From Corallococcus coralloides DSM 2259 (GTDB lineage Bacteria; Myxococcota; Myxococcia; Myxococcales; Myxococcaceae), in NCBI RefSeq assembly GCF_000255295.1, contig NC_017030.1:5890001-5954000 (forward strand): a DNA stretch of 64,000 nucleotides. Reading direction: 5' to 3'. This document shows positions 1 to 64,000 of this stretch, in pieces; position 1 is the stretch's first letter; each line of letters starts with the position of its first letter. Both the position numbers and the translations under genes were made by a program. The notes beneath the pieces are model-generated. The model was given only the letters and a program-made list of their open reading frames with translations. It ran no database searches and was not told the DNA's origin.

Positions 1-1256
1 TGCGCACTTCCTGGATGGAGTAGCGGAGGAGGGCCGTCAGTGAAGGCCACGCCGGGCGAGAAATGCACGCATGGGATTTCTTCGTACCGGCAGGCCGAGG
101 GCTTTTGGGGGCAGCTTCTCCTCGAGTGGGAGATTGGCCATGGCACGAGCTGAGGCAAGGAAGATGTGGGCTACCAGGCACAGCGTCATGTGCCGGTGCC
201 AGGCCGTCCAGGTGCGCACTTCGTAGTCGGCCAAGCCCACTTCGCCCTTGGCGGACTCGAAGTCCTCCTCCACGGCCCACCGACTGCCCGCCGCCTGCAC
301 CAGCGACGCCAGCGAGGCATTGCGTCGGGCATGGGCGATGTAGAAGGCCACTTTGCCGTCCGCGAGGCTTCGACGAAACAGCAGCCATCGCGACAGGCCC
401 AGGTGCTGGTTGAGTCGCATGCGTGCCCAGTCGTAGAGGCGTGGGCCCTTGGTGCCCGCGCCGGCGGACAGACGCACCCACGCGTCCAGCGGGACTTCCT
501 GCACCATGTCCCCCGGCTTCACCTGGTAGAAGCCGCGCCAGACGTGCGTGTTGGAGGCCACCGCCAGCACGTAGGGCTGGTGCAAGTCTTCGAGGAAGCG
601 GCGCAGCGTGGTGTCGCGTCCGTAGACTTCGTCCCCCACCACCCATGCGGGCTTCAGACCCGCCCCAGCGCCGTTGCAGCATGCCTTGCGCGAGGGCGGG
701 TTTCGATTCAAAGCCCACTCGTCCGGAATGCCTCTGCCCGGCGGCGAGCACCGTCCTGCGTCCACGGCTCCGGCAGGTACAACTCCCGGTCCACCAGCGC
801 ATGCCCACGTGGCGTCGCGTACGAGAGGAAGACGCCCACCTGCGCGTTCTCCACCTTGCCCGCGGTGCCCGTGTACTGGCGTGCCACTCCCACGGATTTC
901 TCTCCCTTCTTCAGAAAGCCTGTCTCGTCCACCGCCAGGATGCCCCCTTCACCCAGCGCCCGGCGTGCGTACTCCAGCACGTCGTCGCGCACCGCATCCG
1001 CGTCCCACTTCGCACGCAGCAGCAGGTGCTGGAAGGCATAGGGCGCTCGATGCCCCGCATCCTCCGAAAGGCCCCACACATTCTTGCGCTGCGCTCGCCC
1101 CAGAAGGGCCTTCACGTACTCGACTGCGGTGGCGTGCGCCTCGCGCCTGCGAAAGTGCGGCTGCAACCAAGCGCCTACCGCCTCCAGCTCCGTCACGAGA
1201 CGGCCAACCAGCCGGACTTCCGGTGCCTGCGCTTCTGTGGCCAATGGTGGCTGCAT
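1..1256 (-). pseudogene. IS701-type transposase, broken by several frameshifts and cut by the left edge
   Basis: DDE transposase remnant. The N-terminal part (1256 down to about 730) carries the first catalytic Asp in 'AVDETGFLKKG'. After a frame change the second Asp follows in 'WVVGDEVYG' (around 630-610) and the Glu in 'WAVEEDFESAKGEVGL' (around 285-240). Between about 730 and 665 the homologous reading changes frame three times: 'RRRAEA' in one frame, 'GIPDE' in a second, 'FESKPALAQGMLQR' in a third, then back to the second for 'GAGLKPAWVV'. Near the left edge the reading (stop at 37-39) seems to continue in yet another frame as a Ser-Leu-Thr-rich tail, so the true C-terminus lies outside the window. 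The family assignment rests on the spacing and wording of these motifs. Such a protein cannot be made in one piece, so the copy is probably dead. Confidence 0.8.
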
Positions 1257-1287
1257 GGGAAGTCTCGCTCCTCCCCCTCCTGTTTCC

Positions 1288-1593
1288 TCAACAAGAGGAT
1301 GACTGCCGAGTCTTCCGAACTACAGCTGTAGGGCTACAGGGAATAACAAAAATTGTACGAGGATCCGCCCGCTGCGAATGAAAAGCGCTCTGAGCAACAA
1401 TCACTCTTCGCGTCTCGTGATCAGTGGCAGTTCTCCGAAGCTCGCTCGCAGGGAAGCGGACTGACTCCGAACCGTCGCCACTCGACAAGTCGACAATGAA
1501 CACAGCGCCAGGACGGGCCTGAGCTTGAAGCTCAACGGACGCCAGCCCCAACTGAACACGACGATCATTCAAATCGCTGTTTCCAGTCGTCAC
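1288..1593 (-). CDS. hypothetical protein, probably truncated by the IS element
   Basis: A 101-residue ORF that begins with GTG directly after the TAA stop of the upstream gene (TAAGTG), so translational coupling is likely. No family recognised. The middle reads like a short beta-rich domain ('ARPGAVFIVDLSSGDGSES'). Base composition is lower in GC than the window average, like its partner. The last 10-15 codons run through the palindrome at 1320-1331 towards the transposase, so the native C-terminus may have been replaced when the IS inserted. Function unknown. Confidence 0.5.
   Translation of the reverse strand: MTTGNSDLNDRRVQLGLASVELQAQARPGAVFIVDLSSGDGSESVRFPASELRRTATDHETRRVIVAQSAFHSQRADPRTIFVIPCSPTAVVRKTRQSSSC
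1320..1331. repeat. perfect 12-bp palindrome CTACAGCTGTAG, possible end of the IS element
   Basis: The palindrome lies 64 bp upstream of the transposase start, and a second CTACAG follows at 1334-1339. It sits where the outer end of the IS would be expected and inside the 3' part of the neighbouring small ORF. The other IS end lies outside the window, so an inverted-repeat match cannot be tested here. Confidence 0.3.
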
Positions 1594-2421
1594 TTAGCCC
1601 CCCTTTCCTACAACTGAAAGAGTCGCCTCATCAATCAGGGGCTTCATTAGCGATAGCATATCCTCAGCACCTGCCGATGCCGCCGGCGGCACAATCTCCG
1701 CGAAAAGCTCGTTCCACGGAATATCTCCTGCCAAAACCGCATCCACCGACAACGTCTGCAATATCGCCAAACGAAGCGGCGAGACCCCCATTGCAAACCA
1801 AAGCCACTCTGGATGTTCATTGACAACTTCGCGACTAATCTCCGCGGACTCACGCCCCCCCAACTCCACGCCATGCGCAATACTTAGATACCGAGCAAGA
1901 AACTCAAGCGACTGACGCCCAAAGCCCAAATGCGCCCCTTTAAACGCAAGAGACATCAAATCGCGCTCAGAGGTATAGTCGGCAGTACGTACTGCTCCGA
2001 GAAAAGCCTCAGTGGCTTCATCCCATCTTCCAATTTTAGCGTATGCAGCACTAAGGTCGCCGAGCGTCCTTGAGCGGTGTGGACTCGGGAGGCCGGCAGC
2101 CTCTTTCATCAACGTCAACCCCATTTCCACATCCCCAACTTCAACAAGATTCGCGCCATAGTTACGCATGGCGAGCACATCATGGGGGTGGAGCCGCGCA
2201 AGTTCCCGCGTATGCGTCAGTTGACCGATAGGGTCGCCAAGGCGGTAGTATGACAGGGCCAAAATGGAATGAAGAACCCCCCTGGTCGATCCACCAGCCT
2301 GCCCCCCCAGTGCTGCAGTACATTCAGCAACAATCTCCCGCAGTCGCTCAGGAGGGATGCGAATCCTGAAGTCATTCAAATCGTCAAGAAGCAAAGACAA
2401 CCGCGACAAAAGTGCTTCCAT
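1594..2421 (-). CDS. hypothetical helical-repeat (TPR-like) protein
   Basis: A 275-residue soluble protein with no signal peptide. From about residue 45 to 150 it has helix-turn-helix repeats of TPR character, for example 'ILALSYYRLGDPIGQ' and 'LGDLSAAYAKIGRWDEATEAFLGAV'. The C-terminal 120 residues match nothing I recognise. It is the first gene of a two-gene unit with the 101-residue ORF and lies head to head with the HEPN-like gene, 130 bp apart. Codon use is much less GC-rich than in the flanking chromosome, which suggests recent acquisition. A TPR-type protein next to a HEPN-type protein would fit a defence or toxin-antitoxin role, but that is only inference. Confidence 0.6.
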   Translation of the reverse strand: MEALLSRLSLLLDDLNDFRIRIPPERLREIVAECTAALGGQAGGSTRGVLHSILALSYYRLGDPIGQLTHTRELARLHPHDVLAMRNYGANLVEVGDVEMGLTLMKEAAGLPSPHRSRTLGDLSAAYAKIGRWDEATEAFLGAVRTADYTSERDLMSLAFKGAHLGFGRQSLEFLARYLSIAHGVELGGRESAEISREVVNEHPEWLWFAMGVSPLRLAILQTLSVDAVLAGDIPWNELFAEIVPPAASAGAEDMLSLMKPLIDEATLSVVGKGG

Positions 2422-2551
2422 GCAGCCCCAACACCCACGCAGTTCAAATTAAGACCACTTTCGAGAAGCTAGCTACGAGCCCTCCTCCAACGCGATCAAG
2501 TCCATAGCAAACACGCAATACCGAATATACCCGACCATCCCAGGAACCTCA

Positions 2552-3754
2552 ATGATCGTTGAGTACCTCGTCATCTTCCGAAAGAACGGCTCCTTTTGCG
2601 ACTCGGTGGCCGGATTAAACCGCCTTCTTCAAGTTGACTCCGCCATCACAATTGACGGAAGTACGGTTCGCCACAAAAACGGATTCTCCTGCAACTACCA
2701 GGCCACCACCGGGGAAGTCGCTGGTAGAGAGCAACGCTACTTTCAGCTTCGGTTTTCCTATAACTCTGGCACTACCAATCCATCAAATAGCATCGAACTA
2801 TTCTCCGAGCCCCTAAAGAGCGCAAGGAGGGCGATATCCAAAGCCGAAGGCCAAATCGAAACACTGCGTGACGACATATCATCACATTACGCACACGCAA
2901 CATACCCACTCATCCACGAGATCGAGATCATGATGAGGCAACTAATTGCCAACTTCATGTTAATCACGTTAGGCCGAGAGTGGGCCAAAGAAACCTCACC
3001 TAACGATTTTGAGGAAACCCTTCGAAAAAGCAAGCGCAAAGACCAGGGACACCTCAACATTCTCCACAGCGTTGACTTCATCGACCTCGGTGACTTCCTG
3101 TTCACACCATATTCCAAACGAACAATCCAAGATCTCTATATAAATATAGACAAAGCCAAAGAACCAAGCGACCTTGCCAACCTAAAGGAGTTCATCCCCC
3201 AATCCAACTGGAAGCGGTACTTTTCCGCCTTGGTCGATTGCGAGGATTCTTATCTAGATAGTCGCTGGAAAGAGCTTTACGAAATACGCTGCAAGGTCGC
3301 CCACAACGCATCAATAAGCCGTTCTGATCACAGCAGGGCAGCGCATTTAATCGGTGAGGTTAAGCCAAAATTAGAAGACGCCATTCGAAAGCTATCGAAC
3401 GTATCGATACCGCCCGACGAGAAAGACTCAGTGGCAGAGAGTGCGGTCAAAAGCGCAGACTCCGCATCCTGGGAATTCATCAAAACCTGGAAGGCAGTGG
3501 AATGGGCAGTTGATATCATTTGCTCCAACGCCGGGATCACCAAACCAACGAGTCTGCCAACTGCCGCTCTAAAACAGCGAGGCATTCTCAACGACGAACA
3601 AGCTGCCATCTATAGCGATCTGAGAAAATTTCGAAATGACCTTGTTCATGGACCATCCACTGGTCACTCTACTGAACTACTCCAAGACATCTCAAGGGCT
3701 GCAAATATATTGCTAAAGTCATTGCAGGCATCAATAGATACATCGAGCAAATAG
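2552..3754 (+). CDS. protein with two Rx4H (HEPN-like) motifs
   Basis: A 400-residue soluble protein, ATG start with AGGA 6-10 bases upstream. Two segments carry the Rx4H signature of HEPN RNase folds: R246-H251 ('EIRCKVAHN') and R361-H366 ('RKFRNDLVHG'). Each follows a long helical stretch (about 115-245 and 300-360), as in HEPN four-helix bundles. Residues 1-90 look like a separate beta-rich domain. HEPN proteins are commonly RNases in toxin-antitoxin, abortive-infection and other antiviral systems; ApeA-like and Swt1-like HEPN proteins are possible relatives, but I cannot tell which. The gene is low in GC (about half A+T in places), unlike the chromosome, and shares a divergent intergenic region with the TPR-like gene. 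The function is inferred from the motifs only. Confidence 0.65.
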   Translation: MIVEYLVIFRKNGSFCDSVAGLNRLLQVDSAITIDGSTVRHKNGFSCNYQATTGEVAGREQRYFQLRFSYNSGTTNPSNSIELFSEPLKSARRAISKAEGQIETLRDDISSHYAHATYPLIHEIEIMMRQLIANFMLITLGREWAKETSPNDFEETLRKSKRKDQGHLNILHSVDFIDLGDFLFTPYSKRTIQDLYINIDKAKEPSDLANLKEFIPQSNWKRYFSALVDCEDSYLDSRWKELYEIRCKVAHNASISRSDHSRAAHLIGEVKPKLEDAIRKLSNVSIPPDEKDSVAESAVKSADSASWEFIKTWKAVEWAVDIICSNAGITKPTSLPTAALKQRGILNDEQAAIYSDLRKFRNDLVHGPSTGHSTELLQDISRAANILLKSLQASIDTSSK

Positions 3755-3892
3755 GCGGCTTTATCTGCCATTTCAAACACTGCAAGGACCTGACGCGGCG
3801 TTGGGAGATTCGCTTTGCTCCGGCAGGGCTGATTTCGGAACTCGACGTTGCGGACGAGTAGACGCTGGGCAGCGCGGAAGAGGTCGTTTCGA

Positions 3893-4948
3893 CTATCGCT
3901 TCGCGGCCTCGTCCGCGGTCACCCAGACGTGGTGTTCGACCTTGGACCAGTTGTTCGTGGCCGCCGGGGACAGCGTCGCGTACCCCGGCCTCGAAATCTC
4001 CTTCAGGTGATGCTGGTACGCCTCCTGCGGCGTCGCCCCGTAGCCCAGGACGTACGCGTACATGAACAACTCCGTGGAGTAGCCATACTGGCTCGCGTTG
4101 TCTGGGTGCTGGTAGATGGTCGCGATCAGCACCCCGCCCTCCTTCGGCAGGTGCGGCTCCACGCCCGCGAGGATCCGGTCCAGCGCCTCCTGGGTCTGCT
4201 TGTGGTTCACGGCGGTGATCAACCCGCTCATCAACCACTCCACCACCGAGCCGCTCCACGCGTAGGACTTCTGCGCGGCGACCACATGAACAGTCGTCCC
4301 CGCCCGCCGCACCGTCACGGGCGACACGAGCAAGTTGCGCTTCGGCACCAGCGGCTTCACCGTCACCACGTTCTGCGACGGAGTCAGGGGCACCGTCCCC
4401 GGCTGTGCCAGCGGGGTCAGGGGCTTCGTGCGTCCCACCCACTGCGTGCCGCCCAGGACGGCCTGTCCCGGCCTCCGCGTCTCCGCGTACCCCTGTGCCG
4501 GCTTGAACGACAAGTGCCCCAGCTTCAGCTCCTGCACGGCGTCCGCATAGCGGATCTCCGGCGGCTGCATCGCGAACCCAGCCTTCACGTTCTCCTGGTA
4601 CACCTTCCCCATCAGCTTCTCGTACGTGCCGCTGCCCCTGTTGATGGGCTCGATCACCGCTGCCAGCCGCACGTACCCATAGCCGTACCGCTTGCCCTGC
4701 TCCTTCGAGTACACGTGATCCACGTCGTGCTCCGCGGGCACCGGGCCGAATGCGCTCACCCAGGCCTTGCGGTAGTCCGGGTACGACGGACTTACCCACA
4801 GCTGCAGATCCCCTCCGTAGCCTCGCACCGCGAGCACGTTCTTGATGTCGTAGCCGCCCAGCGACAAGCAGTGGCCGACGTACTTCTCCAGGGCCACCCG
4901 GTCCTTCACGGCGACGGGAATCTGAGGGTCGGTTTGCGGTGGACTCAC
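3893..4948 (-). CDS. hypothetical protein with an HNH-like 'DVDH' motif
   Basis: A 351-residue protein; the ATG at 4948 is the first in frame and no signal peptide is visible. No family recognised with certainty. Residues about 74-108 read 'HDVDHVYSKEQGKRYGYGYV' followed by 'RLAAVIEPINRGSG'. This Asp-His pair followed by an Asn-Arg about 25 residues later resembles HNH/endonuclease-VII-like effector proteins found in many proteobacteria. Residues 160-215 are Pro/Thr-rich and probably a linker. The C-terminal 130 residues ('SYAWSGSVVEWLMSGLITAVNH' region) form a mixed alpha/beta domain. GC content returns to the chromosomal level here. It is divergent from the large TPR gene, with a 206-bp gap that must hold both promoters. 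Confidence 0.55.
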   Translation of the reverse strand: MSPPQTDPQIPVAVKDRVALEKYVGHCLSLGGYDIKNVLAVRGYGGDLQLWVSPSYPDYRKAWVSAFGPVPAEHDVDHVYSKEQGKRYGYGYVRLAAVIEPINRGSGTYEKLMGKVYQENVKAGFAMQPPEIRYADAVQELKLGHLSFKPAQGYAETRRPGQAVLGGTQWVGRTKPLTPLAQPGTVPLTPSQNVVTVKPLVPKRNLLVSPVTVRRAGTTVHVVAAQKSYAWSGSVVEWLMSGLITAVNHKQTQEALDRILAGVEPHLPKEGGVLIATIYQHPDNASQYGYSTELFMYAYVLGYGATPQEAYQHHLKEISRPGYATLSPAATNNWSKVEHHVWVTADEAAKR

Positions 4949-5154
4949 TGAGAGTGCGAGCCAAACACGCTCCTCGACTGGGGAGCAATACGGCCTCTTG
5001 CACGCATTCCAGACCTGCCATTCGCCCGCCCGCCTGCCCTCCCTGCACTCAAATCGCCAGGAAAGACGGGAAGTTGAGGGGCCGGGCGAGCGCGTGGTAC
5101 GAACTCCCGTTCAGTCTCCCCCTCTCATTTCCAAAGTGCCTGGAGCCGGCTTCC

Positions 5155-8100
5155 ATGAGCGAGAGCAATGACGTCACGCGGCCTTCGTCCCCCGCATCGG
5201 TGCCTCCCCCCGGGGCCCCCGAGGTGGGCGCGGCCCAGACACTCGCCCAGAACGTGAGCACCCTCCCCGCCCCCGTCCCCCAGGCCAGCGCCGAGGACGA
5301 TGCCCGCGAGCGCATCGCTTCCATGGAGCGCGAGGCCAAGGCGCTCGCCACCACCGAGCCGCAGACGGCCGCCCTCCTGTTCCACGAGGTCGGCCTGCTC
5401 TGGGAAGAGCCGCTCAAGAATCCTCGCAACGCCGCGGTCGCGTTCCAGAACGCCTACAAGCTGGCTCCGCGCTTCCTCGCCAATATCCGCGCCGCTCGCC
5501 GCCTGTTCGCTGACGTCGGCAACTGGCAGATGGTCGTGCAGCTCATCGACGCGGAGCTCTCCGCCTCCGAGGATCCTCGCCAGCAGGCGTCCCTCCTCTT
5601 CGAGAAGGGGCAGATCCTCGAGGAGCGCCTGTCCCGCGACAACGACGCCGCGGATGCCCTTCGCCAGGCCCTGGACCGCAAGCCCACCGACGTCACCCTC
5701 CTCACCCAGCTCGAGTCCGTCTACGCCTCGCGCAACGACGCGGGCGCGCTGGTGGAGATCTACCGGCTGCTCGCTGGCGCCGTCGTCCCTCCCTCCCTTC
5801 GCGCCCACTACCTCACCTCCGCGGGCATGCTCCTGGAGGAGCGCCTCAAGCAGAAGGAGGCCGCCGCCGCTGCGTTCCGCGAGGCCTTCGCGCTCGACCG
5901 CTCCGACCCGCTGCTCCAGGCCGCCGTCAAGCGCGTCGCCGAGCGTGAGGGCCGCACCGATGAGCTCCTCTCCGCCCTCCTCTCCGAGGCCGAGGGCCAG
6001 GGCTCCCAGGGCGCTCCCGCGTACCTCCACATCGCCAAGGTCCATGACCGCCTGGGCCGCAAGGACGATGCCCTGTCCGCGCTGCTCGCCGCTCGGCGCG
6101 TGAGCCCTCATGAGCCGCTCGTGTTGAGCGCGCTCGCCGGCATCTACGAGACTCAAGGGCGCTTCGAGGAGCTGGCCGACGTGCTGCTCGCGTGGGTGGG
6201 CTCCATCAACGACGAGAGCGAGCTCGTCGCCATCAACCTTCGCCTCGCCGCGCTGTACGAGGACGACCTCAAGCGCGACCAGGAGGCCGCTGCCCGCTAC
6301 CAGGCCATCCTCTCCCGCATCCCCAGCCATGCCGCCGCGCTCGCGGGCCTGGGCAAGCTGTCGTACCGGATGCAGAACTGGGAAGGGCTCGTCGCCGTCT
6401 TCGACGCGGAGGTCACCGCCGCCGAGGACGCCAAGGGCAAGGCCGCTCGCATGTACAAGGCGGCTGAGATCCTGGAAGAGCGCCTGGGCCGCCAGGAGGA
6501 CGCCATTGCTCGCTACAACGCGTGCCTCCAGCTCCAGCCGGGCTACCTCCCCGCGCAGAAGGCCCTCACCCGCCTCTACGAGCGCCAGGGCCGCTTCGCC
6601 GAGCTGGTCCAGATGTTCGAGCAGGACCTGCTCCAGACGTCCGACCGCGATCAGGTCATCACCACGCTCAACAAGATGGCGGTCATCTACGAGGACCGCC
6701 TCGGGGACCTGGACCACGCCATCGAGTGCATGAAGCGCATCCTCGACCTGGCGTCGGATCACCTGCCCACGCTGCGCAACCTGGCCCGCCTCTACGAGCG
6801 CGCCGGGCGCTACCGCGAGCTGCTGGAGACCAACGACCTGGAGGCGTCCTTCGCCGGCGACACCAAGCAGGTCCTGTCGCTGCTCCACCGCAACGCGGAG
6901 ATCCTCGACGAGAACCTGAAGGACCGCGTGGGCGCCATCACCGCGTATGAGCGCGTGCTCGCGCTGTCGCCCTCGTACCTGCCCGCGCTCAAGGCCCTGG
7001 GCCGGCTGTACGCGCAGGACGGCCGGTGGGAGAAGCTCATCGACATGTACCGTGCGGAGTCGGAGATCTCTCCGTCCACCGACGCGGCCGCCGCGCTCAT
7101 CTACAAGATTGGCGAGCTGTACGAGCACCGCCTCAAGCAGGAGAACGAGGCGCTCGCGTCGTACCAGGAGGCGCTGATGCTGGCGCCCAGCTACTTCCCG
7201 GCGCTGCGCGCTCTCGCCCGCATCCACCGGGCCCACGGTGCCTGGGAGAGCCTCGTGGAAGTGCTTCGCGCGGACGCCGCCAACCGCACGGATCCGCTGG
7301 AGCGCGCCAACGCGATGTACCAGGCCGCCGCCATCTGGGAGGACCAGCTGGGCCGCCCGGAGCTGGCCATCGAGGGCTACCAGGAAGTGCTGCGCCTCAC
7401 GCCGGGCCACGCCGCCACGCTGCGCGCGCTGGAGCGCCTGTACGTCGCTCAGGACAACGTGAAGGAGCTGGTGTCCATCCTCGACCGTGAGACGCAGGTG
7501 GGCCAGACGCCCGCGGCCAAGGTGACCGCGTACCTCAAGCTCGCGCGGCTGTACCTGGACCGCTTCCAGGAGCCGTCCCGCGCCGCGCAGTGCTGCGAGT
7601 CCGTGCTGGGCCTGGAGCCCGGCAACCTCACCGCCCTCATGCTGCTGGAGCGCATCCGCGTGTCGGACCGCGTCCGCCGCGCGGAGCTGCGCGCCCGCAT
7701 CGCCGAGCGCGTCACCGACACGCGCCTGTCCAGCGCCCTGCGCATCCTCGCCGCCGCGGATCAGGAGAAGGGCCCGCCCTCCGAGCGCACCCTGGAGGTC
7801 TACCAGCGCGCCTTCGACGCGGACCCCTCCGACGCGCGCCTCGCCTTCGGTCTGGAGCGCGTGCTGCGCCAGAGCGGTGACACCGCCGCCCTGTCGCGCA
7901 TGTACGGCATGCGGCTGGCCGTCACCACCGACGCCACGGAGGCGCTGGAGCTGCTCCTGCGCGCCGCCGAGCTGGCGGAGAAGAACCCCGACCAGGAGCA
8001 GGCCGCCGCGCTGTACCGGCAGGCGCTCGAGCTCCAGGCGCAGTGCCTCCCCGCGCTCCAGGGTGCCCGCCGCGTGGCCCTGCGCCGGGGCGACTTCGCC

Positions 8101-10224
8101 ACCGCGCGCACCATGATGGAGACCGAGGCCCGCGCGAGCCGCGACACCAAGAGCGCCATCGAGGGCTTCGTCGCCGCCGCGAAGCTCGCGGCCCAGAAGC
8201 TCAATGACCCCGACGGCGCCGCGGCCCTCTACCGCCTGGCGCTGGAGCGCGATCCGCTGCACCCGGGCGCGGCCACCGGCCTGGAGGAGCTGCTCGCGCA
8301 GCGCGGCGGTTCCTCCGACCTCGCGGCCCTGCACGAGCGGCGCGCGGAGGCCCGGCTCGCGCAGCGCGACGCGGAGGCCGCCGCTGCGGCGTACGTCACC
8401 GCGGCCCGCCTGCACAACGTGGCCCTGGGTGATCGGGCTCGCGCGCTCGCGGTGCTGGAGAAGGCCCTGGCGGCCCGGCCCGGCTTCCCCGACGCGCTGG
8501 AGACTCGCGGCCTGCTCCTCCTGGAGGCGCAGCAGTACGCGGAGGCCGCGCAGATGCTCGGCCAGCGCGTGCAGCAGGGCGGTGACCCTCGCGTGCTCGC
8601 GCAGCACCACCTGACGCTGGGCGCGCTCTACCAGCAGCACCTCAACGACCCGGGCCGCGCGGCGGCGCACCTCCAGACGGCGCTGGCCACCCTGCCCCGC
8701 CACCCGGAGGCGCTGGAGCGGCTGGCCACGGTGTACGCGCAGGGCCGCAACTTCGGCGGCGCGGTGGACTGCCTGCGGCGGCTGTTGGATCAGGACCTGC
8801 CCAACGACGCCCGCGCGCGCTTCACCGTGGAGCTGGCGCGCATCCACGAAGAGGGCCTGGGCGACGTCGCCTCCGCCACGGCGCTCTACAAGAAGGCGCT
8901 GGAGCTGACGCCGGGCGAGCCCGCGCTGGTGGACCGGCTGGTGGCCCTCTACGAGCGCCAGCGCAACCTGCCGGAGCTGGCGCAGATGCTGGAGGCCCAG
9001 GCCGCCGCCACCGCGTCCACGGACGTCAAGCGCGCGGTGTCCCTGCGCATGCGCGTGGCGAGCTTCTACGCGGGCCCGCTGACGGAGCCGGCTCGCGCCA
9101 CCGTCATCTACCGGCAGCTCGTGGAGCAGGATCCGCAGAACCTCGGGGCCCGTGCCGCGCTGGCGGACCTGTATGGCCGCGACATGGCCAGCTTCCCGCT
9201 CGCCATCGAGGAGCACCGGCAGATCCTGCGCCAGGACCCCGCTCGCGTGGACAGCCTGCATGCGCTGTTCAAGCTGTGGGACGCCCAGAAGCAGCAGGAC
9301 AAGGCGTTCGCCGTCGCCGCGGTGCTGACCTTCATGCGCGCCGCCAACGAGGTGGAGCAGGCCTTCTACTCGGAGGCCCGCGCCCGCCAGCCTCAGGAGC
9401 CGCGTGAAGCGCTGCCCGCCGCGGACGTGGACACCGTCCTCATGCACCCGGCCGCGCGCGGCCCGCTGACGGACCTGCTGCGCGCCATGGGCGAGCACCT
9501 GGGCAAGGTGTACCCGCCGCAGTTCGAGATGCTCGGCGTCAACCCGAAGCAGGACAAGCTCAAGCCGGACTCGGCCGTGTTCAAGGCCGTGCGCGCGGTG
9601 GCGCAGACCTTCGGCGTGGAGGAGTTCGAGGTCTACCTTGCCCGGCGCGGCATGTTGCAGCCGGAGACGACGGAGCCCCTGTCCCTGTGCGTGGGCCAGG
9701 ACGTCGTGCGCCGCTTCAACGCCCGTGAGCAGAAGTTCCTCATCGGCAAGGCGGTGCTGGGCCTGCTCAACAAGACGGCCGTCCTCTCCAAGCTGTCCCA
9801 GGGCGAGACGGTGGACCTGTTCGGCAACGCCATCCGCGTCCACGAGCAGCAGTTCAACGGCCTGGGCCGGCGCAACGACGAGATGACGAAGCAGCTCAAG
9901 AAGGCCTTCAGCCGCAAGGCGATGAAGGCCTCGGAAGGCCCCGCGCAGACGCTGTCCACGCAGTCGAAGATCGACGTCGCGGCGGTGGTGGACGCGCTCG
10001 GCTTCTCCGCGGACCGCGCGGGCCTGCTCGTCTGCGGCGACCCGTCCGTGGGCCTCACCATGGTGCTGCGCGAGGATCCGAACATCGTGGCCAACCGCCA
10101 GGATGGCAGCACCGACGGCATCCTCCAGGCGGTGCGCGAGCGCGCGGACCTGAAGGCCCTGTTGTCGTGGCTGCTGACGGACGACTTCTTCCGCCTGCGT
10201 CAGCGCATCGGCCTGTCGCTGTAG
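5155..10224 (+). CDS. giant TPR-repeat protein (1689 residues)
   Basis: From residue about 45 to about 1430 the protein is a nearly unbroken array of 34-36-residue helical repeats with TPR consensus ('A...Y...L...P....AL..L..LY...GR..EL'), roughly 35-40 copies. The last 250 residues are a different, conserved-looking globular domain that begins around 'PAARGPLTDLLRAMGEHLG'. The reading frame is open from 4939, but the ATG at 5155 is preferred because translation upstream of it is low-complexity and basic. No signal peptide or membrane helix, so it is cytosolic and probably a scaffold. Large TPR proteins of this type are common in myxobacteria and usually uncharacterised. It converges on the cinA-like gene with only 9 bp between the stop codons. 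Confidence 0.85.
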   Translation: MSESNDVTRPSSPASVPPPGAPEVGAAQTLAQNVSTLPAPVPQASAEDDARERIASMEREAKALATTEPQTAALLFHEVGLLWEEPLKNPRNAAVAFQNAYKLAPRFLANIRAARRLFADVGNWQMVVQLIDAELSASEDPRQQASLLFEKGQILEERLSRDNDAADALRQALDRKPTDVTLLTQLESVYASRNDAGALVEIYRLLAGAVVPPSLRAHYLTSAGMLLEERLKQKEAAAAAFREAFALDRSDPLLQAAVKRVAEREGRTDELLSALLSEAEGQGSQGAPAYLHIAKVHDRLGRKDDALSALLAARRVSPHEPLVLSALAGIYETQGRFEELADVLLAWVGSINDESELVAINLRLAALYEDDLKRDQEAAARYQAILSRIPSHAAALAGLGKLSYRMQNWEGLVAVFDAEVTAAEDAKGKAARMYKAAEILEERLGRQEDAIARYNACLQLQPGYLPAQKALTRLYERQGRFAELVQMFEQDLLQTSDRDQVITTLNKMAVIYEDRLGDLDHAIECMKRILDLASDHLPTLRNLARLYERAGRYRELLETNDLEASFAGDTKQVLSLLHRNAEILDENLKDRVGAITAYERVLALSPSYLPALKALGRLYAQDGRWEKLIDMYRAESEISPSTDAAAALIYKIGELYEHRLKQENEALASYQEALMLAPSYFPALRALARIHRAHGAWESLVEVLRADAANRTDPLERANAMYQAAAIWEDQLGRPELAIEGYQEVLRLTPGHAATLRALERLYVAQDNVKELVSILDRETQVGQTPAAKVTAYLKLARLYLDRFQEPSRAAQCCESVLGLEPGNLTALMLLERIRVSDRVRRAELRARIAERVTDTRLSSALRILAAADQEKGPPSERTLEVYQRAFDADPSDARLAFGLERVLRQSGDTAALSRMYGMRLAVTTDATEALELLLRAAELAEKNPDQEQAAALYRQALELQAQCLPALQGARRVALRRGDFATARTMMETEARASRDTKSAIEGFVAAAKLAAQKLNDPDGAAALYRLALERDPLHPGAATGLEELLAQRGGSSDLAALHERRAEARLAQRDAEAAAAAYVTAARLHNVALGDRARALAVLEKALAARPGFPDALETRGLLLLEAQQYAEAAQMLGQRVQQGGDPRVLAQHHLTLGALYQQHLNDPGRAAAHLQTALATLPRHPEALERLATVYAQGRNFGGAVDCLRRLLDQDLPNDARARFTVELARIHEEGLGDVASATALYKKALELTPGEPALVDRLVALYERQRNLPELAQMLEAQAAATASTDVKRAVSLRMRVASFYAGPLTEPARATVIYRQLVEQDPQNLGARAALADLYGRDMASFPLAIEEHRQILRQDPARVDSLHALFKLWDAQKQQDKAFAVAAVLTFMRAANEVEQAFYSEARARQPQEPREALPAADVDTVLMHPAARGPLTDLLRAMGEHLGKVYPPQFEMLGVNPKQDKLKPDSAVFKAVRAVAQTFGVEEFEVYLARRGMLQPETTEPLSLCVGQDVVRRFNAREQKFLIGKAVLGLLNKTAVLSKLSQGETVDLFGNAIRVHEQQFNGLGRRNDEMTKQLKKAFSRKAMKASEGPAQTLSTQSKIDVAAVVDALGFSADRAGLLVCGDPSVGLTMVLREDPNIVANRQDGSTDGILQAVRERADLKALLSWLLTDDFFRLRQRIGLSL

Positions 10225-10233
10225 GTGTCCGCG

Positions 10234-10971
10234 TTACTCCCGGCGGACCAGTGCGTCCGCCGGGAACCCCGCGAGCAGCCGGCCCACGGCGTCGTCCACG
10301 TGGGCCCGCTCCGGGGCCTCCACCGTGACCTTCACGCGGTAGTCCATGGCCGCGTCGAAGACCGGATAGGAGCCGATGGCCACGTGGGGCATGTCCAGCG
10401 CCACGCGGTCCAGCACGGCGGCCAGGGCGCTCTCGCCCAGGTTGAAGTACAGGCTGACCAGGTGCACCGGCGTGCCGCTCAGCCGTGAGAGCACCGTCTC
10501 CAGTTGCAGCCGGAAGAGCTGCGGCACCCCCGGCAGCAGGAACATGTCCCCCACCGTCAGCACGGGGAACCACATGCCCGGCTGGGCCAGGAGCACGGCG
10601 CCCTCGGGTGCGTCCGCCAGGCGCAGGGACTCCGGCGTCACCGGCGACGTGCCCGCGCGGGCCTGGATGGCCGACACCATCTCCGGCAGGCGCACCACGG
10701 GCCGGCCCAGCGCGAGCGCCACCGCGCGCACCGTGACGTCGTCGTGGGTGGGGCCAATGCCTCCGCTGGTGAAGACGTAGCGGGCCTTGCGCCGGGCGCG
10801 GGACACCGCGTCCACGATGGCGTCCACGTCGTCCAGGATGGTCTCCACCGAGACGAGCGGGATGCCCAGCTCCCGCAGCCGCTGGATGAGGTGGGGGCCG
10901 TTCTCGTCCTTCACCTTCGCGGTGAGGACCTCGTTGCCAATGATGATCGCCGCCGCGCCGGTCCGCTCCAT
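10234..10971 (-). CDS. CinA N-terminal (MoCF-like) domain protein
   Basis: A 245-residue protein with the molybdopterin-binding fold of competence/damage-inducible protein CinA: 'IIIGNEVL' at the start and 'TSGGIGPTHDDVT' around residues 70-82. The C-terminal nicotinamide-nucleotide deamidase domain of full CinA is missing, so this belongs to the short single-domain group (FAD-synthetase/MoCF-like). The frame is open further upstream to 11163, but the ATG at 10971 precedes the conserved first strand directly and avoids overlap with the divergent acyl-CoA dehydrogenase. The exact substrate is not clear for this subfamily. Confidence 0.85.
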   Translation of the reverse strand: MERTGAAAIIIGNEVLTAKVKDENGPHLIQRLRELGIPLVSVETILDDVDAIVDAVSRARRKARYVFTSGGIGPTHDDVTVRAVALALGRPVVRLPEMVSAIQARAGTSPVTPESLRLADAPEGAVLLAQPGMWFPVLTVGDMFLLPGVPQLFRLQLETVLSRLSGTPVHLVSLYFNLGESALAAVLDRVALDMPHVAIGSYPVFDAAMDYRVKVTVEAPERAHVDDAVGRLLAGFPADALVRRE

Positions 10972-11080
10972 GGAGCCGAGGATTCTACTCCAACGGACCC
11001 CGGGGGTGGACTCGCGCATTGCGCTGGCGCGGACCTGTCCTGTCCTGGAGTCAGCACGAGGGGACGGACATCCTTCGCGC

Positions 11081-12235
11081 ATGGACTCCACCGAGACCCG
11101 GGACGCGATCCGCGCGTCCGTGCGTGCCCTCTGCAACCGCTTCCCTCCGAAGTACTGGCGCACCCTCGACGCGGAGCGTGAATACCCTCACGACTTCGTC
11201 AAGGCCCTTACGGAGGCCGGGCTGCTGGCCGCGCTCATCCCGGCGGAGTACGGCGGCGCGGGGCTGGGCCTGCGCGAAGCGGCGGTCGTGCTGGGGGAGA
11301 TCAACCACTTCGGCGGGAATGCATCCGCGTGTCATGCGCAGATGTATGTGATGAACGTGCTCCTGCGGCACGGCTCCGCGGAGCAGAAGCAGCGGTATCT
11401 GCCGGAGATCGCCGCGGGCCGGCTGCGGCTCCAGGCGTTCGCGGTGACGGAGCCGAACTCGGGCTCGGACACCACCGCCATCGAGACGACGGCGGTCCGG
11501 CGCGGTGACCGCTACGTCGTGAACGGACAGAAGATCTTCATCTCGCGCGTGCTCCAGTCCGACCTGATGCTCCTGCTCGCTCGGACGACGCCCCGCGCGG
11601 AGGTGCGCAAGAAGACGGACGGGATGAGCGTGTTCCTGCTCGACCTGCGGAAGACGCAGGGGCTGGAGGTCCGGCCCATCCGGACCATGCTCAACCATGC
11701 GACGAACGCGCTGTTCCTCGAGAACGTCGAAGTGCCCGTCGAGGGGCTGATCGGCGAAGAGGGCAAGGGCTTCTCGTACATCCTGGATGGCATGAACGCG
11801 GAGCGGGTGCTCGTCGCTTCTGAGGCCATCGGGGATGGCCGCTGGTTCATCGAGAAGGCCGTCACGTATGCGCAAGAGCGCGTCGTGTTCGGCAAGCCCA
11901 TCGGGGCCAATCAGGGTGTGCAGTTCCCCATCGCGAAGGCGCACACGGCGCTCACGGCCGCGTCCCTGCTGACGGAGCAGGCCGCGACGCTCTTCGACAG
12001 CCACCAGCCCTGCGGAGCCGAAGCGAACATGGCGAAGTACCTGGCCGCGGAAGCCGCCTGGGAGGCCGCCAATGCCTGCATGGACACCTACGGCGGCTAC
12101 GGCTTCGCCGAGGAGTACGACGTGGAGCGCAAGTTCCGCGAGGTGCGCCTGTTCATCAACGCCCCCGTGAGCCGGAACATGGCCCTGTCGTACATCAGCC
12201 AGCACGTCCTGGGGCTGCCCCGCTCGTTCACGTAG
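11081..12235 (+). CDS. acyl-CoA dehydrogenase
   Basis: A 384-residue flavoprotein of the acyl-CoA dehydrogenase family, which introduces an alpha,beta double bond into acyl-CoA and passes electrons to ETF. The N-terminal helical domain contains 'LIPAEYGGAGLG'. The FAD/substrate signature 'AFAVTEPNSGSDTTAI' is near residue 125, and the C-terminal helical domain contains 'CMDTYGGYGFAEEYDVERKFRE'. Length is normal for the family. The ATG at 11081 fits the usual N-terminus. It overlaps the convergent MDR gene by 8 bp at its 3' end. It lies at the edge of the biosynthetic region and may or may not take part in it. Confidence 0.9.
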   Translation: MDSTETRDAIRASVRALCNRFPPKYWRTLDAEREYPHDFVKALTEAGLLAALIPAEYGGAGLGLREAAVVLGEINHFGGNASACHAQMYVMNVLLRHGSAEQKQRYLPEIAAGRLRLQAFAVTEPNSGSDTTAIETTAVRRGDRYVVNGQKIFISRVLQSDLMLLLARTTPRAEVRKKTDGMSVFLLDLRKTQGLEVRPIRTMLNHATNALFLENVEVPVEGLIGEEGKGFSYILDGMNAERVLVASEAIGDGRWFIEKAVTYAQERVVFGKPIGANQGVQFPIAKAHTALTAASLLTEQAATLFDSHQPCGAEANMAKYLAAEAAWEAANACMDTYGGYGFAEEYDVERKFREVRLFINAPVSRNMALSYISQHVLGLPRSFT

Positions 12236-13217
12236 CGCCGGGTTCACGCATGTGGACCACGACCTTGCCGATGGCGCGGCGCTCCGCGAGGGTGCGCAGG
12301 CCGTCGGCGGTCCGCTCCAGGGGCAACCGGGAGGTGATGCGCGGGAGGATGCGGCCCTGCGCGTACCAGGCGAAGAGCTGCTCCATGGTTTCGCGGAGCG
12401 CCGCCGGGTCGTGGTAGCGGAAGTAGCGCAACGACGACCCCAGCACCGCGCGGTGCTTCACGAGTAGCCGGTGCGCGGGAATGCTCGGGGCCTGTCCCGC
12501 CGCGAAGCCCACGAGGACATAGCGGCCTCCCCACCCCAGCGTCGAGAGCGCCGGGCCGAAGAGCGGGCCCCCGACCGGATCGAAGCAGACGCTCACACCA
12601 GAGGCTCCCGAGGCGGCGAGGACCTGCTCCTTCCAGTCTCCGTCAGTGTGGCGGATGACGTGGTCCGCGCCCGCTTCACGCGCGATGGCGAGCTTGTCCG
12701 GCGTGCTCGCGACCGCGATGACGGTGGCCCCCAGGGCCTTGCCCAGCTGCACGGCCGCGAGCCCCACGCCCCCACTGGCCCCCAGCACGAGGAGCACCTC
12801 TGAGGGCTTCAGGTGGGCGACGCGGATCAGCGCCAGGGCGGTGCTCACGTAGGCGCTGGTCAGCGCGGCGGCGAGGTCGAAGGAGACGCCTGCCGGCAGC
12901 AGGAAGGTCTCCCTCACGGAAGCCACAGCCTGCTCGGCATAGCCTCCGTGCCACAGGATGGCCACGACGCGGTCTCCGGGCTGGAAGCCCGAGCCTTCGG
13001 GTGCGCTGGCGATGGTGCCTGCTGCCTCCAGGCCTGGGACAAAGGGCAGCGCGGGCCGGGTCTGATAGGTCCCTCCGATCATGAGGAGGTCGGCGAAGTT
13101 CACGCTGCAGGCGTGCACGTCGATCATCACCTCGTCGGGTTTCGGAACGGGCTCGGGGACCTCCGCGAGGGTGAGCTGCTCGGGTCCGCCCCACGTCCCG
13201 CAGACAATCGCTCGCAT
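12228..13217 (-). CDS. MDR-family NADPH:quinone oxidoreductase / enoyl reductase
   Basis: A 329-residue zinc-free medium-chain reductase. The N-terminal GroES-like domain contains 'VHACSVNFADLLMIGG', and the Rossmann domain carries 'LGASGGVGLAAVQLGKALGA' near residue 145. This subfamily reduces quinones or enoyl thioesters with NADPH. It is the last gene of a four-gene minus-strand operon; its ATG is 4 bp after the aldo/keto reductase stop. In that setting it could act as a trans enoyl reductase for the ketosynthase product, which is inference from context. Confidence 0.88.
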   Translation of the reverse strand: MRAIVCGTWGGPEQLTLAEVPEPVPKPDEVMIDVHACSVNFADLLMIGGTYQTRPALPFVPGLEAAGTIASAPEGSGFQPGDRVVAILWHGGYAEQAVASVRETFLLPAGVSFDLAAALTSAYVSTALALIRVAHLKPSEVLLVLGASGGVGLAAVQLGKALGATVIAVASTPDKLAIAREAGADHVIRHTDGDWKEQVLAASGASGVSVCFDPVGGPLFGPALSTLGWGGRYVLVGFAAGQAPSIPAHRLLVKHRAVLGSSLRYFRYHDPAALRETMEQLFAWYAQGRILPRITSRLPLERTADGLRTLAERRAIGKVVVHMREPGAT

Positions 13218-13221
13218 GTCG

Positions 13222-14190
13222 TCACTCCTGGGTGGATGGGGCCGTGAGGCTTCGCCAGAGGTCGTCGCTCGCGGGCAGGCGTGACGCCTCGGTCACCAAT
13301 TGTTCGAGCTGCTCCGGGCTGCGCGCGCCGACGAGGATCGACGTCACGAAGGGACAGTGCACCAGCCACCAGGTGGCCAGGCCCGACGGAGACAGCGCGT
13401 GGGCGGCGGCCTTCGCCTTGAGCTGTTCGACGCGGGCCGCGTTCTCCGGAGTCCACGCCTTCGCGTAGAGGTCCCTGCGCTGTCCGATGCGCGTGCCTTC
13501 CGGGATGTCACCCGCGATGGCGTACCTGCCGCTCAGCAGGCCGCCCGCCAGCGGCGAATAGGGCGTGTACTGGAGCCCCAGCTTCGCGCAGGCCTCCAGC
13601 ACGCCGTTGTGTGCGTCATCCTGTTCGAGCAGGTTGAAGCGGTTCTGGACCCAGCCGAATCCCACCGGGCCTCCTGAGCGCGGAGCGACACAGCGCCAGA
13701 GGTCACTCGCGGTCACGTTCGACAGGCCGAAGCGGCGGACCTTCCCCGCCCTCACGAGCGCCAGGAAGGAGTCGAGGACGTCGTCCCACGGCGTGCCAGG
13801 GTCCGGTACATGCGCCAGGTAGAAGTCGAGCGTGTCGACGCGGAGCCGTGCGAGCGACCGGTCCACCTCCGCGAACACGTGCTTGCGCCCGAGCCCACCG
13901 CGAAGGCCCACCTTGGACGAGATGAGCACCCGGTCCCGCATCGCGGCGCCGCGCGACGCCAGCCACGCGCCGATGATGGCTTCGCTGGCGCCATCCGCGT
14001 AGGTGCCCGCCGTGTCGATGAGGTTGATCCCCAGCGCCACCGCGCGATCCAGGAGCGCATGTGCTTCAGCTTCGGTCTCCCCCTGGCCCAGCAGCTTCCG
14101 GGAGCTTCCGATGCCCCCGAAGTTGGCCGCCCCCAGGGCGAAGACCGACACGTCGATGCCGCCCAGCTTTCGGTAGATCACGTCCGCCAC
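13222..14190 (-). CDS. aldo/keto reductase
   Basis: A 322-residue NADPH-dependent aldo/keto reductase with a TIM-barrel fold. Catalytic residues are visible in order: Asp and Tyr in 'LIDTAGTYADGASE', Lys in 'VLISSKVG' and His in 'DFYLAHVPDP'. The C-terminal cofactor region reads 'VTSILVGARSPEQLEQL'. Its start overlaps the end of the thioesterase gene by 13 bp, and 4 bp separate it from the MDR gene, so the three are co-translated. Likely job here: reduction of a beta-keto or amino-ketone group of the cluster product (inferred). Confidence 0.9.
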   Translation of the reverse strand: MADVIYRKLGGIDVSVFALGAANFGGIGSSRKLLGQGETEAEAHALLDRAVALGINLIDTAGTYADGASEAIIGAWLASRGAAMRDRVLISSKVGLRGGLGRKHVFAEVDRSLARLRVDTLDFYLAHVPDPGTPWDDVLDSFLALVRAGKVRRFGLSNVTASDLWRCVAPRSGGPVGFGWVQNRFNLLEQDDAHNGVLEACAKLGLQYTPYSPLAGGLLSGRYAIAGDIPEGTRIGQRRDLYAKAWTPENAARVEQLKAKAAAHALSPSGLATWWLVHCPFVTSILVGARSPEQLEQLVTEASRLPASDDLWRSLTAPSTQE

Positions 14191-14996
14191 GCCTCCGGAA
14201 AGGGCAACGCCAGGTCCCCCTCCCCCGCGCCGGAGGAAGCGGGCTGGCCCAGCAACGTGAAGTGCGCCGTGTAGGTTGCGGCGGGATCGCCCTCGTCGAT
14301 GAAGACCTGCGACGTCGCCGTGAGCCGCACCTTGCCGCCCTGACGAAGCGTGTCTGCGTCCAGCGCGGGCAACGTGTCACAGCGGGCCCGGTAGTCGCAG
14401 GTGATGGGCCGGTGGATGGCGAACTCGCAGCGGCGAAGGAGGATCTGCACGCCGAGCCGCTCCGCCCACGCTGCCCGCACGAGCAACAGCCAGGGCGCGA
14501 GCCCCGCGGAGGTGAACACCCCCGGACCGAAAGCCGTCCCTCGGTGATTGAGCGAAGGCCCCAGCGGCGCCACGAGCACGATGCGCTCGGGCTCGAACGC
14601 CTCGAACTGGATCCCAAGGAACTTCGTCATCGGGATCCGTGCATGGAGCTCCAGGGCCAGCCGCGCCAGGACATCCTCCGGTGCATCAATGGGCTCACCG
14701 CTCACGGACAGCTCCCGATGAACCGTGTCGTGCCCTACTCGGGAAGCACCGTCCTTCCGAGCATCAGGGGGCTGACCATCTACGGATGGAGCCGCATGAA
14801 CCTTGTCGTGCCATGCGCGGGAAGCACCGTCCGCTTGCGACTCAAGGGATGCACCGTTCACGGTTGGCTTCCCATGAACCGTCTCATGCTCTGATGCACC
14901 GTCCTCCCGCGCCACAAGGGAATGACCGTTCATGGATGGCTCCCCGAGGACCGTGTCGAGCCCTGCGCGGGAAGCACCGTGTCCAGAGGGCCCCAC
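14178..14996 (-). CDS. hotdog thioesterase-like (YiiD_C type) protein with N-terminal tandem repeats
   Basis: A 272-residue protein. Residues about 108-270 form a hotdog-fold domain of the YiiD C-terminal/PaaI-like thioesterase type ('PLGPSLNHRGTAFGPGVF', then 'YRARCDTLPA' and 'QGGKVRLTATSQVF'). Residues 6-107 are four imperfect 24-26-residue repeats with consensus 'DGASR..HDTVH..PSVNG'. Unit lengths are all multiples of three bases, which supports their being translated. An alternative start near Met123 would cut into the fold, so the long form is preferred. It lies 55 bp after the ketosynthase and overlaps the reductase gene. It could release or edit acyl chains made by the ketosynthase (inferred). 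Confidence 0.7.
   Translation of the reverse strand: MGPSGHGASRAGLDTVLGEPSMNGHSLVAREDGASEHETVHGKPTVNGASLESQADGASRAWHDKVHAAPSVDGQPPDARKDGASRVGHDTVHRELSVSGEPIDAPEDVLARLALELHARIPMTKFLGIQFEAFEPERIVLVAPLGPSLNHRGTAFGPGVFTSAGLAPWLLLVRAAWAERLGVQILLRRCEFAIHRPITCDYRARCDTLPALDADTLRQGGKVRLTATSQVFIDEGDPAATYTAHFTLLGQPASSGAGEGDLALPFPEAWRT
14676..14981 (-). repeat. four tandem 72-78-bp units inside the thioesterase gene
   Basis: Units at 14981-14904, 14903-14832, 14831-14754 and 14753-14676 encode 26, 24, 26 and 26 residues. The shared core is Gly-Ala-Ser, then a His/Asp-Thr-Val-His box, then Ser-Val-Asn-Gly. The repeat is degenerate but in phase. It lies between the ketosynthase and the hotdog domain; its function is unknown. 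Confidence 0.7.
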
Positions 14997-15051
14997 GCAG
15001 TCGCACAGGCCCTGATGCCTGGAGCGTTCTGGTCCTCGTTCCGGTGGTGGC

Positions 15052-17811
15052 TCATGTTCCTGGCACCTGGAGGTCGGGCCCGGCTTCGAGCACGACGTGG
15101 TAGTGAGTGCCTCCGCTTCCCGCTGCGTTGACGCCCGCGAAGCGCGCCTCCTTCAGCGCTTGCGGCTCCGTGCAGAGGCGGAGGTTGTCGGCCGCGCCAA
15201 TGAGCGGGGTCGTCTCTCCCAGGGTTGCCGGCACCCGCTTCGCAGCCAGCGTGTACAGGGCCTTCATCAGACTCGCGGCGCCCGCGGCAGCGCCTGCGTG
15301 ACCGATGTTCGGCATGACGGCTCCCAGCGGAAGCGGTTGGGCTCGCGCGGTACCGAGTGTCCGTCCCAAGGCCGCGAGCTCCGCGCGGTCGCTGGCAGGA
15401 TGCCCACTGCCGAAGCACTCCACGAAGGCGAGCGCGTCCGCCGACACGTCACACCGTGACCAGGCGCGCCGGATGGCGAGGCTCATCGCGGACTCGGCGA
15501 CGAGCCCGTGGTCCTCGGGCGTTCCGAACGCGCTTCCCACCGCACGGATGATCCCGAGCACCGGCTCCCCCCGCTCCCGCGCGTCCGACAAACGGCGCAG
15601 CAGGCACACCGTGGCGCCTTCTCCAGGCAGATACCCATCGGAGGCCGCGTCGAACACGGTCGGTGCGTCCCTTTGGGACAGAAGCCCCATCGCGCCCTCG
15701 TCTGCCATGCGCGTGACTCCGAGTCGCATGTCCGCCGTCGCCCAGAACACCGCGTCCGCTTCCCGCGACGACAACCGGCCGCATGCGACGTCCAGGCCGC
15801 CCATGGACGCCGCCGCGCCTCCGGCTTCGATGGCGCAAGTCGGGCCGGTCAGATCGAACGCTCGGGCGATCCTCGCCGCCATGAAGCTCGGCGACAGGTT
15901 GAAGAGGCTGCCGGCCCACAGTTCCGGCAGGTCGACCGACAGGCGCTTCATCGCCGCTCGCACGGTCCGGGCCACGCCCTTGGGGTCCTTGCCCGTCTCG
16001 CGTAACACGCGCTGGAGGTGCTCCTCTATCTCCGGCAGACGTGCGGCGGCGACCTGGCGCAGTCCGTACTCGCCGCAGTGCTCCGCGGAGACGACCACCG
16101 GGATGTTGCTTCCCCGTTCGATGGAGACGTTCGCTGCCGCGCTTCGCGCCAGGTCCACCAGCAGGTAGTGGAGCGGATCATGCCGCAGGATGTCGGCCGG
16201 TCGTTCGTCGTACTGGCTGGCGTTGCCCGTGAATCGGGACGCGTCCAGTTCCAGCGGCGCCCCGAGCCCGAACGGCAACCTCCGGAAGGCTCGGCGGCCG
16301 TGGAGCAGGTTCGTCCACAGCGTGGCAAGGTCGGGAGCGTCCGCGAACGCACCGGCCATCCCAACGATGGCGATGGGCTCGTCGCTCCTCGCGGGACGCC
16401 CCCGCGTGTCTCGCAGCAACGCCTGGGCTCGCTTGGGGGAAGGCCGGTCCTCCACCACCGCGTGGTAGTTCTGGCCTCCGCTCGCGATGGCGCTGACGCC
16501 CCCCATGCGCGGCTGCTCGCCCGCCGGCCACGACCGGGCGGTCTTGTCGACCTCGATGAGCCCTCCGGGTTCGAGCAGGCTCCGGGGCTTGTCTCCGTGC
16601 ACCGGTCCCGGAATGGCTCCGGACTCGAACAGGGCGAGCAGCGCGATCAGGTTCGCCAGCCCCGAGGCCTCCTTCGCATGCCCCAGGTTTCCCTTGATCG
16701 ACATCACGGGCACCGGCGACGCGGGTTGGGCCTCCTCACCATGTGCCTTCAGCGCGCGATCAAAGACCTTCGCCTCCACGGCGTCACCGGCCCGCGTCCC
16801 CGTACCGTGCGCGAGGATCACCCCCAACTCGCGAGGCTCCACGCCTGCCTGTTCGAGCGCACGCCCCACCGCCAGCCCGTGGCCGCGCGGATTCGGGACC
16901 AGCATGTACGCCTCAGCCGCGCCGTCGTTCGCCCCGCCCACTCCGCGGATCACCCCGTGGACGGGGAGCCGTTCCTGGGTCGCCCGTTCCAGGCTCGTGA
17001 GCACCAGCAGCACCACTCCGTCGGAGATGACCGTGCCGTTCCCCTTCTGGGCGAACGGGAAGCAGCCCTCGGACGACAGGAGGCGTGAGTTCGAATAGAG
17101 GACCTGGTTCACCGTGTCGACGTAGGACAGCGCGCCCGCGATGGCCCATGGCGCCCCCTTCGCGAGCTCCCGCGCCGCCAGTTCGATCGCGGCCAGACCG
17201 CCGGTGCAGTTCCCGTCCACGAGCAGCGCCTTCTCCGTGGTGCCCAGCGCCTCCGCGATGGCGCTCGCGAGCCGATGCGTGGCGCGCTCCCTCGGGTCCT
17301 CCACGAAGTCCGGCCCGAACGAATCCCGGAGCGACTGGCGCACCTTCTGGGTGAGGTCCGTCAGCTCCTGATGGGAGAACTCATTCGGATGCGCGCCGTG
17401 CACGAGGTACGGCTGGAGCTGATCCGCCACGGCCAGCACCGCCGTGTCGTAGAGCCCGTGGCCGCCACCGCGTGAGTGCGCGAGGAACACCGGAACGGGC
17501 TGCCCACCCAGCGAGCCAGGGGCCAGCCCCGCCGAAGACAGCGCCCGGTGCGCCGTCTCCACCACCCACCGCTGCTGAGATGCATCCTCCACGACGCCGC
17601 CCAGCAGCGTGGAGGTCCGGGCCGCGCCCACGGCCGCCGAGGGATCCAGATACAGGGCTTGGGGAATGCGCTCCTCCGGCCACTGGCCATACGTCGTCTT
17701 CCCCCCGTGAAGCACCTCCGCCAGCTCATCCAGTGTGCGCGCGCCAGGCAACGCAAACGCGAAACCAGAGATCGCCACCGGCGCGATCCCATCCAGTTTT
17801 CCTTTCCGCAT
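15052..17811 (-). CDS. double ketosynthase: intact KS fused to a KS lacking the active-site Cys (KS-CLF-like)
   Basis: A 919-residue protein with two beta-ketoacyl synthase domains and no acyltransferase, ketoreductase or carrier domain. KS1 (about 8-455) has the full triad: Cys202 in 'VDGNCTGGL', His335 in 'AHGTGT' and His378 in 'NLGHAKEASG'. KS2 (about 478-912) keeps the fold ('PIAIVGMAGAF', 'NIGHAGAAAG' with His838), but the nucleophile position reads 'IEAGGAAASM' (no Cys) and the first His motif is 'ECFGSGHP'. A condensing domain followed by an inactive partner resembles the KS/chain-length-factor pair of type II PKS and the KS-CLF of PUFA synthases (PfaC). It must rely on trans carrier and loading proteins. 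First gene of the minus-strand operon; its ATG is 334 bp from the divergent oxygenase gene. Confidence 0.85.
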   Translation of the reverse strand: MRKGKLDGIAPVAISGFAFALPGARTLDELAEVLHGGKTTYGQWPEERIPQALYLDPSAAVGAARTSTLLGGVVEDASQQRWVVETAHRALSSAGLAPGSLGGQPVPVFLAHSRGGGHGLYDTAVLAVADQLQPYLVHGAHPNEFSHQELTDLTQKVRQSLRDSFGPDFVEDPRERATHRLASAIAEALGTTEKALLVDGNCTGGLAAIELAARELAKGAPWAIAGALSYVDTVNQVLYSNSRLLSSEGCFPFAQKGNGTVISDGVVLLVLTSLERATQERLPVHGVIRGVGGANDGAAEAYMLVPNPRGHGLAVGRALEQAGVEPRELGVILAHGTGTRAGDAVEAKVFDRALKAHGEEAQPASPVPVMSIKGNLGHAKEASGLANLIALLALFESGAIPGPVHGDKPRSLLEPGGLIEVDKTARSWPAGEQPRMGGVSAIASGGQNYHAVVEDRPSPKRAQALLRDTRGRPARSDEPIAIVGMAGAFADAPDLATLWTNLLHGRRAFRRLPFGLGAPLELDASRFTGNASQYDERPADILRHDPLHYLLVDLARSAAANVSIERGSNIPVVVSAEHCGEYGLRQVAAARLPEIEEHLQRVLRETGKDPKGVARTVRAAMKRLSVDLPELWAGSLFNLSPSFMAARIARAFDLTGPTCAIEAGGAAASMGGLDVACGRLSSREADAVFWATADMRLGVTRMADEGAMGLLSQRDAPTVFDAASDGYLPGEGATVCLLRRLSDARERGEPVLGIIRAVGSAFGTPEDHGLVAESAMSLAIRRAWSRCDVSADALAFVECFGSGHPASDRAELAALGRTLGTARAQPLPLGAVMPNIGHAGAAAGAASLMKALYTLAAKRVPATLGETTPLIGAADNLRLCTEPQALKEARFAGVNAAGSGGTHYHVVLEAGPDLQVPGT

Positions 17812-18045
17812 TGCAAATCAATGTAAGGCCATGATCTGGATGCGTCCACGACCAGCCAAATCACATACATCCATGCCAACACAGGACGGCGTCGGCACGA
17901 TCCTACCCGACGTATGCACGGGGTCTCCTCAAGAGAGCGACGCTGCCCTCCTGGGAGCGTCGTTCCGGAGCCCAGGAGCGGCTGATATGATTTCAAGCTG
18001 CGCGCTCCATCCAAAAACACTGTCAACGGCAAAATCCAGGGCAGG

Positions 18046-18074
18046 TTGACGCCAGACTTCGGCATCAGTATATC
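18046..18074 (+). promoter_or_regulatory. near-consensus sigma70 promoter for the plus-strand biosynthetic operon
   Basis: TTGACG at 18046-18051 and TATATC at 18069-18074, with exactly 17 bases between them. That is 5/6 and 4/6 matches to the consensus hexamers in a very GC-rich genome, about 70 bp before the ATG at 18146. The rest of the gap 17812-18145 holds no convincing gene; it is AT-richer than its surroundings and must also contain the promoter of the ketosynthase operon. Confidence 0.65.
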
Positions 18075-18145
18075 AAGACAGACATCGCGGCCCTTTGCCT
18101 GACCATTGGCTGCCGCTCCATTCCCCCTCATCCCCTGGACAGCCT

Positions 18146-19060
18146 ATGAAAAGACTCGATCCGAGCCGTCTCAAGGATTCGTTCATCAATGTCTCCACCT
18201 TCCCGGCGGACCTGGGTGAAGGCCGCTCGGCGGCTCCGGCCGGCGCGCTGCTCGACGCCGTGGTGGAGGCCGTGGAGAAGAAGAACGGGTTCGCGGTGGT
18301 GTTCGGCGTGAACAAGCTGCTCGCGGATCGCGGGCTGGACATTCACACCGAGTCCGGCGCCGCGCTGGCCCGCGACTACCTGGAGGGCATCTTCCGGGCG
18401 ATCGCGCCGCGCTTCGACCTGGCCCGCTACAGCCCCACGCCCATCGCCTACGACCGCGTGGCCAAGATGGACGTGGACGGCTTCAACAAGAACCGGAACT
18501 TCACGCCCAACAGCGACCACACGGAGAGCCGCGAGTTCGTCACCACGAAGTGCGTCCACTTCGACTCGGCGACGCCGTTCATCGCGAACCTCTACGGCCC
18601 CAACCAGAACATCAGCGGCGGCATGCCGATGATCTGCGACACGCGCCGGTTCTGCCAGGACAAGGGCCTGGACCCGCGCTCGCTCATCGAGAACATCCCC
18701 AACAACTACAACGTCGCCGTGAAGGCGGAGTTCTCCGAGGAGATCCTGCGCGACTACTCGTTCGCGCTGAAGCTCGACCTGGAGAACGACATCGTGATGA
18801 TCGTCCTCCACAACGAGGTGGTGGGCGGGCTCGCCCACGCTGCCACCCAGCCGTCCCTCACCGACGCGAGCAAGGCCGCGAAGCGCCCCATCCGCCACGT
18901 CGAGTACCAGGTCGCGGGCACCGACGACCTCAGGCGCTGGTACGACTACTACGGCCTGTCGCTGGAGAAGGCGACCCACCACAAGGACGACGCCAACATC
19001 ACCCGCTTCGTCTCCGGCGAGCTCAACCCGTACCCGAACGTCATCGAGGTGCGGGCATGA
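18146..19060 (+). CDS. probable Fe(II)/2-oxoglutarate-dependent oxygenase
   Basis: A 304-residue soluble protein. I do not recognise a named family, but the order of residues fits the Fe/2OG fold: 'VHFD' at 137-140 (HxD metal pair), a strand 'NDIVMIVLHNEVVGGLAHAA' in which His231 could be the distal metal ligand, and Arg247/Arg250 shortly after in 'KRPIRHVEYQ' as 2OG-binding candidates. The ATG at 18146 is preferred over the upstream open frame because it lies after the promoter. First gene of the seven-gene plus operon; its stop overlaps the next start (ATGA). If the assignment is right, it hydroxylates an amino acid or the assembled product. The assignment is inferred. Confidence 0.55.
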   Translation: MKRLDPSRLKDSFINVSTFPADLGEGRSAAPAGALLDAVVEAVEKKNGFAVVFGVNKLLADRGLDIHTESGAALARDYLEGIFRAIAPRFDLARYSPTPIAYDRVAKMDVDGFNKNRNFTPNSDHTESREFVTTKCVHFDSATPFIANLYGPNQNISGGMPMICDTRRFCQDKGLDPRSLIENIPNNYNVAVKAEFSEEILRDYSFALKLDLENDIVMIVLHNEVVGGLAHAATQPSLTDASKAAKRPIRHVEYQVAGTDDLRRWYDYYGLSLEKATHHKDDANITRFVSGELNPYPNVIEVRA

Positions 19061-19968
19061 CCTCGCGACAGCACGCGGAGCGCAACGCGGCGGAGATGAA
19101 GGAACTGCTCGCGTACCTGGACGCCCGGCCCTGGCCGGACGGCTATGAAGCGGCGCGGGTCCACTACGATTCGCTCGGGCTGCCCATCGCCTCGGACGTC
19201 AGGGTGGAGCCCGTCAGCGTGAACGGCATCCGTGCCCAGTGGCTCACGCCGCCGGAGTGCGATCAGGACCGTGCCCTCCTCTTCCTGCATGGCGGCGGCT
19301 TCGTCTTCGGCTCGCTCGTGAGCCATGGGCACATGGCCGCGGAGATGGCGCGGCAGGCACGTTGCCGGGTGCTCCAGCTCGACTACCGCCGGGCACCGGA
19401 GCACCCCTACCCGGCCGCGCTGGACGACGCGACCAGCGCGTACCGCTGGCTGCTGGAGCGTGGGTTCAAGCCGGGCCACATCTCCATCGCCGGGGACTCC
19501 GCGGGCGGCGGCCTGGTGGTCTCCATGCAGGTCCACGCGCGGGCCCAGGGGCTTCCTCTCGCGGGTGCGCTGGTGTGCATCTCGTCGTGGTTCAACCTGG
19601 GCATCCAGGGCGAAAGCTACGAGACGCGCGAGAAGGCGGACGCGCTCGTGCAGCGCAAGGTGGTGGAGGAGGTCGCCCGGCACTACCTCAATGGACAGGA
19701 CGCGCGGCAGCCCACGATTTCACCCATCCACGCGGACCTCACCGGCTTCCCGCCCCTGCTCATCCAGGTGGGCGAGCGGGAGCTGCTCTTCAGCGACTCG
19801 CAGGCGATGGCGAAGAAGGCCCAGGCCCAGGGCGTGGACGTCACGTTCGAGGAGTGGCCCGACATGGTCCACGTCTGGCACCTGCACTTCCACCGCCTCA
19901 CCAGCGGCCGCGAGGCGCTCCAGCGCATCGGCCAGTTCGTGATCGACAAGACGGGAGCGCGCAAGTGA
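19057..19968 (+). CDS. alpha/beta hydrolase (HSL / acetyl-hydrolase type)
   Basis: A 303-residue hydrolase of the hormone-sensitive-lipase group: oxyanion motif 'FLHGGGFVFG' near residue 74, nucleophile motif 'IAGDSAGGGLV' near 148, acid and His in the C-terminal part ('PPLLIQVGERELLF' and 'DMVHVWHLHF'). No signal peptide, so cytoplasmic. It starts on ATGA overlapping the previous stop and ends overlapping the next GTG. In the cluster it could hydrolyse an ester or thioester intermediate or act in trans release; this is inference. Confidence 0.85.
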   Translation: MTSRQHAERNAAEMKELLAYLDARPWPDGYEAARVHYDSLGLPIASDVRVEPVSVNGIRAQWLTPPECDQDRALLFLHGGGFVFGSLVSHGHMAAEMARQARCRVLQLDYRRAPEHPYPAALDDATSAYRWLLERGFKPGHISIAGDSAGGGLVVSMQVHARAQGLPLAGALVCISSWFNLGIQGESYETREKADALVQRKVVEEVARHYLNGQDARQPTISPIHADLTGFPPLLIQVGERELLFSDSQAMAKKAQAQGVDVTFEEWPDMVHVWHLHFHRLTSGREALQRIGQFVIDKTGARK

Positions 19969-21194
19969 CGACGCCCGGCGACGCGGTGATGGGTCCCCAC
20001 CTGCACCGCAACAACCAGAAGATGATCCCCGCGAGCGAGAGCGCCTGGGCCGTGGCCCGGGAGTCGAACATGCTCAACATCCGCGTGGACGCGGTGGACG
20101 GCCAGAACCGCATGCGCGAGGTGGACACCGGGCACGAGTTCGCCAACCTGTGCTCCTGCTCCTACCTGGGGCTCAACAGCCACCCGGACGTCCTCCAGGG
20201 CGGCATCGACGCGCTGAAGCGCGCGGGCATCACCGGCCTGTCGATGGCGGAGTTCCGCATCCGGCTGGGCCTGATGGAGGAGCTGGAGGAGCAGCTCGCG
20301 GACCTCTTCGGTGGGCCGGTGCTGCCCGCCGTCACCTCCAGCGCGCTCACCGCGGCCATCCTGCCGGTGCTCGGGTCGGGACACCTGACGGACAGCGAGC
20401 CCCTGGTGATGGTGTTCGACAAGTTCGCGCACTTCTCCATGGCGTTCGTGAAGCCCATCGTCGCGGACGAGACGCGGGTGCTGAACTGCCCGCACAACGA
20501 CATGAACTACCTGGAGGACGTCTGCCGGAAGTATCCGCGCGTGGCGTACGTGTGCGACGGCGTCTACTCCACGGGCGGCGCCACGGACCTCCAGGCGCTG
20601 CTCACGCTCCAGGAGAAGTACGGCCTCTTCCTCTACCTCGACGACTCACACTCGCTCTCCACGCAGGGGAAGAACGGCGAGGGCTACATCCGCTCGCGGC
20701 TGCGCGAGATGAACGACCGCACGGTGATCATCGCCTCCATCGCCAAGGCGTTCGGCAGCACGGGCGGCCTCGCGATGCTCGGCTCGCGCAAGCACTACGA
20801 CTTCCTCTACCGGACGGGCCCCATGGGCTGGTCCCAGAGCCTGCGGACGGCGGCCATTGGCACCTCCATGGGGAGCATCAAGGTCCACCGCAGCCCGGAG
20901 CTGGCGAAGCGGCAGGAGCAGCTCCGCCGGAACATCGCCCTCTTCGACGAGCACATCCAGACCGAGCAGCGCGGCGACGGCCTGCACATCAAGGTCGTGG
21001 AGGTGGGCGAACAGGACAAGGCCGTGAAGCTGTCACGCGAGCTCTACAAGCGAGGCTTCTACTGTTCCGCGGTCTTCTTCCCCATCGTGCCCGTGGGGAA
21101 GGCGGGCATCCGGCTGATGCTGCGCGGCGACCTGCCCACGGAGCAGGTCCAGTCGTTCATCGGCCACCTGAAGGAAGTCCTCGCGACGCTGTAG
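19965..21194 (+). CDS. alpha-oxoamine synthase (PLP-dependent, KBL/AONS/SPT family)
   Basis: A 409-residue fold-type I PLP enzyme if started at the GTG that overlaps the previous stop; an ATG lies 8 codons later (19989). Family signs: 'SYLGLNSHPDV' near 66, the PLP-stacking His in 'FDKFAHFSM', 'DGVYSTGG' near 198, the PLP Asp/His in 'LDDSHS' (226-230) and the Schiff-base Lys261 in 'SIAKAFGSTGG'. These enzymes join an amino acid to an acyl thioester with loss of CO2, giving an alpha-amino ketone. Next to a ketosynthase operon this is the most telling gene of the cluster: it would splice an acyl chain onto an amino acid. The actual substrates are not visible in the sequence. Confidence 0.85.
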   Translation: MTTPGDAVMGPHLHRNNQKMIPASESAWAVARESNMLNIRVDAVDGQNRMREVDTGHEFANLCSCSYLGLNSHPDVLQGGIDALKRAGITGLSMAEFRIRLGLMEELEEQLADLFGGPVLPAVTSSALTAAILPVLGSGHLTDSEPLVMVFDKFAHFSMAFVKPIVADETRVLNCPHNDMNYLEDVCRKYPRVAYVCDGVYSTGGATDLQALLTLQEKYGLFLYLDDSHSLSTQGKNGEGYIRSRLREMNDRTVIIASIAKAFGSTGGLAMLGSRKHYDFLYRTGPMGWSQSLRTAAIGTSMGSIKVHRSPELAKRQEQLRRNIALFDEHIQTEQRGDGLHIKVVEVGEQDKAVKLSRELYKRGFYCSAVFFPIVPVGKAGIRLMLRGDLPTEQVQSFIGHLKEVLATL

Positions 21195-21208
21195 GCGGGG
21201 AGCGCGCG

Positions 21209-22153
21209 ATGGCTGCCTTCCTTTCCCATGCTGTCGTCACCGCGCACGGGAACCTGCCCCGGCTCGTGCGCGAGCTGGAGGCGGCGCTCACGGAGGGCCT
21301 GCATGAGCGCATGCAGGTCCCGCTGCGCGTCGCCGTCCCCTCCTCTTCCCGGCACGCCGCGTTCGTGTCGATGCCGGCCGTGTCGGAGCACCTGGGCCTC
21401 TACATCAACAAGGTGGCGACCCTCTTCGAGCGGTCCGCCACGGATCCGCTGCCCACCATGAACGGCGTGGTGGCGGCGTTCTCCGCGCGCACGGGGGAAC
21501 TGCTCGCGATGCTCGATGGCGCGGCGGTGACGGAGCTCAAGTGCGCCGCCGTGTCCGCGCTCGTCACGGATTTCTGCGCGCGTACGGATGCCCGGACGCT
21601 GGCGGTGGCGGGCACCGGAGCGCAGGCACGGCAGCAGGTGCTGGCGGTCCGCGCGGTCCGTCCCATCCAGGAGGTGCGGCTCTGGGCGAGGAACCCTGCC
21701 CGCTGCGGTGCGTTCGCCGCGGAGCTGCGCGCGTCCCTGGGCGAAGTGGTGCACGTCGCCGCCTGTGGGTCGCTCGACGAGGCCCTCCGGGGCGCGGACG
21801 TGATTGGCACCGCGACGTCGTCGAAGACACCGCTGGGGAGCTTCGAGGCCCTCTCCCCCAGCGTGCACATCAACTGCATGGGCGGTCACACCGTGGAGGC
21901 CCGGGAGGTGCCGCTCGAACTGCTGCGCACGTCGACGGTCATCGTCGAGGACCTGGCCACCGCGCTCGCGGAGGCCGGACCGGTGCACACCAACGCCATC
22001 ACCCTGGGGCAGCTCGTGAGGAGGGACAGCGGTCCCCTGCGAACAAGCCGCACCGTCTTCAGCTCGACGGGACACGCCTTCCTGGACGTCCTCACGGTCG
22101 CGCACGTGCTGCGTGAACGCGAGCTGATCCACCGAACCTGGAGGAGCACATGA
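21209..22153 (+). CDS. ornithine cyclodeaminase / mu-crystallin family protein
   Basis: A 314-residue NAD(P)-binding protein. The N-terminal domain has 'VPLRVAVP' and 'YINKVATLF'. The Rossmann motif 'LAVAGTGAQARQQV' lies near residue 132, followed by 'DVIGTATSSKTPLGSFEAL' and 'HINCMGGHTVEAREV', which match the family. Members make proline from ornithine, reduce cyclic imines, or build non-proteinogenic amino acids (SbnB in staphyloferrin B). Here it probably supplies or reduces an unusual amino-acid unit. It starts 14 bp after the oxoamine synthase, and its stop overlaps the next ATG. Confidence 0.85.
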   Translation: MAAFLSHAVVTAHGNLPRLVRELEAALTEGLHERMQVPLRVAVPSSSRHAAFVSMPAVSEHLGLYINKVATLFERSATDPLPTMNGVVAAFSARTGELLAMLDGAAVTELKCAAVSALVTDFCARTDARTLAVAGTGAQARQQVLAVRAVRPIQEVRLWARNPARCGAFAAELRASLGEVVHVAACGSLDEALRGADVIGTATSSKTPLGSFEALSPSVHINCMGGHTVEAREVPLELLRTSTVIVEDLATALAEAGPVHTNAITLGQLVRRDSGPLRTSRTVFSSTGHAFLDVLTVAHVLRERELIHRTWRST

Positions 22154-23118
22154 TGAAGGAGTTGCCCCGAATCGATTTGACGTCCGCGACGCCAGGGTCC
22201 GAAGCCGAGCGCCGTGCGGCGTTCGAGATCGACCGGGCCTGCAAGCAGGTGGGCTTCTTCACCCTGAGCGGTCACGGCATCGCGTCATCGGTCTTCGAGG
22301 ATGCCTATTCCCTCTCACGCGCGTTCTTCCGCCTGCCGCTCGAGGCGAAGAACCAGTGCCGGTTGAAGTCCGGCTTCACCATGGCCGCGGACGACTACAC
22401 GCCCTACGGCTACAGCGGCATGCTGGAGGAGAACGCCTACGCGTACATGGGCCGCAAGGGGCTCCCCAGCGACTACGTGGAGAAGTTCAGTGTGGGCCGG
22501 CTCATCGAGGACGACAGCGCGAGCCTGCCGTTCAGCAACGACACGGAAGGCCAGCGGCTGCGCGCGGCGCTCAAGGCGTACTTCCGCGAGTGCGAGGCGC
22601 TGACGGCCCGGCTCACGGAGCTGTTCAGCATCGCGCTGGACCTGCCCCGGGACTTCTTCGCGAAGAAGACCTCCGCGTCCACCGACTCGCTGCGCTCCCT
22701 GCTCTACCCACAGCTCAACCCGGAGCTGGTCAACGACCAGGGCATGGGCGAGCACACGGACGGGACGCTGTTGACGGTCCTGGCGCAGACGGGCCCTGGC
22801 ATCCAGGTGAAGGAGCGCGGGGGCTCCTGGATCACGCCCACGCTGGAGCGGCGGGATCACCTCATCGTCAACATCGGCGACCTGATGGCCCGCTGGTCCA
22901 ACGACGAATACGTGTCCACGCCACACCGGGTCGTCCTGGGCGGAGGCGAGCGTCAGTCCCTGGCGTTCTTCAAGCTCGCCAACGACGACGCGCTCATCGA
23001 GTGCTTCCCCAAGTTCTGCAAGGACACGCCCGCGAAGTACGAGCCCGTCGTCTACAAGGCCTTCTCCCTCCAGAAGATGAACGCGCTGTTCGGTGTCGGC
23101 GACACCGGACGCTCCTGA
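22150..23118 (+). CDS. isopenicillin-N-synthase-like Fe(II)/2OG oxygenase
   Basis: A 322-residue protein of the IPNS/DIOX family: N-terminal 'IDRACKQVGFFTLSGHGI', iron ligands His202 and Asp204 in 'GEHTDGTLLTVL' and His259 in 'VSTPHRVV', with Arg268-x-Ser270 for the 2OG carboxylate. All metal and cosubstrate residues are present. The start is ATGATG, whose first ATG overlaps the previous stop. With the first gene of the operon it gives the cluster two probable non-haem iron oxygenases; likely hydroxylation, desaturation or ring closure on an amino-acid-derived intermediate. Confidence 0.9.
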   Translation: MMKELPRIDLTSATPGSEAERRAAFEIDRACKQVGFFTLSGHGIASSVFEDAYSLSRAFFRLPLEAKNQCRLKSGFTMAADDYTPYGYSGMLEENAYAYMGRKGLPSDYVEKFSVGRLIEDDSASLPFSNDTEGQRLRAALKAYFRECEALTARLTELFSIALDLPRDFFAKKTSASTDSLRSLLYPQLNPELVNDQGMGEHTDGTLLTVLAQTGPGIQVKERGGSWITPTLERRDHLIVNIGDLMARWSNDEYVSTPHRVVLGGGERQSLAFFKLANDDALIECFPKFCKDTPAKYEPVVYKAFSLQKMNALFGVGDTGRS

Positions 23119-23126
23119 GGCCCACC

Positions 23127-24482
23127 ATGATCGGTGCATTCAACGAAGCGTTCCTCGCCGCCTTGGAAGAAGGATGGTCGTCCGAGCGTGATGCCCAGGC
23201 GCACGCGAGCACGATCGCCGCCGTCCACGATCTGGACTCTCCCATTTACGAGAAGAGCCAGTTCGCGCACCCGCTCCTCTTCAGTGAAGCGGAATTCCAG
23301 GAACTGAGCCGCGCATGCCGCCACCTGCTCTCCGCGCAGCTGAAGCTCATTGGCCACCTCATCGACACGCGCTCGCGAGAAGGCCTGTTGGACCTGCTGC
23401 GGATGCCCCGGCGGCTCGTGGACTACATCCACTGGGACAACCTGCGCCACGGCGACGCGACGATTGGCCGGATGGACGTCGTGCCGACGCGGCAGGGCTA
23501 CTTCTTCTGCGAGTTCAACATCTTCCCTGGCGTGGGCGGAGGCGAGGCCTACGAGGGCTCCCGCGCGGCCACGGAGGCGCTGGGCTTTCCCATGGCCGGG
23601 TTGATGAACAGCCCGCTGAGGGACCTCGCCGCGCTGTACGCGGAGGAGTGCCGCAAGCGGGACCTGCGCCGGGTGGTGATCCTCGACTCCACGGGGCACT
23701 CGCAGCTGGGGTATCCGCGTCAGGAGTACCTGAAGCGGTACCTGGAGGAACTGAACCCGGACATACCAGTCCACCTCCTCGACGAGGTCCGCTACCCGGA
23801 GGCCTGGCTGACGCGTGAGGAGGGCGAGCGCACGCTCATCCACCGCATGTTCACCTACGAGGAGGTGACCGACGACTTCGTGTTCTTGAAGAAGCTCTGG
23901 GCGAGCGGCGCGGTGCTCACCAATGGCTTCGAACCGGAGCTGCGGATGAGCAAGCGGTTCCTCGCGCTGCTGTGCGAGCCGGGCCACCACGCGCTGTTCA
24001 GCGACGAGGAGGTGGCCGCCATCCGGAAGTATCTGCCCCATGCCTTCTCCCTGTCGGAGGAGAACCTGGCGGACGCGCTACGCGACAAGACCGGGCTGGT
24101 GTTCAAGATCGACGACAGCACCTCCTACGGCGGCAGCGGCGTGCTGATGGGGACGGACTGGCCCGCGGACGTGCTGGAGCAGAAGCTGCGTGAGCCGGGC
24201 ATCGAGCGGTGGATCTGCCAGCGCGTCGTGGAAGCGGAGACCGTCCGGCTGCGCGCGGCGGGTGAATCCGCCCCGGCGGAGTACCGGCTGGTGCTGGGCT
24301 TCTACTCCTACGGTGGCAAGCCCCATGGCTTCCTGGTGCGCGGCAGCCGCACTTCGAAGGTGGTGAACACCTCCAGCGGAGGCAAGCTGGGGTGGGTGTT
24401 CGTCGTCTCCAAGGAAGGACGTCAGGCCTTCATCCGTCACGCGCGAGGCGGCGCGGAGGACGTCACTGCAAGGAGTGCATGA
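23127..24482 (+). CDS. circularly permuted ATP-grasp (glutathionylspermidine-synthase-like) ligase
   Basis: A 451-residue protein. 'FFCEFNIFPGVGGGEAYEGS' lies near 130, and the C-terminal half has ATP-grasp features: 'LVFKIDDSTSYGGSGVLMG', then 'WICQRVVEAETV', 'RLVLGFYSYGGKPHGFLVRG' and 'VVNTSSGGKLG'. This arrangement matches the circularly permuted carboxylate-amine ligases rather than the standard fold. Such enzymes make amide bonds through acyl phosphates. It starts 8 bp after the oxygenase stop. With the next gene it supplies two ligases, enough to make a small peptide-like product without an NRPS. Confidence 0.75.
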   Translation: MIGAFNEAFLAALEEGWSSERDAQAHASTIAAVHDLDSPIYEKSQFAHPLLFSEAEFQELSRACRHLLSAQLKLIGHLIDTRSREGLLDLLRMPRRLVDYIHWDNLRHGDATIGRMDVVPTRQGYFFCEFNIFPGVGGGEAYEGSRAATEALGFPMAGLMNSPLRDLAALYAEECRKRDLRRVVILDSTGHSQLGYPRQEYLKRYLEELNPDIPVHLLDEVRYPEAWLTREEGERTLIHRMFTYEEVTDDFVFLKKLWASGAVLTNGFEPELRMSKRFLALLCEPGHHALFSDEEVAAIRKYLPHAFSLSEENLADALRDKTGLVFKIDDSTSYGGSGVLMGTDWPADVLEQKLREPGIERWICQRVVEAETVRLRAAGESAPAEYRLVLGFYSYGGKPHGFLVRGSRTSKVVNTSSGGKLGWVFVVSKEGRQAFIRHARGGAEDVTARSA

Positions 24483-24485
24483 ACC

Positions 24486-25667
24486 ATGGCGGCGAACCTC
24501 ATCCTTCTGGGCGCGAGGCAGTTCATCACGGAGCGGGCGTGGCAGCTGGGCCTGCGGCCGTTGATCATCCAGCAGCCGGGCCTGTCCGATGACCACGTGA
24601 ACCGGCAGTCCGACCGGGTCCTCCTCATGAGCTACGACGACCCGGCGCTCATCCCCATGCTGAAGGCCGCGCACGCGGTGACGCCGTTCGTGAGCGCCAT
24701 CACCGTCGCGGAGGAGGCGCTCATCACCTGCGCGCGCATCAACGAGGCGCTGGGGCTGCCCGGTACGCCGTTGTCGTTGGTGGAGAAGACGCGCGACAAG
24801 CCGGCCATGCGGCGGGTGCTCGACTCCGGCGGGTTCTCGCCGGTGCAGTGGGCTCCGGTGAAGACGCGGGAGGAAGCCGCCGCGTTCGCCGAGCGCCAGG
24901 GCTATCCGTTCATCCTGAAGCCCGTGGACGGCGTGGGCAGCATCGACGTGCGGCTCGTGCGCTCCGCCGAGGACCTGGAGGGCGTGCTGAACGGCCGCGC
25001 GTCGTGGATCGCCGAGGAGTACCTGGACGGCCCCGAGTACTCCGTGGAGTGTTTCTCCTTCGCGGGGCGCCACGTCATCCTGGGCATCAACGAGGAGACG
25101 AAGAGCACGGACCCCAACGGCAGCGCGTTCCTGGAGGTCGCGCACCAGGTCCCCGCGCCCATGAGCCCGGAGCGGGACCGCGAGGTGCGCGACTTCATCC
25201 GGAGCTTCCTGGACGTGCTCGGGCTGAAGGACGGGCCTTCGCACACGGAGCTGAAGTACACGTCGCGGGGCCCGCGCATCGTGGAGACGCACACGCGGCT
25301 GGGCGGCGACCGCCTGTGGGACCTGGTCCGGCTGACCACCGGACATGACCTGCTGGACATGACGCTTCAGTGGGCCATGGGGACGCTGAAGCCCCTGGAG
25401 GCGGATCCGGTGCCCCGGGGCGGGGCGGCCATCCAGTACTTCACCCCGCCCCCTGGCAAGCTCAAGCGGATCAACGGCGCGCTGGCGCTGAAGCGGCTGC
25501 CAGGCGTGGTGGACATCTCGCTCGCGGTGGAGCTGGGAGCCACCATCCGTCAGGCCCTGAAGTCGGAGGACCGCGCGGGCTATGTGCTCGCCTACGCGGA
25601 CACCGCGCAGCAGGCGCAGGCCGTGTGCAGGGAGGTCAGCCAGCGGCTCGTGCTGGAGACCGCCTGA
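24486..25667 (+). CDS. ATP-grasp amino-acid ligase (carbamoyl-phosphate-synthase-L/BacD type)
   Basis: A 393-residue protein with the classical ATP-grasp order: preATP-grasp domain, 'LVEKTRDKPAMRRVLDSGGF' near 100, ATP lid 'GYPFILKPVDGVGSIDVRLV', 'WIAEEYLDGPEYSVECFSF' near 178, then the metal-binding 'GPSHTELKYTSRGPRIVETH' with Glu and Asn-equivalent ligands. The family links amino acids, as in bacilysin BacD, or carboxylates and amines. Last gene of the operon, 3 bp after its neighbour. A 123-bp piece of this gene (25296-25418) is repeated at 27580-27702. Convergent with the downstream lipoprotein gene. Confidence 0.85.
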   Translation: MAANLILLGARQFITERAWQLGLRPLIIQQPGLSDDHVNRQSDRVLLMSYDDPALIPMLKAAHAVTPFVSAITVAEEALITCARINEALGLPGTPLSLVEKTRDKPAMRRVLDSGGFSPVQWAPVKTREEAAAFAERQGYPFILKPVDGVGSIDVRLVRSAEDLEGVLNGRASWIAEEYLDGPEYSVECFSFAGRHVILGINEETKSTDPNGSAFLEVAHQVPAPMSPERDREVRDFIRSFLDVLGLKDGPSHTELKYTSRGPRIVETHTRLGGDRLWDLVRLTTGHDLLDMTLQWAMGTLKPLEADPVPRGGAAIQYFTPPPGKLKRINGALALKRLPGVVDISLAVELGATIRQALKSEDRAGYVLAYADTAQQAQAVCREVSQRLVLETA

Positions 25668-25687
25668 GGAGCCGCTGGCCTCCGCCG

Positions 25688-27472
25688 TCAGTACGGATGG
25701 AAGCGGGTCACGAAGGGCACGGCTTCGCTCTTCCCCTCCGGGATTCGCGTCCCGGTGACGCGCAGGAAGCCCTGCGCGTCCAGCCGCGCGACCGTGGGCT
25801 GCTCGTCACCGGGCAGGTCCGTCCGATGGGAGCGGAGGATGCTGGTGCCATTCGGGGCCAGGTGGACGACTCCCAGTCCGGATGCGCCCTTCGCATCCTG
25901 ACTCCAGGTGGCGACCGCAAGGGTCCCGTCCGCCAGCACGTCCGTGCCCACGACCGTGTCCCGCACGCCCGTGAAGCCCGCCGTGAAGTAGGCGTAACCC
26001 TCGCGGCCGAAGGACGTGTCCTGCCCCGCGCTCGCGGTCAGCCGCGCCACCACGGCCTGCGTGTCCCCGTTGGAGGACACCGCCTTCCCGCCCACCAGCC
26101 AGCTCCCGTTCGACAGCCGCTGCAGCGTTCGCGGCGTGATGTCCGGCGAGCTGAAGGACGGCAGGTAGCGGAAGCTGTTGTCCAGGGTGCCGTTGGCGTT
26201 GAAGCGGCGCACAACCAGCGTGTCGAGGCTGCCCGTGGAGGTCCCAGCCACGACGACCTTGCCATCGGGCTCGGCGACGACGCACAGGCCGTCATCCTCG
26301 CGGCCCACGTCCGTGGTCGCCACGCCGTCCGCGCTGAAGGTCGTGTCGGGCACCCCGGCCGGCGTCAGGCGGACCACCACCAGATCCAGGCCGTCGTTGT
26401 CGACGGTGCCCGCGCCGACAATGTTGCCATTGGCGTCGACGGTGACCGCGTGCAGGGTGGAGATGCCCGTGGAGAGTTGGAAGGTGCGCACGCCCGTGCC
26501 ACCGAACGTGGTGTCCAGGACGCCTGCCGTCGTGTACCTCGCGAGCAGCACGCTCTGATACTTCGCCCCCGAGCAGGTGTTGGTGCCGGAGATGGCCCCG
26601 CCCGCGACGACGATGCGGCCATCCGACTGTACGGTGACGGCATCCACATAGTCGTCGCCTCCGCAGATGTCGCTGACCACCACGCCCTGGGTGCCGAACG
26701 TGGCGTCCGGCGTCCCGTCCGGAAGCAGGCGCACCACCAGCACATCCCGCTGGCCCGTGGGGCCGGTGGAGCCCACGAGGATCCACTTGCCGTCGGGCTG
26801 CTCGGCCATGCCGTTGATCTTCACCGCGGGAAGGCCGAGCTCCGGCGTCGCCACGCCTTCCGTTCCGAAGGCACTGTCCAGCGCGGCAGGCGCCGGCTGC
26901 ACGTCCAGCGTGACGGGGAACTCCGCACGCGTGCCGCCGCCCACTCCGATGAGCTTGAGGGAGAACCGGCCATAGGCCGCGAACTCGTCCGGGATGTAGC
27001 CCAACGGCGTCGAAGCCGCGCCCTCGGGGATGATCACCGGCAGCGCCTGGGTGGTGCGCACGTGGGGAGGCAGCCCCTCCACCGAGAGCGAGACCTCTCC
27101 GGTGAAGGCCTCATGCCGGAGGACCTGGACCGCGAGCGCGGTCGAAGTCGAAGGATTGAAACGCACCGTCTGCTCGGAAGCCGTCGACAGGGTGAACGCG
27201 GGAGGCGGCTCCCCTGCATCCGGCTGCGTGGGCTCCTCGGTGCCACCGTCCTGCTCCTGCGCGCCTCCGTCCGGGCCTCCATCCGAGGTTCCCGTCCCTG
27301 CATCCACCCCGGCATCACGGGAGGGCATCGGGGAAGGGTCCGCGGGCGCATCCGACGAGCCGCACGCGCCCGCCATCAGGGCGGCCACGATCAGCGCGAG
27401 CGCCGAAAGGCTTCGGAGGTGGAACAGCGAACGGAGGCCAGGAGCCGGGGGACGAAGGACGATTGGGCGCAT
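25688..27472 (-). CDS. delta-60-repeat lipoprotein
   Basis: A 594-residue exported lipoprotein. The signal peptide ends in the lipobox 'LMAGAC' near residue 37, followed by an Asp/Gly-rich linker. After an Ig-like segment (about 90-180), residues about 190-590 carry delta-60 repeats: recurring 'LD.TFG..GV' and 'QPDGKILV.G' patterns, such as 'DATFGTQGVVVSD' and 'DTTFGGTGVRTF', which form a beta-propeller-like surface domain. Such proteins are common in myxobacteria; the function is unknown. The frame is open further upstream, but the ATG at 27472 directly precedes the signal peptide. It lies between the cluster and the duplicated ATP-grasp fragment. Confidence 0.85.
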   Translation of the reverse strand: MRPIVLRPPAPGLRSLFHLRSLSALALIVAALMAGACGSSDAPADPSPMPSRDAGVDAGTGTSDGGPDGGAQEQDGGTEEPTQPDAGEPPPAFTLSTASEQTVRFNPSTSTALAVQVLRHEAFTGEVSLSVEGLPPHVRTTQALPVIIPEGAASTPLGYIPDEFAAYGRFSLKLIGVGGGTRAEFPVTLDVQPAPAALDSAFGTEGVATPELGLPAVKINGMAEQPDGKWILVGSTGPTGQRDVLVVRLLPDGTPDATFGTQGVVVSDICGGDDYVDAVTVQSDGRIVVAGGAISGTNTCSGAKYQSVLLARYTTAGVLDTTFGGTGVRTFQLSTGISTLHAVTVDANGNIVGAGTVDNDGLDLVVVRLTPAGVPDTTFSADGVATTDVGREDDGLCVVAEPDGKVVVAGTSTGSLDTLVVRRFNANGTLDNSFRYLPSFSSPDITPRTLQRLSNGSWLVGGKAVSSNGDTQAVVARLTASAGQDTSFGREGYAYFTAGFTGVRDTVVGTDVLADGTLAVATWSQDAKGASGLGVVHLAPNGTSILRSHRTDLPGDEQPTVARLDAQGFLRVTGTRIPEGKSEAVPFVTRFHPY

Positions 27473-27579
27473 ACCAGTCAGGAATGAAGGGTGCGCCCCA
27501 CCTGATAAGGGGCACCGGCACCGGCGATAAATGGATCCGGAGATCAATGCCCCCGGCGCGACGGGCGGCTTCCCGCACA

Positions 27580-27702
27580 CGGCTGGGCGGCGACCGCCTG
27601 CGGGATCTGGTTCGGCTGACCACGGGGCATGACCTGCTGGACATGACGCTCCCGTGGGCCATGGGGACGCTGAAGCCCCTGGAGGCGGATCCGGTGCCCC
27701 GG
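27580..27702 (+). pseudogene. duplicated internal fragment of the ATP-grasp gene
   Basis: 123 bp that match 25296-25418 in the same orientation with about 7 substitutions (roughly 94% identity by eye). The translated part keeps 'LGGDRL' and 'LVRLTTGHDLLDMTL', with Trp changed to Arg and Gln to Pro. Neither flank resembles the ATP-grasp gene, so both ends are lost. The rest of the gap 27473-27803 shows no gene. This is the scar of a second copy of the ligase gene or of an unequal rearrangement at the cluster edge. Confidence 0.85.
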
Positions 27703-27803
27703 CACCCGCTGTTCCCTGGTGTGATTCCTCAATCCACCCTGGAGGGGCACACCGGGAGCACACGGCGGTCGTTCACTGTGGCTTGAAGGGCCACCGCTTC
27801 CGG

Positions 27804-28274
27804 TCAGGCTCCCTCGTCAGGCAAGAGCGTGCGGAGTAACTCGTCGTCGGGGCCGAGCGGAAACCAGCCAGGGGGAGGCGGACTGGAGAGGAGCACATCG
27901 CCGGCCCGGTCAACACGCTCCTTGTGTGTTTCTGGGGTGTAGGCGAACCACGAGCCGAGTGCCTTGGCGACCTTGAATCGGTTTGCGTCATCCAGCACGG
28001 CCGGCCACCCATTGGGAAGGCTCTGAGACAAGAGGCGCACGAGAACATCACGGACAAAGCGCGTGACCCGCTTGCTCTGTTCTGCCTCGGCGAGCAACCC
28101 GCTCAACACCTGCACCGCAGCGACGTCATCGTCGCCTAGCTCGTCGGCCAGCGCGTACAGCGGGACAGCAGGGCGCGCATCGGCAAAGGCCGTGATCGAC
28201 TCGAAGCCGCGCGCACGGACTCGCTCGTACAGGCGCGCCTTGATGTTGCCCCGCCAAGCGTCTCCACCGCTCAT
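27804..28274 (-). CDS. probable immunity protein of a SitA-like toxin
   Basis: A 156-residue soluble, helix-rich protein without a signal peptide. Its ATG overlaps the TGA stop of the toxin reading frame (ATGA), the usual layout of SitA/SitI-type toxin-immunity pairs in Myxococcus. No enzyme motif. Residues 70-120 contain 'LLSQSLPNGWPAVLDDANRF' and 'GSWFAYTPETHKERV'. The immunity role is inferred from position and size only. It remains intact although the toxin gene is broken, which is common in orphaned or decaying pairs. Confidence 0.6.
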   Translation of the reverse strand: MSGGDAWRGNIKARLYERVRARGFESITAFADARPAVPLYALADELGDDDVAAVQVLSGLLAEAEQSKRVTRFVRDVLVRLLSQSLPNGWPAVLDDANRFKVAKALGSWFAYTPETHKERVDRAGDVLLSSPPPPGWFPLGPDDELLRTLLPDEGA

Positions 28275-29782
28275 CGTCTTCTCCCGGTCGTGAAACTCAT
28301 CGGGATCCGGTAGTCCTTCATTCGGTCCGCAACGATGTCCAGGACCTCATTGCGCGTCAACATCCGGCCGGCCTTCGTCTCAGCCTTGAGCAGCGCCTCC
28401 GTGATCATCCGGTTCCACTCACCGGGCCATGTGCGTCCCAGCTTCCAGTTCCCCCCACCGTGAATGGCCTCGTGGTGGGCCTTTTCCAGCCGGACGCAGA
28501 ACTGGTCGATATCCATGTCGCCCTTGAAACCGCGCTGCACGAATCACTCGCGGTGCTCCTGCGGCAGCACATGGTGCTTTGGAGCGTCCGACATGCCCAC
28601 CCCCGCTCTGCCCGCCACCTGCATGCCGCGCACCTCGGGGCTGTCCCCCAGCGCTTCGCGCACGCCCTTGGGCAGGTCCTGATGCGCCTGGGCCATCGTG
28701 ACCTGTCCGCCCTGAATGAGCACGACCGCGCCGACGGCGGGAACGGAGATGACGCCCGCCTGCACGAGCCTTCGCATCATCTCCACCCACTCCGCGGAAA
28801 CCACCATCCGTGAGCCCACCATGACTCCGCCCGAACTCATCACGAGCCCCACGCCCAGCGTCGCAGGGGCCGAGGGCGGCACGCGTGGCAGGGCCATCTT
28901 CATGGTGGAAATCATCGCGACCGCCTCCACCGCCTGCATCGCCGCGATGACCTGCCCGCCGAGCTTCATGGTCCTGCGGGTCTCCCGCTGGAGCGTGTCG
29001 AACTCACGCGTCAGCTTCCCCATCAACTCGGGCATCGCGGTCGTCGCCGCCTCCACCCGCTCCGGGTCCATTGATGCGAGGTCCGTGAGCGTGGGCTCCA
29101 TCAGCCCCTGCACGCGGTGAAGGTCCACGTAGAGCTTCTCGGCGCTGCACATGGGGCAGTGACGAAGCACGGCGTCCGCGAGGTGCAGGAAGTCCACCCA
29201 GGTGGCCAGCAGAAGCGTTCCAAACTGCGCCGCCTGGAGCTTCGGCCCCGTCATGCGCAGCAGGCCCCATTCCATGTCCGTGTCACCGACTTCCGAGGCC
29301 ACCCTCGTCAACGCGGTGGCGCTCCCAAGCGCACCTTGAAGCCACGTCACCTGCTTGGAGCCCTGGTCGAGGTAGCGCGTGAAGACGCCGGTGAGGCTCC
29401 AACCCCAAGGGTCTGGAGGACGGGCCGCCAGCTGGGTAAACGCGGCCTCGACGCCGCGCAGGGAGCCCTTCACCTCGTCCGTGGCATCGAGGACTGCCTG
29501 CCGCGTCGATGCAGCAGTCCGGGCCCCGCCCCCAACAGCGCCCTCCCTGCCGACATCTCCCACGGCTGTCACGTCGTCACGCGGCTTCTGGCGGCGCAGG
29601 AACCGTTGCCCAGACCCGGAGAGGACGCGCGGGGGCGCACCGTTCGGAGCCTCCACCCACGCGGGCGAGGAGTCCTCACGCGGCGCATAGCTCAAATTTC
29701 GGCCACGCCCCGGCGCTTGCGACACGGAGGCACATCCCGTGACCATCAGCACCAGGGCCACCCAAAGAGCATCAGCGCGCAT
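28271..29782 (-). pseudogene. SitA-like lipoprotein toxin (TIGR02269/DUF2380 type) interrupted by a TGA codon
   Basis: ATG at 29782 with a G-rich Shine-Dalgarno, then a lipoprotein signal with lipobox 'LVLMVTGC' (Cys17). The body (about 60-400) is the conserved delivery region of this myxobacterial family. The C-terminal toxin domain begins at 'PKHHVLPQEHRE', where the frame meets TGA (28544-28546) and then continues in the same frame as 'FVQRGFKGDMDIDQF', 'HHEAIHGGGNWKLGRTW' and on to 28271. Relatives have Trp at this spot (HREW), so a single TGG-to-TGA change explains the stop. The product would be 412 instead of about 503 residues and would lack the toxin core. SitA proteins pass between cells by outer-membrane exchange and kill non-immune kin. 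Confidence 0.75.
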
Positions 29783-29962
29783 TGTCCCCCCAAGCCACCG
29801 AGGCGAACGCCCCTGGCCGCAGCGTCCCCTCCGGCGCGGCGGTGGGATGGACCCCGCCGTGTCGAACGCAGGAACGCCGTTGGTTCCCTTCGCGAAGGTG
29901 GATGTCAGACTCATGAGCCATCATCCATGGCTATCTGACATTCCTCGTTTAGGGACTTGTTC

Positions 29963-31258
29963 ATGGATGCTGCGGAGAACGGTGAAGAGCTCTTCCATTC
30001 GACCCTCCACCTCGCGGACCTGCTCTATCCACGTTCGGAGCGGTTGGGAGATGTACGGCCATCCGAGGAGTGGAGCTTCTCGCAGCTGGACACCCGGGCG
30101 CGGGCCCTGGGGACGTGGCTGACGACGCTGAACGCGGCCGGCGAACGGGTGCTGCTGCTGTATCCCCCGGGCCTCGAATACGTCGTGGGGTTCATGGGCT
30201 GCCTGTACGTGGGCGCCATCGCGGTGCCGTGCCATCCGCCGGATGCTTCCCGGTTGGACAGCGCCCTGCCCCAACTGCTTGCCATCGCTCGGGATTGCGG
30301 CGCGCGCTTCGTGCTGACGACGAGCAGCATCCTGGAGATGTCCCCGCGCCTCACGTCGGAGGCGCCGGAGCTGGCTGAGCTCCACTGGGTGGCCACGGAC
30401 ATGGTGCCGACGTCGCTCTCGGAGGACTGGAAGCGGCCAGCGCGGGTACAGGTGGCCGTGCCCCCCGTGTCCATGGACGTGCCGCTGCTCGACACGGATG
30501 AACGGTACATGCCGCTTCGCGAGTCGAACGACCCGACGCCGCTGGATGACTCGCGCTGCCTCCCCGCGCAGTTCCGCGCGCAGGTGGCTCGCACGCCGGA
30601 CGCGGTCGCGGTGGTGGCGGATGATGAAACGCTCACCTACGCCCAGCTGGATGCGGCCAGCGACGCGCTGGCGTGGCACCTGCGCGAGCACGGCGTCGCG
30701 CGCGACGTGCGCGTGGGGCTGTGCGTGGAGCGCTCCACCCGCCTGGTGGTGGCGATGCTCGGCATCCTCAAGGCAGGTGGCGCGTTCGTGCCGCTGGATC
30801 CGGACTGCCCGCGGGAACAACTGGCCGCGATGATGGAGGACTCACGGGCACGGGTGCTCGTTACGGAGTCCCGCCGGGTCCAGGACCTGCCGGCGGAGGG
30901 CGTGTGCACCGTCCTGCTGGACTCAGAGGACGCGTTCGAGCTGGAGGTGCTGGGGCCTCCGCGCGCGGGCACGACGCTGGACGACCCTGCCTACGTCCTC
31001 TACCCGCCCGGCTCCTCCAGCAAGCCCCAGGGCGTGATGGTGCCGCACCGGAGCGTGGCGGACTTCTTCAGCGCCATGGACGCACGGGTGGGCGCGGCGC
31101 CCGTGGGCACGTGGCTCTCCGTCAGCCGCATCTGCTTCGACAGCTCCGTGCTGGAGCTGTTGTGGACGCTCGTCCGCGGCTTCCGCGTCGCGGGAGCCCC
31201 CAGCCCTCGGCTGCCGGGGCTCAGCGCTTGCGCGCGAGCACCCGCCGCACTTCCTTGA
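29963..31258 (+). pseudogene. chimeric FAAL / NRPS adenylation-domain remnant
   Basis: A 431-residue ORF. Residues 1-170 resemble the N-terminus of a fatty acyl-AMP ligase ('WSFSQLDTRARALGTWL', 'YVGAIAVPCHPPDASRL'). From about 192 it turns into the start of an amino-acid adenylation domain: 'RTPDAVAVV', 'LTYAQLDAASDALAWHL', A2-like 'LKAGGAFVPLDPDCP', a degenerate A3 'LYPPGSSSKPQGVMVPHRSV' (TSGSTG lost) and A4-like 'CFDSSVLELLWTLVRGF'. Then homology stops and the frame runs into the 3' end of tmk. The AMP-binding C-terminal half, carrier and condensation domains are absent. It looks like an in-frame deletion between two modules of a former lipopeptide synthetase. Unlikely to be active. Confidence 0.7.
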
Positions 31259-31877
31259 GGCACGCGTCCGTCACGGCCTCCACGGACAGCTCGCCGTCGA
31301 TGTGCACGATGCGCTCGCGCTTCGCTCGCAGCGTGATGGCCTTGAGGTACTGCTTCGCGATCCGCCGCTGGGCCTCGTCCGCTTCGAACAGCTCCGCGGG
31401 CCCACCGCGCACGGCCCGGCGCTTCGCCGCGACCTTGGGGTCCACGCCCACGAACAGCGTCAGGTCCGGCGACACCGCGTGCGCGTTCACCGTGTCCACC
31501 CACGCCATGGGCAGGCTCGCGCCCTGGTACGCCAGCGAGGACAGCACGTAGCGGTCGCACAGCACCACCTTGCCCTGCTCCAGCGCCGGCAACACCCTCG
31601 CGTGCAGGTGGTCCGTCCGGTCCGCCGCGAACAGCAGCGCCAGGGTCTCCTGCGCCAACGGCCCCCGGCCCTGCGGCAAGCCCAGGCGGCCCGTGAGCGC
31701 CTGGCGCAGCATCGTTCCCACCGGACCGTCGGACGGCTCGCGCGTCGTCACCACCGAGAGCCCATCCGCCCTCAGCGCGGATGCCAGGCGCTCCGTCTGC
31801 GTGGTGGTGCCCGCTCCGTCCAGGCCCTCCAGCACGATGAATCGCCCCGGCAGGGCGACCTTCCTGGCGGCGCTCAC
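31221..31877 (-). CDS. tmk: thymidylate kinase
   Basis: A 218-residue dTMP kinase that makes dTDP from dTMP for DNA synthesis. The N-terminus reads 'FIVLEGLDGAGTTTQTERL'. 'TREPSDGPVG' matches the substrate-binding Arg-Glu-Pro, and the DR(Y/H) motif is 'LCDRYVLSSLAYQGA'. The P-loop is unusual: the expected Lys of GxxGxGK(T/S)T is Thr here, read directly as ACC. The gene overlaps the upstream small membrane-protein gene by 4 bp and the convergent NRPS remnant by 38 bp. The assignment is firm; catalysis without the P-loop Lys would need another basic residue. Confidence 0.92.
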   Translation of the reverse strand: MSAARKVALPGRFIVLEGLDGAGTTTQTERLASALRADGLSVVTTREPSDGPVGTMLRQALTGRLGLPQGRGPLAQETLALLFAADRTDHLHARVLPALEQGKVVLCDRYVLSSLAYQGASLPMAWVDTVNAHAVSPDLTLFVGVDPKVAAKRRAVRGGPAELFEADEAQRRIAKQYLKAITLRAKRERIVHIDGELSVEAVTDACLKEVRRVLARKR

Positions 31878-32227
31878 CGGGGGAGGAGCGCGGCGGGGTT
31901 GTCCAGGTGCAGCTCGCGGCGCAGGGCGAGCAGCGCCTCGTACCGCTGCAGCTCCTCCGTCAGCACCGCGCGGCCCTTGCGGTAGCTGAGGAAGCCGTAC
32001 ACCAGCAGCCCCAGCGCCAGGAGCGTGGCGCCCCAGGCCAGGATCGGCGTGCGCAGCGAGTCGTAGAACAGCTTCCCCGCCGCCCCTGAAATCAACATGA
32101 AGGCGATGATGGACACACCCGCGTGGGTGAAGTGGGTGGTGCTCTGCCGGGTCGACAGGCTCTCCTGCAGCTGGTCGAACCGGGCCCGCTTGTCCTGCTG
32201 AATGTCTGCGCTCACGGAGCCGAGCAC
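31874..32227 (-). CDS. small two-helix membrane protein
   Basis: A 117-residue protein with two membrane segments (about 38-58 'VSIIAFMLISGAAGKLF' and 62-83 'ILAWGATLLALGLLVYGF') and a charged, helical C-terminus. No known family. Its stop overlaps the tmk start (ATGA), so both are translated together. A GTG four codons inside (32215) is an alternative start. Confidence 0.7.
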   Translation of the reverse strand: MLGSVSADIQQDKRARFDQLQESLSTRQSTTHFTHAGVSIIAFMLISGAAGKLFYDSLRTPILAWGATLLALGLLVYGFLSYRKGRAVLTEELQRYEALLALRRELHLDNPAALLPR

Positions 32228-32414
32228 CCTACATCACGTGCCCCAGCCCGTCGAGTCGGCCGCCGGCCAGCACCCACCTACACAGACGCGCAGTCCCAGC
32301 TTCCGCTCATCCCAGCCATTGAACGGACGCACGCTCGCTCCCCGGGCATGGCTTGCCACCCCACCCCCCTCGCGTTACATGCCGCGAACCATGCCTCTCC
32401 ACGTCGTCAGCAGG

Positions 32415-33557
32415 ATGAGTTCCCCCGACATGAGCCGTGACTCCGAGTTGAACACCATCGAGGAGGCCATCCGCGACATCCAGGCCGGCAAGTGCGTCAT
32501 CGTCGCAGACGACGAGGACCGCGAGAACGAAGGCGACCTCATCATGGCCGCCGAGCTCGCCACCCCGGAGATGCTGGCGTTCATGGTCCGCCACACCAGC
32601 GGCATCATCTGCCAGCCCATGCTCGCCGAGCGGCTGGACGCGCTCCGCCTGCCCCAGATGGTGGCGGAGAACACCGAGTCCCACCGCACCGCCTTCACCG
32701 TCTCCGTGGACTTCCGCCACGGCACCACCACCGGCGTCTCCGCCAGCGACCGCACGAAGACGATCCGCGCGCTCGCCGACCCGAACACCACCGCGGACGA
32801 CTTCCTGCGCCCCGGCCACATCTTCCCGCTGCGCTACCGCGAAGGCGGCGTGCTGCGCCGCGCGGGCCACACCGAGGCGGCCGTGGACCTGGCGCGGCTC
32901 GCCGGCCTGCAGCCGTCCGGCATCCTCTGCGAGCTGGTGAAGGACGACGGCACCATGCAGCGCATGCCGGACCTGAAGCAGTTCGCGCGCGAGCACGACC
33001 TCAAGCTCGTCACCATCGCGGACCTCATCGAGTACCGCAGCCGCAAGGACCGCCTGGTGCGCCGCGAGGCCGGCCAGAGCGTCGTGCGCACCCGCCACGG
33101 TGAGTTCACCGCCCTCACGTACACGTGGACGCCCGACGGCGCGAAGTCCCTGGTCCTGGTGAAGGGCGACCCGTCGAAGACCCAGCCCGCCCCGCTGGTG
33201 CGCCTGCACGGCGCCTGCGCCATGGGCGACGTGTTCGGGTCACCGGACTGCAAGTGCAACCTGCTGCTGGACCGCGCGATGGAGACCGTGGCGCGCGAGG
33301 GCACGGGCGTCATCGTCTACCTGCCCGGCATGCACGGCAACGACTTCGGCATCCACCACAAGCGCGCGGGCGACGGCAGCAACGCGTCCGTCAGCCGCGC
33401 GGCCAACGAGTCGCGCGACGTGGGCATGGGCTGCCAGATCCTCACCGACCTGGGCGTGAGCACCATGCGCGTGATGTCCAACACGGACATGACCTACCGG
33501 GGCCTCTCCGGCTTCGGGCTCACCATCGAGTCGCGCCTGACGCTCGACGTGGAGTAG
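32415..33557 (+). CDS. ribBA: RibBA: 3,4-dihydroxy-2-butanone-4-phosphate synthase with a divergent GTP cyclohydrolase II domain
   Basis: About 380 residues. The RibB half (1-200) is complete: 'VADDEDRENEGDLIMAAE', 'FMVRHTSGIIC', 'SVDFRHGTTTGVSASDR', 'PGHIFPLRYREGGVL' and 'GHTEAAVDLARLAG'. It makes the four-carbon unit of riboflavin from ribulose 5-phosphate. The RibA half keeps the Zn-site Cys pattern ('CAMGDVFGSPDCKC') and 'ESRDVGMGCQIL', but the usual RQEGRGIGL motif reads 'YLPGMHGNDFGIHHK', so GTP cyclohydrolase activity is doubtful. Several in-frame ATGs (32379, 32391, 32415, 32430) are possible; 32415 is chosen because upstream translation is low-complexity. Confidence 0.88.
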   Translation: MSSPDMSRDSELNTIEEAIRDIQAGKCVIVADDEDRENEGDLIMAAELATPEMLAFMVRHTSGIICQPMLAERLDALRLPQMVAENTESHRTAFTVSVDFRHGTTTGVSASDRTKTIRALADPNTTADDFLRPGHIFPLRYREGGVLRRAGHTEAAVDLARLAGLQPSGILCELVKDDGTMQRMPDLKQFAREHDLKLVTIADLIEYRSRKDRLVRREAGQSVVRTRHGEFTALTYTWTPDGAKSLVLVKGDPSKTQPAPLVRLHGACAMGDVFGSPDCKCNLLLDRAMETVAREGTGVIVYLPGMHGNDFGIHHKRAGDGSNASVSRAANESRDVGMGCQILTDLGVSTMRVMSNTDMTYRGLSGFGLTIESRLTLDVE

Positions 33558-33581
33558 CGAAGTCCGGGAGGCGCGCGAGGC

Positions 33582-34913
33582 TCAGCCCAGGTCCTTCAGG
33601 GCCTCGCGCACGGCGGACAGGTCCGCGGGCAGCTCCACCGGAGGGTTCGCGTGCGCGGCCTTCACGTCGCTCAGCGTCTCCCGGTGGTAGCCCACCTTGA
33701 AGTCCGCGAACTTCAGCCCGTGCGCGGTGGCCACCACCGCGACGCTGGCGCCCTTCGCCATCACGCCCGACGCGGCCAGCTTCTCCACCGCCGCCAGCGC
33801 GACGCCCGTCTGCGGACAGGCGAAGGTGCCCTCGCGGTCCGCCCGGGCCGCCGCGTTGGCCAGCTCCGACTCCGTCGCCTCCTCCACCACGCCGTCGAAC
33901 GCGCGCAGCATCCGCACCGCGCGGCGGAAGGACACCGGGTTGCCAATCTGGATGGCGGACGCGAGCGTCGCTCCCGCCTGCATGGGCACCAAGTCCTGGA
34001 AGCCGCCCCGGAAGGCGCGCGCCAGGGGGTTCGCCCGCTGCGCCTGCGCCACCGCGATGCGCGGCCGGCGGGTGATGAGCCCCAGGTTGAAGAGCAGATC
34101 CAGACCCCGGCCCAGGGCGCTCGCGTTGCCCAGGTTGCCGCCCGGGATGACGATCCAGTCCGGCGGCTCCCAGCCCAGGTCCTGGCACAGCTCGATGGCG
34201 ATCATCTTCTGGCCCTCGATGCGCAGCGAGTTCATCGAGTTCGCCAGGTACAGCCCCGTGTCCGCCGTCACCGCCTGCACCAGCTTCATGCAGCCGTCGA
34301 AGTCCGTGTCCAGCGACAGCACGCGCGCCCCATTGGCGATGGGCTGCACCAGCTGCGCGAGCGACACCTTGTTCTTCGGCAGGAACACCACCGCCGGGAT
34401 GCCCGCCGCCGCGGCGTACGCGGACAGCGCCGCGGACGTGTCGCCCGTGGACGCGCACGCCACCGCGCGGATGGGCGTGCCGCGCGAGCGCAGGTGCTTC
34501 ACCGCGGACACCAGGACCGTCATCCCCCAGTCCTTGAAGCTGCCCGTCGGAGAGACGCCGCACTCCTTCAACATCAGCGAGCCCAGCCCCAGCTCCGCCG
34601 CCATGCGAGGCAGCGGCTTGAGCGGCACGCGCCCTTCGCCCAGCGAGACGATGTCCTCCACCGGCAGCTCGGGCAGCGCCCACTCGCGCTTGCCCCAGAC
34701 GCCAGAGCCGTCCGGCAGCCGGGACGTCGCGAAGCGGGACTCGAAGCGGCGCTTCCACTCCGCCGCGGGGATGGCGCGCAGGGCGGCTTCGTCGTGGGCC
34801 ACCTCCAGCAGGCCCTCACAGCGCGGACAGCGGTAGACGACGTCCCATAGCGAGGCGGTGAAGCCGCACCCCTCGCTGCACGCGTAGCCCGCCTTCAGCG
34901 CCGGTGCTGTCAC
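33582..34913 (-). CDS. thrC: threonine synthase
   Basis: A 443-residue PLP enzyme converting O-phosphohomoserine to threonine. It has an N-terminal Cys-containing strand ('GYACSEGCGFTA' and 'YRCPRCEGLLEV', rubredoxin-like), the PLP Lys in 'SPTGSFKDWGMT', 'ACASTGDTSAAL', and the glycine-rich phosphate loop 'IPGGNLGNASAL'. The GTG at 34913 is chosen as start: it overlaps the TGA of the upstream zinc-ribbon gene (GTGA), which implies translational coupling. Length fits the family. Confidence 0.92.
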   Translation of the reverse strand: MTAPALKAGYACSEGCGFTASLWDVVYRCPRCEGLLEVAHDEAALRAIPAAEWKRRFESRFATSRLPDGSGVWGKREWALPELPVEDIVSLGEGRVPLKPLPRMAAELGLGSLMLKECGVSPTGSFKDWGMTVLVSAVKHLRSRGTPIRAVACASTGDTSAALSAYAAAAGIPAVVFLPKNKVSLAQLVQPIANGARVLSLDTDFDGCMKLVQAVTADTGLYLANSMNSLRIEGQKMIAIELCQDLGWEPPDWIVIPGGNLGNASALGRGLDLLFNLGLITRRPRIAVAQAQRANPLARAFRGGFQDLVPMQAGATLASAIQIGNPVSFRRAVRMLRAFDGVVEEATESELANAAARADREGTFACPQTGVALAAVEKLAASGVMAKGASVAVVATAHGLKFADFKVGYHRETLSDVKAAHANPPVELPADLSAVREALKDLG

Positions 34914-35476
34914 GCCTCCACCTCCACCTTCGTTCCGCACGCCACGCACGCGCGGCCCGGCCAGGCCGGCACGTGGCAGGAGGGACAGGGCACGCGCTCG
35001 CCCTCGTCCGCGCCTCCACGCTTCGCCGTCACGGGCGCCGCCACCCGGGCCCGGGGCAGCCGCATGCCGCAGCCATCACACAGAAGGCCTTCCGCCTGGA
35101 CATGGCGGCAGTAGCGGCACGTCACCGCGCCCACCGGGGCGGCGGTGCGCACGCCGTCGTCCTGCGCGCGGCCCGTGTCCAGGTCCAGCATCTGCGCGAC
35201 GGGCACGTCACCCGTGGCGCCCGAACGGGTCAACTCCAGGTCGGGCACGACCATCGCCGGCAGGTCCGGCCCCGAGCGCAGCCGCGTCAGGTCCAGCTCC
35301 GGCAGCACGGGCGCGTCCACCGGCACGCGGCCCCCCGCGTGGTGCGTCAGCTCCAGCTCCGGCAGCGGGGCCACGACAGGCGCGGGGATGTTCATGAGGC
35401 CGGGGAAGCGCTTGCCACAGCCTTCGCACTCTTCGCCTTCCGACTGCACGTGGTCGCAGACCGGGCAGATGATCAT
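34910..35476 (-). CDS. protein with three zinc-ribbon motifs
   Basis: A 188-residue soluble protein with three CxxC...CxxC knuckles: 'CPVCDHVQSEGEECEGCG' at the N-terminus, 'CRYCRHVQAEGLLCDGCG' in the middle and 'CPSCHVPAWPGRACVACG' at the end. They are separated by a Leu/Pro-rich segment with repeated 'LELT' and 'LDLTR' boxes. No enzymatic domain. It is likely a zinc-binding adaptor of unknown partner. ATG at 35476; its stop is shared with the GTG start of thrC. Confidence 0.75.
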   Translation of the reverse strand: MIICPVCDHVQSEGEECEGCGKRFPGLMNIPAPVVAPLPELELTHHAGGRVPVDAPVLPELDLTRLRSGPDLPAMVVPDLELTRSGATGDVPVAQMLDLDTGRAQDDGVRTAAPVGAVTCRYCRHVQAEGLLCDGCGMRLPRARVAAPVTAKRGGADEGERVPCPSCHVPAWPGRACVACGTKVEVEA

Positions 35477-35567
35477 GGGCGGGACGTTACCGGTCCCCTC
35501 TCCAGTCGGCAACGCGACCCCGGGACACGGGGAGTGGGCATGCAGGCGCGTGGCCTGTCGCACCCGC

Positions 35568-36206
35568 TCAGCTCGGGGCGGAGGAGCCCAGGCCCGTCAT
35601 GGGGACGAAGCGCACCGGCAGCAGGCGATCCACCCGGGGCAGCATCCCCGGCTGTCCCCGGCGGATGCGCAGCAACTCCTGCGTCTCGGTCACGGAGCCC
35701 ACGGGGATGACCATCCGCCCCCCGGGCCTCAGCTGGCGCAGGAGCTCCCGGGGGATGTCCACCGGCGCGGCGGTGGCGATGATGGCGTCGAAGGGCGCGG
35801 CCTGGGCCCAGCCCTGGGAGCCATCACCCTCGCGGTAGAACACGTTGGTGAAGCCCAGCCGGTGGAGCAGCCGCCGGGCGGGCCGGGCCAGCTCGCGGAC
35901 GATCTCCACCGTGTAGACCTCGCGGGCCAGCATCGCCAGCACCGCCGTCTGGTAGCCGGAGCCGGTGCCAATCTCGAGCACGCGCTCACAGCCGCGCAGG
36001 CGCAGGGCCTCCGTCATCAGGGCCACCACATAGGGCTGGCTGATGGTCTGCCCATGGCCGATGGGCAGCGGCACGTCCTGATGGGCAGAGTCCCGCTCGC
36101 CGATGGGCACGAAGTCCGCACGGCTCAGGTTGGCGATCGCCGCGAGCACCCGTCGATCCCGGATGCCCTGCCGCGCCAGATACTCCGCTCGGCCCCAGTC
36201 TCCCAT
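35568..36206 (-). CDS. pcm: protein-L-isoaspartate O-methyltransferase
   Basis: A 212-residue SAM-dependent enzyme that repairs isoaspartyl residues in damaged proteins. It has the family block 'LPIGHGQTISQPYVVALM' near residue 50, SAM motif I 'VLEIGTGSGYQTAVLA' near 78, and 'AIIATAAPVDIPREL' near 140. The start at 36206 has a strong GGGGGACGG upstream. The gene stands alone between the zinc-ribbon gene and recG, all on the minus strand. Confidence 0.93.
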   Translation of the reverse strand: MGDWGRAEYLARQGIRDRRVLAAIANLSRADFVPIGERDSAHQDVPLPIGHGQTISQPYVVALMTEALRLRGCERVLEIGTGSGYQTAVLAMLAREVYTVEIVRELARPARRLLHRLGFTNVFYREGDGSQGWAQAAPFDAIIATAAPVDIPRELLRQLRPGGRMVIPVGSVTETQELLRIRRGQPGMLPRVDRLLPVRFVPMTGLGSSAPS

Positions 36207-36297
36207 CGCGTCCGTCCCCCCGTGGTCCTCCAGCGGGAAAAGTAAGCACGACGACAGTCCGGGACAATCCAGGCGGCGGCCGCAGGCATGCTCGGAC

Positions 36298-39249
36298 CTA
36301 CCCCACGCGGGCAAGCGCGAGCCGGCCCTCCCAGCGCTCCTCCAGCGCCTTCACGAGCCCCTGGTGGTCCGGCTTCTGGAGCTGGGGGTCGGCATCCATG
36401 ATGCGCCGCGCCTCCGCCTGGGCGAGCGACAACAGGTCGCCGTCGCGCACGAGGTTCGCCACGGCCAGCTCCGGGAGGCCGCTCTGCCGCGTGCCCAGGA
36501 ACTCGCCGGGGCCGCGGATCTCCAGGTCCTTCTCCGCGATGACGAAGCCGTCGCTGCTGCGCTCCATCACGCCCAGCCGCTCGGTGGACTCCCAGGAGCG
36601 CGCGGCGCCCGCGACGAGGAAGCAGTAGCTGGCCGCGGCGCCACGGCCCACGCGTCCGCGCAGCTGGTGCAGCTGCGACAGGCCGAAGCGCTCAGCGGCC
36701 TCCACCACCATGACGGAGGCGTTGGGCACGTCCACGCCCACCTCCACCACCGTGGTGCAGACGAGCAGCTGGATGCGCTTGTCGCGGAAGGCCTCCATCA
36801 CGGCGTCCTTCTCCTCCGGCTTCATGCGCCCGTGCAGCAGGCCCACGCTGGCGTTGGGGAACACCGTCTGCAGCTTCGTCGCGCCCTGGGTGGCGTCCTC
36901 CAGGTCCAGCTTCTCCGACTCCTCCACCAGCGGATAGACGACGTAGGCCTGGTGGCCCTTGGCCAGCTCCGCGCCCACCGCTTCGTAGACGCGCGCGCGT
37001 TGCTCGTTGTTGAAGACGCGCGTGGTGATGGGCGTGCGGCCCGGCGGCAGCTGGTCGATGATGGACACGTCCAGGTCGCCGTAGAGCGTCATCGCGAGCG
37101 TGCGCGGGATGGGCGTGGCGGTCATCACCAGCACGTCCGGCGTGAGCCCCTTGCTCATGAGCGTGTGGCGCTGGAGCACGCCGAAGCGGTGCTGCTCGTC
37201 GATGACCACCAGCCCCAGCTTCTGGAAGGACACGCCGCCCTCCAAGAGCGCGTGCGTGCCCACGGCGAGGTGGATGTCGCCCTTCGCCACGGACTCGCGC
37301 ACCTCGCGCTTGTGCTTCGCGGTGCCCGCCGCGCTGATGAGCCCCACGCGGTAGCCCAGCGGCTCCAGGATGCGGCGGAAGGTGCGCTCGTGCTGTTCGG
37401 CCAGGATTTCGGTGGGGGCCATCACCGCCACCTGGTAGCCGTCCTGGAGCGCCACCATGCCGGCCACCAGCGCCACGGCCGTCTTTCCGCTGCCCACGTC
37501 GCCCTGCACCAGCCGGTTCATGGGCTCCGGGCGCGTCATGTCCCGCGCGATGTCCCCCACCACGCGCGCCTGCGCCCCGGTGAGCTGGAAGGGCAGCGCG
37601 GCGCGTGCCTTGTCCAGCCGCTCCGGGGAGACATTGAAGGCGATGCCCTCCTCCGCCTTGATGCCCTGGCGCTTGAGGGCCATGCCCAGCTGGAGGAAGA
37701 ACAGCTCGTCGAACGCGAGCCGGCGGTGCGCGGGGCTCTGGTGCGCGTCCAGCGCCTCCAGGTCCGCGTCGTCGGGCGGGAAGTGGATGAAGCGCAGCGC
37801 GTCCGGCAGGCCCATCAGGTGGTAGCGGCGGCGCAGGTCCGCGGGCAGCGGCTCCTCCAGGTGGTGCGCGTGCTGTTCGCTGATGCGCGAGGCCAGCTCG
37901 CGGAAGGAGCGCTGCTCGCCGCGCTCGAAGCCCGGGTAGACGGGGACGATGCGGTGGAAGTGGACGGAGGTGGTGTTCTCCAGGTCCTCGGCGGGCTCCA
38001 GCTCCGGGTGGGCCATCTCCCGGCCGTTCATGGAGGCGCGCACCTCGCCGGAGAGCACCAGCTGCTTGCCCACGGAGAAGCGGCTCTTGAGCCACGGCCC
38101 GGCGTTGAAATAGGTGGCGGCGATGCTGCCGGAGCGGTCCCCCACGACGGCGCGGAACATGCGCTTGCCGCCGCGCCCCGGGACGAAGTCCGCCGTCTTC
38201 ACGGTGCCCACCGTCACGCCGCGCTCGCCGGGGATGAGCTCCGCGATGGTGCGCAGCTTGCGGCGGTCCTCGTAACAGCGTGGCAACAGGAACAGGATGT
38301 CGCCCGTGCGGCGCAGGCCCTTCTTGTCGAGCACCGCGACGAGCCGCGGCCCCAGGCGCTTGCCCAGCGTCTTGAGCGGCGCGGACAGCGGGCCGGTGCG
38401 CGGCGCGATGGAGAGCAGCTTCGCTTCGGAGCGGGACGCCTCCGCGCCCACGGCCTTCGCCTTCTTCTTCCGGGCCTTCTCCGTGGGAGCGCGATCCGCG
38501 GGCGGCGGCGCGCCCTTGCGAGCATCGGTGCTCGCAGCGGGCTTCGCGCCCGGAGCACGGGCCGGCGCACCCGCGGGAACGGCGGCGTTCCGGGCCGCGG
38601 CCATGCGCGCACCGTAGGGCTGGGCTTCACCTTGCGCGGGGCCATTCGCGGCGCCCCGGGATGCCGCCATGCGCGCGCCGTAAGGCACGGGCTCGCCCTT
38701 CACGGGGCCTGAATTCCCCCCCTGGGGTCCCCGGGCCTGCGGCTGCCGGGACGCGGGCGCGGGTGTTGCCGCCGGAACACCACCGCCTACCGGCGGTACG
38801 GGGTCCTGAGAACGCCACGGCGGCACGGTGTTGCCACGCGCCTCCACCGTCCCCGGCGGCGGCGTCAACCGGCGGCGCGGCGGCGCGGGGTTCAGCTCCC
38901 CTTCCAGCACGTGCGCACGCTCCGGCGACCGGGGGAAGCTCGCCGCCACGGCGTTGATCTCCCCCGTGACGACCACCCGCTCCAGCTCCTCCGGCAGCAC
39001 CACGCCGCTGAGCTTCAGCGCGCCCAGCACCTGGCGCAGCGCGGCCTTGCGGTGCTCGGGCGGCGCGGGCGGATCCACGTGCGGCAGCGCCGCCCTCAAA
39101 TGCTCCAGGGCCTGCGCGTCCACGCCCCCGGCCGACGCCAGGGTGCGCTCCATCAGCGTGCGCAAGTCGCGCACGGTCCCGAGCTGGGCGAAGTCACGCT
39201 GACACGCGTACTTGAGAGGTCCAACGAGGCTGGCGAGCGGGTGGTTCAC
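36298..39249 (-). CDS. recG: ATP-dependent DNA helicase RecG with long N-terminal extension
   Basis: A 983-residue helicase that remodels stalled forks and branched DNA. The wedge/OB domain starts near 295. Superfamily 2 motifs follow: Walker A 'GDVGSGKTAVAL', 'APTEILAEQH', DEQH box 'VVIDEQHRFGVLQR', 'MTATPIPRTLAMT', then 'GRVGRG' and the C-terminal 'GPGEFLGTRQSG'. Typical RecG has about 690 residues. The extra 290 residues here are a helical domain (1-115) and a Pro/Ala/Gly/Lys-rich linker with a duplicated 'PYGARMAA' unit at 181-221. The extended form is seen in other deltaproteobacteria-type genomes, but the linker is probably specific. Confidence 0.95.
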   Translation of the reverse strand: MNHPLASLVGPLKYACQRDFAQLGTVRDLRTLMERTLASAGGVDAQALEHLRAALPHVDPPAPPEHRKAALRQVLGALKLSGVVLPEELERVVVTGEINAVAASFPRSPERAHVLEGELNPAPPRRRLTPPPGTVEARGNTVPPWRSQDPVPPVGGGVPAATPAPASRQPQARGPQGGNSGPVKGEPVPYGARMAASRGAANGPAQGEAQPYGARMAAARNAAVPAGAPARAPGAKPAASTDARKGAPPPADRAPTEKARKKKAKAVGAEASRSEAKLLSIAPRTGPLSAPLKTLGKRLGPRLVAVLDKKGLRRTGDILFLLPRCYEDRRKLRTIAELIPGERGVTVGTVKTADFVPGRGGKRMFRAVVGDRSGSIAATYFNAGPWLKSRFSVGKQLVLSGEVRASMNGREMAHPELEPAEDLENTTSVHFHRIVPVYPGFERGEQRSFRELASRISEQHAHHLEEPLPADLRRRYHLMGLPDALRFIHFPPDDADLEALDAHQSPAHRRLAFDELFFLQLGMALKRQGIKAEEGIAFNVSPERLDKARAALPFQLTGAQARVVGDIARDMTRPEPMNRLVQGDVGSGKTAVALVAGMVALQDGYQVAVMAPTEILAEQHERTFRRILEPLGYRVGLISAAGTAKHKREVRESVAKGDIHLAVGTHALLEGGVSFQKLGLVVIDEQHRFGVLQRHTLMSKGLTPDVLVMTATPIPRTLAMTLYGDLDVSIIDQLPPGRTPITTRVFNNEQRARVYEAVGAELAKGHQAYVVYPLVEESEKLDLEDATQGATKLQTVFPNASVGLLHGRMKPEEKDAVMEAFRDKRIQLLVCTTVVEVGVDVPNASVMVVEAAERFGLSQLHQLRGRVGRGAAASYCFLVAGAARSWESTERLGVMERSSDGFVIAEKDLEIRGPGEFLGTRQSGLPELAVANLVRDGDLLSLAQAEARRIMDADPQLQKPDHQGLVKALEERWEGRLALARVG

Positions 39250-39343
39250 GCGGGATTTCCAGCCTCCATCCTACGAAGCGCTCCTGACGCCGCAGGGAAA
39301 ACGAAACCGGGGGAGCGAGCCCAGGCCCGCCCCCCCGAAGGAC

Positions 39344-39359
39344 ACCCGGCCAGCCGGGC
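39344..39359 (-). terminator. hairpin just after greA
   Basis: CCCGGC-CA-GCCGGG forms a 6-bp GC stem starting 9 bases past the greA stop, with extra pairing of flanking bases. No T-run follows, as is usual in this GC-rich genome. It may act as a weak terminator between greA and recG. Confidence 0.4.
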
Positions 39360-39366
39360 TCCAGCG

Positions 39367-39873
39367 CTAGCTGGCTGGCTCTTCCTGCGGATCCTCGAAG
39401 CTGATGGAGACGACCTCCAGCTCCCGCACGCCGCCGGGGCTCTGCACCGTGGCGATGTCGCCCACCTTCTTGCCGATGAGCGCGCGCGCCACCGGCGAGG
39501 TCACGGCGATCCACCGCTTCTTGAGGTCGGCCTCCGTCTCACCCACCAGGCGGTAGCTGATGGTCTTGTCGTTCTCCGTGTCCACCAGCTCCACGGTGGC
39601 GCCGAAGACAACCTTGTCGCCGCCCAGCTTCGCCGGGTCGATGACCTCCGCGCGGGCGATCCAGTCGCCGAGGGTCAGGATGCGCCCCTCGATGTGCGAC
39701 TGCTTCTCCTTGGCCGCGTGGTACTCCGCGTTCTCACGCAGGTCGCCGTGCGCACGGGCGACCTCGATTTCACGCGAAATCTTGCCCCGCTCCACGGACT
39801 GGAGGTGCTTCAGCTCGTCCTTGAGCTTCTGCAGACCGTGGGGGGTCATCGGGATGTTGTCGCTCCCGCTCAT
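39367..39873 (-). CDS. greA: transcription elongation factor GreA
   Basis: A 168-residue factor that stimulates transcript cleavage by backtracked RNA polymerase. The N-terminal coiled coil contains 'EIEVARAHGDLRENAEYHAAKE', with the acidic tip residues of active Gre factors. The C-terminal FKBP-like domain contains 'ATVELVDTENDKTISYRLVG' and 'SPVARALIGKKVGD'. ATG at 39873 with GGAAGGAGCGG upstream. Length is slightly above the usual 158. Confidence 0.94.
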   Translation of the reverse strand: MSGSDNIPMTPHGLQKLKDELKHLQSVERGKISREIEVARAHGDLRENAEYHAAKEKQSHIEGRILTLGDWIARAEVIDPAKLGGDKVVFGATVELVDTENDKTISYRLVGETEADLKKRWIAVTSPVARALIGKKVGDIATVQSPGGVRELEVVSISFEDPQEEPAS

Positions 39874-40056
39874 CGAACCACCGCTCCTTCCGTCACCTGG
39901 CTGCGCATCGGGGGTCCGGCGTTCCCTCCTGGAACCCGGCCCGCGACTCGAAAGGGTCAATGTAGGGAACGAGTGACTGGCCGGTCAACGAAAGCCTTAC
40001 AGCCATCGTCCGGTAGTGGCTGGGCGCCCGACGGCCGACCCGTTAGGCTGCTCCAC

Positions 40057-40587
40057 GTGCTGTCCGTCCAGGAATTGCGCGCGCTCGCCTCCGCACTCCC
40101 CGTGGGTGCCTTTCAACATCAGCTGGGTCCTTTCGCGCTGGTGCAGCGTCCGCCGTCGGAGCTGTCCGCCGCCGCGCTCGCGCCCACCCGCATGGCGGAC
40201 CCGGGCGACGTCGAGCAAGGCATGCTCGCCCTGCTCTTCGAGTTCGACGACCTGCTCGTCGCCACGCTCCCCACCCTCAAGGATTCGGACGTGCTGCGCA
40301 TTGGCCGGCGGCTGGACTGCGAGCTGGTGCTGGACGACGGGTCCGTGTCCAAGCAGCACGCGGAGCTCAAGTGGAGCCGCGCGGCGGGCCGCTGCACCGT
40401 GCGAGACCTGGGCTCCACCAACGGCACCTTCGTCAATGCCAGCACCATCGGGCAGCGCGAGGTGCCGCTCCGGGGCGGCGACATCCTCAGCTTCGGCAAC
40501 GTCCAGTTCTGGTACCTGCTCACGGACGCGCTGCATGAACGGCTGCGCGCAGGCGCGGCCTCCGGCCTGGGCTCCCACTCCGGCTGA
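40057..40587 (+). CDS. FHA-domain protein
   Basis: A 176-residue protein whose C-terminal 100 residues are a forkhead-associated domain, which binds phosphothreonine: 'LRIGRRLDCELVLDDGSVSKQHAEL' pattern and 'RDLGSTNGTFVNASTI'. The Arg, Ser-x-x-His and Asn contacts are present. GTG start at 40057; an ATG at 40192 would give a shorter form. Probably a reader of Ser/Thr-kinase signalling, which is abundant in myxobacteria. Confidence 0.85.
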   Translation: MLSVQELRALASALPVGAFQHQLGPFALVQRPPSELSAAALAPTRMADPGDVEQGMLALLFEFDDLLVATLPTLKDSDVLRIGRRLDCELVLDDGSVSKQHAELKWSRAAGRCTVRDLGSTNGTFVNASTIGQREVPLRGGDILSFGNVQFWYLLTDALHERLRAGAASGLGSHSG

Positions 40588-40605
40588 AGGCCGCCCACCT
40601 TCACC

Positions 40606-41550
40606 TCACGGACAGGCGCCGCAGTCCGCCGCGCACGCGTCGTAGGTGTTGGACGCTCCGCAGGACTCCGTCACCTGGCAGGTGCCATCCCCGCACACGG
40701 ACAGGTCCGCGGCGCGCACGCGCGTGGTGAGCGGCTGGAAGCTCACGCCGCCCACCGTGCAGCTCGCGAACGCCGTTCCCGTCTGCGTGCACACGTCCGA
40801 GCAGCTCCCCACGTAGACAAGCGGCGCGCACGTCATGCGGGGCATCCCGGAGCCATCCACCACCGCGCACGCGCGCGTGGTGCTCTGGGTGGCGTCCAGG
40901 GGCGGGTTCTGGCTGCCCGCGTAGAGCCCCTGTCCCTGGAAGAGATTGCCGAAGAAGCACGACTCCGGCTGGGCGAAGGTGGCCAGCTCGAAGTCGGAGG
41001 CGGGGATCTCCTCCCCCAGCCCATCCCGCCCCAGCACGGAGATGGGCACGCTCACGCCGAAGGGATTGCTGTGCGCCGCGAGGCACGCGGAGACGATCTG
41101 CTGTTCAGCCACCGTCGCGGGCGCCCCACCGGCCCAGCCCGGCGCCAGGCCCAGCAGGCCCGTCCAGGTGTGCACCGTGTTTGTCTGCGCATCCGTGTAC
41201 GTGCGCGTCTGCCCTTCCGGGACGGCGCAGCGCACGATGTAGCGCATGACCTCCTCCGCGAGCGCTGGATCCGCGCCGTACCACGACGCGAAGTCAATGG
41301 ATGACAAGCCATTGAACGACAGCCCGTTGAAGGACAGCCCGTTGAAGGACAACCCGTTGAACGACAGCCCGTTGTACGAAAGGCTGTTGTAGCTGAGGGC
41401 CGCCTGCTCCTGCGTGGCCAGCGGATCTGCTGGCGCGGGCTCCCGGGCTCCCGGGTCACAGCCCGCTCCCATGACGGCCAGGGCCAGGCCCCACGCCCAC
41501 CGGGAGAGCACTCCCACGCCACGACGACGCCCGTTCTCCACGTTCCCCAT
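40606..41550 (-). CDS. lipoprotein with LSFNG pentapeptide repeats
   Basis: A 314-residue exported protein. The signal ends in the lipobox 'LAVMGAGC' (Cys near 31). Residues about 52-81 are six tandem pentapeptides: two of LSYN(S/G) type followed by four LSFNG. The rest is a Cys-rich secreted domain that ends in 'CGDGTCQVTESCGASNTYDAC', resembling the Cys-rich tags at the C-termini of many myxobacterial surface proteins. Function unknown. Transcribed towards the FHA gene; the 312-bp region upstream contains a 15-bp dyad. Confidence 0.8.
   Translation of the reverse strand: MGNVENGRRRGVGVLSRWAWGLALAVMGAGCDPGAREPAPADPLATQEQAALSYNSLSYNGLSFNGLSFNGLSFNGLSFNGLSSIDFASWYGADPALAEEVMRYIVRCAVPEGQTRTYTDAQTNTVHTWTGLLGLAPGWAGGAPATVAEQQIVSACLAAHSNPFGVSVPISVLGRDGLGEEIPASDFELATFAQPESCFFGNLFQGQGLYAGSQNPPLDATQSTTRACAVVDGSGMPRMTCAPLVYVGSCSDVCTQTGTAFASCTVGGVSFQPLTTRVRAADLSVCGDGTCQVTESCGASNTYDACAADCGACP
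41311..41400 (-). repeat. six tandem 15-bp repeats encoding LSFNG-type pentapeptides
   Basis: Six exact-length 15-bp units (41311, 41326, 41341, 41356, 41371, 41386). The four units at 41311-41370 are almost identical (1-2 differences); the last two are diverged. The unit length keeps the reading frame, so copy-number change would only lengthen or shorten the exported segment. Confidence 0.9.
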
Positions 41551-41664
41551 GTGTGCAACCTCCTGCTGCCGCGGGCGCTCCGGCCTCCACCCACGAACGT
41601 TTGGACAAGGAGGGCGTCAAAGACAAACGGGCGAGCAGCGCCCCCTCACGCACGAAAAGTGCGA

Positions 41665-41679
41665 GCACGTTGTACGTGC
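41665..41679. promoter_or_regulatory. GCACGT-TGT-ACGTGC dyad upstream of the LSFNG lipoprotein gene
   Basis: A perfect 6-bp inverted repeat with a 3-base centre, about 115 bp before the lipoprotein ATG. It lies in the otherwise gene-free stretch 41551-41862. It has the form of an operator for a dimeric regulator; which regulator is unknown. Confidence 0.35.
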
Positions 41680-41862
41680 GGCAAGGCGCGAGAGGTGCGG
41701 GAAACGCGGGAGCGAAGTCAGGGCAGACACTCCAGGCGTCTGGGGTTGAACGCGTGGGCTGGCGTTCATCCAGGAACGTGAAGGCCGTGGCCCTCCGGGG
41801 CGAGGCGACGTGTCCCCACCCCGGCGCCACGGCCGTCCGTTTCTTCCGCCGAGCGGCTGGGA

Positions 41863-42375
41863 TTACCGCTGGGCCTGGGTGGCGATCTTCACCTGGGCCT
41901 TGTTCAGCTTCAGGCTGCCCAGCTCGCGATTGATGTTGGCCAGGTCCGTCTGGGTGAGGCCTGGATCATGTCCGCCCGGAGGACCGCCGCCCTTGGGAGG
42001 CTTGCCTTCGGGGGCGACGGCGCCGCCTCGGTCCGGATCCACCAGGGCCGTGCCGCCACCGGCCTCCACGGACGACAGCGCCTTGAAGCCGGCGGTGGTG
42101 CTGGCCGCCTCCTTCTGGGTGAGCTGCTTCACCAGCGTGAGCTTCCCGCTGCTCCGGTCGTACCGGTACATGCGGGTGCCCCTGGCGCCCTCGTCCACCG
42201 CCACGTCCACGGAGCCGGTGGCCTTCGCCGCCGCCGGGCTTTCCAGGCGCTTCGCCGGAGCGAGCTTCACCGGGGTGTTCTGGGTCTTCTCCTGCTGGGC
42301 ACCGGCCTGCGCCGCCGACAGGGCTGCGAACCCCACGGCCATCCTTCCCACTGCGGACTTCCAACGCGTGATCAT
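41863..42375 (-). CDS. exported hypothetical protein
   Basis: A 170-residue protein with an N-terminal signal peptide ('AVGRMAVGFAALSAAQAGAQ') and no Cys at the cleavage site, so it is periplasmic or secreted. ATG at 42375 with GGGAGGA 4 bases upstream. A Gly/Pro-rich stretch near 120-140 precedes a short helical C-terminus. It follows the sigma/CHAT operon by 50 bp on the same strand and may belong to it or be its target. No family recognised. Confidence 0.7.
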   Translation of the reverse strand: MITRWKSAVGRMAVGFAALSAAQAGAQQEKTQNTPVKLAPAKRLESPAAAKATGSVDVAVDEGARGTRMYRYDRSSGKLTLVKQLTQKEAASTTAGFKALSSVEAGGGTALVDPDRGGAVAPEGKPPKGGGPPGGHDPGLTQTDLANINRELGSLKLNKAQVKIATQAQR

Positions 42376-42425
42376 GATTCCTCCCGGATCCCTTACGCGC
42401 GGCGGCGCGGATATTCGCCGGGACT

Positions 42426-45400
42426 CTATTCGAACGCGACCAGGTCCTGGACCCACCGGGCGCTGCCCTGCTTCAGCCACCGGGCGCGGGTGTCCCGGAG
42501 CGCCTGGGCAGGCGGGGTGCCTTGCCGCAGCGATTCCACCAGCGCCTGGAAGAAGGCCCCGGCCTCCACATCCGGAACCTCCGTGGAGGGCGCGACCACG
42601 GCCCGCGCGCCTGCCTGGATGAGCGCGGACGGAAGGCTCGACACCGCGTGGTAGCGCCACGCGCCCACGTTCGCGTCGCAAGCGGCCAGCATCACCACCG
42701 GCGAGCCCCGGAGCGTGTGTCCCTCCAGCTCCTCCGCGGTGAGCGCGTAGCGGCCGGCCGCGTCCGGCGACAGCGCCAGGAAGGCCGCGTCGGACACCGT
42801 GCCGGCGAGGCCGTGCGTGTGCAGCTCCACCTCCGTGGCGTCCTCCATCTCCGCGAGCACCGACTCCGGCGTCGCCGCGCGGCCCCGCAGGTGGACGTCG
42901 CCCGGCCCCGTCATGCCCTTCCACGGCATCAGGCGCGGCAGCCCCAGCGTCGCGGGCGGCTCCACGTCCGACACCACCAGCCGCTTCGGGGCGGGCGCCA
43001 CGGCCGGGGCCTCCACGCGGTGGCCCCCCGGAGCCAGGTAGCTCCACGCCCGGTCCGCGGGCAGGAGCCCCGGGCGCCCCAGGAGGATGGGCTCCGCGAG
43101 CACCTTCACGACGCCACACCCCGCGAGCACCTGCAGGAGCGACTCTGGCACCGCGGGCACCTCTTCGCGCAGGGGCTGCTTGAGGGCGTGGAGGTACAGC
43201 CCGCTGCTCGCGCCGGTGGGGCCTCGGGCGACGAAGAGCATCCGTTCGTCCTGGCCGGCCAGCGCCAGCAGGCACGATGTGGGCGCGGTGCGGTCCACCT
43301 CCTCTGCGAGCAGGTCCACCGCGGGGCCCCACTCCTTCGCCCGGCCCGCGTCCATCATCAGCACGTGGTGGCTGTGGGCCCAGGCCTTGCGCGCCTCGAT
43401 GTCGGTGGAGCGGTGCAGCGCCGAGCCGGTGATGACCCCGCGCAACAGCTTCTGGCCCTCCTCACGGTCGCGCTCGATGAGGATGCGCCCTTCGATGTGG
43501 TCCACGAGCAGCTTCTCGCCGGTCGTCAGCGACGGGTCCTCGCGCAGCACGCGGATGCGCTCGCGCACGCGGTCCAGCTCGCGGCCCGGCACCGTGGCGC
43601 CCTCCAGCCGCAGCAGGTCTCCCGAGACGGCGACCTCCATGAGCGTGGGTGCGGTGGGACAGGTGAGCGCGTCCTGCACCTCGCGCCGGGCCCGCTTCGC
43701 GTCCAGGTCCTCCACGAAGAGGAGCGCCCGTGCGTGGTGGTACTCCGACCGGCGCGCGCAGTCCTCCGGCGAGTGCTGGAGGTATTCGTCCAGGTAGGCG
43801 CGGGCCAGCGCCGGAGCGTGGCTCAGCCGCGCGCTCGTCACCAGGTCGGCCAGGAGCAGCTCTTCCTGGTACCAGCTGTCGCTCCGGAAGGCCTCCTCGA
43901 GCGCGGGACGCGCCAGCGACTCGGCCTCCTTGCGGCGATCCATGCGGTTGTAGAGCGCGGCCAGGTACCGCTGGAGGTCCACGCAGCGATATCCGAAGCC
44001 CGCGCTCCGGCACGCCGCCAGCCCGTTCTTGAGCGACGTCTCCGCCGTCTCCATGTCCCCCCGGTCCTGCGCCGCCTGCGCCCTGCCCCGGGCAAGCGGA
44101 GCGTCGTACCAGGCGGGCTCGCCGGACTGACGGACCAGCGCCGCCAGCTCGTCGACGAAGCGGTCCTCCTGGTGGAGCAGCAGGATGGCGCCCAGCAGCA
44201 GGTCGCGCTCGCCGGAGCGCCGCAGCCTCGCGAGGAACGCGTCCGCCTCCGCGCCCTCCAGCGAAAGCGTGCCGGCGAGCAGCTCGCGATAGGTGTTGGC
44301 CAGCGGGCCGCGCTTGTTGAAGTCCGCCGCCGCCACGCGCGCCACGTAGGCGCTCGCCGTCTTCGTGCGGGTGACGTCGTCCAGCAGCGCCGCCAGCGGG
44401 GCCAGCGCCTGCACGCGCTCCACGGACGAGGCCGCTCGCAACGCGTGGTAGAGGTACAGCCGCGCCAGGTCCGGGTTGCGCCGCGCCAGCGCGCCCGGGT
44501 ACGGCGTGCCGTCCAGCGCCAGCTCCATGCCGGCCGCGTTCATGGCCTTCCACGAGTCCCGCCGCGCCAGCGCGCCCTTGCGCAGGCCGTCCGCGCGCTC
44601 GGTGGCTTCGGTGCTCCAGCCGGGCTCCTTCGCCTGCGCCACGCGGGAGAACTCCGCCGCGGCGGCCAGCTCCAGCGAGAGCGCCTGGAGCGCGAGGCCC
44701 CGGTTCCAGTGCAGCCGAGCGTCGTCCGGCGCGCTCTCCAGGCCCATCTCCACGAGCGTCAGGGCGCGCTCCGGCTGGGCACGGCCCAGGGCCGCCAGTG
44801 CCAGGTCACCCATGACGGCGGGCGACGCGGGCAGCCGCTCCAGGATGCGCTCCGCGCGCTCGAAGTCCCCGGCCGCGAGCCAGGCGGTCGCGACGCCGTG
44901 CAGGTCGCCCTTCGCCTCCAGCTCCGACAGGACCTTGAGGTCCAGCTCCGGCCGTCCGTCCGCGCCACCGCGCATCGTGCCCGTGGCGCGGTAGTCCGCG
45001 AGGCCCGGGTGACTGAGCCGGCCCTCCAGCGGGCGCGCGGCGGCGAGCGCGAAGGGCAGCGCTCGCGCGGTCTCCGTGGAGCGCCACGGACGTCCCACCC
45101 ACAGCACCGCGAGCACCACCGCGGCGGCCGCGGCCGCGAAGCCCGCCACACGGCGGCGATCCCAGGCCGCACGGCCGCGCGGGCGAGCCGACGGGGACCG
45201 GGTCCTGGCATCGGGCACCGGTCCGGCCTGGCCTCCCGTCCCGGGAACGGCACGGAGTCCCGGCCCCGCCGCCGGAGCAGCGGGGCCGCCTTCTGAAGCG
45301 GGGGACGCCACGGACCGCGTCTGGGCTCCGGACGCGGCTCGCGCGTCAGCGGCGGCCTGCACGAGGAGGCTCGCCTGCACCTGGTCCTCCAGGCCGGCCT

Positions 45401-45503
45401 GGCACTCGGCGCAGGTCGCGAGGTGGGCCTGGAAGGCCTCGGCCTCTTCTGGCGGAAGCTCCCCGTCCACGAAGGCGGCGAGCTGTTCACACAAGACGGT
45501 CAC
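42426..45503 (-). CDS. anti-sigma zinc finger, membrane helix, TPR-like repeats and CHAT protease domain in one protein
   Basis: A 1025-residue protein starting at a GTG that overlaps the sigma-factor stop (GTGA). Residues 1-45 are a zf-HC2 anti-sigma motif ('LCEQLAAFVDGELPPEE', then 'HLATCAECQ'). A membrane helix follows at about 120-140 ('VAGFAAAAAAVVLAVLWVG'), then a long helical-repeat region (about 170-750). A C-terminal CHAT domain has His897 in 'VELHTHGLAG' and Cys942 in 'VVMLAACDANVG', the caspase-like dyad. Expected role: hold the sigma factor at the inner membrane, with the CHAT protease sensing or executing on the other side. That mechanism is inferred. Confidence 0.85.
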   Translation of the reverse strand: MTVLCEQLAAFVDGELPPEEAEAFQAHLATCAECQAGLEDQVQASLLVQAAADARAASGAQTRSVASPASEGGPAAPAAGPGLRAVPGTGGQAGPVPDARTRSPSARPRGRAAWDRRRVAGFAAAAAAVVLAVLWVGRPWRSTETARALPFALAAARPLEGRLSHPGLADYRATGTMRGGADGRPELDLKVLSELEAKGDLHGVATAWLAAGDFERAERILERLPASPAVMGDLALAALGRAQPERALTLVEMGLESAPDDARLHWNRGLALQALSLELAAAAEFSRVAQAKEPGWSTEATERADGLRKGALARRDSWKAMNAAGMELALDGTPYPGALARRNPDLARLYLYHALRAASSVERVQALAPLAALLDDVTRTKTASAYVARVAAADFNKRGPLANTYRELLAGTLSLEGAEADAFLARLRRSGERDLLLGAILLLHQEDRFVDELAALVRQSGEPAWYDAPLARGRAQAAQDRGDMETAETSLKNGLAACRSAGFGYRCVDLQRYLAALYNRMDRRKEAESLARPALEEAFRSDSWYQEELLLADLVTSARLSHAPALARAYLDEYLQHSPEDCARRSEYHHARALLFVEDLDAKRARREVQDALTCPTAPTLMEVAVSGDLLRLEGATVPGRELDRVRERIRVLREDPSLTTGEKLLVDHIEGRILIERDREEGQKLLRGVITGSALHRSTDIEARKAWAHSHHVLMMDAGRAKEWGPAVDLLAEEVDRTAPTSCLLALAGQDERMLFVARGPTGASSGLYLHALKQPLREEVPAVPESLLQVLAGCGVVKVLAEPILLGRPGLLPADRAWSYLAPGGHRVEAPAVAPAPKRLVVSDVEPPATLGLPRLMPWKGMTGPGDVHLRGRAATPESVLAEMEDATEVELHTHGLAGTVSDAAFLALSPDAAGRYALTAEELEGHTLRGSPVVMLAACDANVGAWRYHAVSSLPSALIQAGARAVVAPSTEVPDVEAGAFFQALVESLRQGTPPAQALRDTRARWLKQGSARWVQDLVAFE

Positions 45504-46111
45504 GCCGGGCCCCCCGCGGTGCCTTCCCGGGCGAGGAGCAGCTCCTTGAGCTTCTTGCGCGCGCGGAACAGCCGGGTGCCCACCGTCATGGACGGGATGC
45601 CGAGCCGCCGGCCGATCTCCGCGTAGCTCTGTCGCTCCATGTCCTTCATGCGGACCACCTCGCGCAGCTCCGGGGGAAGCTGTTCCACCGCCTGCCACAC
45701 GTCGTCCAACGTGTAGCGCGCCCATGTCTCCGGGGCGGCTACGGCCTCCGCCAGGGTGTCCCCCATCGCGTCGGTGAATTCCTCCTGGGGGTGGCGCCGG
45801 TCGTGCCGGCACCAGTCGAGGAAGCGTCGAACGAGGATGGACGCCAGCCACGCCATGGGAGGCGCGGACCGGTCATACGTATGAAACGCGCGGAAGGCCC
45901 GCTCGTAGGTCTCCTGCAACAGGTCCTTCGCGTCCGACGGGTTGCGGCCCCGGCAGAGGATGCGGGCCCGCTCCTCCAACGCCGGAGCGCACCGCGCGAT
46001 GAGCGCCTGGAACTCCGCGGCGTCCTCACGGGAGGCCGAGGGCACCTCCGGTTCGGATGCGGAGGACTCCCCGGGCGGGACGGCGCGGGGCGATCGCGGG
46101 CGGAAGACCAC
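45500..46111 (-). CDS. ECF-type RNA polymerase sigma factor
   Basis: A 203-residue sigma factor. Region 2 contains 'DLLQETYERAFRAFHTYD' and 'WLASILVRRFLDWCR'; region 4 contains 'LPPELREVVRMKDMERQSY' and the helix-turn-helix 'EIGRRLGIPSMTVGTRLFRAR'. The GTG at 46111 is chosen because AGGA lies 8 bases upstream; GTG at 46159 is possible. It is coupled by GTGA to the downstream zinc-finger/CHAT protein, its likely anti-sigma factor. Confidence 0.88.
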   Translation of the reverse strand: MVFRPRSPRAVPPGESSASEPEVPSASREDAAEFQALIARCAPALEERARILCRGRNPSDAKDLLQETYERAFRAFHTYDRSAPPMAWLASILVRRFLDWCRHDRRHPQEEFTDAMGDTLAEAVAAPETWARYTLDDVWQAVEQLPPELREVVRMKDMERQSYAEIGRRLGIPSMTVGTRLFRARKKLKELLLAREGTAGGPA

Positions 46112-46215
46112 GGGGGCGTTCCTAGCAGGAGCCGCCCCGCCCGCGAAGTCCGTCGACACCCTCCCAAGCGCTTCCCACCCGGCAGGTGGGAGGCCCGGGA
46201 CGGCGGCCCGGAGGG

Positions 46216-46842
46216 CTAGCAGGAGCTCGTCCCCAGGCGGACGCCCGTGCGCACCCGGGTCTTGAAGACGCCCAGCGCCGCGCCAAAGCCCGTGACGCGC
46301 ATCTTGCTGTAGCCGGTCCCGCCCGAGCCGATGTTGAAGCGCAGCACGCAGAACCCGTTCGGGAAGAAGAGGCCCGGAGGAATCCAGGTCCCGGTGGTGG
46401 TCACCGAGCCCAGCCCATACCAGGCGCCGTTCTTGTAGCCGAACGCGGCGCCGCCGATCGCCACGCCCTTGCAGGCGCTCTCGTTGACGGTGGACGCCGG
46501 GATGACCTCCACGAACGGCTGGGCGAAGTTGCCGGCCAGGCCGGTGACCTCCGTCACGAAGCGGTGCGGGCATTCCGTCTGATCATAGGACCCATCCGTG
46601 GAGGCCGCCGACGCGTCCTGATATCCGCACGTGGGGAAGACGGCCGTGACCGCCGCGCCGTCCGGCTGCGCCAGCACCACGGTCGAGTTCACGCAGGACT
46701 CGTCAATGGCCTGCTCCTGGCTGGCGATGGACTCCTCCGCGACGTCGGCGTCAGCGGTCCGCGGCGCCTCTTCCAGCGGGCCGCCACAGGCGGTGGCCAG
46801 CGAGGCGGCGAACACGAGCGCGGCGGTAGGCATGAAGCGCAT
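46216..46842 (-). CDS. hypothetical lipoprotein
   Basis: A 208-residue protein with signal peptide and lipobox 'ASLATAC' (Cys19). The mature part has several Cys and a beta-rich, Gly-rich domain ('VAIGGAAFGYKNGAWYGLG', 'FNIGSGGTGYSKMRVTGFG'). No known family. It lies 105 bp upstream of the sigma gene on the same strand. A dyad (AGCCCG-TATCC-CGGGCT, 46868-46884) sits about 30 bp before its ATG. Confidence 0.75.
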   Translation of the reverse strand: MRFMPTAALVFAASLATACGGPLEEAPRTADADVAEESIASQEQAIDESCVNSTVVLAQPDGAAVTAVFPTCGYQDASAASTDGSYDQTECPHRFVTEVTGLAGNFAQPFVEVIPASTVNESACKGVAIGGAAFGYKNGAWYGLGSVTTTGTWIPPGLFFPNGFCVLRFNIGSGGTGYSKMRVTGFGAALGVFKTRVRTGVRLGTSSC

Positions 46843-46867
46843 GAGGGGGGCTCCGGGGCAGAGGGGA

Positions 46868-46884
46868 AGCCCGTATCCCGGGCT
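46868..46884. promoter_or_regulatory. AGCCCG-5-CGGGCT dyad in the divergent region before the lipoprotein gene
   Basis: A 6-bp perfect stem with a 5-base loop, extendable with one mismatch. It lies between the lipoprotein start (46842, minus) and the DUF1611 gene (46965, plus). It could be an operator or a leader hairpin of the minus-strand transcript. Confidence 0.3.
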
Positions 46885-46964
46885 CCTCCCTGTTACGTCC
46901 GGTGTCGCGCTTATTCCCCCGCGCCATTTCCACGCCGTTTTTCGGCCGTGCTAAGGCACCGCGC

Positions 46965-47978
46965 GTGGACATCGAAAAGCCCTACCTGCTGTTCCTGGGA
47001 GATGTGAGGGATCAGCTCGCGGCCAAGACGGCCCACGGCATCGTGGACTGGCGGCCCGACTGGTGCGTGGGTCAGCTGCGCCTCCCGGGCTGCGCGGCGG
47101 ACTGTGGCCTGCCGGACATGGACATCGCCCAGGCGAAGGCGAAGGGCGCGCGCACGCTGGTGGTGGGCGTGGTGAATCCGGGCGGCGTGCTGGCGGACGC
47201 GTGGGTGGACACGCTGGTGCAGGCGATGGAGGCCGGGCTGGACGTGGCCACGGGGCTGCACAAGAGGCTGTCCTCGTTCCCCGCCGTGGCCGCCGCGGCG
47301 GCGAAGCACGGGCGCAAGCTGCACGACGTGCGCTTCCCGGACCGGGACTTCGCCACCGGCCAGGGCACGAAGCGGCCCGGCCTGCGCGTTCTGACCGTGG
47401 GCACCGACTGCGCGGTGGGCAAGAAGTACACGGCGCTGGCGCTGGAGAAGGAGCTGCGTCAGCGCGGGTGGAAGGCGGACTTCCGGGCCACCGGGCAGAC
47501 GGGCATCCTCATCTCCGGGCGCGGCGTGGCGCTGGATGCCGTCGTGTCCGACTTCGTCTCCGGCGCGGCGGAGTGGCTCACACCCGCGAACGACGCGGAC
47601 CACTGGGACGTGGTGGAGGGCCAGGGGTCGCTGTTCCACCCCTCCTTCGCGGGCGTCACGCTGGGCCTGTTGCACGGCGCGCAGCCGGACGCGTTCATCG
47701 TCTGCCATGAGCCCACGCGCACGCGCATGCGCGGCGTGAAACACCCGCCGCCGTCCATCCAGGACGTCATCGACCGCACGGTGCTGGAGGGCCGGCTGAC
47801 GAACCCGGCCATCCAGTGCACGGGCATCGCCATCAACACGGAGCACCTGGGCGAGGAAGAAGCGCTGGCGCTCCTGGAGGCCACCGGCCGGGCGCATGGC
47901 CTGCCCTGCGTGGACCCCCTGCGCACGGGCGCGGGCCCCCTGGCCGACGCGCTGGCGAGCCGCTTCCCGCGCGGGTGA
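46965..47978 (+). CDS. DUF1611 / DgcN-family protein
   Basis: A 337-residue protein of the DUF1611 family. The N-terminal domain has 'YLLFLGDVRDQLAAKTAHG'. The C-terminal P-loop-like domain has 'VGTDCAVGKKYTALALEKEL' near 145, then 'QTGILISGRGVALDAVV', 'EGQGSLFHPSFAG' and 'VCHEPTRTRMRG'. One family member, DgcN, is reported as a D-glutamate N-acetyltransferase; whether that holds here is open. GTG start at 46965, since no ATG fits and upstream sequence is non-coding in style. Confidence 0.8.
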   Translation: MDIEKPYLLFLGDVRDQLAAKTAHGIVDWRPDWCVGQLRLPGCAADCGLPDMDIAQAKAKGARTLVVGVVNPGGVLADAWVDTLVQAMEAGLDVATGLHKRLSSFPAVAAAAAKHGRKLHDVRFPDRDFATGQGTKRPGLRVLTVGTDCAVGKKYTALALEKELRQRGWKADFRATGQTGILISGRGVALDAVVSDFVSGAAEWLTPANDADHWDVVEGQGSLFHPSFAGVTLGLLHGAQPDAFIVCHEPTRTRMRGVKHPPPSIQDVIDRTVLEGRLTNPAIQCTGIAINTEHLGEEEALALLEATGRAHGLPCVDPLRTGAGPLADALASRFPRG

Positions 47979-48038
47979 CACACACACCCTTTCCGAAAGC
48001 CTCTCCACCGGAGCGGCTCACGGTATATTGAGGACACC

Positions 48039-48767
48039 ATGGGACGCATTTTCGAGACACGCAAGGCGACGATGTTCGCCCGCTGGAACAAGATGGCGAA
48101 GGTCTTCACGCGCATCACGAAGGACATCGTGATCGCGGTGAAGGCGGGCGGGCCGAACATCGAATCGAACCCCGCGCTGCGCCGGGCCGTGCAGAACGCC
48201 CGCGCGGCGAACATGCCCAAGACCAACGTGGACGCCGCCATCAAGCGCGCCAGTGGTCAGGACCAGGCCGACTACCAGATCCTCCTGTACGAAGGCTTCG
48301 CGCCGCACGGCGTGGGCATCCTGGTGGAGGCGGCCACGGACAACGTGACGCGCACCGTGGCCAACGTCCGCTTCCCCTTCACCAAGCTGGGCGGGAGCAT
48401 GGGCACGGCGGGCAGCGTCTCCCGCCTCTTCGAGCGCATGGGCGCCATCCGCCTGGACGCCGAAGGGCTGAACGCGGAGGAGCTGGAGCTGGAGCTCATC
48501 GACCACGGCCTGGAGGAGATGGGCGAGACGACCGGCGAGAAGGGCGAGAAGCAGCTGCTCCTGCGCTGCAAGTTCGCCGACTTCGGCAAGCTCATGTCGG
48601 CGATTGAAGCCAAGGGCATCGCGACCGCGTCCACCCAGTCCGAGTACATCCCCCTGCCCGGCACGCTGAAGGAGCTGCCCGAGGACCAGGCCACGGAGGT
48701 GCTCAAGCTGGTGGACATGCTGGAGCAGGACGACGACGTGCAGCACGTGTTCCACAACCTCGCCTGA
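48039..48767 (+). CDS. YebC/PmpR-family transcriptional regulator
   Basis: A 242-residue protein of the YebC/TACO1 family, which acts on DNA as a regulator (PmpR) or on ribosomes at polyproline stretches. The N-terminus '[20 protein letters not shown]' and '[19 protein letters not shown]' resembles the variant common in Bacteroidetes rather than the E. coli form. '[16 protein letters not shown]' and '[21 protein letters not shown]' are diagnostic. GAGGA lies 4 bases before the ATG. Confidence 0.9.
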
Positions 48768-48778
48768 AGCAAAGGCAT

Positions 48779-48809
48779 CCGGCCCCCGTGCGCACTCCCC
48801 GGGGGCCGG
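48779..48809 (+). terminator. strong hairpin after yebC
   Basis: CCGGCCCCCG at 48779-48788 pairs perfectly with CGGGGGCCGG at 48800-48809 (10 bp, 11-base loop), 12 bases past the stop. There is no T-run. It probably separates yebC from the DUF2339 gene. Confidence 0.6.
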
Positions 48810-48845
48810 CGCCAGGCCCGCGCGTGCCGGGGTACGAGGAGGTCC

Positions 48846-50483
48846 ATGGCGGACGAGGGTGACGGGCAGGACCTGCGGGACACGGTGAAGCGGCTGGAGG
48901 CGACGGTCGCGGCCCTGGAGACGCGGCTCGCGAGCCTGGAAGCCCGAGAGGCGCCACGCCCCGTGGCCTCGCCCGCGGTCGCCCCTGTGACGCCTCCGGT
49001 GGCCGCGCCCGAGCAGCGGGACCTGGAGGCGCACGTCGGCACCTACTGGTTGAGCCGCCTGGGCATCGTGGCGCTCATCATCGGCATCGCGTACCTCATC
49101 ACGTACCACTTCGGGGAGCTGGGGGTGCTGGCGCGCGTGGGCGCGGGCTACCTGCTCAGCGCGGGGCTGGGCGCGTTCGGGTTGTGGCTGGCGCGGCGGC
49201 ACCAGCTCTTCGGGCGCATCGTCTTCGGCGGCGGCCTGGCGCTCGCGTACTTCGTCACCTACGCGCTGCACTTCATCCCGGCGGTGCGGGTCATCGACAG
49301 TGAGGTGCTGGCGCTGGTGCTGCTGGCGGGGTTCGTGGTGGCCATCGTCACCATCGCGCACCGGATGCAGTCGGAGACGGTGGCGGGCATCGCGCTGTTC
49401 CTGGGGCTGCACACGGGGATGCTCAGCGACATCACCGCGTTCACGCTGCTGTCCACCACGCTGCTCGCGGCGGGTGCGCTGTTCTTCCTGGTGCGCAACC
49501 GCTGGGTCATCGTGCCCCTGTCCAGCCTGGTGGCGGTGTACAGCACGCACGTCGTCTGGGCGGTGCGCACGGGCCACATGGCGCCGGGTGCGCCCGAGAA
49601 TGACCGGCTCCTGCTGAGCCTGGGCTTCCTCGCGCTCTACTTCCTGCTGTTCTCCGTGGCGCTGCTGGTGCGCCCGCGCGACCTGCCCGTGCGCGCGAGC
49701 CTCGCGTTCACCCTGCTCAACTGGGTGGGCCTGACGTCGCTGGGCGCGTACGAGGTCTCCCAGGAGCAGGACTCGCACCTCTTCGGCTTCCTCCTCGTCG
49801 TCGCGCTGGCGCATGGCGCGGGAGCCGTCGTGTCGAGGCTCCAGCGTGCTCCCGCGGCGCTGACGCACGCGTACCTGGCGCTGACGGCGGTGACCTTCGC
49901 GCTGGCCATGCCCGCGCGCTACGACGACGTCGCGCTGGTGGCGGCCTGGACGGTGACGGGGCTGGTCGCGGGCCTGGCCGCGCGTGGGGTGGAGTCCCCG
50001 GTGCTGGGGGGCGTGGGCGTGCTCATCCTCTACGTGGCGCTGGGTGCATGCGAATGGGAGACGCCGGGGCGCCTGACGTTGCTCATCGGGCTGGTGGTGG
50101 CGTTCGTGCTGGTGGAGCGCGGCGGGACGGTGCGCGTCGCCGGCCTGCCCGAACCCGAGGCCCGGACAGCCTTCACCGCCATCTGCGCGGCGGGCGCGGG
50201 GCTGTCGCTGGTGGCGCTGGTGGGCGCGCGGATGCCCGAGGGGCTCGTCACGCTGGGTTGGGTCATCGCCGCCTTCCTCCTCTTCGGCGTGGGCTTCGCG
50301 GTGCGCGAGCGCTGGTACCGGCTGGCCGCGTTGGCGGTGCTGGGGCTCGCCCTGGGGCGGCTGGTGCTGGTGGACGTGGCGAAGCTGCCGCCGGATCAAC
50401 GGGTGCTCACGTTCATCCTGCTGGGCGTCATGCTGCTGCTCGTCTCATACACATACACGCGGCTGCGCGACCGGCGCGGGTGA
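48846..50483 (+). CDS. DUF2339 multi-pass membrane protein
   Basis: A 545-residue protein. It starts with a coiled coil ('LRDTVKRLEATVAALETRLASLE'), a Pro/Ala linker and 'HVGTYWLSRLGIVALIIGIAYL', the DUF2339 signature. About 14 hydrophobic segments follow to the C-terminus. Function unknown; an inner-membrane protein by composition. ATG preceded by GAGGA. Confidence 0.85.
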   Translation: MADEGDGQDLRDTVKRLEATVAALETRLASLEAREAPRPVASPAVAPVTPPVAAPEQRDLEAHVGTYWLSRLGIVALIIGIAYLITYHFGELGVLARVGAGYLLSAGLGAFGLWLARRHQLFGRIVFGGGLALAYFVTYALHFIPAVRVIDSEVLALVLLAGFVVAIVTIAHRMQSETVAGIALFLGLHTGMLSDITAFTLLSTTLLAAGALFFLVRNRWVIVPLSSLVAVYSTHVVWAVRTGHMAPGAPENDRLLLSLGFLALYFLLFSVALLVRPRDLPVRASLAFTLLNWVGLTSLGAYEVSQEQDSHLFGFLLVVALAHGAGAVVSRLQRAPAALTHAYLALTAVTFALAMPARYDDVALVAAWTVTGLVAGLAARGVESPVLGGVGVLILYVALGACEWETPGRLTLLIGLVVAFVLVERGGTVRVAGLPEPEARTAFTAICAAGAGLSLVALVGARMPEGLVTLGWVIAAFLLFGVGFAVRERWYRLAALAVLGLALGRLVLVDVAKLPPDQRVLTFILLGVMLLLVSYTYTRLRDRRG

Positions 50484-50532
50484 AGACAGACACCGGATCG
50501 CACTAAACCCGTTAATCCGTTATGATGGAGGA

Positions 50533-52161
50533 ATGCGCCGGTCCCGATTCGATGTGTTGCTGGCCGCCATTCACCCGCGATTGCTGGGCCTGATGGCCTG
50601 GGGCGTCTTCGCGACCCAGGCGGGCTGCGCGTCCCTCCCCGAGTCCGAACAGGATGACCTGGAGAGCACCACCGCCGCGGTCACCAGCGGGAACATCCTC
50701 TTCGTGGGCAACAGCTTCACGCACGGCAACGAAGAGCCTGTCTATTCGTACAACAAGGCCGCCGTCACCGACACGAACGGCTCCGGCCAGGGCGGTATCC
50801 CGGGCATCTTCAAGAAGCTGACCACGCAGGCCGGCTTCACGTTCAACGTGAGCCTGGAGACGGCCAGCGGACAGACGCTCCGGTGGCATCACACGAACCG
50901 GGCCCCCACCATCGGTCAGGCGACGTGGAACACCGTCGTGCTCCAGGAGCAGAGCACGACGCCGCTGCCCACCTCGCGCGGTGGCTCGCCCACGGCCTTC
51001 ACGGATGCCGCGCGAGACCTGCGCACGCTGGTGCGCGCCGCGAACCCTTCCGCGAACCTGTACCTGTATGAGACGTGGTCGTCGCCCACCTCCGTGAGCG
51101 CGCAGGGCTATCCGAGCGGAACCGCGGGGCTCCAGGCGATGCAGACCGACCTGCGCGACGCCTACTTCAAGGCCTATCGCGACCTGGGCTTCACGGGCGT
51201 GGCCCGCGTGGGCGATGGCTACATGCGCGCGGTGGACCAGAATCTGGCCGACCCGAATCCCGCGGATGGCATCTCACCAGGGATGTTCAACCTGTGGAGC
51301 GCCCAGGACAGCCGTCACTCCAGCAAGTACGGCAGCTACCTGTCCGCGGCGGTGCTGTTCGCGAAGATCACCCAGGCGGATCCCCGCGGCCTCGCGACGG
51401 GCACGGGCAGCGCGGCGGCCGACCTGGGCATCAGCTCGGCCGATGCGGCGAACCTCCACCGCATCGCCTACGAAATCACCGCGCTGCCGGACCCGGTCGT
51501 GAACGTCCCCACGCGCCTGCGCGTCACCGGCGCGACCTTCACGGGTTCGGTGACGGGGGGGACACCTGCCAACGTCACCGGCAATGCACAGCTGGTATCG
51601 CTCACGACGTCGGAGGGCACGTTCACGAACCTCGTGGGCGCGACGGCCAATGGCATCACGAGCACCAACACGCCCAGTGCCCGGGGCACGGTGCCCGCGA
51701 ACGCCAACGTGGCCTCCACCGGGCTGAGCATCCACGATGGCACGAACAACCTGAACACGGGCCACTTCCAGTTCGACACGGCCCTCACCACGAAGACGCG
51801 CTTCTTCATCGTGGACAGCACGCCCACGTCCACGACACTCGGTGACGACGCCACGGTCACGCTCGTCAACGCGTCCAGCCAGCCCGTGGGTAGCTACTCA
51901 CTGGCGCTGCTCGCGAGCGACTTCACCGGCTCGGCGGCGGGAAACACGTCCACCGCGCTGGCGACCGTCTCGTACACCAGCGGCGTGGCGAGCCTCACAG
52001 GCAACCCGGTGGGCACGGTGCAGTCCAAGCTCGGGGGCGTGTCGTTCTCACTGGCGGACCTGGGCGTGACGGACGTCGCGAGCATCAGCAGCGCCACCGG
52101 ACTACGCATCTCCAGCGCCACGCTGGACCCGAACGTCGTCGGGCTCTACACAGTCCCCTGA
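50533..52161 (+). CDS. SGNH-hydrolase-like lipoprotein
   Basis: A 542-residue exported protein with lipobox 'FATQAGC'. Residues about 53-320 form an SGNH/GDSL-like fold: nucleophile block 'ILFVGNSFTHGN', Gly/Asn blocks in between, and 'DSRHSSKYGSYLSA' as the Asp-x-x-His block. This resembles the DUF4886 group of secreted esterases. The C-terminal 200 residues are Ser/Thr-rich beta repeats without a known name. Starts 50 bp after the DUF2339 gene. Confidence 0.75.
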   Translation: MRRSRFDVLLAAIHPRLLGLMAWGVFATQAGCASLPESEQDDLESTTAAVTSGNILFVGNSFTHGNEEPVYSYNKAAVTDTNGSGQGGIPGIFKKLTTQAGFTFNVSLETASGQTLRWHHTNRAPTIGQATWNTVVLQEQSTTPLPTSRGGSPTAFTDAARDLRTLVRAANPSANLYLYETWSSPTSVSAQGYPSGTAGLQAMQTDLRDAYFKAYRDLGFTGVARVGDGYMRAVDQNLADPNPADGISPGMFNLWSAQDSRHSSKYGSYLSAAVLFAKITQADPRGLATGTGSAAADLGISSADAANLHRIAYEITALPDPVVNVPTRLRVTGATFTGSVTGGTPANVTGNAQLVSLTTSEGTFTNLVGATANGITSTNTPSARGTVPANANVASTGLSIHDGTNNLNTGHFQFDTALTTKTRFFIVDSTPTSTTLGDDATVTLVNASSQPVGSYSLALLASDFTGSAAGNTSTALATVSYTSGVASLTGNPVGTVQSKLGGVSFSLADLGVTDVASISSATGLRISSATLDPNVVGLYTVP

Positions 52162-52172
52162 CGAGCGCGGCC

Positions 52173-52439
52173 TTAGATGTCGGTCTCCTGCCGCTCCGTC
52201 ACCCGATACTCCTGCCGGTAGGCCTTGCCCCCGCGCTCGAAGGTCTCCACCACGGTGGCGCCGTCCTCGGAGAGGAAGAGGCGATAGTTCGTGTCCGCCG
52301 TGGGGGTCGTCACTGCGTAGTTTCCGAAGGGGAGCCTGAAGACCACGCGCGGGGGGCGGTCTGGACAACAGGCCGTCAACAGCGTGGAGGCCAGGGCACT
52401 CGTCAGCATGCCCGCGAGCACGATGCCGAGCTTCCTCAT
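52173..52439 (-). CDS. small lipoprotein
   Basis: An 88-residue protein with signal peptide and lipobox 'ASTLLTAC' (Cys24 or 25). The mature part is a short beta-rich domain ('VFRLPFGNYAV', 'YRLFLSEDGATVVETF'). Its ATG overlaps the stop of the upstream exported protein (ATGA), so the two form a unit. Confidence 0.7.
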   Translation of the reverse strand: MRKLGIVLAGMLTSALASTLLTACCPDRPPRVVFRLPFGNYAVTTPTADTNYRLFLSEDGATVVETFERGGKAYRQEYRVTERQETDI

Positions 52440-52789
52440 GGCTGCCGCTGGAGGCTGACGTTCCGGTAGAGTTCTCCCGTGCCTTCGGTCGGCTCGGCTT
52501 CAAAGAGCGTGGCCTTCGCGAAATCGCCGGTCGCGCCCGCCTCCGGCCGCACGGCCCACACGTTGTAGACGGCGCCAATGGGGCCCGTGCCCTGCGCGGG
52601 GATGATGGAAACACCATCCGCGGTGGCCGACACGAGCCGCAGTCGGATGCCTTCGGCTTCATCATTCAGCGGATCACACACCCCGCCCTGAAGCTTCGCG
52701 CCCGCGAACAGGGGCCAGCCCAGCGCGAGTCCCGCGCAGAAGAGTGCCGTTGAAGCGACCTTGCGACGATGCGAAGAAGGAATTGGCAT
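52436..52789 (-). CDS. exported hypothetical protein
   Basis: A 117-residue protein with signal peptide ('VASTALFCAGLALGWPLFAGA') and a beta-rich mature domain. No family recognised. The ATG at 52789 is preferred over 52843 because it starts the signal peptide with a proper basic n-region. It overlaps the downstream small lipoprotein gene by 4 bp. Confidence 0.7.
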   Translation of the reverse strand: MPIPSSHRRKVASTALFCAGLALGWPLFAGAKLQGGVCDPLNDEAEGIRLRLVSATADGVSIIPAQGTGPIGAVYNVWAVRPEAGATGDFAKATLFEAEPTEGTGELYRNVSLQRQP

Positions 52790-52878
52790 GGGATGGAAGC
52801 CTGACCCAACTCCCAACCCAAGCACCAGTGACTCCGGGGACAAGCTAGCCTTCGCGCACCCCTCCTTCAGGAGCCCTC

Positions 52879-53748
52879 ATGAGCCTCGCCTACCGTCGAC
52901 AGAGCACCCTGCACCGGGGCTGCACGCTGAGCTGGTTCGTGGAGGGAGACGGTCCCCCGGTGGTGATGATCCAGGGGGTCGGAGTTGGCGCCGCGGGATG
53001 GCGGCCACAGGTGGAGGGCCTGGCTTCCCACTTCCGGTGTCTCTGCCTGGACAACCGGGGCTTCGGCGCCAGCCAACCGCCAGGCGACGCGCTCACGGTG
53101 GAGATGATGGCGGACGACGCGCTTGCCTTGATGGACGCGCAGGGATGGGAGAGCGCGCACGTCATGGGTCACTCGCTGGGCGGGCTGGTGGCGCTGTACC
53201 TCGCGCACCAGGCACGCGAGCGGGTGCGCAGCCTCGCGCTGCTGTGCACGTTCGCGACGGGCGCGGTGCCCACCCGCCTCGCGCCGGGCCTGTTGCTCAT
53301 GGGATTGCGGACCCAGCTCGGCACGCGGCGCATGCGGCGCCACGCCTTCCTCCGCATGGTGCTGGCGCCCGAGGAGCTGGCCCACGCCGACAAGGATGCG
53401 CTGGCGGAACAGCTCGCGGAGCTGTTCGATCATGACCTCGCGGATCAGCCGCCCGTGGCGATGCGCCAGTTCCGGGCCATGCGAAGCGCGGACGCAACCC
53501 CGTTCCTCCAGGGACTGGCGGGTCTGCCGACCCTGGTCGTGAGCGCCACGCACGATCCCATCGCGCCCCCCACCGCCGGGCAGGCCCTGGCGGCGGGAAT
53601 CCCTGGCGCACGCTTCGTGGAGATTCCCCATGCCTCGCACGGCGTGCCCCTGCGCTTCCCGGACCGCGTCAACGCGCTCCTGAAGGAGCACCTGGACGCC
53701 GCAGAGGGCCCCCTCCAGTCCGCACGGTCCGGCTACGAGTGCTCATGA
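52879..53748 (+). CDS. alpha/beta-fold hydrolase
   Basis: A 289-residue hydrolase: 'VVMIQGVGVGAAGWRPQVEG' near 30 (oxyanion region), 'CLDNRGFGASQPP', nucleophile elbow 'VMGHSLGGLVALYLA' with Ser near 98, Asp in 'VVSATHDPIAPP' and His in 'IPHASHGVPLRFP'. No signal peptide. The substrate is unknown. Divergent from the small exported-protein pair. Confidence 0.88.
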   Translation: MSLAYRRQSTLHRGCTLSWFVEGDGPPVVMIQGVGVGAAGWRPQVEGLASHFRCLCLDNRGFGASQPPGDALTVEMMADDALALMDAQGWESAHVMGHSLGGLVALYLAHQARERVRSLALLCTFATGAVPTRLAPGLLLMGLRTQLGTRRMRRHAFLRMVLAPEELAHADKDALAEQLAELFDHDLADQPPVAMRQFRAMRSADATPFLQGLAGLPTLVVSATHDPIAPPTAGQALAAGIPGARFVEIPHASHGVPLRFPDRVNALLKEHLDAAEGPLQSARSGYECS

Positions 53749-53831
53749 AAAAGGGGCGCACATTTGCCCGTCCGCGAACCACTCGCCTATCCTTGAAATC
53801 GAGTAAAAACCACTAAGTCGAGGGAACTGAA

Positions 53832-54080
53832 ATGCGAATGGTCGTCGTCGCCGGGCTGATGGCTTTCGGGCTGCTGGTGGGATGTGGCGGGGTCGAGGGT
53901 GAAGAAATCCTGCCGCGCGACTCCGATCCGAGCAGTTCCCCTGGTCAAACCCGAGACGCCTCCTTGATTGACCACTGCACTTTGGCCCTTTGGAACTGCC
54001 TTGAGATTGCGCAGCTAGACGAGGCAATGCAGGAGCGTTGCTATCAAGCTTACGATGGCTGCGTTGGACCCCACTGGTGA
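53832..54080 (+). CDS. small lipoprotein
   Basis: An 82-residue protein with signal peptide and lipobox 'GLLVGC' (Cys18) and a short mature part with 4 Cys, ending 'CYQAYDGCVGPHW'. GAGGGA 6 bases before the ATG. The codon use is less GC-rich than in the neighbours. No family. Confidence 0.65.
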   Translation: MRMVVVAGLMAFGLLVGCGGVEGEEILPRDSDPSSSPGQTRDASLIDHCTLALWNCLEIAQLDEAMQERCYQAYDGCVGPHW

Positions 54081-54562
54081 CTTCCCGAGTCCTCACGGGC
54101 GCGAAAGGTAGAGCGCGAGCCGCGTTTCCATCACGGCCCGCTGGGGCGTCCCTTTCATCTCTCCCGCGATGAGGTTACGGCTCGCGGGTGACCTGCGTCC
54201 ATGGCCACCACGTTGGCGGCATGCTGGAGCTGGCGGGAGGCGCGCTCCCCCAGCATCACAACATCTTGGGTCACCGCGCCCAGCGACTGCACCAACAGGG
54301 GCACCTGCTCCACGGCTGCCTCGTGCTTCGGCTGCCGGCACGACAGCAACTCAGTACGGAGCCACGGGCTCCAGGGCGCCAACATCGCGCCCCTCGGGGT
54401 CTGACACCGTCATGAAGCCTGGGTAGCTGCTCATGCCCGGCAGAAGGGCAGTCATCCGAGCAAACTGGTCTTACAGACACACAGCGCGGCAGAGGGGGGC
54501 ATTGCTAGATGCCCCGTTCGCTCTCACTTTGGTTCCCATCTGGGTTTGGCTCGCGGGTCTTG
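54081..54562 (-). other. gene-poor stretch with a possible frameshifted remnant
   Basis: No intact gene. On the minus strand one frame reads 'VPLLVQSLGAVTQDVVMLG' and 'LQHAANVVAMDAGHPRAV' (about 54300-54160) and ends; an adjacent frame continues with 'IAGEMKGTPQRAVMETRLALYL' to 54093. This could be a broken gene or chance. Nothing else was seen in this stretch. Confidence 0.3.
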
Positions 54563-55108
54563 TCAGAACTGGTATGGGCAAATAGTTCCTCCCGCAGGCC
54601 GGACTCGATTATTTGAGTAGACACACCAGAGCACCCCGTTCGCCCACCGATTCTCAACCAAGGTCGCGGGGCCCACAGCCGGAGTGTTGGTGGGTTCCGT
54701 CCAGCCTGGCGGGACAATTACATCCGACTCTGGCTGTCGTGCCTGCCAAGTGCTATTAGCTGCCTGATTCATTCGCTGACGGGTGTCCTCCATTGTTCGC
54801 TGCGTGAATTGGCGCAATTGCTCGTTGGCTTCGGCAATCTGCTGGCTCTGCTGCTGGTAGCTCGCATTGGCTTGAGCCTGCTGATACAAATATATCTGAA
54901 GCTCGGCCCCGGTCATTGCGTCACGGTAGCCCCTGTAGACTCTCTTCTCGTCGTAGCACTCGATGCGAGTGGGCGTCAGGTGCCGCTGCCACACGCAACT
55001 CTCATCGCCAACCATGAAATAGCCACCCTGGCTAAACGCTGGCGAGGCGTAGTGGGACGAACAGCCTACGAGCCATAGCGAAGAGATGAATACCGCGAAA
55101 GCCCTCAT
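54563..55108 (-). CDS. Gln-rich lipoprotein
   Basis: A 181-residue protein with signal peptide and lipobox 'LWLVGC' (Cys16). Residues about 75-115 are a Gln/Ala-rich helix, probably a coiled coil ('ANASYQQQSQQIAEANEQL'). The C-terminal part has two Cys. GC content is well below the chromosomal level (near 50-55% by eye), which suggests transfer. Unknown function. Confidence 0.65.
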   Translation of the reverse strand: MRAFAVFISSLWLVGCSSHYASPAFSQGGYFMVGDESCVWQRHLTPTRIECYDEKRVYRGYRDAMTGAELQIYLYQQAQANASYQQQSQQIAEANEQLRQFTQRTMEDTRQRMNQAANSTWQARQPESDVIVPPGWTEPTNTPAVGPATLVENRWANGVLWCVYSNNRVRPAGGTICPYQF

Positions 55109-55472
55109 GCCAAGTCCTCCTTCAATTGTGCCTGCGAGCAGCGACGCCCGAATGTAGCGAGATCGAGACGAAGCATTGGGTTCGCGAGACCGTACTACAC
55201 TAAAAAGCCAAGTGTGTCGGGCAGCGACGGCCTCAAGGCGACGCCTGACCGTAACGGCTGCGAATTCTTGCCGGTTGAGCAGCTTCAGAAATTCAAGTCC
55301 CCCCCTGTGTCAGGGAAATTGTCGCCTCGGCTGTCGGGCCGAGATGGCGACGCCCTGGGGGCGAGCGCAGGCAGGAAGCAGTGCCGGGCACGGATCCACG
55401 GCTCTGAGGGGGCTCGGCATTGGTGCTCGGCAATAGGCCGTGGCCTCCACAGCGCATCGAGCGACACCACGC

Positions 55473-55540
55473 CCCGAGGTGGCGCTCGGCACGGGCAGCC
55501 CCACGGCCCGAGGTGGCGCTCGGCGCGGGCACTGGCGGCC
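55473..55540. repeat. two copies of a 34-bp direct repeat
   Basis: CCCGAGGTGGCGCTCGGC starts at 55473 and again at 55507 (period 34 bp), with similar flanks. It lies inside the degraded stretch 55109-55858 that otherwise holds only a DNRLRE-type remnant. The 34-bp period would break any reading frame. Confidence 0.6.
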
Positions 55541-55803
55541 ACCGCGCTCTTGGAACCGGTGGTCGCGTACAAGCGCAGCTTCGCGTTGTTCACCGGAGCG
55601 CCCAGTCCCACGAAGTCGAAGCGAAGGAAGGATTCGGCCGCGGGCGAGGAGTCCGCGCGAAGCCGCGTGGTGTCGCCGTAGTTCGTATGCTCCAGGCTCC
55701 CGTTCGTCCGCGCATCGGCGCTCGCGATGGCGTAGTTCGTCAGGCCCGGCGTCCCCCCCAGGATGTACCCGCGCGAAGTGCATCCTGTGTGCCCATGAAA
55801 CAA
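55530..55803 (-). pseudogene. remnant of a DNRLRE-domain (CBM96-like) secreted protein
   Basis: The minus frame shows 'HTNYGDTTRLRADSSPAAESF' directly followed by 'LRFDFVGLGAPVNNAKLRLYA', the start of a DNRLRE/CBM96 beta-sandwich. After that the frame runs into the 34-bp repeat and low-complexity sequence, with no further domain. No signal peptide upstream. The remainder of 55109-55858 contains nothing convincing. Confidence 0.55.
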
Positions 55804-55945
55804 CGTCTCGGACGTATCACCGGGCGACAGTCACGAATCACCCCAGGGAACTCCGGGTGTGTCCCAGGGCAGCCGCCCTCCCATGCAGTGGAACATGCCG
55901 TTGGCCTATGCTCCCGCCGTCCTCTCCGCCACGCCCCCAGCCCCC

Positions 55946-57553
55946 ATGAGCCAAGACGTCACGCCCCCTGTCTCCGTGAAACACGGTCCGCTCGGACCGC
56001 TCGCGCTGTGCCTTTCCGGTGGGGGGTACCGCGCGGCGGCGTTCCACCTGGGGACGCTGCGGTTCCTCGACACCGTTGGACTTCTGCCCGATGTCGTGGG
56101 GCTGTCCACGGTGTCCGGCGGCACGCTCACGGGTCTGGCCTGGGTGGTGAGCCAACTGGACGGCAAGCCGTTCAAGGCGTTTCACGAGACGTTCTCGGCA
56201 TATCTGCTGCGGACGAATGTGATTGCGGAGGCCCTGACCGGACTGACCTCCAACCGCGACCACGGCAGTCATGCCTGGGCCAGCCTCATCCGGTCCGCCG
56301 CGGACGTCTACGCCCGGCCCGACTTCCTGGGTGACCGGCGCTTCGGCGAGGTCCTGGACGCGGGGGGTCTCCAGTTCCAGGAGGCCATCTTCAACACCAC
56401 CGAGTTCCACACCGGCCTGGACTTCCGCTTCCGGCGCAGCAACAACCCGCTCACCGTCCTGGGCAACAATGGCTACCGGATGCCGCGCCCGGTGGCCAGC
56501 CACGTCCGGCTGGCGGACATCGCCGCCGCGTCGTCGTGCTTCCCGGGCGGCTTCGAACCGCTGGTGTTTCCGCAGCAGTTCCACTGGCCCCAGGGCTACC
56601 CGCTCGACACCGCGCTCGCGGCCCTGGGGCCGGGCTTCCAGAGTGGCCTGCCGCTGATGGATGGCGGCATCTATGACAACCAGGGCATCGACAGCCTGCT
56701 GCTCGCGTTCAACAAGACGGAGCCGCCGCCCACGCTGGTCATCTCCGACGTCAGCGTGCAGAGCCCGGAGATGTACAACGTCCCGGAGAACCCGACGAAG
56801 CGCGGCTGGGTGACGCTGAACGGCGTCTCCTGGTTGGCCTATGGGCTCTTCTTCCTCACCCTGCTCTCCGCCGCCATCCTCGCGTGGCGCGGGTTCGAGA
56901 CCGCCCGCGAGGGCAACTGGGAGCCTCGGGACTACTTCCTCTATCTCATCCCCGGCGTGTTGACGGCGTCAGTGGCGACGGCGCTGGTCTGGGTGCGGGC
57001 ACGGCTGACGGATGTCATCACGCTGGTGAAGCGGCAGATGGACCTGGATGTCTGGCCCTCGTTCAAGAAGCTCACCGTGCTGGAGTTCGCGCAGATGCTG
57101 GTGCTCCGCGCGACGTCACTGCTGGCGCTGACGTCCAAGGTGTTCATGAAGCGGGTGCGAGGGCTCGTCTTCGGTCAGGTGTATGGAGACTCGCGGTTCA
57201 AGGACCGGCGCATCTCCAACCTCATCACCGCGCTCACGGTGGACCGGCCCAACCTGTTCGCGAAGCACCCGTGGCTCAAGCCCGGCGCGCACCTGGTGGC
57301 CGTGGGCACGCAGGCCTGTCAGATGCCCACCACGCTCTGGTTCACGGATGCGGGCCAGTTCACCACCGTGGAGTCCGCGGGCGCGGCCACCATCTGCTAC
57401 GTGCTCTTGCGCCACCTCGTGGAGCACCACGCCGGACAGTACGAAGCGCCGGGCCAGCCGTTGAATGCGCTGTACCAGCGCCTGCGCCAGGAATGGGCGG
57501 TGCTCAATCAGGCCGGCGCTCCGTCACAGGAGCGACAGGCCGTGGCGGCCTAG
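55946..57553 (+). CDS. patatin-like phospholipase with membrane segments
   Basis: A 535-residue protein. Oxyanion loop 'LSGGGYRAAAFHLG' near residue 22, nucleophile region 'GLSTVSGGTLTG' and Asp in 'LMDGGIYDNQG', so the Ser-Asp dyad is present. The nucleophile context (SxVSGG) is closer to bacterial cPLA2/RssA-like patatins than to plant GTSTG forms. Two hydrophobic helices about 300-320 and 338-360 ('LFFLTLLSAAILAW', 'IPGVLTASVATALVW') split the hydrolase from a C-terminal region that contains 'HLVAVGTQACQMPT'. Possible alternative ATGs at 55859 (GTG) and 55883. Confidence 0.8.
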   Translation: MSQDVTPPVSVKHGPLGPLALCLSGGGYRAAAFHLGTLRFLDTVGLLPDVVGLSTVSGGTLTGLAWVVSQLDGKPFKAFHETFSAYLLRTNVIAEALTGLTSNRDHGSHAWASLIRSAADVYARPDFLGDRRFGEVLDAGGLQFQEAIFNTTEFHTGLDFRFRRSNNPLTVLGNNGYRMPRPVASHVRLADIAAASSCFPGGFEPLVFPQQFHWPQGYPLDTALAALGPGFQSGLPLMDGGIYDNQGIDSLLLAFNKTEPPPTLVISDVSVQSPEMYNVPENPTKRGWVTLNGVSWLAYGLFFLTLLSAAILAWRGFETAREGNWEPRDYFLYLIPGVLTASVATALVWVRARLTDVITLVKRQMDLDVWPSFKKLTVLEFAQMLVLRATSLLALTSKVFMKRVRGLVFGQVYGDSRFKDRRISNLITALTVDRPNLFAKHPWLKPGAHLVAVGTQACQMPTTLWFTDAGQFTTVESAGAATICYVLLRHLVEHHAGQYEAPGQPLNALYQRLRQEWAVLNQAGAPSQERQAVAA

Positions 57554-57641
57554 CATCCCCGGGGTTGCCGGATGCGTCGGGTTTCGCGTGCATCGGGGGA
57601 TGCCATGAGTAGGATTCTGGCAGCCCCAGCCCGGAGACCCG

Positions 57642-58043
57642 ATGGCATCCCCCACCGACACGCAGGACCCGTATGAGCGCATCTACCGCGTCTGCGAACA
57701 GGTGCCCTCCGGACAGGTGGCCACCTACGGAGACATCGCCACCATCGTCGGCGGTGCCTGTGATGCGCGCACCGTGGGCCATGCGATGGCGGCGCTGGGG
57801 TCGCGAGCGGCGAGCGTGCCGTGGCAGCGCATCATCAACCGCACGGGAGGCATCAGCACCTCCGGCCACCGCCAGCGCGAGCTGCTGGAGGCCGAGGGCG
57901 TCGCCTTCGATGACGCGGGCCACGTGCGCATGGACGCGCACCACTGGAAGGGCCCGAGCGAGGCCTGGGCACGCGCCCACGGCTTCAGCGTGTTGCCCCC
58001 GCGTGACGCGCCCGCACCCTCTGCGCAGCTCAAGCTCTTCTAG
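57642..58043 (+). CDS. alkyltransferase-like protein (ATL, MGMT family)
   Basis: A 133-residue protein of the O6-alkylguanine-DNA alkyltransferase fold: 'VPSGQVATYGDIA' near 21 and 'RTVGHAMAAL' near 43. The active-site PCHR motif reads 'VPWQRIINRTGG', with Trp61 in place of the Cys, which defines ATL proteins. These bind O6-alkylguanine without repairing it and hand the lesion to nucleotide excision repair. Confidence 0.9.
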   Translation: MASPTDTQDPYERIYRVCEQVPSGQVATYGDIATIVGGACDARTVGHAMAALGSRAASVPWQRIINRTGGISTSGHRQRELLEAEGVAFDDAGHVRMDAHHWKGPSEAWARAHGFSVLPPRDAPAPSAQLKLF

Positions 58044-58164
58044 TCCTCACGGACCGTCCGGGCGACCGGACACGAGGGGAAAGCGCTCGGTGGCTTGCCT
58101 GCTTTTCAGAGCGGAATAAAGGCGGCAGCCTCAGGTCCTCGCCCACTGCTTGGACCTCCGAAGA

Positions 58165-58710
58165 ATGTCTTCTCCCCTGCTCCGCTGGGGCCTCGTGCTC
58201 CTGTTCTGTCTGCTGGCACCCGTCGGGTTCGCGAAGGAAGCCAAGGTCCGCAGGGCCAAGGCGAAGGCCCCGCGATTGGTGCGGATCCACAGCGGCCACC
58301 GGCTCCATCGCGACGCGGCGGCCGCCTTCGAGCGCATGGCCGCGGAGGCGCGCACGGCGGGACAGCCCCTGCTCGTCACGAGCGGGTGGCGCTCGTATCA
58401 GCAGCAGCGCTTCCTGTGGCGCCGCTACCGCAAGGGCCTGGGGCCCAAGGCCGCGCGGCCGGGCCGCTCCAATCACAACCGGGGGCTCGCGGTGGACCTG
58501 GTGGTGGGCAGCGAGGAAGCATCCCCCACGTATGACTGGCTCGCGGGCAACGCGTGCCGCTTCGGCTTCCGCCGCACCGTGGCGTCGGAGCCGTGGCATT
58601 GGGAGTACCGGCCGAAGAGCACCTCCGCACCCGAGGACGGCGTGGACTGTCTGGGCCGCCCCCTGGACGTGGAGCCCTCGCCCGCGGTGGTCCGCCAGGA
58701 CGCGAGCTAG
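58165..58710 (+). CDS. VanY-type D-alanyl-D-alanine carboxypeptidase
   Basis: A 181-residue exported peptidase with signal peptide 'LLRWGLVLLFCLLAPVGFA'. The M15B zinc motif is complete: 'SNHNRGLAVDLVV' (His and Asp) and 'EPWHWEYRP' (His). It trims D-Ala from peptidoglycan stems. The ATG at 58165 is chosen; an in-frame TTG lies 15 bp upstream. Its TAG stop shares 3 of 4 bases (CTAG) with the convergent kinase stop. Confidence 0.88.
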   Translation: MSSPLLRWGLVLLFCLLAPVGFAKEAKVRRAKAKAPRLVRIHSGHRLHRDAAAAFERMAAEARTAGQPLLVTSGWRSYQQQRFLWRRYRKGLGPKAARPGRSNHNRGLAVDLVVGSEEASPTYDWLAGNACRFGFRRTVASEPWHWEYRPKSTSAPEDGVDCLGRPLDVEPSPAVVRQDAS

Positions 58711-61151
58711 GCCAGGCGCGGCGGCAGTTCCACGATGAACCTCGCGCCGTGCCCCGGATCACTCTCGACGCGGATGCTTCCTCCGTGTGCCTCGACGATG
58801 CGTCGAGTGATGAAGAGCCCCAACCCGAGCCCTCCGTAGTTGCGTGAGGCGGCACGCTCGAAGCGTTCGAAGATGCGCGCCTGGGATTCGAAGGGAATGC
58901 CCATGCCGTGGTCCTCGACGGTGAGCCGCGCCTTCCCCGCGCGCCGGGCCACCTCCATCCGGATGGGATGCCCCGCGCCATACTTCATCGCATTGGTGAG
59001 CAGGTTGAGCATCACCTGCTCCATCCGCAGGCGATCCCAGCGGCCCCAGACCGGCTCGGGGGCCACCAGCTCGAACTCGCAGCCCGCCTTCTGGAGCGGC
59101 TCCTCGACGTGGCCCGCCATGTGCCGGGCGACCGTCACCAGGTCCAGCTCCTCCATGCGCAGGTCGAGCCGCTTCTCGTGGACGCGTGAGACGTCCAGCA
59201 GGTGGTCCGCCAGATTCGACAGGCGTTGGAGCTGATCTTCAAAGACCTCCAGCATCCGCGTCACCCGCTCCGTGGGCAGGGGCCGCTTCCCCAGGAGCAG
59301 CACGGACTCCATCTGCTGGACCCGCAGCCGCATGGAGGTCAGCGGGGTCTTCAGCTCATGGGAGGCAATGGACAGGAATTCGTCCCGCGCGCGGATGGAC
59401 TCCTGCGCCGAGCAATAGAGCTGCGCATTGTCGATGGCGAACGCGGCCCTTCGCCCGAGCTCCTCCGTCAACGTCAGCTCCTCCGGCGCATACGTGCGCC
59501 CTGGATCTGGGGAGAGGAGGTACAGCACGCCCAGGGTGCGGCCTCGCGCCTGGAGGGGCACCCCCAGCGAAGGCCGGTCCTGGAGCGATCTCAGCTCCTC
59601 CGTCAGCGCCTGGGAATCCCACAGGCCCGGTGACGCTTCGGACACCTCCGATTCTCCCGTGGCCAGCACTCGGGCCGGACCGTGGCGGGCGTCCGGGTCC
59701 TGCGGGTGGCGTCGCAGGAACTCCCGCACGCTCGCGGCACGGGCCGGCGAACGGTCCGCGACCGCCACCGGCCGCAGGCCCACGCCGTCCGTCCGTATGA
59801 AGAAGACACACAGCTCCGCCAACAGGGGCACGGCCAGCTCGGCGACGCGCTGGAGCGTGGTTTCTGGGTCGAGCGAGGCCACCAGCTCGCGGCTCGCCTC
59901 GGCCAGGAATTGCTGGGACACCTCCATCCGCTTGCGCTCGGTGATGTCGGTGGCGATTCCACAGAGCGCGTAGGCCGCCCCATTGGCGTCGAGCAGCGGG
60001 AACTTCTGCGTGAGGTGGACGTGGATCCCATCGTCGTGCAGGAGCCGCTCCTCCCGTTGCACGGGGACCCGGCTCTGGAAGATGTCCCCGTTGGCCTCGT
60101 GCAGCGTCTCCGCGATGTCCCGGGGAAAGACGTCGAAGACCGTCTTGCCGGCGACCTGTTGCCGGGTGCGGTGGAAGAGCCGCTCCCACTCGCGGTTCAC
60201 GAACAGGAAGCGCTCCTGCGTATCCAGGAGGAAGAACACGGTCGGCGCGTTGTCCAGGATGGCGCGCAGCCGCTGCTCGCTCTCCTGCAACGCCTCCGCC
60301 GTTCGCTTCCGCTCGGTCACGTCGATCAGCACCGCGAGCGAACGGACCATCTTGCCGGAGGTGTCCCGCTCCACGATGGCGGACAAGAGGACGTCGATGA
60401 CCTCTCCGTTCTTCTTCACGATCTGGTACGGCACGTCCCTGCACGACCCGGTCTTGAAGTACTCAGGCAGGACGACCTCGAGGGCGTACCGGCGGGACTC
60501 CGGCGTGAGGAACTCCACCGATTCGCGCCCGAGCACCTCCGCGCGCTCATAGCCCAGCGTGCTCAACCAGTAATCACTGACGCTGATGAGCCGCCCGCGA
60601 GGGTCGATGGATTGCATCATCACGGGCGTGCTGTTGTAGAGCGACCGGTACTTCTCGGTGCCCTCGCGCGCCACGTCCTCGGCCCGCTTGAAGTCGGTGA
60701 CGTCGCTGACGACGGAGACGCCGCCGCGCACCCTGCCGGCCCCGTCGAGAACCGGGCTGGAGCTGACGTGCAGCCAGGTCCCCGCCGGCCTTGAGGCATT
60801 GCGCAGGAAGACCTCCGCGCGGCTGACAGCCTCGCCCCGGAGGGCCCGGCTCATGGGCAGGAGCTCGGACGGATAGAGCGTGACCTGGTCCGGCAGGTAG
60901 AGCCCGTAATGCATCGGCCACCGGCTGACCGGCTCGTCGGTGGGCCCCATGCCCAGGATGTGTTCCCCCTTGGGGTTGAGGAACACGAGGTGCTGGTGTT
61001 CGTCCGCCACCAGCAGTCCCTCGCCCATGCTGGCGAGCACGGCATCCAGGAGGCTGCCGTGCCCTGGCGGTGGGGCTCGCGGGGGCGAATGCGCTGGGCT
61101 GTCGTGCAGGCGGGCCATGGGACGCGTGAAGGGGGCGGACTCTTCCCTCAT
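58707..61151 (-). CDS. multi-PAS/GAF sensor histidine kinase
   Basis: An 814-residue soluble kinase with no membrane segment. PAS1 starts near 'LLDAVLASMGEGLLVADEH'. PAS2 contains 'VMMQSIDPRGRLISVSDYW', and PAS3 contains 'VFFLLDTQERFLFVNREW', each ending in 'DVTERKR'-type linkers. A GAF domain (about 440-590) follows. HisKA has the phospho-His in 'SIASHELKTPLTS'; HATPase has N box 'LLTNAMKYG', G1 'DHGMGIPFE' and G2 'GGLGLGLFI'. No receiver domain. The ATG at 61151 or 61118 is possible. Divergent from the Ser/Thr kinase gene. Confidence 0.9.
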   Translation of the reverse strand: MREESAPFTRPMARLHDSPAHSPPRAPPPGHGSLLDAVLASMGEGLLVADEHQHLVFLNPKGEHILGMGPTDEPVSRWPMHYGLYLPDQVTLYPSELLPMSRALRGEAVSRAEVFLRNASRPAGTWLHVSSSPVLDGAGRVRGGVSVVSDVTDFKRAEDVAREGTEKYRSLYNSTPVMMQSIDPRGRLISVSDYWLSTLGYERAEVLGRESVEFLTPESRRYALEVVLPEYFKTGSCRDVPYQIVKKNGEVIDVLLSAIVERDTSGKMVRSLAVLIDVTERKRTAEALQESEQRLRAILDNAPTVFFLLDTQERFLFVNREWERLFHRTRQQVAGKTVFDVFPRDIAETLHEANGDIFQSRVPVQREERLLHDDGIHVHLTQKFPLLDANGAAYALCGIATDITERKRMEVSQQFLAEASRELVASLDPETTLQRVAELAVPLLAELCVFFIRTDGVGLRPVAVADRSPARAASVREFLRRHPQDPDARHGPARVLATGESEVSEASPGLWDSQALTEELRSLQDRPSLGVPLQARGRTLGVLYLLSPDPGRTYAPEELTLTEELGRRAAFAIDNAQLYCSAQESIRARDEFLSIASHELKTPLTSMRLRVQQMESVLLLGKRPLPTERVTRMLEVFEDQLQRLSNLADHLLDVSRVHEKRLDLRMEELDLVTVARHMAGHVEEPLQKAGCEFELVAPEPVWGRWDRLRMEQVMLNLLTNAMKYGAGHPIRMEVARRAGKARLTVEDHGMGIPFESQARIFERFERAASRNYGGLGLGLFITRRIVEAHGGSIRVESDPGHGARFIVELPPRLA

Positions 61152-61281
61152 TAACGATGGGGGCTCGCCCGCCCATGCGCCAGACGCCGCCTCCCTCTCT
61201 GCAGCCGTCGAACAGACAATGCCCCCTTCCACTTTTACGGATTGGACAAGAAATCCATGCTTACGACTAGGATTCCGGACC

Positions 61282-63087
61282 GTGACTCCCTTCACGATGG
61301 TGCACCTGGCACTCAGCGGAGCGTTCACCATGCTCGCCCTGGTGCATTTCGCCACCTGGGTGGCGGTGCGTTCGCATCGCGTCCAGCTGTGGCTGGCGTG
61401 CGGCTTCCTGGGCTTCGCGGTCATCAGCATCACGGCGGGCCTGACGCGCGAAGAGGCGACGGCGACGCTCACGGACACACGCCCGTGGCTGCTGCTGGGA
61501 GCGCTCACCTCGATTCCGCTGCCCTACATCCTGCTGCGTGTTGTCTGGTCGCTGCTGGACCTGCCACTCACTCGCTGGCGGCGGGTGATGCTGGGGGTGG
61601 CGGTCGCACTGGGCGCGGTGCGGGTGCTGGCCGTCGGGGTCTCCCTGTACGCGGCGCCCGTGGAGGGGCTGACCGCGGAGCAACTGGCGCGTGAGACCGC
61701 GAGCCTGGGGCTGCCCCTGTTCTGGCTGCTCGCGGCGGGCGTGGGCGCGACCTGGACCGTCGAAGCGGCGCGGTTGCTGAAGCGGCGGGGCGCGATGGCC
61801 GTGGCCGTGCTCACCGCCGCGCTCTGTGCGCTGGCGCTCCTGCTGCGTGAGCTCGCGGTGGACATCGGGTGGGTGGACGGGTTCCACGTGCTGCCGCTGG
61901 TGGGGCTGCCATTCCTCCTGCTGTCGTCCACGGCGCTGGCCATCCTGACGGCGCGCTCGTTGCGCGGCGCGGACCTGGGAACGGGCATCCACCGCTACCG
62001 GCGGCTCTCACGGCTGGGACGTGGCGGCATGGGCGAGGTGTGGCTCGCGCTCCGGACCGGCCGCGCGGGCTTCCACCGGCTGGTCGTCCTCAAGCGGATG
62101 CTGGACGACGAGGCCGGGGAGGAGGCGGAGGCCGCGGAGATCCGGGTGCGGCGCTTCATCGGCGAGGCGCGCACCTCCGCGCGCCTGCACCACCCGAACA
62201 TCGTCTCCGTCCACGACCTAGGGCAGGTGGACGGCGCGTGGTTCATCGTCATGGAGTACCTGAGCGGCGTGAACGTGCTGGAGCTCGTCCAACGCGCCAC
62301 GACGGCCGGGGCGCTGCCGCTGGAGGTGATTGTCGAGCTCTGTCAGCAGGCGCTGCGCGGGCTGGCCTACGCCCACGAGCAGGGCGTCACGCACCGGGAC
62401 ATCAGCACGGACAACCTGGTCGTCTCCTTCGACGGCGTCGTGAAGGTGGTGGACTTCGGCATCGCCCAGAGGACCGGTGCGCTCCCGGAGCAGCGCACCG
62501 GAAGGGCACCTCCAGCCCCCGGCGACGGTCGCCTCACCCAGGTGGGCGGCATCATCGGGAAGCTGGCGTACATGCCGCCCGAACGGATGGAGGGCGCCGA
62601 GGCGACTCCCTCCGGGGACCTGTTCGCGCTCGGCTGCGTCCTCTTCGAGCTGCTCACGGGCAACCTGTCGCGGGTGATGCCTCCGGCCCCGGGGCAGGTG
62701 AAGGCCGTGGAGCGGGCGGACGCACTCGAAGCCTCACGGGTGCTCCGTGGAGTCCTGGAGGTGGCGCTCCATCCGGACCCGGCTCACCGCTTCGTGAACG
62801 CCAATGCCTTTCGCCAGGCGCTGGAGCCGGCGCGCCAGGAGCTGCCAGCGGTGGACCTGGCCGGCTGGCTGCGTTCACGGTTCCCGGAGCGCTGGGCCCG
62901 TGAGCAGCGATTGCTGGCACTCGGCGACCCCACTCCCGCGGAGGTGGAGGCCTTGCTTCGAAGGCCGCCGCCGTCCATGGCGGCGACCCTCGTCGCGAAC
63001 ACGCTCGAAGTCGATTCGACCACGGAAGTCCTCGCGCCCAGGCCGGCGGCCGGTGAAGCAACCCTGCCGCTTCGGCCCAGGCGCTGA
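61282..63087 (+). CDS. Ser/Thr protein kinase with N-terminal membrane domain
   Basis: A 601-residue protein. Residues 1-225 form about seven hydrophobic helices, and a Hanks-type kinase follows: Gly loop 'LGRGGMGEVWLAL' near 250, Lys in 'LVVLKRM', catalytic 'VTHRDISTDNLVV' (His-Arg-Asp), 'VVDFGIAQR' (DFG) and 'YMPPERMEG'. The order (membrane first, kinase last) is the reverse of most PknB-type proteins. The GTG at 61282 is chosen; ATG at 61297 is an alternative. The 130-bp divergent region with the histidine kinase gene suggests joint control. Confidence 0.88.
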   Translation: MTPFTMVHLALSGAFTMLALVHFATWVAVRSHRVQLWLACGFLGFAVISITAGLTREEATATLTDTRPWLLLGALTSIPLPYILLRVVWSLLDLPLTRWRRVMLGVAVALGAVRVLAVGVSLYAAPVEGLTAEQLARETASLGLPLFWLLAAGVGATWTVEAARLLKRRGAMAVAVLTAALCALALLLRELAVDIGWVDGFHVLPLVGLPFLLLSSTALAILTARSLRGADLGTGIHRYRRLSRLGRGGMGEVWLALRTGRAGFHRLVVLKRMLDDEAGEEAEAAEIRVRRFIGEARTSARLHHPNIVSVHDLGQVDGAWFIVMEYLSGVNVLELVQRATTAGALPLEVIVELCQQALRGLAYAHEQGVTHRDISTDNLVVSFDGVVKVVDFGIAQRTGALPEQRTGRAPPAPGDGRLTQVGGIIGKLAYMPPERMEGAEATPSGDLFALGCVLFELLTGNLSRVMPPAPGQVKAVERADALEASRVLRGVLEVALHPDPAHRFVNANAFRQALEPARQELPAVDLAGWLRSRFPERWAREQRLLALGDPTPAEVEALLRRPPPSMAATLVANTLEVDSTTEVLAPRPAAGEATLPLRPRR

Positions 63088-63090
63088 GGC

Positions 63091-64000
63091 TCACTGAAGG
63101 GCTTCGAGCAGGGCCGCCTGGAGCGCCTTCCGGTTCTCCGGGAAGCGCTGGTTGGGATAGGGCCGAGCGCCGCTCAGGAGGGCTTCGAACTGCTTGTACA
63201 TGGGGTCGGAGCGTGCGGGCTCCTGCTGATAGAAGGCGCGGTTGGCCTGGAGCAGGTAGCGGGGCCGGGTGCCCTGGGGGCCGTCCTCACTGAAGGCGAT
63301 GAGGCTGCGCGTTCCGGGGTCCTGCATGAACGACGTGAAGGCCCGGGCATCCTCCGCGCACGTCCCGGTGCAGTTTGCGTTGAGCACCAGCGCGTCCACG
63401 AAGACCGCCGGCGCCGAGCCCGCGCCCAGCGGAACCGAGATGACCTCCGGGAGCGGCATGGAGGGCTGTGACTGGAGGATGTAGAACAGGCGCTCGGTGT
63501 AGCCCATGAAGCCGTTGGCCTGCTCCTGGGCGAAGGCCACTTCCGCCACCGTGTTGTCCGCGTAGCTGCCATCCAGGCACGGGTTGACGCCCGCTTCGAG
63601 CGAGCAGCTGTCGACGACGTCCGCGAACGCGTTCAGCGTCGGTGAGTCGAGCGGCAGCGAGATGGCGCTCGCGAGCGCATCCCCCGGATGCGTGTCCGCC
63701 CAGGCATCGATGTACGAGGAAGGCAGCGTCCAGCTCCCGTCGAGGTTCGTCGCCAGGGGGCGCTTGCCGGGCGCGGCCTCGCGAAGGATTCGCACGAGCG
63801 AGGCGCTGTCCGTCGCGGACCGGATGTTCGTGGTCCGCGAATAGACGACGTTGGTGCACAGGTAGGTGGGCACGCCGTACTTCTCGCCGCCAATGCTGAC
63901 GGCCTCCTCCGCCGCGGAATGCACGACACCCACTTCCAGCGCGACCGGCTGGATCCACTTCTTCTCCGCGAGCGAGCCGAGGATCAGCGTGTCCACCTCC
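63091..64000 (-). CDS. thiaminase-I-like / solute-binding-fold protein, cut by the right edge
   Basis: The last 303 residues of a protein whose start lies beyond the window. The visible part begins 'EVDTLILGSLAEKKWIQPV', followed by 'EEAVSIGGEKYGVPTYLCTN'. This wording, with a Cys after the PTYL strand, resembles thiamine pyridinylase (thiaminase I), a periplasmic-binding-protein-fold enzyme with a Cys nucleophile. The rest ('NGFMGYTERLFYIL', 'EDARAFTSFMQDPGTRSLI') fits that fold. A plain extracellular solute-binding protein is the alternative. Stop codon lies 3 bp after the kinase stop, convergent. Confidence 0.6.
   Translation of the reverse strand, partial: EVDTLILGSLAEKKWIQPVALEVGVVHSAAEEAVSIGGEKYGVPTYLCTNVVYSRTTNIRSATDSASLVRILREAAPGKRPLATNLDGSWTLPSSYIDAWADTHPGDALASAISLPLDSPTLNAFADVVDSCSLEAGVNPCLDGSYADNTVAEVAFAQEQANGFMGYTERLFYILQSQPSMPLPEVISVPLGAGSAPAVFVDALVLNANCTGTCAEDARAFTSFMQDPGTRSLIAFSEDGPQGTRPRYLLQANRAFYQQEPARSDPMYKQFEALLSGARPYPNQRFPENRKALQAALLEALQ

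Follow-up and report, generated by a model that had tools for sequence, protein, structure and literature searches.

A free-standing fused ketosynthase–chain-length-factor-like protein with a conserved cysteine-less half in a Corallococcus gene island

A single open reading frame in the window (the whole 64 kb stretch analysed, bases 5,890,001–5,954,000 of a single 10,080,619-base contig) encodes a free-standing ketosynthase–chain-length factor (KS-CLF) fusion, in which a predicted active ketosynthase half (KS1) is followed by a second half (KS2) that has lost its nucleophilic cysteine. Predicted fold and conservation both give the KS-CLF reading good support. The frame occupies positions 15052–17811 on the minus strand, starts with ATG and encodes 919 residues, which divide as follows.

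16417..17811, minus strand: KS1, the active ketosynthase half (residues 1–465), with Cys202, His335 and His378
15052..16416, minus strand: KS2, the chain-length-factor-like half (residues 466–919), with Ala666, FGSGH at 800–804 and His838

In the Pfam scan, the protein gives two stretches each of the N- and C-terminal ketoacyl-synt families and no other PKS domain, in agreement with the preliminary description of this DNA. The sole further family, KAsynt_C_assoc, scores exactly at its cut-off (33 bits), with no single stretch above it. The protein ends after KS2, and the Pfam scan, which gives KS domains only, places no FabA-like dehydratase domain behind the KS-CLF unit.

The catalytic triad of KS1, Cys202/His335/His378, is intact and invariant in the ten-row ortholog alignment, as had been proposed from the sequence. 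For KS2 the preliminary description had placed a Gly-Gly pair at the cysteine position. No cysteine is indeed present there, but in the alignment of 105 extracted KS domains the true equivalent is Ala666, one residue onward, in 10/10 orthologs; Gly664-Gly665 directly precede it, and two of the ten have Ala at position 665. The reported replacement of HGTGT in KS2 is confirmed, the motif being FGSGH in nine orthologs and SGSGH in one, with Phe (9/10) or Ser (1/10) in the first His column. His804 within this motif and His838, the latter already described as retained, are invariant in 10/10 orthologs.

Orthologs are found in 10 of the 16 genomes of the genus Corallococcus and, phylum-wide, in 10 of 195 genomes, where they score 1892–2010 bits against 363.6 bits for the best protein after them. 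A contig search with two peptide patterns returned seven loci, all seven in Corallococcus. None of the ten KS-CLF frames contains an internal stop and, over 13 pairs, dN/dS is 0.084–0.257 for KS1 and 0.091–0.203 for KS2; purifying selection acts on KS2 as it does on KS1. Since the cysteine is lost in 10/10 species and the dN/dS of KS2 is as low as that of KS1, KS2 has been maintained and is not decaying, which supports its description as a conserved Cys-less partner half. A strain-specific loss of the cysteine is rejected, the loss being common to all ten species. That KS2 is a modular KS whose cysteine was lost recently in one strain, with the protein heading towards a pseudogene, is scarcely credible: the closest relatives of KS2 in the tree do bear the cysteine, but the loss is fixed across the species, the dN/dS of KS2 is low, the frames are uninterrupted and the 58-domain tree described below places KS2 apart from its 14-row modular clade. 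The preliminary description had named just such a grouping, with loss in a single strain, as the finding that would speak against it; what was found is a KS2 outside that clade and a loss spanning ten species.

Structure prediction, suggested earlier as a check on the pseudo-dimer, gave a predicted model of that form. A prediction from the ten orthologs alone had a pLDDT of 32.9, and a model built from 29 rows (the window, six of the nine other orthologs and 22 of the 24 other tandem regions, the PUFA-type tandem protein L037 being among the 29) reached a pLDDT of 90.4 and a pTM of 0.93. The top Foldseek match of this model is 6riw, the KS-CLF didomain of PfaC (TM 0.78). In the VIA-align comparison 811 residues superpose on 6riw with an rmsd of 2.6 and a Z of 40.3, covering model residues 9–918, that is, both halves in one arrangement. 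The remaining rows among the 50 shown align over 355–412 residues, one half's worth, with the exception of the 7zsk bimodule, which aligns over 754 residues at an rmsd of 46.7. Because single-half rows reach a Z of up to 47.0, it is coverage and not Z that distinguishes 6riw. As both halves superpose on 6riw together, their relative placing in the predicted model is that of a KS-CLF pseudo-dimer. The 6riw entry is, we infer, the Moritella marina structure of Santin 2020, which is cited in the available excerpts of PMC12895367 and PMC9702510.

The two proteins thus resemble each other in having a KS followed by a Cys-less CLF on one chain. They differ in that PfaC, so far as the excerpted literature describes it, runs on into dehydratase domains and acts with PfaA, PfaB and PfaD, whereas the Corallococcus protein stops after KS2. 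The earlier statement that PUFA synthases carry a KS-CLF together with other domains holds, since PUFA and related lipid clusters possess KS-CLF units with further domains according to the text available from PMC3098273.

The ancestry of the two halves was addressed with a tree of 58 domains, hand-picked from the 105 extracted KS domains; near-duplicates, six of the ten orthologs, the CLF of the PfaC-like protein of the same genome (L069) and aromatic type II KS-alpha/KS-beta rows were left out. In this tree a split (100/100) separates the FabF, FabB, aryl polyene and Streptomyces type II rows from the type I side, to which both KS1 and KS2 belong. The proteins from genomes G075 and G076 supply the partners of both halves: their first KS groups with KS1 (100/99) and their second with KS2 (97/96). 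These placements are unchanged when the other half and three long rows are taken out (SH-aLRT 99 and 96). The G075/G076 proteins are KS-KS-AT-ACP-KR-DH synthases with a cysteine in both KS domains. Both halves therefore appear type I-like and nearest to the Cys-bearing KS pair of a tandem-KS myxobacterial synthase, firmly so for KS1 on this tree. For KS2 the tree says the same, but AU tests return p 0.453 for KS2 as sister of the PfaC CLF (lnL 0.95 lower) and p 0.143 for KS2 with the type II rows; the phylogeny of each half, proposed earlier as a check, thus settles KS1 more clearly than KS2. Internal duplication, which would make KS1 and KS2 sisters, is weakly rejected (lnL 26 lower, AU p 0.024).

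Since its nearest tree relatives bear the cysteine, KS2 would be a CLF by loss, without demonstrated descent from a type II KS-beta. In the simplest history suggested by the tree, a tandem-KS pair separated from a synthase of the G075/G076 type, and the second KS lost its cysteine before the ten species split. This history is weakened by the long stems of the KS-CLF branches (1.5–1.75 changes per site) and by the AU tests, which do not reject a placement of KS2 with the PfaC CLF or with type II rows. The AU result for the PfaC CLF, together with the fold double provided by the PfaC KS-CLF and the shared order of KS then CLF, is what favours viewing the protein as a detached fragment of a PUFA-type synthase (PfaC) that still makes lipid. 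We regard such an origin as quite improbable, given that each half groups with its counterpart in G075/G076 even after row removal, that neither a FabA-type dehydratase nor an AT nor a PfaD-type protein was recognised among the scanned proteins of the surrounding island, and that no carrier match lies near.

The fused KS-CLF architecture is already known. The expectation that a free-standing protein of this kind would be unique did not survive comparison, as free-standing tandem proteins occur on Streptomyces plasmids and in Corallococcus itself, and the PfaC didomain is a structural double. Three Streptomyces plasmids (L111–L113) encode free-standing fused KS-CLF proteins of 787–789 residues that likewise consist of two KS domains only, the first with Cys/His/His and the second Cys-less, with an aldo-keto reductase gene nearby. 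They differ from the Corallococcus protein in their first half, which is FabF-like (type II) both by score above the FabF cut-off and by tree, in having their own ACP, FabD, KR and dehydratases in the cluster, and in the second KS, which has His in place of Cys where Corallococcus KS2 has Ala. Two plasmid regions picked for their best KS matches (H1 and H3) proved to be other PKS proteins. The Myxococcota loci L115 and L116 hold the nearest tree relatives of KS1 and KS2 but, unlike the Corallococcus protein, have a cysteine in both KS domains and AT, ACP, KR and DH present. Within the genus, genomes G012, G014 and G005 carry a free-standing tandem KS protein, and G005 also carries the island described here. 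Two of the Corallococcus loci (L030 and L033) resemble the present protein in being a 968-residue frame with two KS domains and nothing else; in these and in L031, by contrast, it is the first KS that is Cys-less, i.e. the order is reversed. In G014 the genes adjoining the tandem KS protein encode AT, ACP, KR and DH domains.

PigJ of prodigiosin biosynthesis, which we take to have two KS domains, may be another fused case, and the PigH step is presumably of the alpha-oxoamine synthase (AOS) type. The PigJ model (NF053555) matches both halves of the Corallococcus protein at 162.3 bits, far under its curated cut-off of 900. In the accounts of prodigiosin biosynthesis available in part, the PigJ cysteine bears the starter and the PigH ACP domains bear malonyl, after which serine is added by PigH; a KS protein condensing malonyl-ACP with a starter ahead of a serine condensation is the likeness to the Corallococcus setting. 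The difference is that PigH carries ACP domains, whereas the AOS of the Corallococcus island is short and the island has no carrier match. Type II KS-alpha/KS-beta and the cispentacin proteins AmcF/AmcG share with KS1/KS2 the pairing of an active and an inactive KS, but are separate genes with an ACP, whereas the KS-CLF is one ORF with no carrier match near; KS1 and KS2 also fall on the type I side (with the AU value given above for a type II KS2).

The KS-CLF gene belongs to an island of 12 genes, whose other members are listed below.

11003..25676, no single strand: whole island, 12 genes, missing as one clean block from genome G006
11081..12235, plus strand: acyl-CoA dehydrogenase-like protein (acyl-CoA dehydrogenase-type families, all below cut-off), co-distributed with KS-CLF
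12228..13217, minus strand: zinc-type dehydrogenase/quinone oxidoreductase-like MDR protein (PF00107, PF08240; TIGR02824 at 239.8 bits, under its cut-off of 296.8)
13222..14190, minus strand: aldo-keto reductase (AKR; PF00248, 188.8 bits)
14178..14996, minus strand: YiiD_C thioesterase-like protein, same strand as and downstream of KS-CLF (PF09500, 67.1 bits, cut-off 27)
18146..19060, plus strand: orphan protein of 304 aa with a conserved HxD, first gene of the divergent operon
19057..19968, plus strand: alpha/beta hydrolase, Abhydrolase_3 (PF07859, 198.4 bits)
19989..21194, plus strand: alpha-oxoamine synthase, PRK07505 subfamily (486.6 bits, cut-off 342, scanned as a longer frame; start codon assumed)
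21209..22153, plus strand: ornithine cyclodeaminase/mu-crystallin family protein, imine-reductase type (Pfam/NCBIfam, scanned as a longer frame; start codon assumed)
22150..23118, plus strand: isopenicillin-N-synthase-like non-haem dioxygenase (PF14226, PF03171)
23127..24482, plus strand: 451-aa protein with no Pfam or NCBIfam match
24486..25667, plus strand: ATP-grasp ligase with an L-amino-acid-ligase C-terminal domain (PF18603 67.3 bits, PF13535 66.8 bits)

The 5' part of the thioesterase-like gene contains 78-bp repeats. The orphan protein has no match above threshold among Pfam, NCBIfam or PDB sequences and none in the plasmids; its sub-threshold matches are Pfam NusA_N at 15.1 of 23.8 bits and a chance-level PDB match with an E of 0.54. 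The best PDB relative of the AOS is Alb29 (8xha, E 5.5e-85), an enzyme of albogrisin biosynthesis which, in the accessible text of PMC11906848, joins L-Glu and acyl-CoAs to aminoketones. Of three AOS neighbourhoods viewed on plasmids, two have unrelated neighbours and one is unannotated. The scanned island proteins include no recognisable dehydratase, AT or ACP. In a literature search conducted largely without full texts, no paper was recognised as dealing with this cluster.

In G006 (locus L136) the left flank, up to 11002, directly adjoins the right flank, from 25677 on, with 8 bases shared; the island therefore measures ∼14.7 kb. It is present in 10 of the 16 Corallococcus genomes, and the 11 genes from the MDR gene (12228) to the ATP-grasp gene (25667) recur in 9/9 other carrier regions, the last gene running off the edge of the region taken in L027. 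Both the acyl-CoA dehydrogenase-like gene (10 of 86 family genomes) and the orphan gene at 18146 (10 of 195 genomes) are found in the same ten carriers as KS-CLF. Of the six non-carriers (G006, G007, G009, G012, G013 and G014) the junction was viewed in G006, G013 and G014. G013 retains, at the same site, the terminal part of the 451-aa gene together with an ATP-grasp gene whose frame is broken, which suggests loss in this genome rather than gain elsewhere; in G014 the island is absent, with some rearrangement at the junction.

The two divergent halves of the island need not be one pathway. If they were separate, the AKR, MDR, thioesterase and KS-CLF would make an acyl product with no connection to the AOS/ATP-grasp operon, an arrangement to which divergent transcription would lend itself and under which it is less surprising that the hydrolase and the acyl-CoA dehydrogenase-like protein fit neither route clearly. 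This is nevertheless unlikely in our view, as gene set and order are kept in 10/10 carriers and G006 lacks the whole island en bloc.

Scanned for carrier-protein motifs, the 64 kb returned nothing but one spurious match. Genome-wide, 134 PF00550 matches are listed among the 150 of 170 candidates that were scored; the nearest listed match before the island ends at 5,654,096, ∼247 kb away, and the nearest downstream starts 508 kb past it. Because no carrier match is near, KS-CLF probably depends on a borrowed ACP or on CoA esters. The fatty acid ACP is apparently encoded by an 88-aa carrier frame (match end 3,267,384) situated 113 bp ahead of the KS match in a FabF-like gene. A setting that combines an Alb29-like AOS with an amino-acid ligase and has no listed carrier match near is unusual.

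On balance, we lean towards a stand-alone KS-CLF that makes a short acyl chain on a borrowed ACP, leading to an aminoketone-containing, peptide-like product. For catalysis, ACP borrowing, chain length, the order of steps and the product, we infer the following scheme. KS1 would be the only catalytic site, with the acyl group loaded on Cys202 and His335/His378 driving decarboxylative condensation with malonyl-ACP. KS2, minus its nucleophile and one catalytic His, may have been retained as a dimer partner with which the fold is complete; by analogy with PfaC, it probably also supplies half of the acyl tunnel. The malonyl-AcpP would most likely be borrowed from fatty acid synthesis, as the searches found no ACP in the vicinity and the scanned neighbours include no recognised AT. 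The AKR and MDR neighbours may reduce the short acyl chain and the YiiD-type thioesterase may free it or hand it on, whereupon the Alb29-like AOS would condense it with an amino acid, perhaps L-Glu to judge from the likeness to Alb29, to give an alpha-aminoketone. This could then be modified by the cyclodeaminase-like reductase and the dioxygenase, and coupled to an amino acid by the ATP-grasp ligase. Capture of the KS-CLF product by the AOS is suggested by analogy with the transfer from PigJ to PigH in prodigiosin biosynthesis; however, the AOS family usually takes CoA thioesters, and the KS-CLF product is therefore perhaps not the AOS substrate.

Alternatively, KS2 may be a structural remnant without a role in chain length, KS1 performing one condensation, or a cyclisation of the AmcF-AmcG kind, on a special starter. 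Among the NCBIfam matches of KS1 the AmcF model of cispentacin ranks second (119.2 bits), but this score is far under the cut-off of 325. In the portions of PMC10698177 at hand, AmcF-AmcG carries out a single C2 elongation and cyclisation with a partner that has no functional motifs; the same source describes AmcG as being without some CLF secondary structures, whereas KS2 is modelled as a whole KS fold. The few beta-processing genes in the island would suit a single condensation, and yet we consider it rather unlikely that KS2 is a remnant of this sort.

Returning to the KS-CLF as a working chain-length system, a bolder and speculative extension, which we hold to be doubtful, is that the protein left a megasynthase, lost its ACP and AT and condenses on CoA or borrowed-AcpP thioesters, feeding a glutamate-type AOS and an ATP-grasp ligase to give aminoketone peptides without PKS/NRPS lines in Corallococcus, with KS2 a CLF newly evolved from an active type I ketosynthase. 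This would be a pathway type not described before.

The design of the protein is thus known, and what is possibly new is its combination with an AOS and a ligase, with no carrier near, and the origin of the CLF half. If the proposal is correct, a small free-standing KS-CLF of 919 residues would be a convenient system in which to test a CLF half outside a megasynthase, and its history would suggest that active ketosynthases can give rise to chain length factors on more than one occasion. It would also draw attention to an unassigned Corallococcus cluster, with its AOS and amino-acid ligase, that rules built on PKS/NRPS carrier domains could miss.

Outside the island, free-standing KS-CLF fusions, in which an active ketosynthase half is joined to a Cys-less half resembling a chain-length factor, are present in three Streptomyces plasmid clusters (L111, L112 and L113; 787–789 residues), where their neighbours are separate KS genes, FabD, ACP, KR, dehydratases and an AKR. 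The first of these lies at:

5998-8361 in L111, KS-CLF fusion of a Streptomyces plasmid cluster

Three Corallococcus regions (L030, L031 and L033) contain clusters that each encode two or three proteins of tandem-KS type, and in these proteins the Cys is absent from the first KS, being replaced by Tyr, Ala or Ser, and present in the second.

Within the island, the thioesterase ORF contains a minisatellite in its 5′ portion (14697-14980; 78-bp unit, 3.7 copies). The real start of this ORF is probably located within the repeat or beyond it, because similarity to nine orthologs begins only at residue 48–109. The 304-residue orphan family (18146-19060) is confined to the ten island carriers (10 of 195 Myxococcota searched). 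Its members conserve an HxD and, further on, AHAATQP...RPIRH, the two together resembling a putative 2OG-oxygenase motif.

A remnant of the island is present in the Corallococcus genome G013 (L137 8834-10447), comprising the end portion of the 451-residue gene (70% identity) and the ATP-grasp gene with a broken frame (93–95% identity). The stretch adjoining the island at 27565-29890 is a second part of the window missing from G006, a genome from which the whole island is absent. Elsewhere, the protein encoded at 2552-3754 matches the Pfam model of a Swt1-like HEPN domain at 30.5 bits, against a cut-off of 27.5.
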